This document shows positions 1-33,178 of a DNA stretch of 33,178 nt, in pieces (the first letter of the stretch is position 1; each line of letters starts with the position of its first letter). This DNA is from an uncultured Bacteroidales bacterium (GTDB taxonomy: Bacteria > Bacteroidota > Bacteroidia > Bacteroidales > JACABE01). Where the stretch lies: assembly GCA_903899825.1 (NCBI GenBank), contig CAIUKU010000247.1, forward strand, positions 1-33,178, given 5' to 3'. The notes beneath the pieces were generated by a model. It was given only the letters and a program-made list of their open reading frames with translations. It was not told the origin of the DNA and searched no databases. The translations under genes and the position numbers were made by a program.

Positions 1-158
1 GATCTTTACGAAAATATATTATCTTTACTGTAATTAATTATTTAAACTTAACTACAATTAAAATGAGAAAACTTAACAAATCTTCCCCTTAAAAAATTAT
101 ACAATTTATTTCAGAATTATTAAAAAAAATCATCACTTATTTATTAAATTTTATTTTT

Positions 159-3100
159 ATGAAAAAACTTTTATTTTTATTTATTGCGCTATTATTTAGC
201 GGGCTTTCTTATGGACAATATTTCAATGAGTCATTTGACGGCACAACATTTCCACCCACAGGCTGGACCCAGACACAGTTAAATTTAACTGGTTTATGGG
301 AAAGAGTAACTGTAGGTACCTATCCAAGCTGCAATCCACATTCTGGAGCTGGATTTTTAAAATACAATTCATACGATTATGTAAATCTGACATCAGCAGC
401 TTTAATTTCACCTGTTATTGATTTAACTACGATTACGTCAAGCACTGTATTGGAATTCTGGATGTACAGAGACAATGGAAACCTTACTACACGTGACAGT
501 CTTGCTTTTTTAATCAATACTACCGCAAGTGTCACAGGTGCTACCGTATTAGGAAATTACAACAGAATCAGAACATTGAGCCCGGTTGAAACAGGAATAG
601 ACGGTTGGTATAAATATCAGGTTGCGATACCATTAAGCTTCAATACAGCTACAAACTATCTGATTATTAAAAGTTACAGTGCCTATGGAAATAATATGTT
701 TATTGATGACATCAGAATCCTAAATCCTGTAGCAGGAAATGCAGCACCCACAAATATGACTTTTACCGCTACTACTATTTCTGGAACTACAATCGGATGG
801 ACAGACAACTCAACCAATGAATACTCATTCAGTCTTTACAAATCTACAAATGCAACATCAGGTTTTGTGCTGGTAGATCCCTATATTGCATCTACATCAA
901 CTTCCTCAACGGGAACTTTATACTCAAAAACAATTAGCGGTTTAGCTGAAAACACTCAGTATTATTTCCGGATTTCAGCAAATGCAGGATTGGAATCAGC
1001 TTATTTAACAGGCAATACTACCACTCCTACCGGTACATTATCAGGAATAAAAACAATAGGACCAAGCGGTACTTATCCATCATTAACCGCAGCTTTTGCA
1101 GCTATTACCTTAAATGGATTAGCAGCATCCATCGATTTAGTGTTACAATCTGACTATGTATCAACCGTTGAAACCTTTCCAATAACACCATCAACTGCTG
1201 CAACTGAATTAAAAACAATCAGAATATATCCTGCTGCAGCTGGTTTGAGCATTGTATCTGACAGCATTACAGGCACAGTTAATCTAAACGGAGCATCTTA
1301 TGTCACTTTTGACGGCAGGGTAAATGCTACAGGTTCAACAAAAAACCTTGTTATTGCAAACACTTCTAAAACTGGATATGCTATTAAATATAACAATGAT
1401 GCAACACATAATATTTTAAAATTTTGCACTGTTCAAGGTGTAGATTCAACTGGCATTGGAATTATTAATTTTAGTACAACAACAGGTCTTAATGGAAACA
1501 GTTACAACCTGATTGACAGTTGTGACATTCGGGATGGGGCCAGCACTCCTGTCAGCGCAATTTATTCATCCGGCACTTCAGGTGCTGATAATAAGTTTAA
1601 TACTATCTCAAATTGTAATATTTATAATTTTTTCAAAAGTACCTCAACCAGTTCTTTAGGTATCGGGCTTTTTTCAGGAAATTCTGCATGGACAATATTG
1701 AAAAACAGTTTTTATCAGACATCTGTATTAAATCCAACTGCTGGTTATGGATTCAATATAATTTATATTGGATCAGGTGAAAATTATAATATTACTGGAA
1801 ATTATATAGGTGGATCTGAACCTTTATGCGGTGGTACACCATTTACAGTAAATGGATTGGCATTGGCAAACTATTTGTATGCTATTCGAATTACTGCAGC
1901 AACTACTCCAACTTCAACCAACAGTATTCAGGGAAATACCGTTGCAAATATATCATTACAAACTTATAGTACGAGTGTTGGATCTATTAAATTTGCTGGT
2001 ATTTTATCATCAGCTGGTATTTCAAATATTGGTACAATAACAGGTAATATCATAGGAAGCAATACTTCAAATGGTTCTATTTTATATACAAGTGGTAATT
2101 CTGCTTCTACATTTACTTCTGCTCTTGAAGGTATCTATATATCCGGAGGAACCGGAAATATTCAAAACAATATTATAGGTGGCATAACTATTAATGCTAC
2201 AACTGCTTCTACGCAGGCCCTTACTTTTTATGGAATCTTCAGTGGTGGATCGGGTGCTCATACAATTTCAAACAATACCGTTGGCAGCAATACTGTAGCA
2301 AACAATATTCAAACGATAGCCGGAAATTCAACGCCTGTTTTGATAGCCGGTATATATACAAATTTAACTGTAGCTGGTTCGAGTGTTGTATATTCAAATA
2401 ATACGATTGCAAATATTACAAACAACAACACCCCTTCCGGAGGATATTTACTCGGATTAAGAAATGCTGGTACAGTTACTTCAGTTGTTGACAACAATGT
2501 TATTCATGATTTAAGTTGTGCTGCAGCAAATACAGGCACAACAAATATTGCTACTATTGTTGGAATCTCCAGTTCTAATTCATCAAATAATGTAATCATT
2601 TCCAGAAATACATTATATAATTTAACATATACCTCCACTAATGCTTCAGTTAGTATAAATGGAATCTATAAAAGCGGTGCGGGTACCAATTGTAAAATTG
2701 AAAGAAACTTAATATATAATTTTTCTATCAATTCAACCATTACCACTTCTGCGATAAATGGTATTATGACAAATGGCGGAACGGGTATTCATTCAAACAA
2801 TATGATCCGTTTAGGATTTAAACCTGATGGAACTGATTTAACTTCAGGATTGAGAATGAATGGTATTTATGATGGTGCAACCACTAACAACTATTATCAC
2901 AACACAGTTTATTTGGGTGGCAGTAATGTTATTGGTGCAGACTCAACATATGCCTTCAGAAGCTTTACCAGTACAAATGCACGTAATTTTAAAAATAATA
3001 TTTTTATCAATGCACGTTCGAATGCTTCAGGTAATGGTGCAAATTATGCTGTATATGTTGCAGGAACCACTGCCGACCCTGCAGGTTTAGCTATGGATTA

Positions 3101-5531
3101 TAACATCATACAAGCCGATGGAAACGGTGGTGTATTTGGTCGTTTCAATTTATTGAATGTGGCAGATCTGGCTACATGGAAAACCAATGTTGGGCAGGAT
3201 AGCAATAGCTTGAGTGTGAACCCTTTATTAGCATCACCTACAACCCTGATTCCCAACCTGCATTTAACAGTTGGATCTCCTGCAGAAAGTGCCGGAATCA
3301 TGATTGATTCAGTCAACATTGATTTTGACGGAGACATCAGAGCAAATAATTCTCCAACTGATATCGGAGCTGATGCAGGTTATTATGATGTATTACTTCC
3401 TACTGCAGTCTTTATTCCTGCAGATTTAAGCACAGGTATTGCATTAAATTCGACCATTGAAGTTACATTCAACGAAATGGTACGCAAAATTGACAATACG
3501 GTATTAGACAATTCAAATGTTGCTTCTGTAATTACATTTAAAAAAGTATCTGATAATTCTGATGTTCCATTTACTGCAACCTGGAATGCTGCAACAAAGA
3601 AAATTACTGCCACACCGAATAATGCATTGTTAGGTTTAACAACTTACAAATTTCAAGTAAATGTAGAAGATTATAACAATAATTTATTAAGCGGAGCTGA
3701 CACTACAAGATTTACGACCATTGTTAATACAGATGCTACATTATCCGATTTAAAAGTCGGAGGAACAACTGTTACAGGATTTTCTCCTGCTACCATTACT
3801 TATAATGTTGTATTAGCATCCGGAACAACTGTTGTACCAATAGTTACAGCTACTACAACAGATATTTTTGCAACCAAGGTTATTACACCTGCTGCAGCAT
3901 TACCAGGATCAACTACTGTAGTAGTAACAGCTCAGGACGGAACCACTACCATAACGTATACCATTAACTTTACAGTTGCGCCAAATTCTGATGCAACATT
4001 GTCTGATCTTAAAGTAAACGGTACTACTGTTAGCGGATTCGCTGCAGCAACTTTAGTTTACAATGTTGTTTTACCTTTTGGCACTACAGTCGTTCCAACA
4101 GTTACTGCTACAACTACTGATGCAAATGCAACAAAACTTATTACACCTGCTGCTGCTTTACCTGGTTCTACTACCGTTTATACAACTGCCGGTGACGGAA
4201 CTACTCATTTGACTTATACTATTAATTTCACTATTGGAGCTGCTTCTTCGGTTGCAACATTATCTGATTTAAAAGTAAACGGTACCACTGTAACAGGATT
4301 CCTGCCTGCAACACTAGTTTACAATATTGTTTTACCTTATGGTACCACTGTTGTTCCAACAGTAACAGCTACAACAACGGATGTGAATGCTACAAAAGTT
4401 ATCACACCAGCAGCTGCTTTGCCGGGAGCAACCACAGTTATAACGACTGCTCAGGACGGGACTACACATTTAACCTATACCCTCAACTTTACAATTGCAC
4501 CTAATGTAGTTGCAACTTTGTCCGATTTAAAAGTAAATGGAGTTACCGTTACAGGATTCTCTGCCAATACCTTGAGTTATACTGTAACATTGCCTTATGG
4601 AACTACTGTTGTACCTACGGTAACTGCTACAACAACAGATGTAAATGCAACTAAAGTGATCACTCCTGCTGCTGCATTACCAGGTGCAACTACCGTTTTG
4701 GTAACTGCTCAGGATGGTATTACTACCAAAACCTATACAGTAAATTTCACAATTACTGCTCCATCTACTATTGCCACTTTGGTTGATTTAAAAGTTGACG
4801 GAACTACGGTTACAGGATTCTCTTCAGCAATTTTAACTTATAACGTAGTTTTGCCAGCAGGGACAACTGTAGTACCAACAGTAACTGCCACAACTGCCAG
4901 TGCTAATGCAACCAAGGTAATCACTCCTGCAGCTTCTTTACCCGGAGCAACTACTGTTGTGGTTACTGCTCAGGATGGTATAACTACAAAAACATATACA
5001 GTTAATTTTACAGTTGCAGTTCAAACTTATACGGTTACATTTAATGTTGTAAACGGAAACGGCAACCTGACAGCAACAGTAGATGCAGCTTTGATTACGT
5101 CTCCAGCTACTGTAAATTCAGGTAAAAATGTAATATTTACTGCTGCTCCTGCTATTGGTTACGAAGTAAAGGAATGGAAACTGAATGGAAGTATAATTAC
5201 CGGAAATACATCAAATACATACACCTTAACTAATTTAACCGCTAATGCTACAGTTACTGTTGAATTTAAATTAATTGTAGGTATTAATGAATTAAATGAA
5301 AGATCATTAAATATTTATCCTAATCCGGCTAAAGATTTGATTACTGTAAAGATGAATACCGTCATTAACCAGATTGCTATTCTCAATATAAACGGACAAC
5401 TTGTATCTACATCTTTAATTTATGGCAATCAAGGAATTATAAATATTTCTGAATTAAGCAACGGTATGTATTTTTTACGTATTGAAACAGCAAAAGGAAT
5501 TATTATGAAGAAAATTCAAATAGCTAAATAA
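159..5531 (+). CDS. Giant secreted T9SS protein with beta-helix and five cadherin-like repeats
   Basis: This is a 1790-residue exported protein, probably a surface adhesin or matrix protein. A signal peptide occupies residues 1-19 (basic start, hydrophobic core, cleavage near SYG-Q). Residues about 20-195 look like a choice-of-anchor/MAM-type jelly roll ending in FIDDIRI, and about 197-290 like fibronectin III. Residues about 295-1075 are Asn/Ser/Thr-rich with repeated N-x-I and GNTV-type turns, typical of a right-handed parallel beta-helix. An SbsA-type Ig-like domain (about 1079-1185) follows, then five cadherin-like repeats (1192-1621), an InlB-B-like repeat (about 1622-1703), and a T9SS type A sorting domain (about 1710-1790: IYPNPA, LNINGQ, final KKIQIAK). 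I see no catalytic motif. The ATG at 159 is chosen because the signal peptide starts there directly. The gene ends at a strong terminator and is probably monocistronic. The domain architecture is clear; the ligand is unknown. Confidence 0.93.
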   Translation: MKKLLFLFIALLFSGLSYGQYFNESFDGTTFPPTGWTQTQLNLTGLWERVTVGTYPSCNPHSGAGFLKYNSYDYVNLTSAALISPVIDLTTITSSTVLEFWMYRDNGNLTTRDSLAFLINTTASVTGATVLGNYNRIRTLSPVETGIDGWYKYQVAIPLSFNTATNYLIIKSYSAYGNNMFIDDIRILNPVAGNAAPTNMTFTATTISGTTIGWTDNSTNEYSFSLYKSTNATSGFVLVDPYIASTSTSSTGTLYSKTISGLAENTQYYFRISANAGLESAYLTGNTTTPTGTLSGIKTIGPSGTYPSLTAAFAAITLNGLAASIDLVLQSDYVSTVETFPITPSTAATELKTIRIYPAAAGLSIVSDSITGTVNLNGASYVTFDGRVNATGSTKNLVIANTSKTGYAIKYNNDATHNILKFCTVQGVDSTGIGIINFSTTTGLNGNSYNLIDSCDIRDGASTPVSAIYSSGTSGADNKFNTISNCNIYNFFKSTSTSSLGIGLFSGNSAWTILKNSFYQTSVLNPTAGYGFNIIYIGSGENYNITGNYIGGSEPLCGGTPFTVNGLALANYLYAIRITAATTPTSTNSIQGNTVANISLQTYSTSVGSIKFAGILSSAGISNIGTITGNIIGSNTSNGSILYTSGNSASTFTSALEGIYISGGTGNIQNNIIGGITINATTASTQALTFYGIFSGGSGAHTISNNTVGSNTVANNIQTIAGNSTPVLIAGIYTNLTVAGSSVVYSNNTIANITNNNTPSGGYLLGLRNAGTVTSVVDNNVIHDLSCAAANTGTTNIATIVGISSSNSSNNVIISRNTLYNLTYTSTNASVSINGIYKSGAGTNCKIERNLIYNFSINSTITTSAINGIMTNGGTGIHSNNMIRLGFKPDGTDLTSGLRMNGIYDGATTNNYYHNTVYLGGSNVIGADSTYAFRSFTSTNARNFKNNIFINARSNASGNGANYAVYVAGTTADPAGLAMDYNIIQADGNGGVFGRFNLLNVADLATWKTNVGQDSNSLSVNPLLASPTTLIPNLHLTVGSPAESAGIMIDSVNIDFDGDIRANNSPTDIGADAGYYDVLLPTAVFIPADLSTGIALNSTIEVTFNEMVRKIDNTVLDNSNVASVITFKKVSDNSDVPFTATWNAATKKITATPNNALLGLTTYKFQVNVEDYNNNLLSGADTTRFTTIVNTDATLSDLKVGGTTVTGFSPATITYNVVLASGTTVVPIVTATTTDIFATKVITPAAALPGSTTVVVTAQDGTTTITYTINFTVAPNSDATLSDLKVNGTTVSGFAAATLVYNVVLPFGTTVVPTVTATTTDANATKLITPAAALPGSTTVYTTAGDGTTHLTYTINFTIGAASSVATLSDLKVNGTTVTGFLPATLVYNIVLPYGTTVVPTVTATTTDVNATKVITPAAALPGATTVITTAQDGTTHLTYTLNFTIAPNVVATLSDLKVNGVTVTGFSANTLSYTVTLPYGTTVVPTVTATTTDVNATKVITPAAALPGATTVLVTAQDGITTKTYTVNFTITAPSTIATLVDLKVDGTTVTGFSSAILTYNVVLPAGTTVVPTVTATTASANATKVITPAASLPGATTVVVTAQDGITTKTYTVNFTVAVQTYTVTFNVVNGNGNLTATVDAALITSPATVNSGKNVIFTAAPAIGYEVKEWKLNGSIITGNTSNTYTLTNLTANATVTVEFKLIVGINELNERSLNIYPNPAKDLITVKMNTVINQIAILNINGQLVSTSLIYGNQGIINISELSNGMYFLRIETAKGIIMKKIQIAK
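3732..5021 (+). repeat. Five tandem cadherin-like domain repeats (258-261 nt units)
   Basis: Within the first T9SS gene, units start at 3732, 3990, 4251, 4509 and 4770. Each encodes about 86 residues opening with ATLSDLKV-G-T-V-GF, carrying GTTVVPTVTATTTD and ITPAAALPGATT in the middle, and closing with TYTVNFT. This matches the cadherin-like beta-sandwich family found in tandem in bacterial surface proteins. Protein similarity between units is very high, which suggests recent duplication or ongoing homogenisation. The array acts as a stalk between the beta-helix and the sorting domain. Confidence 0.9.
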
Positions 5532-5572
5532 TTCCAAAAATACAGTATCAATCCTATTCAGGTTCAGATGCT

Positions 5573-5616
5573 AAAAAAAAGAGCAAGGAAGAATTATAAA
5601 TCTTCCTGCTCTTTTT
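5573..5616 (+). terminator. Rho-independent terminator after the first T9SS gene
   Basis: A run of A is followed by GAGCAAGGAAGA (5581-5592), an 8-nt loop, then TCTTCCTGCTC and five T residues. The stem pairs over 11-12 bp with one bulge, and the flanking A and T runs extend it, so it could work in both directions. It separates the two T9SS genes into independent transcripts. Confidence 0.88.
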
Positions 5617-5687
5617 AAATGAAAATAAATATTCAGTTGAAATAATTCGTTAAATAATAAAATAATAAATTAACTAAACTTAAAAAA

Positions 5688-7607
5688 ATGAGAAAAATTT
5701 TATTTTTTATCGTATTGCTTATATTATGCAGTACACAAAGTTATGAGCAAAACTTAAGTGTTAAGCCATCAACCCCTCAAACCTTAAAAGCAGATGAAGT
5801 TCAAAACCTTGATTACTACTTAATGAAAAATCAAACTACGAACACAAAAGCTTTAATCTGGTCATCTACAATGACTGACCCTTCTGACTGGGTAGCCGCT
5901 AAAATGCCTGATCAGGATGCTAGTATTTTAAATACATGGGAATGGAAAGCCGATACATCATTGCTTTCTCCTTTATTTAAACAATATGTACATCCAGATT
6001 CATATATGAATTCAGCTACCTGCACATCCGGTCTATACTATTTTGATGGTATCACCAATCTGATTAATCAGACGTATGCGATATCCAATTCTGCTATTAG
6101 CAATTCCGTCGGAATCAATACATTAGGATTCAATTCCGTTAGCATTAAGTTTTACCAATTGTACAAGTCATTCAATCAGGATTCATCATTGTTAGAAATC
6201 AGCAGTGATAATGTAAACTGGAAAACCATTGATGTTAACCCGAATGTAGCCGTAAATACCTATGCTTATGGATGGAAAGAGCTTAATATTACACAATGGG
6301 CAGCCAATAAAGCACAAGTCTGGATCAGATTCAGATTTTTCGGACCCGCTTCTACCAGCAGTGGTGCTCAATACGGTGGTGGTTACGGATGGGCTATTGA
6401 TGATGTAGAATTATTTGAACCGGCTAATAATAATGTACAGGTTGACAGAGTTACTTTGTACGATGGCTATATGAAAATACCAAGCGGATTAGGCAGACCC
6501 ATGTATTATGATGGAGATTTTACAAATCTTGGTGGTAAAAACCAGACTCATTTTAAACTTCATGGAGTTGAACTTACAACAGCTGCAGATTCTACAAGCA
6601 GTGATACAACTTTAATAGCAGGACAAAGTATTACTGGGATAGAACTAAATAACTATTTTTTCACACCGCCGACAACATTAGGGACTTATAAAGTTGCTGC
6701 CTATATTTCAAGCGATTCTATACCACATCAGGTTGTTCAGGATACTTTTGATATAAAAGTAGTTTGTGATACATGTTTGTATTCGAGAGACAACAATACT
6801 TATGTTGGATCAAGATGGGCAGGCACTACAGGAACGCTTTGCGATCCATATACGGCCGCAAACAGATTTCTGGTCAATCAGGACAGAATGATGTATGGTG
6901 TTAATTGTGTTGTAAATAAGGAAACCAAACCAGGTTCAAAAATCAAAGCAGTTCTTTATAAATATTTTGCAGCAACAGCAACAAGAACCATTGTTGCCCA
7001 ATCTACAAATTATTATATTACTGCAGCCAATATTCCTACAACTTCCAGTCTTGTAGACCCACCCACAATTTCACTGCATTTTCCGACCGGATATACATTG
7101 CAGAAAGATTCAATATATTATGCAGGAATCGAGGTATTCGGAGGAACTGATACTGTAAAAATTGCATCTGACAACACTGGCATTCCCCAATATACCCAGA
7201 CATCTTTATACTTTGATCCAACAGCCAATTCATGGTATATATGGGCTAGTGGCGGCAATGTTCCCGCTGTTATGATTCGTTGTTGTTTCAACATAAATTA
7301 TCCTTTTGATAATGGCAGTATGGGAATTAACGAAATACCCTCTTCTGTTACATTGTTCTCTTGTATGCCCAACCCTGCTAATTTTACTACTAAAATTTCA
7401 TATGAATTAAAAAACAATGAAAACGCAAGTATAATTATCACTGATATTACAGGAAGAACAGTTCAAACCATCAGTCAAGGTCATCAAAATAAAGGCTATT
7501 ATTCTGTAGATGTTGATTTAACATCATTGACAAGTGGTACTTATTTTTATACCTTAAAAACAAAGTCTGCTCAGCTTACCGATAAATTAATTATTGTAAA
7601 ACGATAA
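5688..7607 (+). CDS. Secreted T9SS type A protein with jelly-roll domain, function unknown
   Basis: This 639-residue exported protein starts with a signal peptide (residues 1-21, ILFFIVLLILCSTQSYEQ core). Residues about 95-250 resemble a choice-of-anchor/MAM-like jelly roll: GINTLGFNSVSIKFYQ early, a WIRFRFFG strand, and a terminal GWAIDDVELFEP strand like the FIDDIRI strand of the preceding protein. The middle (about 255-545) has no motif I recognise; it has several Cys residues (VCDTCLYS near 362, CDPY, CVVN, CC) that could form disulfides outside the cell. Residues about 560-639 form the T9SS type A sorting domain (CMPNPANFTTKISYEL, ITDITGRTV, GTYFYTLKT, final KLIIVKR). It has no enzymatic signature. 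Terminators on both sides make it a single-gene unit. It may work with the neighbouring T9SS protein at the cell surface, but only adjacency suggests that. Confidence 0.9.
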   Translation: MRKILFFIVLLILCSTQSYEQNLSVKPSTPQTLKADEVQNLDYYLMKNQTTNTKALIWSSTMTDPSDWVAAKMPDQDASILNTWEWKADTSLLSPLFKQYVHPDSYMNSATCTSGLYYFDGITNLINQTYAISNSAISNSVGINTLGFNSVSIKFYQLYKSFNQDSSLLEISSDNVNWKTIDVNPNVAVNTYAYGWKELNITQWAANKAQVWIRFRFFGPASTSSGAQYGGGYGWAIDDVELFEPANNNVQVDRVTLYDGYMKIPSGLGRPMYYDGDFTNLGGKNQTHFKLHGVELTTAADSTSSDTTLIAGQSITGIELNNYFFTPPTTLGTYKVAAYISSDSIPHQVVQDTFDIKVVCDTCLYSRDNNTYVGSRWAGTTGTLCDPYTAANRFLVNQDRMMYGVNCVVNKETKPGSKIKAVLYKYFAATATRTIVAQSTNYYITAANIPTTSSLVDPPTISLHFPTGYTLQKDSIYYAGIEVFGGTDTVKIASDNTGIPQYTQTSLYFDPTANSWYIWASGGNVPAVMIRCCFNINYPFDNGSMGINEIPSSVTLFSCMPNPANFTTKISYELKNNENASIIITDITGRTVQTISQGHQNKGYYSVDVDLTSLTSGTYFYTLKTKSAQLTDKLIIVKR

Positions 7608-7621
7608 AAGTAAAATCACGG

Positions 7622-7659
7622 AAAGCGGCTGTTTCAATCTTGAGACAGCCGCTTTTTTT
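7622..7659 (+). terminator. Strong rho-independent terminator after the second T9SS gene
   Basis: AAAGCGGCTGTTTCAA, a 3-nt TCT loop, and TTGAGACAGCCGC followed by seven T residues. The stem is about 15 bp including one G-U pair. It lies 14 nt after the stop codon of the second T9SS gene. Confidence 0.95.
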
Positions 7660-7890
7660 ATTCAACAAATTAGTTGTCAGAATCATAGAATAATAATACA
7701 TTTTATTAGTTGATGTAGAAAAAAAAGAAATTTTACTTTATAAAACAAAAACTTCAAATTCAATTAATTAATTGTTCTAAATCTAAAAGATTTATCTACG
7801 GGTATTTACTATTACGCTCTCTATTTCAAAGAAAATCGTTTGGTGAAGAAATTGGTGGTAAGCAAATAAACATTAGATTGTAAGATTTCC

Positions 7891-7920
7891 TTCTTTGTGT
7901 CTTTGTGCCTTAGTGGCAAA
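7891..7920. repeat. Interspersed intergenic repeat (TTTGTG...TTAGTGGC type)
   Basis: The stretch TTCTTTGTGTCTTTGTGCCT followed by TAGTGGCAAA contains an imperfect tandem of CTTTGTG. I recall near-identical strings recurring between genes in Bacteroidota genomes, but could not search here. It sits just past the 3' end of the minus-strand phosphopantetheinyl transferase gene. Apart from this and the terminator at 7622, the 326-nt gap 7608-7933 is AT-rich and shows nothing I can name. Confidence 0.5.
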
Positions 7921-7933
7921 AAACTTGATTCAC

Positions 7934-8611
7934 TTACATACTATTAATATCCATGGTTTGAATCTCTTCGCAGAATTCATTTTCAAAACTGCATACTGCT
8001 AATTTGTAATCTTTGTCAAAAGCATATTGTTTGAAAAAAACATGGTCTATGGCAGCTCCATCTGTAAGGAATATTTGACCATTCGCAGCAGTTATTACTG
8101 TAAAACTGCTGAGCGACTTCGTCAGACCCGTCCCTATGGCTTTTAAATAGCTTTCTTTTAAGGTCCACAACTCAAAGAAATATTCTTTCTTCAATTCAGC
8201 GTCAGCAATTGAATTTAAACCAGCTAATTCAATTTCAGAATAAAACCGTTTAGCTACTTCATAATTGGGTTCTCTTATTAATTCTACATCAATTCCAACT
8301 TCTTTATCTGAAAATGCACCTACTACCCACTTTCCTGAATGTGAAATATTAAAATACAAAGCCTGATCAGATAAATAAGGTTTACCTTTATCGCCGGTCT
8401 TAAAATTTATTTCTTTGTCCGTAAGCTTTAGCTTTTGAGATAAAACCTTGCGCAGTAGTAATTCGCCCAGCAAAGAACGTTGCAAACTATCGCTATGTTT
8501 ATAATCATTGTATTTTGCAGCAACAACTACAGGTAGTTTGCTGATTAATTCAGATTTAATTTCTCCGAAAATTTCTTTCTCTGCTAATTTTACTGCAAAA
8601 ATTTCTACCAT
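7934..8611 (-). CDS. 4'-phosphopantetheinyl transferase superfamily protein (Sfp type)
   Basis: This cytoplasmic enzyme transfers the 4'-phosphopantetheine arm from CoA to a serine of carrier proteins of fatty-acid, polyketide or peptide synthases. The 225 residues match the Sfp/Gsp class (about 220-240) rather than the short AcpS class. Visible motifs are GDKGKPYL (73-80), FNISHSG (87-93), GIDVELI with metal-binding D108 and E110, a second acidic cluster at YSEIELAGL, and the signature WTLKESYLKAIG (149-160, K152/E153). The start at 8611 gives the normal N-terminal length. It is a lone minus-strand gene with no synthase or carrier gene in the window, so its substrate cannot be told; serving the housekeeping acyl carrier protein is plausible. 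Confidence 0.92.
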   Translation of the reverse strand: MVEIFAVKLAEKEIFGEIKSELISKLPVVVAAKYNDYKHSDSLQRSLLGELLLRKVLSQKLKLTDKEINFKTGDKGKPYLSDQALYFNISHSGKWVVGAFSDKEVGIDVELIREPNYEVAKRFYSEIELAGLNSIADAELKKEYFFELWTLKESYLKAIGTGLTKSLSSFTVITAANGQIFLTDGAAIDHVFFKQYAFDKDYKLAVCSFENEFCEEIQTMDINSM

Positions 8612-8635
8612 TTTTTCCTATGAATTTTCAAAATA

Positions 8636-8643
8636 CAAAAATA
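8636..8643 (-). promoter_or_regulatory. Putative -7 promoter element of the phosphopantetheinyl transferase gene
   Basis: On the minus strand this reads TATTTTTG, an exact match to the Bacteroidota -7 consensus TAnnTTTG, 24 nt upstream of the start codon. No good -33 TTG lies at the usual distance, so the call is tentative in such AT-rich DNA. Confidence 0.4.
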
Positions 8644-8674
8644 CAATTTTTAATGAAGAGGATAAGGATTTTTA

Positions 8675-8791
8675 TACTTATGAGTACTTAAAGTACTTGG
8701 AATACTTGGAATACTTAGAGTATTTAGAGTATTTGGACACTCTAAGTACTTTAGGCACTCAAGGCACTCTAAGTACTTCAGACACTTAAAA
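8675..8791. repeat. Minisatellite of about 13 copies of a 9-nt unit
   Basis: Thirteen imperfect units (mostly 9 nt, one of 10 and one of 8) run head to tail, consensus TACTTAGAG with variants TACTTGGAA, TATTTAGAG, CACTCTAAG and CACTCAAGG. Units 3 and 4 (8694-8711) are identical. The array lies between the divergent phosphopantetheinyl transferase and thrS genes, about 80 nt upstream of the thrS promoter. A plus-strand frame through it reads YLEYLEYLEYL because 9 is a multiple of 3, but that frame begins antisense to the transferase gene and is not a credible gene. Such an array could vary in length by slippage. Confidence 0.85.
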
Positions 8792-8872
8792 CCTATCTAA
8801 TTAAATTTAAACATATTACGAAGACTGCACTTAAATTAACAGCATAAAGAAAAAAATAGTTTCGATTTATCG

Positions 8873-8902
8873 TTGTAGTAATGAGATAAATGATTAATTT
8901 TG
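8873..8902 (+). promoter_or_regulatory. Bacteroidota-type promoter of the thrS operon
   Basis: TTG at 8873-8875, a 19-nt spacer, then TAATTTTG at 8895-8902. This matches the -33 TTG / -7 TAnnTTTG arrangement of Bacteroidota housekeeping promoters. Transcription would start near 8909, leaving a leader of about 180 nt before thrS. Confidence 0.7.
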
Positions 8903-8908
8903 CACTCT

Positions 8909-9089
8909 TTTTGACATATGAAACGAGCCATGTGAAAATATTCACACACACGAGGATGTTTATTTGGCGAGTTCCATCGGCGAAATTTGAACAGGATTAA
9001 TATATTTATCAACCATAACAATATGCATTTCAGTGATTTAATAAAACACAAACAGATGAAACAGCATTTTAATTTTTAGCTTAAGCAGA
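8909..9089 (+). other. Long 5' leader of thrS with a small hairpin and two short ORFs
   Basis: The predicted leader has a hairpin TGTGAA-AATA-TTCACA (8931-8946). A 5-codon ORF opens at 8918. An 18-codon ORF runs from 9023 to 9079 and ends 10 nt before the thrS ATG. Neither ORF contains a Thr codon, and I see no T-box sequence, so a threonine attenuator is not supported. The end of the leader has no Shine-Dalgarno sequence. Confidence 0.35.
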
Positions 9090-11024
9090 ATGATTAATAT
9101 TACATTACCAGACAATACTGTAAGACAATATAATAAAGGAACATCGGCCCTCGAAATAGCAAAATCTATCAGCGAAGGATTGGCCCGTAACGTTCTGGCA
9201 GCCAAAGTAAACGAAGAAATCTGGGACGCTTGCCGTCCTATCAATGAAGATGCACATTTGCGTTTATATACCTGGAACGATACGGAAGGAAAAGCAGCCA
9301 TGTGGCATTCATCCGCCCATTTAATGGCAGAAGCCATTGAATTGTTGTATCCCGGTGTTAAATTCGGCATTGGTCCTGATATTGAAAACGGTTTCTATTA
9401 CGATATTGATTTTATGGATTACAGCATTTCTTCGGATGATTTCAAAAAAATCGAAGATAAAATGCTGGAATTAGCCAGCCAAAAACAGGGATTCACCCGT
9501 AAGGATATATCAAAAACGGAAGCCCTGAACTATTTCAGAAGCAAAGGCGACGAATATAAACTGGAGTTGATTGATGGCCTGGAAGATGGAACCATATCCC
9601 TTTACCAGACCGGTGAATTCATCGATTTATGCCGCGGACCACATATTCCTGATACAAGCTTTATTAAAGCCATCAAATTGCTGAATACAGCAGGAGCTTA
9701 CTGGCGCGGTGATGAAAAACGCAAACAACTTACCCGTATTTATGGTATTACATTCCAGAAACAAAAAGATTTAACAGAATACCTTGTTTTACTGGAAGAA
9801 GCTAAAAAACGTGACCACCGTAAATTAGGCAAAGAACTTGAACTTTTTACTTTTTCAGCTAAAGTAGGTATGGGTTTACCAATATGGTTACCCAAAGGAG
9901 CTGCTTTACGCGAAAGACTGGAAAATTTTCTTAAAAAAATTCAGAAAAATGCAGGTTACGAACAGGTTATTTGTCCTCATATTGGCAATGTAGAATTGTA
10001 TAAAACTTCCGGTCATTTCCAGAAATACGGAAAAGATTCATTTCAACCCATTTCTACACCTGTTGAAGGCGAGCAATTTTTCCTGAAACCCATGAACTGT
10101 CCACATCATTGCGAAATATACAACTTCAAACCTCGTTCTTACAAAGATTTACCGGTAAGAATTGCAGAATTCGGAACGGTATATCGCTATGAACAAAGTG
10201 GTGAATTGCATGGATTGACAAGAGTAAGAGGATTTACACAGGATGATGCACATATTTTCTGTCGCCCCGATCAGCTGAAGGAAGAATTCATCAATGTAAT
10301 TGATATTGTATTGTATATCTTCAAGACCCTTGATTTTAAAAATTTCACTGCACAGATCTCGTTGAGAGATAAAAACAATGCTGAAAAATACATCGGCAGT
10401 GATGAAAACTGGGAAAAAGCTGAAAATGCAATTATAGAAGCTACTCAGGAAAAAGGTCTGACTACTACTATAGAATACGGTGAAGCAGCCTTTTATGGTC
10501 CTAAACTTGATTTTATGGTAAAAGATGCCATTGGTAGAAAATGGCAGTTAGGTACCATTCAGGTTGATTATAATTTACCTGAACGATTTGAACTGGAATA
10601 TACCGGAAACGACAATCAAAAACATCGTCCGGTAATGATACACAGAGCACCATTTGGCTCAATGGAAAGATTTGTTGCGGTATTAATAGAACATACTGCC
10701 GGAAAATTTCCACTGTGGTTAACACCGGAACAGTTTATAATTCTGCCAATTAGCGAAAAATACTCAGAATATGCAAAAAAAGTTTTAAATTTGCTAAAAA
10801 ATTACGAACTTCGCGGCTCCATTGATGATAGGAATGAAAAAACAGGAAAAAAGATCAGAGATGCTGAACTTCAACGAATTCCATACATGATCATCGTTGG
10901 TGAAAAAGAAGAAAATGAAAATTCTGTATCCGTTAGAAAGCAAGGTGATGGCGATTTAGGCAGTTTTACAGCAGAATCTTTTGCAAAAATGATCAATGAT
11001 GAAATTTCAAGTTTAATTGAATAA
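9090..11024 (+). CDS. thrS: Threonyl-tRNA synthetase
   Basis: This class II aminoacyl-tRNA synthetase charges tRNA-Thr in the cytoplasm using ATP. The 644 residues match the full-length bacterial enzyme (about 640). An N-terminal TGS domain (1-62, [14 protein letters not shown]) precedes the editing domain with [11 protein letters not shown]. The catalytic core follows, with motif 2 around [20 protein letters not shown], then the C-terminal anticodon-binding domain from about residue 545. The zinc ligands C337 (MNCPHH), H388 (DDAHIF) and H518 (MIHRAPFGS) are all present, as is the motif 3 segment [10 protein letters not shown]. It is the first gene of the classic thrS-infC-rpmI-rplT cluster; infC begins 49 nt downstream with no terminator between. 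Confidence 0.98.
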
Positions 11025-11057
11025 TATACAGTAAATAAAAAAAAATATTAACTAATT

Positions 11058-11064
11058 AAGGAGG
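11058..11064 (+). promoter_or_regulatory. Perfect Shine-Dalgarno sequence deciding the infC start
   Basis: AAGGAGG lies 9 nt upstream of an ATA codon at 11074. Strong Shine-Dalgarno sequences are rare in this phylum, and the other genes here lack them. Its presence marks the non-standard start of infC and would help a weak initiation codon. Confidence 0.8.
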
Positions 11065-11073
11065 AACACAGCT

Positions 11074-11634
11074 ATAGCTACACCATTTTACAGCAGAAAT
11101 AGAGGACAAAGGCCTTTAGAAAAAAAGACTGAAGATCAACACAAGATTAACAATAAAATCACATCACCTGTGGTTCGTGTTGTCGGTGAAAATATCGAGC
11201 CTGGTATTTACAATTTCAAAGACGCTATTAAAATAGCCTATGATCTTGAGCTTGATCTGGTAGAAATATCTCCTACAGCTAATCCTCCGGTATGTAAAGT
11301 AATTGATTACAAAAAATTTCTTTACGAACAAAAAAGGAAACAAAAAGAAATCAAAGCCAAATCGGCTAAGATAGTAGTAAAAGAAATAAGATTGGGTCCA
11401 CAGACGGATGACCATGATTTTCTTTTTAAACTAAATCATGCAAAAAAGTTCCTGTTAGATGGTGCAAAAGTTAAAGTCGATGTTTTTTTCAAAGGTCGTA
11501 CAATCATTTACAAGGAACAGGGAGAATCAATGTTGTTAAAATTCGCAGAAGCCTTATTTGAAGTTGGCAAACCAGAAATGATGCCAAAATTGGAAGGTAA
11601 AAGAATGATGATGATTATTGCTCCCAAAAAATAG
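11074..11634 (+). CDS. infC: Translation initiation factor IF-3 (AUA start)
   Basis: IF-3 binds the 30S subunit, checks the start codon-initiator tRNA pair and prevents premature subunit joining. From ATA at 11074 the product has 186 residues. The N-domain contains INNKITSPVVRVVGEN and DLELDLVEISPTANPPVCKVIDYKKF, followed by the basic linker YEQKRKQKEIKAKSAK and the C-domain (IRLGPQTDDHDF, KVKVDVFFKGR, MMMIIAPKK). The first standard start, GTG at 11170, would begin at VRVVGEN and cut off the conserved INNKI strand. The frame is open upstream only to TAA at 11053, with no ATG, GTG or TTG before the conserved block. ATA behind a perfect Shine-Dalgarno sequence is the best start. Rare infC starts (AUU in E. 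coli) let IF-3 repress its own synthesis; the same autoregulation is inferred here. Confidence 0.93.
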   Translation: MATPFYSRNRGQRPLEKKTEDQHKINNKITSPVVRVVGENIEPGIYNFKDAIKIAYDLELDLVEISPTANPPVCKVIDYKKFLYEQKRKQKEIKAKSAKIVVKEIRLGPQTDDHDFLFKLNHAKKFLLDGAKVKVDVFFKGRTIIYKEQGESMLLKFAEALFEVGKPEMMPKLEGKRMMMIIAPKK

Positions 11635-11670
11635 TTTTTAAATTATCACTAATCTAAATATATCACAGCA

Positions 11671-11865
11671 ATGCCAAAAATGAAAAGCAAATCCAGTGCT
11701 AAAAAAAGATTCACTCTTACAGGAACTGGGAAAATTAAAAGAAAGCATGCTTACAAAAGTCACATTCTGACTAAAAAATCTATCAAACGTAAACGTAATT
11801 TAACTTACAGTACTACAGTAGATACAGCAGATGAGAAAAGAGTAAGAGAAATGCTTTCAAAATAA
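11671..11865 (+). CDS. rpmI: 50S ribosomal protein L35
   Basis: This small basic protein of the large ribosomal subunit has 64 residues, the usual size. The N-terminal [20 protein letters not shown] and internal [20 protein letters not shown] are hallmarks of bacterial L35. It lies 36 nt after infC and 84 nt before rplT, in the conserved infC-rpmI-rplT order. Confidence 0.97.
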
Positions 11866-11949
11866 TTAAAAACAATCAGTATTAACCTTGTTTATAGCAC
11901 AAAAGAGTCCTTAAAAAACAGGAACGCTTAAACAATAAAACAAAAAAAA

Positions 11950-12297
11950 ATGCCAAGATCAGTAAATTCAGTAGCATCAAGAGCACGCAGAAAGAGACTT
12001 CTCGCAATGACGAAAGGTCAATTTGGTCGTAGAAAAAATGTATGGACAGTTGCCAAGAACTCTTTGGAAAAAGGCTTGCAATATGCATACAGAGACCGAA
12101 GAGTTAAAAAACGCAATTTCAGAAATCTATGGATTGCACGTATTAACGCAGGTGTAAGACCTTATGGATTATCCTATTCAGTATTTATGGGTGGAATTCA
12201 CAAAAAAAATATCAGTTTAAACAGAAAAGTATTGGCCGATTTAGCCATGAATAATCCAGAAGCTTTCAAAGCAGTTGTGGATTTTGTTAAAAGCTAA
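11950..12297 (+). CDS. rplT: 50S ribosomal protein L20
   Basis: This is a 115-residue large-subunit assembly protein that binds 23S rRNA. Family features are [18 protein letters not shown] at the start, the long basic helix [40 protein letters not shown], and the C-terminal [10 protein letters not shown] and [13 protein letters not shown]. In other phyla L20 represses the operon by binding leader RNA that mimics its rRNA site. The 84-nt gap 11866-11949 could hold such a site, but I cannot recognise one by eye. Confidence 0.98.
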
Positions 12298-12315
12298 TCT
12301 TAGTTTAAACCCTAT

Positions 12316-12343
12316 AAGCCAACATAATAAATATGCTGGTTTT
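12316..12343 (+). terminator. Weak putative terminator after rplT
   Basis: AAGCCAACAT, a 7-nt AT loop and ATGCTGGTTT form a 10-bp stem with one mismatch and one G-U pair, ending in four T residues. It may only partly terminate the thrS-infC-rpmI-rplT transcript, since rplS has its own promoter element just downstream. Confidence 0.45.
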
Positions 12344-12390
12344 ACAAAAAAAATATTTTGAGTAATGATGCAAATTGAAAAAAAATATAT

Positions 12391-12398
12391 TAATTTTG
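12391..12398 (+). promoter_or_regulatory. Putative -7 element of the rplS promoter
   Basis: TAATTTTG matches the TAnnTTTG consensus exactly, and the string ATTAATTTTGCA is also present at the thrS promoter (8893-8904). It lies 33 nt before the rplS ATG. A TTG at 12375 is closer than the usual 19-nt spacing, so the -33 element is uncertain. Confidence 0.55.
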
Positions 12399-12431
12399 CA
12401 TCCCCTAAAAAACAATAAAAAAATAGCAATC

Positions 12432-12785
12432 ATGAGCAAGCCCGAATTAATGCAATATGTTGAAAGCCTTGTTGAAAAAAAAGAATTTCCAAAATTTAAA
12501 GCAGGCGACACTATTACAGTTTCATATAAAATCAAAGAAGGTAACAAAGAACGTATCCAGCTTTTCCAGGGAGTTGTACTCCAAAGAAGTGGATCAGGTT
12601 CTACTGAAACTTTTACCGTTAGAAAAATATCAGGAAGTACCGGCGTAGAAAGAATATTTCCTATTGCTTCACCTTTTATCGATAACATCGAAGTAAACAA
12701 ACATGGTGTTGTAAGAAGAGCCCGTATTTTCTATTTAAGAGGCTTAAGAGGTAAAAAAGCCAGAATTAAAGAAAAAAGAATGTAA
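12432..12785 (+). CDS. rplS: 50S ribosomal protein L19
   Basis: This is a 117-residue protein at the 30S-50S interface. The body matches bacterial L19: [89 protein letters not shown]. The ATG at 12432 gives the normal N-terminus ([13 protein letters not shown]). An upstream ATG at 12375 in the same frame would add 19 unconserved residues and start within the promoter region, so it is rejected. A strong terminator follows 18 nt after the stop. Confidence 0.97.
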
Positions 12786-12803
12786 TTCTTATTTTCATTA
12801 TAC

Positions 12804-12836
12804 AAAAACCCCTACATATTGTCGGGGTTTTTTTTT
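12804..12836 (+). terminator. Rho-independent terminator of rplS
   Basis: AAAAACCCC (12804-12812), an 11-nt loop, GGGGTTTTT (12824-12832) and further T residues form a canonical terminator. It overlaps a TTG that could extend the following peptidase ORF, which argues for the later start at 12906. Confidence 0.92.
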
Positions 12837-12868
12837 ATGCAAAACTTCCTTATTTCAGAAAATATGCT

Positions 12869-12876
12869 TAGGTTTG
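12869..12876 (+). promoter_or_regulatory. Putative -7 element of the C1 peptidase gene
   Basis: TAGGTTTG is an exact TAnnTTTG match 29 nt before the chosen start at 12906 and downstream of the rplS terminator. No convincing -33 TTG is visible at 19 nt. Confidence 0.5.
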
Positions 12877-12905
12877 CTAAAAATTCTCATAATAAAAACC
12901 TATCA

Positions 12906-14297
12906 ATGAAAAAACTATTTATTATCCTGATTGCATCCATTATTTATTTCAATGTGAATGCACAAAATAATTCAGCCGGGATTTCTTCAGAAACACTTAG
13001 AGAAATTCAAAAATCATACAGAAACAATTCCAATGATAAAGCGGTAGGAAATGCAATTTCAGGTAACGAAATCAAAAAACTGGCATTGAACAGACAGAAT
13101 GTTGCTGCTAATGACACCTACTTTTCAAACAGAATCAGTTCTAAAGGAATATCCGATCAAAAATCATCGGGTAGATGCTGGTTATTTACCGGCTTAAATG
13201 TTATCAGAGCAAAAGTTATCAGCAAATACAACTTATCACAGTTTCAGTTCTCCCAGAATTATTCTTTCTTTTGGGATCAACTGGAAAAGTCGAATTTGTT
13301 TTTGCAGGAAATTATAGAAACCAAAGACAAAGCATTGGATGACAAAAAAGTAGATTGGTTATTCAAAAATCCAATTGGTGATGGAGGACAATGGACAGGA
13401 GTGGTAAATATTACCCAGAAATATGGCCTGGTCCCTTCTGATGTTATGCCCGAAACCAAAAATGCAGAAAGTACTTCTGTGATGTCTTCACTGATTGGAT
13501 ATAAACTTCGCGAAAGTGGTTTACAATTAAGAGATATGGCAGCCAAAGGTCAAAAAATGGCTGATTTAACAGCTAAGAAAAAAGAAGTATTGACAGAAAT
13601 TTACAAAATACTGATCTATTGCCTGGGAGAACCGCCATCTGAATTCAACTGGCGCTATAAATCAGCAGATGGAAAAATAAGTGAAGTAAAAAAATACACC
13701 CCCCTCTCCTTTTTCAAAGAATTTGTTGCTGTCAATTTAAACGATTATACAATGTTTATGAATGATCCGAGCCGTCCGTACTTTCAGCTTTATGAAATTG
13801 AAAATGACAGACATACTTACGATGGCAACAACTGGAAATACATCAATTTACCTGTTGAAGAAATAAAAAAAATTGCTATTGCTTCCATACTTGATACTGC
13901 TGCGCTATATTTTTCCTGTGATGTAGGCAAGCAACTGAACAGTGAAAAAGGCTTACTGGATGTGAATAATTATGATTACGGAAGTTTGTTTGGTGTAAAA
14001 TTTAGCATGAATAAAACACAAAGAATACAAAGTTTTGAAAGCAGCTCATCTCATGGAATGACCCTGGTAGCAGTTGATTTAGCAAATGGAAAACCTGTAA
14101 AATGGTTATTGGAAAACAGCTGGGGCAGTAGTGCCGGATTTGAAGGTCATTTGATAATGACCGATCAATGGTTTGAAGAATATATGTTTCGTTTGGTTGC
14201 CAACAAAAAATACGTTACTGCTGATATCTTAAAAATTTCAGAACTGAAACCAATCGTATTACCTCCATGGGATCCAATGTTCTCTGAAGAGCTTTAA
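12906..14297 (+). CDS. Exported C1-family (bleomycin hydrolase/PepC-like) cysteine peptidase
   Basis: This 463-residue papain-fold peptidase belongs to the bleomycin hydrolase/aminopeptidase C group (usually 445-470 residues). Catalytic residues are all present: oxyanion Q85 and nucleophile C91 in DQKSSGRCWLFTGLNVIR, H383 in SSSHGMTLVAV, and N404 in LLENSWGS. Residues 1-20 form a signal peptide (KLFIILIASIIYFNVNA-Q), so unlike classical cytoplasmic PepC it should act in the periplasm or outside, probably trimming peptides. I chose ATG 12906 because the signal peptide begins there; the frame extends upstream to 12819, but that start lies inside the rplS terminator. The C-terminus ends PMFSEEL; members of this group trim their own C-terminal end. 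It is a monocistronic unit, convergent with the giant gene. Confidence 0.93.
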   Translation: MKKLFIILIASIIYFNVNAQNNSAGISSETLREIQKSYRNNSNDKAVGNAISGNEIKKLALNRQNVAANDTYFSNRISSKGISDQKSSGRCWLFTGLNVIRAKVISKYNLSQFQFSQNYSFFWDQLEKSNLFLQEIIETKDKALDDKKVDWLFKNPIGDGGQWTGVVNITQKYGLVPSDVMPETKNAESTSVMSSLIGYKLRESGLQLRDMAAKGQKMADLTAKKKEVLTEIYKILIYCLGEPPSEFNWRYKSADGKISEVKKYTPLSFFKEFVAVNLNDYTMFMNDPSRPYFQLYEIENDRHTYDGNNWKYINLPVEEIKKIAIASILDTAALYFSCDVGKQLNSEKGLLDVNNYDYGSLFGVKFSMNKTQRIQSFESSSSHGMTLVAVDLANGKPVKWLLENSWGSSAGFEGHLIMTDQWFEEYMFRLVANKKYVTADILKISELKPIVLPPWDPMFSEEL

Positions 14298-14357
14298 CTG
14301 TATCATTGAGTATATTCCTTTTTACTTGCATTGAAAAGCAAAAAACTATTTCATTAA

Positions 14358-14388
14358 AATCTCCCCATCTGCTAGAGAAGGGGAGATT
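14358..14388. terminator. Bidirectional terminator between convergent genes
   Basis: AATCTCCCC, a 13-nt loop and GGGGAGATT form a perfect 9-bp stem in the 127-nt gap between the peptidase (+) and the giant surface-protein gene (-). On the minus strand the stem is followed by TTTAATG, on the plus strand by CAATTT, so it probably serves mainly the minus-strand transcript. Confidence 0.7.
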
Positions 14389-14424
14389 CAATTTATAAAC
14401 TGAAGTAAAAAATTAGAACTTACT

Positions 14425-16029
14425 TTACTTAATTAACACTTTTTGCGAATAAGTATTTTTACCTGTAATAACTCTGACAATATAATAAGCAGTAGATTTA
14501 TCAGCCATATTAACAACTATATTGCCATTGTTTGCATTTTCAATCGTTTTGATTAATTGACCAATGGTGTTGTAAACAGCAATTTGTAAAATATTTTCAT
14601 TGCTGTTTATATAAATGTTATTGTCATTAGCGTAAATACTGGTATTCTGAATTACATTATCCGAAATTCCAAGAGGTGACAATGCAAATAACAATTGGAA
14701 ACGATTTGGATTATCGCTGGTTGTTGAAGCAAAAGTATATGTTGCAGTTTGTTTCAAATCAATAATAATGTCTTTTGCTAAGTCTTTTAGGTAAACATAG
14801 GTAAGATTTGAAAAACTATTTAATTCGCTTGCGTTGATAGTATAATTTCCATCAATAGCAGCTTTAAACCCAACAGCTATAACAGAATTTGCTGTAATAG
14901 AAGTAAGATAATTGATACTCCATTTCTTATTCAATTTTGATGAGTACAAACTTGGAGCAGTTGCTTCTAAACTAAACATTTTTTCAGCACCTTCTAAGTC
15001 GTTAGTATTACCAAATTTAACAACAATTTCATCGCTATAATTATTGACAGTTCCTTTTACAGCTAAGCGAATTATATCAGACGAAGTAGCTTTAAGATAT
15101 GGTTGAGAAGAATGTACCCTTACACTATCATTCATAATAAGCGTTCCAGTAGTTGCTGCTTTTACCCAAAATCCTTGCCCAATGGCAATATTATTGCTGA
15201 CACCATTGGTGCCAATACCACCACTATTGTTTGAGTTATAAGCACCGTAGTTGCCTTTTAAGGAATTCCAAATCCACATAGCTGTTTTACCGTTGATGGA
15301 TGTGCCATTTGTATCAACTAAGCTGCTTTTTGTCCAACCATTAGTTGCATCCCAATCGATAGCTGATGGATAAGGATTAGCAACAAAGTTCCATCCACTA
15401 TCAGCTATAGCTGTTGTAACAGTAAGAGGAATACTGATAATGCCTTGATTTAGGTTTCCAATAAAGTTTTTGGTTGTTGTACCCGGATATGAAACAGCAT
15501 AACCTTTAGCAGGAATAAAATTAGTACCGCCATTGGCAGCTGCAAAATTGGCAACATCCGCATATTCTATCCAATTTCCATTAGGCTCGTTCCAAACATA
15601 GAAACCATCAGGCTCATTAAAAACAGGACTTATAGCTTGTGTTGCTACAGGTGAAGCCAGCATGTGAAACTCATCGGCTGTACTGTGAGGAATATAACGT
15701 TCAACAGTAGCATTCACAGCAGCAGTTGAATGCAATAATGAAGCTGTTCCTGTGGAATCCGATTTAATAACCAAGCCTGTTGTACCTGCATTATTTGTTA
15801 ATGTTCCGTTTACAGTTAATGCTTTTGCTGCAGCTATTGTTAACACAGCAGCTGAATTTATAGTTAAATCATTACAAACAGCAGCTGATGCAGTATTCAA
15901 ATCTACAATCGGCGAATAGGTAGTGCCTGAAGGAATTACAATATTATCGCTCGATGTGGGTACAGTTCCTGTATTCCAGTTTGCACCTTGCGACCAGGCA
16001 TTGGAAGTATTACCAATCCATGTAAAAAG
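14425..16029 (-). other. C-terminal beta module and T9SS sorting domain of the giant protein
   Basis: Residues about 4170-4703 start with FTWIGNTSNAWSQGANWNTG and SDNIVIPSGTTYSPIV, then the FHMLASPVATQAISP and GWNFVANPYPSAIDWD segments common in large Bacteroidota surface proteins next to the sorting domain. The last about 75 residues are a T9SS type A domain (IAVYNTIGQLIKTI, AYYIVRVITGKNTYSQKVLIK), which directs outer-membrane translocation and surface anchoring or release. Confidence 0.85.
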
Positions 16030-19000
16030 AATAGCACAATTGGTGCTATAACTTGCTCCTGTATCTATTTGTGTCCAGTTGGCTGTTGAATAAGCGGCAT
16101 TATCCACTTGAATACAAGTTAAATTTGGATTATTTGTTGCACTGAAATCAGCCATAATTGTATTATTTCCATTTTTTACATTTAAACTTGTCAATAAATT
16201 ATTCATACAATACAAATACTGTATAGCTGTATTTGTAGAAAAATCTAAATTCGTCAATTGATTACTGTAGCAATCAATTTCATATAGAGAAGTAAGACCA
16301 GAAACATTTAGACTGGTTAACAGATTTGCATTACAGTAAATATAAGTAAGAGAAGTAAGACCAATCCCGGAAAAATTCAAACTTGAAAATTGATTAAAAG
16401 AACAATCAATGTAAGCAAGAGAAGTAAGACTGGTAAGATTAATAGATGTTAATTGGTTATTGTCACAGTTAATGTCAATCAGATTATTAAGACCCAAAAC
16501 ATTTAAACTTGACAACGAATTGTATTGGCAATCCAAATATTGAAGAGCTGTATTTGTTGAAACATTTAAAGTTGAAAGTTGGTTGTTTTGGCAGTATAGT
16601 GATGTAAGTGCAGTTAGTCCTGAAACATTCAAACTTGTTAATGAATTGTCTTTACAATCGAGTGTTTGGAGAGCTGTATTTGATGAAACATTCAAACCCG
16701 CTAATTGATTGAAGGAACAATCAATATAAGTAAGAGATGTTAGTCCGGTAACATTTAAACTTGTTAATGAACTTGAGTTACAATCAATATATTCAAGAGC
16801 TGTATTTGATGAAAGATCTAAGGTAGTTAATGAATTATTGGTACAATATAAACGTTGGAGGGCTGTATTTGATGAAAGATTTAAAGTTGTAAAAGTATTT
16901 CCTCCACAATATAATTCAGTAGCATTTGTAAATGCTTCAATACCGGTCATGTCAGCAACATTTTCACCATCAATGTTAGCATGAATTACACCTGTAAAAG
17001 CAGAAGCTTCTGAACATTGAATTTCGCCATCGTTGTTGGTATCCAATCCACTTATTGCCAATAGTTGTGATTTAAAGTTGGTATCTGGGATGTTTACAAT
17101 ACACACTACTTGAACAGCAATAACAGTTCGCGAAGAACTTGCCCCGCAATTAGTGCTATCCTGCACATAATAAGTAGTATTGGCATTTAATATTGGAGTA
17201 GTATAATTAGCTCCACCTCCCAACCAGACACCACCGGTGGATGTGCTATACCAGCCAAGTGTGCCTGTGCCGCTTGCAGAAAGGACAGTAGAATGTCCAC
17301 TATTAATTGTTTGATTTGCAAGAGGCGTAGTATTTGTTGGTGTATTAGGTATTGTATTTACTATAAATGCTCCCGATATAGCAGTGGTTTGTGTTGTTCC
17401 GCAATCTCCGCTTACTTCACAATAATAATAGAGTGTACCTACTGTTGTTGCTAATGGAGTATAAGAACTGGAATTTGTTCCTGTTGTTGTTCCTCCTGTA
17501 GTAGTTGCTGTGGTATTGCTATACCATTGATACATTAAATTAGTACCTGCTGCTGTTACTGTAATCGGAGTAAATGTTCCGTTTAAGCATTGCGTTTGGC
17601 TTGATGTGGATTGGCTGATTATAGCTGGGCTTACACAAGCACAATTGGTGCTATAGCTGGCTCCTGCATCTATTTGTGTCCAGTTGGCTGTTGAATAAGC
17701 GGCATTATCCACCTGAATACAACTTAAGTTAGGATTATTGGTTGCTTTGAAATCAGACATAATAGTATTATTTCCATTTTTTACATTTAGACTTGTCAAT
17801 AAATTATCATTACAATATAAATATTGAATAGCTGTATTCGAAGAAAAATCTAAATTCGTCAATTGATTGTTGTAGCAATCAATTTCATTGAGAGAAGTAA
17901 GACCAGAAACATTTATACTGGTTAACAGATTTGCGTTACAGTAAATCTCAGTTAGAGAAGTAAGACCAATCCCGGAAAAATTCAAACTTGAAAATTGATT
18001 ATTCGAGCAATCAATGTAAGCAAGAGAAGTAAAACCGTTAAGATTTATAGATGTTAGTTGGTTGTAATAAACGACAATCTTATTAAGTGAAGTTAGTCCA
18101 GTAAGATTTAAAGTTGAAAGTTGGTTATGTCCAACGTTAATCTCAATCAGATTATTCAGACCTGAAACATTCAAACTTGTTAATGAATTGTTGTAACAAT
18201 TGAGTGTTTGGAGAGCTGTATTGGTTGAAACATCTAAAGTTGAAAGTTGGTTGAATTGGCAATCAAGTGATGTAAGAGCAGTAAGCCCTGAAACATTCTG
18301 GCTTGTTAGTAAATTGTCGGCACAATTGAGTGTTTGGAGAGCTGTATTGGTTGAAACATTTAAAGTTGAAAGTTGGTTGTATTGGCAGTTAAGTGATGTA
18401 AGTGCAGTAAGTCCGGAAATATTCAGGCTTGTTAGTAAATTGTCGGCACAATTAACATTCGTAAGTGAAGTAAGACCAATACCGGAAAAATTTAAACTTG
18501 AAAAGTGATTACTATAACAATCAATATATGTAAGAGCAGTAAGCCCGGAAATATTTAAGCTCGTTATTGAACCTTCGTTACAGTCCAAATATTGAAGAGC
18601 TGTATTTGATGAAAGGTCTAATGAAGTAAAAAGATTCCCGCCACAGTATAATTGGGTTAGATTTGTAAATGCTTCAATTCCTGTTATATCAGAAATATAT
18701 TTAACAGCTACATCTATGGTGCCGGTATATGCAGTAGCTTCTGAGCATTGGATTTCGCCATCGCTATTTGTATTGATAGTTGCATCAGCCAACAATGCAG
18801 CTTTAAAGTTTGCATCAGGTATGTTTACAATACATGGCGGTGTGCAGTTAGTACTAAAGCTTGCTCCTGCATCTATTTGTGTCCAGTTGGCAGTTGAATA
18901 TGCTGCATTATCAACCTGTATGCAGCTTAAGCCGGGATTGTTTGTTGCATCAAAGTCCGAGTACGGAAAGTTGGTATTGTTGCCATTTTTCACATTTAAG

Positions 19001-22000
19001 CTTGTTAATAAATTGTCGTTACAATACAATCCTCTAAGCGAAGTATTTGAAGAAAAATCTAAAGTTGTTAGTTGATTGTCATAACAGGTTACATAATATA
19101 AAGAAGTCAGGCCTGTAACATCTAAACTGGTTAATAAATTTTGATCACACTCTAAAACACCAATCGATGCATTAGCTAAAACATTTAAATTTGTCAATTG
19201 ATTGTTGAAACAATATAAATCAACAAGCAGGATAAGACCTGAAACATTTAAACTAGTTAAGGCGTTTGAACTACATTCTAATTTTGTAAGTGCTGTATTG
19301 GATAACAAATTGAGGTTTGCCAGTTGGTTTGCATTACATGCTAATTCATTAAGAGAAGTAAGACCTGAAACATTTAAACTAGTTAAACTATTGTAACCGC
19401 ATTGCAGATTAGTCAGATGTGTATTGGATGAAACATCCAGACTTGTCAGCTGGTTAAAGGTACAATCAATATAAGTAAGGAGCGAATTGGATGAAAGATT
19501 TAAAGCATTCAAACTATTGTTGCTACAAATCAAATTAGTAATATTGGTAAAATATTCAATACCTGATAGATCTGCAATCCCTTTAGCATCTACATTTATT
19601 GTTCCAGTGTAAGCTGTTGCTTCAGAGCATTGGATTTCACCATCGTTATTTGTATTGATAGTTGAATCAGCCAATAATGATGCTTTAAAGTTTGTATCAG
19701 GGATATTTACAATACATACTACTTCTACAGCAATAGCAGTTCTTGTTGCACTTACTCCACAAATAGTACTATCCTGCACATAATAAGTAGTATTGGCAGT
19801 TAATACAGGAGTTGTTAAATTTGCTCCGTCTCCCAACCAGACACCTCCGGTGGATGCGCTATACCAGCCAAGTGTGCCTGTGCCGCTTGCAGAAAGGACA
19901 GTAGAATGTCCACTATTAATTGTTTGATTTGCAAGAGGCGTTGTATTGGATGGAGTATCAGGTATTGTATTTACAATAAATGCTCCCGAAACTGCTGTGG
20001 TTTGTGTTGTTCCGCAATCTCCATTTACTTCACAATAATAATAGAGTGTTCCTTCTGTTGTTGCTAATGGAGTATAAGAATTAGAATTTGTTCCTGTTGT
20101 TGTTCCTCCTGTAGTAGTTGCAGTAGCATTGCTATACCATTGATAAATTAAATTAGTTCCCGTTGCAGTTACAGTAATCGGAGTAAATGTTCCGTTTAAG
20201 CATTGCGTTTGAGTTGCTGTTGACTGACTGCTTATAGCCGGGTTGGTACAAGGGGGTGTGCAATTAGTACTATAACTTGCTCCTGCATCTTTATGTGTCC
20301 AGTTGGCAGTTGACCAAGCTACATTGTCAACCTGAATACATGTTAAATTTGCGTTGCTTGTAGCATTAAAATCATCAAAGTAGGTATTGTTACCATTTTG
20401 CACATTCAAACTTGTCAACAAATTGTGGTCACAATATATGGATTTAAGAGATGCGTTGGCAGAAACATTTAGCGTTGTAATAGAATTAACACCACATGAT
20501 AAATTTTTAAGCTCTGTATTCGATGAAAGATCGAGACTTGTTAATTGATTAAACGAACAGGATAAACCAGTAAGTGATGTGAGGCTGTTAACATTTAAGC
20601 TTGTCAAATTATTACCATAACAACTTAAACCAATAAGTGCTGTATTAGAAGATATATTCAGACTTGTAAGTTGATTATCACCACAGTTTAATTCTGTAAT
20701 ATTCGTGAAAGATGCTATGCCTGTAAGATCAGAAATGCTTTTGCCTGACACATCAATATAACCTGTCCAGGCAGTGGCTTCAGAGCATTCAATATTGCCA
20801 TTGTTATTGGCATCGAGTCCGGATATGGCTAGCAATGCTGCTTTAAAGTTGGTATCCGGAATGTTTACAATGCAAGCCATGCTAAATTCGTAATCAAGAT
20901 ACTGGTATCTGGCACGCGTAGCATCGTTGATTTTAGCACAAACGTAATATTTTGTACCTGATGTTAAACCTGAAACTGTCCATGCTAAAGTAGATTGAAA
21001 AATTGAAGAAGCTGTTGAAGAGAAATTTTGTGTGCCAATAGTTGCTGAATTATTATTATTGTATGGATTACGGTCAATATCGAGATAGAAATTTACTGCA
21101 CTCGCGTTTGTATAACTTCTGTAAGTAAAATTGAATTGCAATGCATCATTGTTGTATATAGTTTGCGTACCTGACGAAAGTTCGACAGCGTTTTTAACAG
21201 CAACTGATGTTATTACATTGGGCCAAACAGCATTTGTCCAGGTTAATGTTGTTCTTGCCCCCGTACCTCCTAAGGTTGAATTGTTATTGTAACCTGCAAT
21301 AATTGCATTTCCGCTGTTAGGAATGTCGGTACTTTTTCTGTTTCCGGCAATATCTCTACTGTAAACAAAGCCTGTATTTTGACCTGCATTTTCATAGGTG
21401 TTAAACCAGGTTCTTTCGGTAGTTGTCATCGTTGCCTGACCATTTGATACAGGGGTTGCCAAATCAATAGTTCCATGGTAAGCAAGAATGATATTCAAAT
21501 GGTCGGAAAAATTGTAATTAGAACCAAGAATATTGTAAGTATAACCTGTCTGGTTGTGATAACCACCGGGTAAACTTGTCCAAAGGCGATTATATGCACC
21601 TGTTAATGATAGTCCGGTAGGATAAGCAATATTTTGATAGTAATTGTCGGCAAATAAGATGTTCTGATAAATTTGAATCGGAGTATCTATAGTTGAACCC
21701 GGTCCTATTGGAACAGCAGCACCTTGCGGATCGGTAGCAGTAAGTGGATGTGGGTCAAGAGAAGTGACTTGCTCCACTTCTATGCCTTGTAGTCCAAGTA
21801 AACGAGCAATTTCATACGCCATTCCACCACCGCGGCTATGACCCATTAAATGAATGGGTAACTCTGATAAAGCAGGTTGAGCGTTTTGACTTTGATAGAT
21901 TTTTGGAGCTATAGCGGCTGCTACTTCTTGTGCTGTAATTCCTGTTGTTAAATGGTTTGAAACTGCAGTCCAGTTTACCAATACTACAATTTCGCCCGAT

Positions 22001-25000
22001 GTAGCAGTAGCCAGATTATAATTCCAATTGCTGCATGTAGCAGTAAGGTTACCTTTTGTGCCGGTAACAGTAATGGTCCCGATTTGTCCTACACCTCCCG
22101 AGCGGGCAATAATAGCATTTGCCATTGGCTGCATCCATGCTGGTTGAGAACCATCAGGATTCCATCCATGTATGATAAGTGTAACTCCGGCACCTTGTTT
22201 GGCTAAAGTCTGTGAAGAACTTGTTATAAATGCTCCCGATACTGCAGTGGTTTGTGTTGTTCCACATGTACCTGTTACTACACAATAATAATAGAGTGTT
22301 CCAACTGTTGTTGCCTGAGGTGTATAGGAGTTTGTGTTTGCTCCATTACCTGTACCTAGTGAAGTTCCGCCTGTATTACTTGCTGTAACATTGCTGTACC
22401 ATTGATATATTAAATTAGTACCTGTAGCAGTTACAGTAATTGGAGTAAATGTTCCATTCAAGCTTTGAGTTTGGGTTGCTGTTGACTGACTGTTTATAGC
22501 TGTTGCTGGATTTACAACTATTGCCCCTGAAATGTTGCTCGTTGGTGTTCCACAACTGCCTGTTACAACACAATAATAATAGAGTGTTCCAACTGTAGTA
22601 GCTTGAGGTGTATAAGAGTTTGTGCTTGCTCCATTAGCTGAACCAAGTGAAGTTCCACCTGTAGTACTTGCACTAGCATTTTTGTACCATTGATAAGTTA
22701 TATTAAGACCTGTTGCTGTTACATTAATTGCATTAAATGTTCCATTTAAGCATTGAGTTGCGGCTGGTGTTGACTGACTGCTTATTTCAGTTACAGGATT
22801 CACGATAAATGCTCCTGATATTGCACTGGTTTGTAATGTTCCACAATCTCCGCTTACTTCACAATAATAATAAAGTGTTCCAACAGTAGTTGCTAATGGG
22901 GTATAGGAATTTGAATTGGTTCCTATTGTTGTTCCACCTGAAGTACTTGCTGTAGCATTGCTATACCATTGATACATTAAATTAGTACCTGTTGCAGTTA
23001 AAGTAATTGGAGTAAATGTTCCATTTACGCATTGTGTTTGGGTTGCTGTTGACTGGCTGCTTATAGCAGGATTGATACAAGAACAATCAGTACTATAACT
23101 TGCTCCCGCATCTTTACCTGTCCAGTTGGTTGTTGACCAAGCGGCATTGTCCACCTGAATACAGATTAATCCTGGATTGTTTGTCGCAGAAAAATAAGCA
23201 CCTGAAATGTTGGTGTTGTGTCCATTTTTAACATTCAAACCCGTTAATGAATTATAACCGCAATCCAATCTGGTAATGCCTGTATTGGATGAAAAATCCA
23301 GATTCGTCAGTTGGTTCACACCACAATTAATCATAGAGAGTGTAGTAAGCCCGCTTACATTTATACTTGACAAAAGATTATTGTTGCAATACAAACCAAT
23401 AAGTGCCGAATTGGATGAAACATCCAAACTTGTGAGTTGATTGTATCTACAAACCAAATAATTTAAAGAAGTGTTGCCGCTTACATTTAAACTTGTTAAT
23501 GAATTATTCGCACATGAAAAGTTTATTAGAGCCGTATTGCTTGTTATGTTTAAAGCTGTAAGTTGATTATTGCTGCAATCCAAATCAGTTAGCAAGCTTA
23601 GCGCCGAAATATTTAAGCTTGTGAGGTTGTTATTGGAACAAAACAATTTAGTAATATGAGTAAAAGCTTCTATACCTGTCATATCGGCAATTGCTTTAGC
23701 ATTTACATCTATGTCGCCGGTAAAAGCAGTAGCTTCGGTACATTGAATTTTGCCATCGCTATTGGCATCAAGTCCGGGTATTGCTAATAGTGCAGTCTTA
23801 AAGTTTGTATCAGGAATATTTACCTGACATTGTTCTCTTACAATGATATACTGTCCTAAATACTTAACGCTGTTGGGGTCATTTTCTGACGGATTCACTA
23901 TATTATTCAGTCCATTAAATGTAACCTGATGATTAGTTGCACTCACCGATGAGGCAGAAGCCAGGTATGTCCAGTTATCATCTGTAGCGTTAGTTCGTGT
24001 GTATAGATCAATCTTACCGGGCTGAAGTTCATCTGAAGCAGTTAAATCTTCATTTATCGTGAAAGTCAGGTTTGCTGTATAATCACCCAGTCCATATTTA
24101 TGAACTGTCCAATATTGCCTGTCAAAAACGGTATCAACGTTTGCAGGGTTAACATTTGGAAAACTGTCTATTCTTGTAACAACAATGATATCACTGCCGC
24201 TTTTGGTAGTGAAGTTTATTGCAAGACTGGTATTGGTAAAAGTTGTTGTTCCGGAAGTGCTTACTACTTGTGTATTGCTGTATCCGCTACCAAACGGAAT
24301 GGTAGATTTTATATATTGATTGAAAGCAGAAGCAAACCAGGTTCCATTGTTTACGCCTTTTTTATCGTAAACAGTTGGGGGTTGCCCTTCGTCGAACTGC
24401 CAGTACGAAACCAGTCCTGTTTCGCTTCCCGTTAGCGGCAAGTGCATGTTCTCCCGTACCTGGGAATAGCTCATCGCCGTATTCCATAAGCGGACTTCTT
24501 CAATATATCCTCTGAAACAATTGCTGCTCCCGCCATTATCATAATTTGAAAGATACAAAGGCTGGGTGTTTGCGGTTACACTTGTAGGGGTTCCCGTAAG
24601 TGCAACTTCTTCTCCATTCAGGTACAAATGCCTTGTTCCGTTGTTGTTTACGGCAGCTACATGGCACCATTGATTTTGCGTGAGTATATTATCAGCCGTT
24701 GCCATGCCATCGAAAATCAGTCCGCGATGGTTTCCGCTTCCGTTCGACAGCAGGGTGTAGCCGTTGGCATTATATCCTTTTGATACGATAATCCGGTTGG
24801 TGCTTACTGCCACACCGGGTTTTATCCACACTTCAATAGTGTAATTATTGGTTAACTGAAGCGAGCTGTTGTTGGGTACGCTGATATAGTTTGCCTGGTC
24901 ACCATTGTTGATGCAGGTTGAGGCTTGGGTTACATTGGTGGTTGTAAAACTAACCTGTTCGCCGTAAACGGTGTCGCGTTCGTTGATTGCAAAAGCACGC

Positions 25001-28000
25001 ACATAATAGGTTGTGCCGTGGTGCAGCCCACTCATGTTTGCCGTAAATGCTCCAAAATTAGATGTAGCACCAAGGTTTACTTTGCTATCGGCTGTTGTTG
25101 GTGTACCGGTGGTATTATAGCAAACACCGTAAGAGGTGATATTAAATGTTCCCCTTCTTTCAATAGTGCCATTTGCCGTGGCCGTAAAGGTTTTGATATT
25201 GGTAACCGCCTGCGTGCTTAGTTCGGGTGTGTAATAAAAACAAGGATAACCATTGTTTGCATTGGCAGAAATATACCACCTGTTGGTGAAATCCCAGCCG
25301 GTGTAAGTTGATTGGGTCTTCATTTGTGCCGTGGTTCTTCCATGTACATGGGTTGTATCGGTGTATTTTCCTCCTGTTGTTTGCCCTGAAGTTTCCATAT
25401 CCCAATACGATGAATCTATTGTACCAGATTGAGTATTAAAATAACCAACAAAACCTCCTCCCGAATTACTTATTAAATAATTGTCTGTTATAACTAAACC
25501 TGTGGAATAGCATTGCGTAATGTGACCTGATTGCAATCCGGCAAAGCCGCCTAAATTCTGGTAATAACTTGGTCCGCTACTTACTTTTGCTGATGAATAG
25601 CAATACTTAATTAAGACATTAGAACCATTAGTATAATTGTAATTATTAACCTCACCAACAAGCCCTCCATATCTAGAATTATTATTACTTAAACCAGTCA
25701 CGCTTCCACTACTACTGCAATAACTTATTGTCGTTGTCGTATTGCTTTCTGCCTCTGCCACACCAACAAGGCCTCCAACATATCCTCTGCTAAGTATTGA
25801 TACATTGGTTACGCTAAGGCTATCAATAGTTGCGTTTATTATGTAACCGAAAAAGCCCTGAACTGAAGGCCTAGTCGTACCATCAATATAAATACTGTCA
25901 ACAGTATGGCCTTTGCCCTTGTATGTGCCACTGAATTTATAATACGTACCATTAGAGGTTTGATAACCAATAGGACTAAAACCGGTTCCACCATTCCAGT
26001 TTCTGCATGGGGCGGCATTAATATCAGCCGTTTGTATGAAGTTACTGGTCCAAGAAGCCTTATTTTCCGGTGCTTGTAGCCAGCATAAATTATCAAGGGA
26101 GGCTATCCTGTAAGGGTCGGCAAGGGTTCCGCTTCCCGCAGGTGCAGCCACAGCAGTTGATATAAAAGCCCCTGATACTGCACTGGTTTGAGATGTTGCG
26201 CAACCGCTTACCACGCAATAATAATACAAGGTTCCTGCTGCTTTGCCTGGTGGTGTATAACTGGATGTTTGCGCTCCATCGTCTGAGCCAAGCGAAGTCC
26301 CCCCGCTATTGCTCGCAGCGGTATTGCTGTACCATTGGTACGTTACATTAGTGCCTGTTGCTGTTACCGTAATTGGATAAAATGAACAGTTTTCGGGTTG
26401 TGTTTGCGTAGCGGTGGATTGGCTGGTGATGGTGGGAGGAGTACAAGAAGTAGTAACTGTTGTATAAGTATAATAATTGGCACCTGTACCTGTAAGGCTC
26501 GTTTTATCGGCTCTTACACGGTAATAATAAGTAATGCCGCTTGTTAATCCTGTTACAGCTTTTGATAAATTGTTGCCACAATCTACATTATTATAACCTG
26601 AAACCATAGCAGTAAAAGTAGTATTGGTTGATACATCTAATTTGTAGCTTGTAACTGTTCCAATAGCAGGTGCTGTCCAGTTGGCGGTAAAGCCTGTAAA
26701 AGTGATGCTTGTAGCTGCTGCGGGTGCAGGCACTACCATAGCATAACTTTCGACCCAGCAGGTGGCTGCGTCCATATTTGTGAGGGTTCCGTTGCTGGAT
26801 GCTACTACATCAGTAAGTGTTGTGCCCGAGCCATTATTAAATTGCCAGTAATTAACCAGTCCGGTTTCAGTGCCTGTTAGCGTATTACACATATCGCTCC
26901 GTATTTGTGCTTCGGTTCTTGCCACATTAAATAGTCGCACTTCATCAATCTTACCATCGAAAACCCTTGTGGGGAATCCAGGGCTGTTTCCAATAAACAG
27001 AGATAAAGCTGATACGCTTATAGCGCCTGAATAAGATTGTTGCCCTGCGAGTACGCCATTTACATAAATAGACAGGCTTGCTCCATCATAAACACCTGCC
27101 ACATAATTCCATCGTCCGGTTGACATTACAGCACCGGAAAGGACTTCATGCCATCCACCCGCTGAACCTATAACAAAGCTTAACATGCCATTGTTGCCAC
27201 AACGAAGGTCGAATCCTGAAGAGCTTGTATTATCTTTACCTACTATAGTTCCTCCCCAGGAATTGGCATTCCATGTATCGGCATTTATCCATGCCTCTAT
27301 AGTAATAGCCCCGGTGATATTGAGGCTGGAGGCATTTCCACAATCTACATAATCATTTGTTCCGTCGAAATTAAGGGTTGTACCAACCGTATTAGGAGGA
27401 GAGCTGAAACAAACCATATATTGCCCGTCGAAACTTGTTATTCCATTAAATGTAGCTGTATTATTTACAGCATCTGCACTGGCAGCCGTTGCAACAAGCG
27501 ACCATGTTCCATCTCCATTACCGCTCCTTTTATAAAGCTGTATAAGCGAGGGGTGTGCTGCTTGTCCGCTTGTAATATCCTCGTTAACTGTGAAAGTAGC
27601 GTTTGTAGTAAAAGTGCCAGTTCCAAATCGGTTTATTACCCAATATTGCGAATTGAAAGCGGTAGTAACCCCGGTAGGGCTTACATTTGCTAAGGTATCA
27701 ATGCGGCTTGCTACGATGGTGTCGGTACCGCTTTTGGCAGTAAAATTCATAACTAAACCAGTTCCGGTTAAGGTTTTTGTTCCGTTAGCGTTTACAATCT
27801 GGGTGTTTACAGCCCCTGCTGCAAAAGGGATGGTGGAAGCAACCCAGGTGGGAGTATTCTGTAGTGTGCCGGTGGCTGTTCCTTTCATATCGCTTAATGT
27901 GGTGCCGCTTCCATTGTTAAACTGCCAGTAATTTTTAAGATTTGCATTGGCAATGGGTGCGGTGCGGTACATATCTTCGCGTATATCGGTAATAGTACGA

Positions 28001-28536
28001 GCAGAATTCCATACACTCACTTCATCCATCTTTCCGTTGAATGCTTCTGAACCGGTGGCGCTAAATGAAAAACTTCCCGAAGGTGGGTATAATCCACCGG
28101 CAGGGGATGCACTCTTTAATAGATTGCCGTTCAGATAGAGTTTCATAGTAGTTCCGTCGTAAGTGCCCGCAACATGCATCCAGGTTCCGGTGGTCAGCAC
28201 ATTTTCAGCCTGCAAAGCATAAAGTGATCCATTTGTTTTTTTAATATAGAAATGTAGTTTGTTTACACCCCCACTTCCGTCGTAGCGCAATACTGCCACT
28301 TCTGGGTTAATGGTTACATATCGCTGAACGACACTCGCAGGCAGGGTATTGTGATACACCCATGCTTCGATGGTGATTGCCGTAAGGCTGGTACTTATTC
28401 CCGTTGCACCGGAAACAGCCTGATTTACGCCATTAAAGCTGAGTGCTTTTTGAGGCGACTGCGTTTGTGCCTGCAATTGAATGCCAATGGCAAAAACCAT
28501 AAGCAACAGAATACTTTTAAGTAATTTTGATTTCAT
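14425..28536 (-). CDS. 4703-residue multidomain surface protein (LamG, Ig, GLUG-like, lipase-like, LRR, T9SS)
   Basis: This giant exported protein fills over 40% of the window. A signal peptide occupies residues 1-24 (KSILLLMVFAIGIQLQA-Q). In order follow LamG 1 (about 25-240), a beta domain (about 245-385), LamG 2 (about 386-600), a fibronectin-III-like domain (about 610-700), an Ig-like domain (about 700-795), a GLUG-like region (about 795-1105), another FnIII-like domain and LamG 3 (about 1200-1400). Then come LRR block 1 (about 1567-1815), three Ig-like domains (to about 2112), a lipase-like domain (about 2113-2552), LRR block 2, two Ig-like domains, LRR blocks 3 and 4, two more Ig-like domains, LRR block 5 (to about 4172), and a C-terminal module ending in a T9SS type A sorting domain (QKVLIK). 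The frame is intact throughout. It starts 40 nt after a receiver-like gene, so the two are probably cotranscribed. A role in binding glycans or surfaces is likely; the substrate is unknown. Confidence 0.95.
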   Translation of the reverse strand: MKSKLLKSILLLMVFAIGIQLQAQTQSPQKALSFNGVNQAVSGATGISTSLTAITIEAWVYHNTLPASVVQRYVTINPEVAVLRYDGSGGVNKLHFYIKKTNGSLYALQAENVLTTGTWMHVAGTYDGTTMKLYLNGNLLKSASPAGGLYPPSGSFSFSATGSEAFNGKMDEVSVWNSARTITDIREDMYRTAPIANANLKNYWQFNNGSGTTLSDMKGTATGTLQNTPTWVASTIPFAAGAVNTQIVNANGTKTLTGTGLVMNFTAKSGTDTIVASRIDTLANVSPTGVTTAFNSQYWVINRFGTGTFTTNATFTVNEDITSGQAAHPSLIQLYKRSGNGDGTWSLVATAASADAVNNTATFNGITSFDGQYMVCFSSPPNTVGTTLNFDGTNDYVDCGNASSLNITGAITIEAWINADTWNANSWGGTIVGKDNTSSSGFDLRCGNNGMLSFVIGSAGGWHEVLSGAVMSTGRWNYVAGVYDGASLSIYVNGVLAGQQSYSGAISVSALSLFIGNSPGFPTRVFDGKIDEVRLFNVARTEAQIRSDMCNTLTGTETGLVNYWQFNNGSGTTLTDVVASSNGTLTNMDAATCWVESYAMVVPAPAAATSITFTGFTANWTAPAIGTVTSYKLDVSTNTTFTAMVSGYNNVDCGNNLSKAVTGLTSGITYYYRVRADKTSLTGTGANYYTYTTVTTSCTPPTITSQSTATQTQPENCSFYPITVTATGTNVTYQWYSNTAASNSGGTSLGSDDGAQTSSYTPPGKAAGTLYYYCVVSGCATSQTSAVSGAFISTAVAAPAGSGTLADPYRIASLDNLCWLQAPENKASWTSNFIQTADINAAPCRNWNGGTGFSPIGYQTSNGTYYKFSGTYKGKGHTVDSIYIDGTTRPSVQGFFGYIINATIDSLSVTNVSILSRGYVGGLVGVAEAESNTTTTISYCSSSGSVTGLSNNNSRYGGLVGEVNNYNYTNGSNVLIKYCYSSAKVSSGPSYYQNLGGFAGLQSGHITQCYSTGLVITDNYLISNSGGGFVGYFNTQSGTIDSSYWDMETSGQTTGGKYTDTTHVHGRTTAQMKTQSTYTGWDFTNRWYISANANNGYPCFYYTPELSTQAVTNIKTFTATANGTIERRGTFNITSYGVCYNTTGTPTTADSKVNLGATSNFGAFTANMSGLHHGTTYYVRAFAINERDTVYGEQVSFTTTNVTQASTCINNGDQANYISVPNNSSLQLTNNYTIEVWIKPGVAVSTNRIIVSKGYNANGYTLLSNGSGNHRGLIFDGMATADNILTQNQWCHVAAVNNNGTRHLYLNGEEVALTGTPTSVTANTQPLYLSNYDNGGSSNCFRGYIEEVRLWNTAMSYSQVRENMHLPLTGSETGLVSYWQFDEGQPPTVYDKKGVNNGTWFASAFNQYIKSTIPFGSGYSNTQVVSTSGTTTFTNTSLAINFTTKSGSDIIVVTRIDSFPNVNPANVDTVFDRQYWTVHKYGLGDYTANLTFTINEDLTASDELQPGKIDLYTRTNATDDNWTYLASASSVSATNHQVTFNGLNNIVNPSENDPNSVKYLGQYIIVREQCQVNIPDTNFKTALLAIPGLDANSDGKIQCTEATAFTGDIDVNAKAIADMTGIEAFTHITKLFCSNNNLTSLNISALSLLTDLDCSNNQLTALNITSNTALINFSCANNSLTSLNVSGNTSLNYLVCRYNQLTSLDVSSNSALIGLYCNNNLLSSINVSGLTTLSMINCGVNQLTNLDFSSNTGITRLDCGYNSLTGLNVKNGHNTNISGAYFSATNNPGLICIQVDNAAWSTTNWTGKDAGASYSTDCSCINPAISSQSTATQTQCVNGTFTPITLTATGTNLMYQWYSNATASTSGGTTIGTNSNSYTPLATTVGTLYYYCEVSGDCGTLQTSAISGAFIVNPVTEISSQSTPAATQCLNGTFNAINVTATGLNITYQWYKNASASTTGGTSLGSANGASTNSYTPQATTVGTLYYYCVVTGSCGTPTSNISGAIVVNPATAINSQSTATQTQSLNGTFTPITVTATGTNLIYQWYSNVTASNTGGTSLGTGNGANTNSYTPQATTVGTLYYYCVVTGTCGTTQTTAVSGAFITSSSQTLAKQGAGVTLIIHGWNPDGSQPAWMQPMANAIIARSGGVGQIGTITVTGTKGNLTATCSNWNYNLATATSGEIVVLVNWTAVSNHLTTGITAQEVAAAIAPKIYQSQNAQPALSELPIHLMGHSRGGGMAYEIARLLGLQGIEVEQVTSLDPHPLTATDPQGAAVPIGPGSTIDTPIQIYQNILFADNYYQNIAYPTGLSLTGAYNRLWTSLPGGYHNQTGYTYNILGSNYNFSDHLNIILAYHGTIDLATPVSNGQATMTTTERTWFNTYENAGQNTGFVYSRDIAGNRKSTDIPNSGNAIIAGYNNNSTLGGTGARTTLTWTNAVWPNVITSVAVKNAVELSSGTQTIYNNDALQFNFTYRSYTNASAVNFYLDIDRNPYNNNNSATIGTQNFSSTASSIFQSTLAWTVSGLTSGTKYYVCAKINDATRARYQYLDYEFSMACIVNIPDTNFKAALLAISGLDANNNGNIECSEATAWTGYIDVSGKSISDLTGIASFTNITELNCGDNQLTSLNISSNTALIGLSCYGNNLTSLNVNSLTSLTGLSCSFNQLTSLDLSSNTELKNLSCGVNSITTLNVSANASLKSIYCDHNLLTSLNVQNGNNTYFDDFNATSNANLTCIQVDNVAWSTANWTHKDAGASYSTNCTPPCTNPAISSQSTATQTQCLNGTFTPITVTATGTNLIYQWYSNATATTTGGTTTGTNSNSYTPLATTEGTLYYYCEVNGDCGTTQTTAVSGAFIVNTIPDTPSNTTPLANQTINSGHSTVLSASGTGTLGWYSASTGGVWLGDGANLTTPVLTANTTYYVQDSTICGVSATRTAIAVEVVCIVNIPDTNFKASLLADSTINTNNDGEIQCSEATAYTGTINVDAKGIADLSGIEYFTNITNLICSNNSLNALNLSSNSLLTYIDCTFNQLTSLDVSSNTHLTNLQCGYNSLTSLNVSGLTSLNELACNANQLANLNLLSNTALTKLECSSNALTSLNVSGLILLVDLYCFNNQLTNLNVLANASIGVLECDQNLLTSLDVTGLTSLYYVTCYDNQLTTLDFSSNTSLRGLYCNDNLLTSLNVKNGNNTNFPYSDFDATNNPGLSCIQVDNAAYSTANWTQIDAGASFSTNCTPPCIVNIPDANFKAALLADATINTNSDGEIQCSEATAYTGTIDVAVKYISDITGIEAFTNLTQLYCGGNLFTSLDLSSNTALQYLDCNEGSITSLNISGLTALTYIDCYSNHFSSLNFSGIGLTSLTNVNCADNLLTSLNISGLTALTSLNCQYNQLSTLNVSTNTALQTLNCADNLLTSQNVSGLTALTSLDCQFNQLSTLDVSTNTALQTLNCYNNSLTSLNVSGLNNLIEINVGHNQLSTLNLTGLTSLNKIVVYYNQLTSINLNGFTSLAYIDCSNNQFSSLNFSGIGLTSLTEIYCNANLLTSINVSGLTSLNEIDCYNNQLTNLDFSSNTAIQYLYCNDNLLTSLNVKNGNNTIMSDFKATNNPNLSCIQVDNAAYSTANWTQIDAGASYSTNCACVSPAIISQSTSSQTQCLNGTFTPITVTAAGTNLMYQWYSNTTATTTGGTTTGTNSSSYTPLATTVGTLYYYCEVSGDCGTTQTTAISGAFIVNTIPNTPTNTTPLANQTINSGHSTVLSASGTGTLGWYSTSTGGVWLGGGANYTTPILNANTTYYVQDSTNCGASSSRTVIAVQVVCIVNIPDTNFKSQLLAISGLDTNNDGEIQCSEASAFTGVIHANIDGENVADMTGIEAFTNATELYCGGNTFTTLNLSSNTALQRLYCTNNSLTTLDLSSNTALEYIDCNSSSLTSLNVTGLTSLTYIDCSFNQLAGLNVSSNTALQTLDCKDNSLTSLNVSGLTALTSLYCQNNQLSTLNVSTNTALQYLDCQYNSLSSLNVLGLNNLIDINCDNNQLTSINLTSLTSLAYIDCSFNQFSSLNFSGIGLTSLTYIYCNANLLTSLNVSGLTSLYEIDCYSNQLTNLDFSTNTAIQYLYCMNNLLTSLNVKNGNNTIMADFSATNNPNLTCIQVDNAAYSTANWTQIDTGASYSTNCAILFTWIGNTSNAWSQGANWNTGTVPTSSDNIVIPSGTTYSPIVDLNTASAAVCNDLTINSAAVLTIAAAKALTVNGTLTNNAGTTGLVIKSDSTGTASLLHSTAAVNATVERYIPHSTADEFHMLASPVATQAISPVFNEPDGFYVWNEPNGNWIEYADVANFAAANGGTNFIPAKGYAVSYPGTTTKNFIGNLNQGIISIPLTVTTAIADSGWNFVANPYPSAIDWDATNGWTKSSLVDTNGTSINGKTAMWIWNSLKGNYGAYNSNNSGGIGTNGVSNNIAIGQGFWVKAATTGTLIMNDSVRVHSSQPYLKATSSDIIRLAVKGTVNNYSDEIVVKFGNTNDLEGAEKMFSLEATAPSLYSSKLNKKWSINYLTSITANSVIAVGFKAAIDGNYTINASELNSFSNLTYVYLKDLAKDIIIDLKQTATYTFASTTSDNPNRFQLLFALSPLGISDNVIQNTSIYANDNNIYINSNENILQIAVYNTIGQLIKTIENANNGNIVVNMADKSTAYYIVRVITGKNTYSQKVLIK
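16030..17104 (-). repeat. LRR block 5 of the giant protein
   Basis: The cap VNIPDTNFKSQLLAISGLDT precedes the EF-hand-like loop DTNNDGEIQCSE (17008-17043) and about fourteen LRR units. Its 3' third is nearly the same as the end of block 4 at DNA level (compare 16036-16200 with 17641-17810). It leads into the C-terminal module. Confidence 0.85.
17105..17635 (-). repeat. Ig-like domain pair, copy 2 of an intragenic duplication
   Basis: Partner of 19717-20249. The exact 84-nt match is 17245-17328. The near identity at DNA level, including third codon positions, points to recent unequal recombination or gene conversion within the gene. Confidence 0.85.
17636..18832 (-). repeat. LRR block 4 of the giant protein
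   Basis: The longest block: cap VNIPDANFKAALLADATINT, EF-hand-like loop NTNSDGEIQCSE (18739-18774) and about sixteen LRR units, several nearly identical to each other (LNVSTNTALQTLNCADN repeated). It includes longer variants, LNFSGIGLTSLTEIYCNANL, that recur in block 5. Confidence 0.85.
18833..19716 (-). repeat. LRR block 3 of the giant protein
   Basis: The cap VNIPDTNFKASLLADSTINT is followed by the EF-hand-like loop NTNNDGEIQCSE (19621-19656) and about eleven LRR units alternating 'LTSLNVSGLTSLNELACNAN' and 'SSNT' types. It closes with LSCIQVDNAAYSTANWTQID and runs directly into block 4 with no Ig-like spacer. Confidence 0.85.
19717..20249 (-). repeat. Ig-like domain pair, copy 1 of an intragenic duplication
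   Basis: Encodes an SQSTATQTQCLNGTFTPITV-type Ig-like domain plus a second one (NTTPLANQTINSGHSTVLSA). It shares an exact 84-nt run (19858-19941) with the pair at 17105-17635, offset by 2613 nt, an in-frame 871 codons. The rest is also highly similar. Confidence 0.85.
20250..20879 (-). repeat. LRR block 2 of the giant protein
   Basis: The shortest block, with about six units. It has the same cap (VNIPDTNFKAALLAISG), an EF-hand-like loop DANNNGNIECSE (20779-20814; position 5 is Asn rather than Asp), LRR units such as LTSLNISSNTALIGLSCYGN, and the closing LTCIQVDNVAWSTANWTHKD. Confidence 0.84.
20880..22200 (-). other. Lipase-like alpha/beta-hydrolase domain inside the giant protein
   Basis: Residues about 2113-2552. 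LIIHGWNPDG resembles the oxyanion strand of lipases, and IHLMGHSRGGGMAYEIARLL is a G-x-S-x-G nucleophile elbow with S2234. TSLDPHPL supplies D2261, and FSDHLNI supplies H2346 as the likely catalytic histidine. Spacing and the LDP context resemble pancreatic-type lipases. It is flanked by Ig-like domains on one side and LRR block 2 on the other. Activity and substrate are inferred only. Confidence 0.75.
23090..23836 (-). repeat. LRR block 1 of the giant protein
   Basis: Begins with a cap VNIPDTNFKTALLAIPG and an EF-hand-like loop (DANSDGKIQCTE, 23734-23769). About eight LRR units of roughly 21 residues follow, of the type LTSLNVSGNTSLNYLVCRYNQ. The block ends with the closing segment LICIQVDNAAWSTTNWTGKD that terminates every LRR block in this protein. 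Confidence 0.85.
24330..24930 (-). other. LamG/concanavalin A-like domain 3 of the giant protein
   Basis: Residues about 1203-1402: NYISVPNNSSLQLTNNYTIE, VWIKPG, WCHVAAVNNNGTRHLYLNGE, FRGYIEEVRLWNTAMSYSQVR, SYWQFDEGQPPTVYDKKG. It is followed by a copy of the beta domain seen after LamG 1 (AINFTTKSGSDIIVVTRIDS versus MNFTAKSGTDTIVASRIDT), so a LamG plus beta-domain cassette was duplicated. Confidence 0.87.
25220..26150 (-). other. GLUG-like beta-helix region of the giant protein
   Basis: Residues about 796-1105 open with GSGTLADPYRIASLDNLCWL and contain repeated turns VQGFFGYI, VGGLVGVAEA, YGGLVGEVN, LGGFAGLQSG and GGGFVGYFN, each followed by polar strands with Cys-Tyr-Ser. This is the pattern of GLUG-type repeats in adhesins and IgA-peptidase-like proteins. 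It ends with an SYWDMETSGQTTGG segment typical of such regions. Confidence 0.8.
26755..27385 (-). other. LamG/concanavalin A-like domain 2 of the giant protein
   Basis: Residues about 385-594: TLNFDGTNDYVDCGN, ITIEAWINADTW, WNYVAGVYDGASLSIYVNG, FDGKIDEVRLFNVARTEAQIR, NYWQFNNGSGTTLTD. It is clearly homologous to domain 1, from which it is separated by a beta domain that recurs after LamG 3. Confidence 0.88.
27820..28465 (-). other. LamG/concanavalin A-like domain 1 of the giant protein
   Basis: Residues about 25-240: ALSFNGVNQAVSG, ITIEAWVYH, WMHVAGTYDGTTMKLYLNG, FNGKMDEVSVWNSARTITDIR and NYWQFNNGSGTTLSD. These are the standard strands of the LamG/pentraxin-like lectin fold that binds carbohydrate or other ligands in secreted Bacteroidota proteins. 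Confidence 0.88.
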
Positions 28537-28576
28537 TTTGCTAAAGTTTTAATTTATAAAATTTGTTATTATTGTT

Positions 28577-28927
28577 TTAATCTATTTCTTGTTTTCTTAT
28601 TTTATTCTCAAATTCTTTTTTACTTGCATTTTTATGGATTACATCCACTGTTGTGTTATAATTCGGAGGGATTTCCTCTGTATAATTTATCATAAATAAA
28701 AACCTTACCGACGGCCAAAGTCTGAGGGCTTCGGTAATGATATTGACACACTTTTCTTTGCTAATCGAAAAATCAATTAATATCAGTTGAATCTGATAGT
28801 TACCTGGATTTTCCAGCTTATAAAAGTTATCTGAATCAAAAACAACTTCGATATCTTGTATCTGATTTAGTACAGTTTTCAAACTTTCGCGAAATGTTTT
28901 ATTTTGTTCGATAATTACAATATTCAT
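28577..28927 (-). CDS. Stand-alone degenerate receiver-domain protein
   Basis: These 116 residues form a single CheY-like receiver with no output domain. Its first 31 residues are about 55% identical to the response regulator at 30477-31115 (FRES-K-VL-QI---EVVFD versus FREG-K-VL-QI---EVVFD). The phosphoacceptor D52 (LILIDFS) and the conserved K99 (VIHKNASK) remain. The usual acidic pair is E7-Q8 instead of Asp-Asp, and the switch Thr/Ser position is I80. Phosphorylation may therefore be weak or absent. The gene lies 40 nt upstream of the giant surface-protein gene and 89 nt downstream of a small ORF, in one direction, so an operon is likely. It could compete with the regulator for the kinase or dimerise with it; this is inference. 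The start ATG is the only one fitting the first beta strand. Confidence 0.85.
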   Translation of the reverse strand: MNIVIIEQNKTFRESLKTVLNQIQDIEVVFDSDNFYKLENPGNYQIQLILIDFSISKEKCVNIITEALRLWPSVRFLFMINYTEEIPPNYNTTVDVIHKNASKKEFENKIRKQEID

Positions 28928-29016
28928 CAGTTTTAATGTTGTATATAATTTTATAAATTTATTTGACGCTGTTTTTCGGGCAAATACAATTTATTACTGC
29001 TTTTGTACCATAAAAC

Positions 29017-29259
29017 TTACTCTGTTTTTTTAAAAGTTTTGGCAATGATTTCAATACGTTCTAAAGTCAAGCTACCATAGGCTTCGTAGTCTTGAGCATC
29101 TTCTAATGTCATATTTATTGTACCGTTACTTAACTGTACAGTGAAATTAAAACATTCATTTATTGAGTGTTCCTGGTATGATCCAATTTCAGAATTAATG
29201 AATTGTGTTAGAAAAACAATCCCTAATACACCATAAATATTTGAGTAGGTTTTTTTCAT
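29017..29259 (-). CDS. Small protein of unknown function with N-terminal hydrophobic segment
   Basis: These 80 residues match no family I recognise. The N-terminus MKKTYSNIYGVLGIVFLTQF looks like a signal peptide or membrane anchor. The rest is acidic and polar (VQLSNGTINMTLEDAQDYEAYGSLTLE) and ends in a short basic tail, AKTFKKTE. It is the first gene after the putative operator repeats and promoter at 29285-29378, and is followed in the same direction by the receiver-like gene and the giant gene. It could be a small accessory or signalling protein of that operon. The coding call rests on the start position, operon placement and signal-like N-terminus. Confidence 0.6.
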   Translation of the reverse strand: MKKTYSNIYGVLGIVFLTQFINSEIGSYQEHSINECFNFTVQLSNGTINMTLEDAQDYEAYGSLTLERIEIIAKTFKKTE

Positions 29260-29284
29260 TTAATTGTTGAAAATAATTCTGATG

Positions 29285-29292
29285 TAAAGATA
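29285..29292 (-). promoter_or_regulatory. Putative -7 element of the surface-protein operon
   Basis: The minus strand reads TATCTTTA, seven of eight positions of TAnnTTTG, 26 nt upstream of the ATG at 29259. There is no TTG at the -33 position, which would fit an activator-dependent promoter given the operator-like repeats directly upstream. Confidence 0.4.
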
Positions 29293-29313
29293 AAGACTCA
29301 CATGCATAATCAG

Positions 29314-29378
29314 ATAAGGGTAAACCTGTATTTTGACTAAAGGAATACCCGTATTTTATCTAAGGGTATACCCTTAGA
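29314..29378. promoter_or_regulatory. Three operator-like repeats spaced by two helical turns
   Basis: Three related cores, AAGGGTAAACC (29316), AAGGAATACCC (29340) and AAGGGTATACCC (29362), are spaced 24 and 22 nt apart. The third lies in a perfect 18-nt palindrome CTAAGGGTATACCCTTAG (29360-29377). The first two are joined by CCTGTATTTTGACTAAAGG, repeated as CCCGTATTTTATCTAAGGG 23 nt later (15 of 19 identical). The sites start just upstream of the -7 element of the minus-strand operon, where an activator would bind. The nearby LuxR-type regulator is the natural candidate; this is inference. Confidence 0.6.
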
Positions 29379-29430
29379 AATGAAAGACCAAAATGATACT
29401 TCGGTGAGGTATACGAGCTAAGCATCTTGT

Positions 29431-29456
29431 CCTGTCAAGTTTTTCATCCTGACAGG
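29431..29456. repeat. Inverted repeat CCTGTCA/TGACAGG
   Basis: A perfect 7-bp inverted repeat with a 12-nt loop (CCTGTCA at 29431, TGACAGG ending 29456), followed by TTTA on the plus side. No upstream plus-strand gene needs a terminator here. It may be a degenerate interspersed element. Confidence 0.5.
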
Positions 29457-29755
29457 TTTAATAAGCTTGGTTGTAGTTTAGATTAGCGTTTTAAAAAGAA
29501 TTGTTTGATTAGAAATAAAAGCTGGAGTATTTAAATTAGAAAAAGATTTTTTTATTTATGCATTTTGCTTATATTTTTTTCTCAAACTTTTTTCTCTTAA
29601 GAAAACGCTATGAATTAAACTGATAATCAATAATATAAAAACATAGAAAATAACAATAAATAAATTCAATTAATTTATTCAGGAATAGATTTTCTTAACC
29701 TGATTGAGAGTGTCAACTGTTATAAACTTGATAAAAAATGCAAAAAATCAAGACT

Positions 29756-29922
29756 GACCTCACCTAAATCCTTTACAAAGGCGAGGACTTAAGCAACAAG
29801 CAATAAATGAAACAACAAATTTGAATTTAATACGCTATAATAAATGAAGCAAATGCAACAAGCCTTCAATCTGGCAAAAGCCTCTCCTTTGGAGAGGTTT
29901 GGAGAGGTTTGGAGAGGTTCTT
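29756..29922. mobile_element. MITE-like element with about 35-bp imperfect inverted ends
   Basis: The left end (29756-29790: GACCTCACCTAAATCC, then TTTACAAAGGCGAGGACTT) is roughly the reverse complement of the right end (29876-29922: AAAAGCCTCTCCTTTGGAGA, then three GGAGAGGTT units). About 25 of 34 positions match. Each end also has its own small hairpin (CCTTT/AAAGG and CCTCTCC/GGAGAGG). The interior is about 85 nt and noncoding. I see no target-site duplication. CCTCTCC-AAAGG-GAGG strings are, as I recall, common between genes in Bacteroidota. Confidence 0.4.
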
Positions 29923-30292
29923 TTTCTTTATTGCTTACTTAAGGCCACCGCTGTTTTAAAGGTTTGTTTTGTTTCGTAAATTCTTTGAGGTCGCTTCCTC
30001 CGAAGATTGTTTTTTTCAATTCACGGTTTATAACAATCGTTTTTATTTGTAAGATAATTAACAGAATGTTTCTGAGAAACCTATTGCCGGGCAAGCAAAG
30101 GATGTGCATCAGGAAATTTTGCTTAAAAAATCAGACGTATTGAATGAGCAATGGCTTGTGCAGCGCTCCCGAAGACACAACGGATAATAATTATTATGAA
30201 AATGAAAGTTTATTTTGTGACGGCTGAGGGCGCGGTAGGTATTCAATACAGATTGATTTTTAGCAAAATTACCGTAAGTACTGATTTTTTTG

Positions 30293-30319
30293 TTTCTTTT
30301 TTCATCAGGAAAAAAGAAA
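30293..30319. repeat. Long A/T hairpin downstream of the regulator gene
   Basis: TTTCTTTTTTC, a 5-nt ATCAG loop and GAAAAAAGAAA form a perfect 11-bp stem about 160 nt beyond the stop of the minus-strand response regulator. Its stem is A/T-rich with only two G-C pairs, so it is a poor terminator but may act as a transcript end or be part of an interspersed repeat. Confidence 0.45.
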
Positions 30320-30476
30320 GATAAATAAAAAATATCTTAATTTATTAAACCTTTTGAGAGATTTAAATACCATCGCTATTATAAACTATAGCCATAAGCT
30401 TTAAGATTCATACTTGATGAAAGAAAATACATGGCAGGATGAATATCGCAGGGAATTCTAAATAAAAGAATGGGAA

Positions 30477-31115
30477 TTATTCTACTGAAAAGTAGTTGTT
30501 TTTAATAGCCCACACAATTAACTCGCAAATATTCCTTACATCCGTTTTGTGAAAAATATTACTACGGTGAACTTCAACTGTTTTTACACTTATAAATAGT
30601 TTGTCTGAAATCTCCTGGGTTGTAAGTCCTTTACATACCAGATGAAGAACATCCAATTCGCGATGCGTAAATTGATTGAGAGCAGATGCAAAATTAACCG
30701 ACTGAAAAGCCAGTTTTTGCATGATTTCCTGACTGAAATAATTACCACCCGAATACACTGCATTAATTGCTTGCTGAAGTTCAAACTTATTTGATTTTTT
30801 AAGAATAAATCCTTTTATACCGGCATCAATCATTTGTGTATAATGGGTAGTATCTGAAAACATAGTAAGTGCAATAACCTTAAGGTCTGCATTCAATTGC
30901 AGGGCTTTTTGTGTGGTTTCAACCCCATCGATAACGGGCATATTGATATCCATTAATACCACATCGGGAAGCGAATTTTGCAGAAAATCCAGGAATAAAA
31001 ATCCACTGGAAGTATCAAAAACAACTTCAAAATTTTCAATTTGCCCTAATACGAGTTTAATGCCTTCCCTAAAAAGGTCGTGGTCATCAATTATAGCGAT
31101 CTTAATTTGTTTCAT
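30477..31115 (-). CDS. LuxR/NarL-family response regulator
   Basis: This 212-residue two-component regulator has an N-terminal receiver with acidic pair D10-D11 (IAIIDDHDLFREG), phosphoacceptor D56 (DVVLMDINMP), switch T84 (VIALTMFSD) and K106 (GFILKK), all intact. The C-terminal LuxR helix-turn-helix spans about residues 147-207 (FTHRELDVLHLVCKGLTTQE, then ISDKLFISVKTVEVHRSNI). It therefore binds DNA, usually as a dimer on palindromes, after phosphorylation. I prefer the ATG at 31115, which leaves three residues before the first strand; an ATG at 31124 would add three residues. Either way it overlaps the end of the sensor kinase gene, so the pair is translationally coupled. The operator-like repeats at 29314-29378 are the closest visible candidate targets. 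Confidence 0.94.
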   Translation of the reverse strand: MKQIKIAIIDDHDLFREGIKLVLGQIENFEVVFDTSSGFLFLDFLQNSLPDVVLMDINMPVIDGVETTQKALQLNADLKVIALTMFSDTTHYTQMIDAGIKGFILKKSNKFELQQAINAVYSGGNYFSQEIMQKLAFQSVNFASALNQFTHRELDVLHLVCKGLTTQEISDKLFISVKTVEVHRSNIFHKTDVRNICELIVWAIKNNYFSVE

Positions 31116-33033
31116 AACGATCAATTTTATGATAAGGTATTTTAAATATCGCTTTCATTCCTTTATTAGCATGGCTTTCAAAAATAACATTGCCTTTAAA
31201 AAAGCTAATCCTATTCTCAATATTTATTAAACCTATTCCGGTTTTTTCATTTATTTTTTCTTTCACCGAAAATCCAATACCATTGTCTTCGTATATAAGA
31301 TTGAGCATATCTTCCGATACAAAAATTTTTATATTGATAAGTGATGCTTTTGCATGTTTAATGGTATTGTTGATAAGTTCTGAAATTGAGCGATAAATTG
31401 TCAGTTCTGTCTTCATATCGAAGCGCTCTAGTTTTTCAAAAGAAATGTCAAATTTTATATTTTTACTGATACTGATATCACTTATAAAATTTTCCAATGC
31501 TGTTATCAGCCCGTAATTTTCAAGAATATGCGGGCTTATATTATGCGAAATTCGCGAAGTATCGGTTATTGCATTTTCAATTATATTTTTAAGCTTTGTT
31601 TCAATATCATTTTTTCCGGCAATATCATTAGCATCAATATAAGCCTGAAAATAGAGTTTTGAAGCTGATAGCAAAGGACCCAATCCATCATGTAAATCGG
31701 ATGCTATTCGCCTTCGCTCTTTTTCTTCGGTTTCTATTACAGCTTCAATAAGTTTTTGTTTAACAAATGCTTTTCTCTTTAACTTAAAATAAAAAAAGCT
31801 TAAAACAAATGCAATGCTAAGGGAAATAAGGATAATGATAAGAAATGTAAGCTGTTTTTTATTAAATTCATTTTTTTGCCTTTCCTCTTTTATTTTTTGT
31901 TCCTTAGCAAAAAGATCATATTTAGCTGATTGTTCGTTAATCTGGCTGCTTATCCTATCCTTGTAAAAATCATCGAGAAGCGTACGGCTTATCTCTAAGA
32001 AAGAATAAGCTTTTTTATAATCTCCGGTTAGTTTATATATGATTGCGAACTGAAAGTATAAGCGCATAAAAAGGTTTCTGTTTTCCTCAATCTCACAAAG
32101 ACTTGTGGCATCAACAACAGCCTGAAGTGCCAGTTTATAATCCTTTAAACCGATGTAAATATTGCTTTGGTTAATTAATGCATTCATCGCACTGTATTTC
32201 ATTCCGGCATTTTCGAAATTCTTTACGGCTTTTAAAGATAATTCCAGGGCTTTATCATACTTTTTCGCTAAGGTTAACCGATAACAAAGTTCGTTTTGAG
32301 ACAATGCCAGGTTTGCTTTGCTGCCAATTTTTTCGGATAATGCAATGCACAGCTCCGAATATTTTACAACTGAATCATTAATGTTAAATTTGTCAATTCC
32401 CCATTCGTCATAAATGGCAGCCAGGCGGTTGTAGGCATAAGCCCTGTTAATATCCGAAACAGGTCTTTTGCTATTTAATATTTCATTCAGTATTGCAATT
32501 CCTTTGTCGTACTCCTGCTTTTGCCTGTAGGCTTCACATAGATTAATATTGCAATAGACTGCTTTCTCTGTGTCTGCCTTTAAAGTATCAAGGGTTTCCA
32601 TTAGTAAAGGAATTGCTTTGTCGGGCATTGATTTTTCAAGGTATTTCCTGGCAGAATATATCAGGGCATCAGTTTGGCCAAGAGAATCGGGGGCTGCAAA
32701 CATTCTTTTTTCAAGTGCTTTTACTGCAACAGTATCGGCATAAATAACCTTTAGTCTTAAGTAATTGGTTTGTACCTGTTGAATAAGAGATAATTTCTTT
32801 TTATAATACTCCAGGTTTTTCAGGCATTGTTTCGAAATGCTTATTTCAGAATTAATTTCACTAAGCCCTTTTTTATAAATACTATCAAATTCAAAACCCT
32901 TTTCAAATTGCTGACTGAATGAGTTTTCAGCAGATAGAATACTAATCAAAAACCAAATAAAGAATATTTGCTTAATCCTAATATTTGCAGTCTTAAATAT
33001 ATTCTTTTTAAAGTAAAAAAAGCAGAATTTCAT
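31102..33033 (-). CDS. TPR-containing sensor histidine kinase (HisKA_3/NarL partner type)
   Basis: This 643-residue inner-membrane kinase starts with a signal peptide or anchor (residues 1-41, hydrophobic core IFFIWFLISILSAENSFS). A helical TPR region follows at about 115-350 (units such as CNINLCEAYRQKQEYDKGI, ALINQSNIYIGLKDYKLALQ), placed in the periplasm by topology. A charged coiled coil precedes one transmembrane segment at 395-417 (LTFLIIILISLSIAFVLSFF). The cytoplasmic kinase has the HisKA_3 dimerisation box ERRRIASDLHDGLGPLL with phosphoacceptor H448, then an HATPase domain with N box ELINNTIKHAKAS (N555/N556), G1 DNGIG (583-587) and G2 TGIGLINIENR (from 598). It is the natural partner of the overlapping response regulator. 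The TPR sensor may bind a protein or peptide ligand; the signal is unknown. Confidence 0.95.
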   Translation of the reverse strand: MKFCFFYFKKNIFKTANIRIKQIFFIWFLISILSAENSFSQQFEKGFEFDSIYKKGLSEINSEISISKQCLKNLEYYKKKLSLIQQVQTNYLRLKVIYADTVAVKALEKRMFAAPDSLGQTDALIYSARKYLEKSMPDKAIPLLMETLDTLKADTEKAVYCNINLCEAYRQKQEYDKGIAILNEILNSKRPVSDINRAYAYNRLAAIYDEWGIDKFNINDSVVKYSELCIALSEKIGSKANLALSQNELCYRLTLAKKYDKALELSLKAVKNFENAGMKYSAMNALINQSNIYIGLKDYKLALQAVVDATSLCEIEENRNLFMRLYFQFAIIYKLTGDYKKAYSFLEISRTLLDDFYKDRISSQINEQSAKYDLFAKEQKIKEERQKNEFNKKQLTFLIIILISLSIAFVLSFFYFKLKRKAFVKQKLIEAVIETEEKERRRIASDLHDGLGPLLSASKLYFQAYIDANDIAGKNDIETKLKNIIENAITDTSRISHNISPHILENYGLITALENFISDISISKNIKFDISFEKLERFDMKTELTIYRSISELINNTIKHAKASLINIKIFVSEDMLNLIYEDNGIGFSVKEKINEKTGIGLINIENRISFFKGNVIFESHANKGMKAIFKIPYHKIDRYETN

Positions 33034-33178
33034 AATTTTTATTATTAAGTAATCGGCAATTAGTAAGATTTTAAACTTCTCTAAAAGTTCTTAGATATTA
33101 GCCAACACATCCAGTTTGAAAAAGAATAAACTTCTATTCAAATTATAATTAATACATTATTAAAACAACAAAAAACAC

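What the first reader, a model, noticed from the sequence alone, without database searches (positions are those of the whole stretch)
20880..22200. Serine-hydrolase (lipase-like) domain buried inside a giant adhesin-like protein
The domain has LIIHGWNPDG, GHSRGG with S2234, LDPHP with D2261 and SDHLNI with H2346, in the order and context of pancreatic-type lipases. It is embedded between Ig-like domains and an LRR block, far from either end. An enzyme displayed on an LRR/lectin scaffold at the surface would be an unusual architecture.
Basis: partly seen in the sequence, partly recalled or inferred. Interest (0 to 1): 0.55.

Follow-up and report, generated by a model that had tools for sequence, protein, structure and literature searches.

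The report
Lipase-like enzyme inside surface giant
A Bacteroidales bacterium carries a serine-hydrolase domain, probably an active esterase or lipase, in the middle of a 4703-residue exported surface protein; relatives encode the same enzyme as a separate secreted protein next door, so it appears to have been moved into the giant by gene fusion.

Summary
In detail: window 20880-22200 (minus strand) encodes residues 2113-2552 of an uninterrupted 4703-aa ORF, with all four motifs at the stated residues. A profile built only from 21 distant relatives (Bacteroidota, Cyanobacteriota, one alphaproteobacterium) finds exactly this stretch (78 bits; 200 shuffles at most 2.8). S2234, the oxyanion HG and H2346 are conserved; the eight Ser-less rows form one clade, and HG is altered in all six of them with letters there. 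So it is very probably a serine hydrolase. Two corrections. The catalytic acid is open: D2297 is invariant (28/28), while D2261 is Asn in two rows, one with its Ser intact. And the architecture is less unique than thought: in this family the domain often sits inside giant proteins (up to 12,737 aa). In its own close subfamily it is usually a free T9SS-secreted enzyme; in the nearest orthologous locus two free copies flank a shorter giant that lacks it. The window copy keeps a likely signal-peptide remnant at its left edge, and its right-hand join to leucine-rich repeats recurs in an independent assembly. Best reading: a T9SS-displayed esterase/lipase captured by gene fusion. Lipid substrate and triad geometry are not shown.

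The parts
14425..28536 (-). Giant T9SS cargo protein, 4703 aa
   Evidence: open frame; 61% identical over residues 1-1098 to a 2379-aa giant in L001
28468..28536 (-). N-terminal signal peptide (about residues 1-23)
   Evidence: read from the sequence; no predictor run
26902..27366 (-). Laminin_G_3/ConA-like lectin domain, best of three stretches (residues 391-545)
   Evidence: PF13385, 242.7 bits for three stretches
22225..23058 (-). Three Ig_7 (CHU_C-associated Ig-like) units before the hydrolase (residues 1827-2104)
   Evidence: PF19081 104 bits over 8 stretches in the protein; unit positions by motif
22210..22224 (-). TSSSQ (2105-2109): likely remnant of the signal-peptide end of a formerly free enzyme; the other copies read FSQ at this place, shortly before K(Q/P)GAGV
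   Evidence: junction alignment with five copies that start with a signal peptide
21301..22200 (-). Serine-hydrolase (lipase-like) domain, residues 2113-2412
22168..22170 (-). H2123 of the oxyanion-type HG motif
   Evidence: H in 18 of 18 Ser-bearing rows with letters, R or P in 6 of 6 Ser-less rows with letters
21835..21837 (-). S2234, candidate nucleophile (GHSRGG)
   Evidence: S in 20 of 28 rows, G in 8
21754..21756 (-). D2261, first candidate for the catalytic acid (after the strand that follows the nucleophile helix)
   Evidence: D in 26 of 28 rows, N in 2; predicted strand 144-148 of the model ends just before it
21646..21648 (-). D2297 (ILFADNYYQ), second candidate for the catalytic acid
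   Evidence: 28 of 28 rows
21499..21501 (-). H2346, candidate catalytic His
   Evidence: 28 of 28 rows
20881..21225 (-). Beta-sandwich after the hydrolase, travels with it (residues 2438-2552)
   Evidence: model residues 330-440 at pLDDT about 80; present in the free copies
20272..20877 (-). Leucine-rich-repeat block that begins right behind the hydrolase module (residues 2554-2755)
   Evidence: same join in L030
16030..19710 (-). Further LRR and Ig_7 units (residues 2943-4169)
14428..14634 (-). T9SS type A sorting domain (residues 4635-4703)
   Evidence: TIGR04183 26.5 bits, cut-off 23; 34.9 bits in the genome search
28577..28927 (-). Response-regulator-like 116-aa gene directly upstream of the giant
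   Evidence: 36% identical to the gene at the same place in the L001 contig
30477..31124 (-). LuxR-type response regulator, conserved neighbour
31102..33033 (-). HisKA_3 histidine kinase with TPR part, conserved neighbour

Best explanation
The stretch is a once free, T9SS-secreted serine hydrolase (alpha/beta-hydrolase core plus its own C-terminal beta-sandwich) that has become an internal module of a giant T9SS cargo protein by fusion with neighbouring genes. The giant is exported through the inner membrane by its signal peptide and through the outer membrane by T9SS using its C-terminal sorting tail; LamG lectin-like and LRR/Ig units bind a surface or glycan target and hold the enzyme against it; S2234, activated by H2346 and an Asp (D2297 or D2261), cleaves acyl esters (lipid or acylated glycan) there. 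Shown by sequence: motifs, conservation, domain order, sorting tail, SprA in the genome, free relatives next to a hydrolase-free giant, the same hydrolase-LRR join in a second genome. Inferred: fold geometry, activity, ester substrate, surface location, binding role of the scaffold, direction of the fusion.
For: Motifs and conservation. Ser and oxyanion HG altered together in one cyanobacterial clade of 8 rows (100/99 support; one event). Purifying selection: dN 0.17, dS 1.43 between the window copy and L001b, similar to pairs of free copies; hydrolase core 81% identical to L030 against 37% for the sandwich and 58% for the LRR block. Free forms with signal-peptide-like start and Por-type tail: L001 (two copies), L002, L003 (sorting domain scored for L002 only, 52.9 bits). 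In L001 the order is HK - RR - RR-like - hydrolase - 2379-aa giant without hydrolase - hydrolase; in the window HK - RR - RR-like - giant with hydrolase, and no other match in the genome. Right junction repeated in L030: colinear, 60% over window residues 2170-2760. T9SS: sorting tail, SprA 2671 bits. Foldseek on the core lists mostly alpha/beta-hydrolases among its top 50, none at E <= 0.001.
Against: No confident structure; VIA-align's best rows for the core are not alpha/beta-hydrolases (MARTX cysteine protease domain Z 8.0, rmsd 3.8, 128 aligned; phosphoribosyltransferases 6-7; first thioesterase 9f7b Z 6.0, rmsd 5.1, 141 aligned). The Asp and His columns stay conserved in the Ser-less clade, so conservation there need not mean catalysis. 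PF00151 cut-off not reached. The close-subfamily tree does not resolve which free copy is nearest. L030's contig ends inside the hydrolase, so what precedes it there is unknown. The TSSSQ remnant is only a few residues long.
Confidence: 0.6

Rival explanations
1. The domain keeps the hydrolase fold but serves in the giant as a binding or structural module (pseudoenzyme), like the Ser-less cyanobacterial relatives.
For: 8 of 28 relatives lost the Ser yet keep Asp and His, and those with an annotated gene lie in large proteins; the window copy is surrounded by binding modules.
Against: The window copy keeps Ser, HG, both Asp and His, and its core is the most conserved part of the fusion; dN/dS about 0.12.
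Confidence: 0.15
2. The giant is a competition protein: the hydrolase is a membrane-attacking or processing module of a contact-delivered toxin-like protein.
For: In cyanobacteria the domain is followed by an Endonuclease_NS domain in 8 of 10 proteins examined (two of them with only part of the hydrolase) and by an ART-PolyVal domain in another; alpha/beta-hydrolase toxins exist in polymorphic toxin systems (PMC3482391, passages).
Against: No toxin-type domain in the giant by Pfam; it ends in a T9SS tail, not a variable toxin tip; the free copies are plain secreted enzymes. In long cyanobacterial proteins the nuclease is itself internal.
Confidence: 0.12
3. The internal placement is an assembly artefact: reads of a giant and of a hydrolase gene were joined.
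For: The genome is in 526 contigs and the flanking Ig_7 and LRR units are repeated.
Against: The hydrolase-LRR join recurs in another genus; the left join keeps frame and lies past the repeated Ig_7 unit; no stop or frameshift over 14 kb.
Confidence: 0.05

Closest known systems
Pancreatic-type lipases, PF00151
   Same: HG[WF], GxSxG, LDP after it, then a later His, in this order; best profile hit in the PDB is pancreatic lipase-related protein 2
   Different: below the Pfam cut-off (23.4 v 27); the match covers only the first half; a second invariant Asp (D2297) may be the acid
T9SS-secreted esterases of Bacteroidetes (PET27-PET30; PMC8767016, passages read)
   Same: serine hydrolase with signal peptide and C-terminal Por sorting domain, like the free relatives here
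   Different: those are small PETase/cutinase-type enzymes; here the hydrolase is internal to a 4703-aa protein and matched no cutinase-type Pfam family
Multi-modular T9SS CAZymes (Ca. Paraporphyromonas polyenzymogenes, PMC5831590, passages read)
   Same: large T9SS cargo that carries catalytic domains together with other modules
   Different: those carry glycoside hydrolases; no lipase-like enzyme seen in the passages
P. gingivalis InlJ (PMC5915736, passages read)
   Same: T9SS-exported LRR adhesin; LRR part of the giant matches the internalin J model (475 bits, cut-off 1700)
   Different: no enzyme domain described in the passages; the model's cut-off is not reached
Tox-ABhydrolase-1/2/3 of polymorphic toxins (PMC3482391, passages read)
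   Same: alpha/beta-hydrolase domains in large multi-domain secreted proteins
   Different: described as toxin domains of polymorphic toxins; here internal with a sorting tail. Not compared by profile

Membership tests
PF00151 lipase | Pfam gathering score | tested here: not met
   23.4 bits against 27 for the isolated domain
PF00151 lipase | GxSxG nucleophile with conserved His downstream | tested here: met
   S2234 and H2346, conserved in 20 of 28 and 28 of 28 rows
PF00151 lipase | catalytic Asp after strand beta6 (pancreatic position; position recalled) | tested here: inconclusive
   D2261 lies there but is N in 2 of 28 rows; D2297 is invariant
alpha/beta-hydrolase fold | fold with Ser, Asp and His together | tested here: inconclusive
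   AlphaFold2 models at pLDDT 54 and 47; Foldseek mostly alpha/beta-hydrolases, no E <= 0.001; VIA-align top rows are other folds
PF00975 thioesterase | Pfam gathering score | tested here: inconclusive
   28.4 v 26.4 on the isolated domain, 24.5 on the whole protein; only profile positions 42-105 of 226 matched
T9SS type A cargo | C-terminal sorting domain TIGR04183 over cut-off | tested here: met
   26.5 v 23
T9SS type A cargo | T9SS machinery in the genome | tested here: met
   SprA TIGR04189 2671 bits, cut-off 200; other components not searched
T9SS type A cargo | cleavage of the tail and surface anchoring | not testable with these tools
   needs the organism
class 1 internalin InlJ | NCBIfam NF033187 cut-off | tested here: not met
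   475 v 1700 bits; LRR_4 itself well over its cut-off
polymorphic toxin | C-terminal toxin domain | tested here: not met
   no such Pfam match in the giant; it ends in a sorting tail

The most novel reading that the evidence does not exclude
This is one face of an undescribed alpha/beta-hydrolase family whose members in Bacteroidota, Cyanobacteriota and Alphaproteobacteria repeatedly live inside giant secreted proteins, and which still carries both alternative positions of the catalytic carboxylate: D2261 (pancreatic-lipase position) and D2297 (usual position, invariant). D2297 is the working acid, a natural Ser-bearing member already has Asn at the other position, and the family is a living intermediate for the positional switch proposed for pancreatic lipases.
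Probability: 0.3. Interest if true: 0.6.

Novelty: new variant of a known kind. Interest (0 to 1): 0.45.

Why it matters
It shows, with the before, intermediate and after forms in related genomes, how a free secreted enzyme can become part of a surface giant. It also points to an unnamed hydrolase family in which both candidate acid positions, Ser-less members and a D-to-N member occur naturally, so an old question on where the catalytic acid of lipases sits becomes testable with a few constructs.

Tried and rejected
Rejected: assembly artefact as the main reading (join repeated in L030). Rejected: filing as PF00151 or PF00975 (scores). No support for carriage by phage (viral-contig scan with A1: 31 pattern matches, no relative; this is one scan). 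PADLOC gave nothing. PF00151 searched in the window's genome gave no match, but nothing rang in its controls either, so that call shows nothing.

Led nowhere: two AlphaFold2 jobs stayed at pLDDT 54 and 47; they held only six close sequences. Foldseek/VIA on the 440-aa model was filled by the beta-sandwich; VIA on the core gave other folds on top. A second distant-row alignment put the cyanobacterial L004 row out of register and was not folded. The close-subfamily tree is unresolved. A search of G229 for the missing upstream part of L030 gave only Ig_7-type matches.

Rows dropped before counts: L024 (weak hit, kept in the 18-row table, removed); L069/G525, a real relative (E 1.2e-51) that my script took in a wrong frame (printed there as row 29), so it is not in the 28-row counts; L025, G304, G479, G666 and H18 weak or short, not used; G786 a relative not used. 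Of the 14 plasmid records I fetched matched stretches of 13 (three of those records already); H18 was not fetched.

Literature: searches listed no description of a lipase-like domain inside a T9SS LRR giant; most subscription papers are not held. Schrag, Winkler and Cygler 1992 was seen only as a title in the reference list of PMC10913051; its content is recalled. PMC5445135: passages.
Full report
WHAT IS THERE. The window (contig 247 of a 526-contig, 4.2 Mb genome) carries one 14-kb open frame on the minus strand, 14425-28536, 4703 aa. The protein has a signal-peptide-like start, three Laminin_G_3 stretches, Ig_7 units, many LRRs, and a T9SS type A sorting domain at the end. The genome has SprA and 150 matches to the sorting domain among the 150 of 228 candidates that were scored.

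IS IT A REAL HYDROLASE DOMAIN. On its own the stretch scores against Thioesterase (28.4 bits, cut-off 26.4), Lipase (23.4, cut-off 27) and Abhydrolase_6 (14.8, cut-off 26.3). A 13-row profile finds pancreatic lipase-related protein 2 best in the PDB (E 0.0091) with GHSxG and LDP aligned; a 4-row profile of the distant free forms gives it only E 0.16, second to an unrelated chain. Relatives were sought in the GTDB contigs (4 loci), in drawn sets of whole genomes (3 of 98; 7 of 393 in the order; 7 of 395 in the phylum; each with the window's own genome counted; 8 of 393, and 6 of 375, each with its centre genome counted; the sets overlap and some hits are weak), and in plasmids (4 and 14 records). 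A profile from 21 distant rows only finds residues 2117-2395 of the giant at 78.4 bits with filters off; with default filters it reports nothing on the full protein; shuffles reach 2.8.

WHICH RESIDUES MATTER. In 28 aligned rows: S2234 is S in 20 and G in 8; H2346 is H in 28; D2297 is D in 28; D2261 is D in 26 and N in 2; H2354, a nearby alternative, varies. The eight Ser-less rows are one clade with full support (100/99), so this is one loss; in the six of them with letters the HG of the oxyanion-type motif is RG or PG, while all 18 Ser-bearing rows with letters have HG. That joint loss suggests that Ser and HG work together in the others, the window included. Against a simple story, the Asp and His columns stay fixed in the Ser-less clade (D2261 in 7 of 8), so they may also be structural. 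D2261 sits where pancreatic lipases have their acid, D2297 where most alpha/beta-hydrolases have it (recalled knowledge; the predicted strand before D2297 is of low confidence). One Ser-bearing member, the 1194-aa protein of L003, has N at D2261.

STRUCTURE. AlphaFold2 with six close sequences gave pLDDT 54 (440 aa) and 47 (300 aa). The first 150 residues show strand, helix, strands, helices, strand-Ser-helix, strand-Asp order, as expected; the second half, with H2346, is unreliable. Foldseek ranks alpha/beta-hydrolases in most of its top 50 without reaching E 0.001; VIA-align's best rows are other folds.

HOW IT CAME TO BE INSIDE. In L001 (uncultured Bacteroidales) the same neighbourhood reads histidine kinase, response regulator, response-regulator-like gene, free hydrolase (562 aa), a 2379-aa giant without hydrolase, free hydrolase (593 aa). 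The window reads histidine kinase, response regulator, response-regulator-like gene, giant with hydrolase, and its genome has no other copy (94% complete). The two giants align at 61% over residues 1-1098 and about 50% over 703-1821. L002 and L003 also have kinase and regulator genes on the same strand before free hydrolases; so all four loci of the close subfamily whose upstream side is held share this pair. At the left edge the window has ITSSSQTLAKQGAGV where free copies have their signal-peptide end and mature start, such as LTSFSQVFTKQGAGV. At the right edge the sandwich runs into an LRR block; L030, from another family of the order, has the same order and stays colinear with the window for residues 2170-2760 at 60%, then ends in a FPNP-type tail (read from the sequence), and another gene on that contig encodes an 879-aa LamG and LRR protein. 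In L003 the second copy is fused differently, with LamG-like and HYR-like parts behind it (read from the sequence). The simplest reading is repeated fusion among neighbouring T9SS cargo genes; the tree does not resolve which free copy was the donor. Three other genomes of the same genus have no copy and no close counterpart of the giant's N-terminal part (best 33% or less), so the locus is accessory.

IS THE ARCHITECTURE UNIQUE. No. In 12 annotated plasmid genes the domain lies in proteins of 1,220 to 12,737 aa (Calothrix 10,327 and 10,429 and 11,597; Aulosira 10,491; Anabaena 11,150; Pseudosulfitobacter 12,737; Gloeothece 4,762 and 7,711; Stanieria 4,246; Oscillatoria 2,875, 2,467 and 1,220; lengths worked out from the coordinates). 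In 8 of 10 proteins examined from the domain to the gene's end (two of them, Oscillatoria RS33690 and RS35020, with only part of the domain) an Endonuclease_NS domain follows it, in one an ART-PolyVal domain, in Pseudosulfitobacter neither. So internal placement is a habit of the family; the T9SS/LRR/LamG setting and the visible fusion history are what is special here.

MECHANISM. Most likely a surface-held esterase or lipase, exported by T9SS, held against a bound surface by lectin-like and LRR modules. Sequence supports each module; surface location, target and substrate are inference. Precedents for T9SS-exported esterases, multi-modular enzymes and LRR adhesins are in PMC8767016, PMC5831590 and PMC5915736 (passages read).

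VERDICT. Observation confirmed; interpretation partly supported; a new variant of a known kind. Interest 0.45, mainly for the captured-enzyme history and for the two-acid question.

Noticed in passing
L035, L037, L076-L080, L004: A single cyanobacterial clade of eight relatives has lost the nucleophile Ser (GxGQG) and, where readable, the oxyanion HG, yet keeps Asp and His: a pseudoenzyme branch.
   Followed up: yes
L003:5133-8717: A Ser-bearing 1194-aa member has LNPHP instead of LDPHP: a natural D-to-N variant at the first candidate acid.
   Followed up: partly
L094, L095, L088: In Oscillatoria plasmids, genes with this domain or part of it plus Endonuclease_NS are each followed by a pentapeptide-repeat gene on the opposite strand (RS33355, RS33690, RS35020, OSCIL6304_RS36170; not so for RS33680), which looks like a nuclease and protector pairing.
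   Followed up: partly
window 28577-28927, 30477-31124, 31102-33033; L001/L046, L002, L003: A kinase and LuxR-type regulator pair lies upstream on the same strand in all four close loci whose upstream side is held; the regulator is 60-73% identical. A candidate dedicated control of the enzyme.
   Followed up: partly
window 159-5531 and 5688-7607: Two more T9SS cargo proteins; the first (1790 aa) carries five similar repeats of about 87 residues before its tail.
   Followed up: no
window 9090-12785: Housekeeping run that looks like thrS, infC, rplT and rplS (named from the sequences, not searched) next to the giant, so the contig looks chromosomal.
   Followed up: no
window 24001-28000: G+C rises to 0.42-0.45 in the 5' part of the giant gene against 0.32-0.36 in most of the rest of the window.
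   Followed up: no
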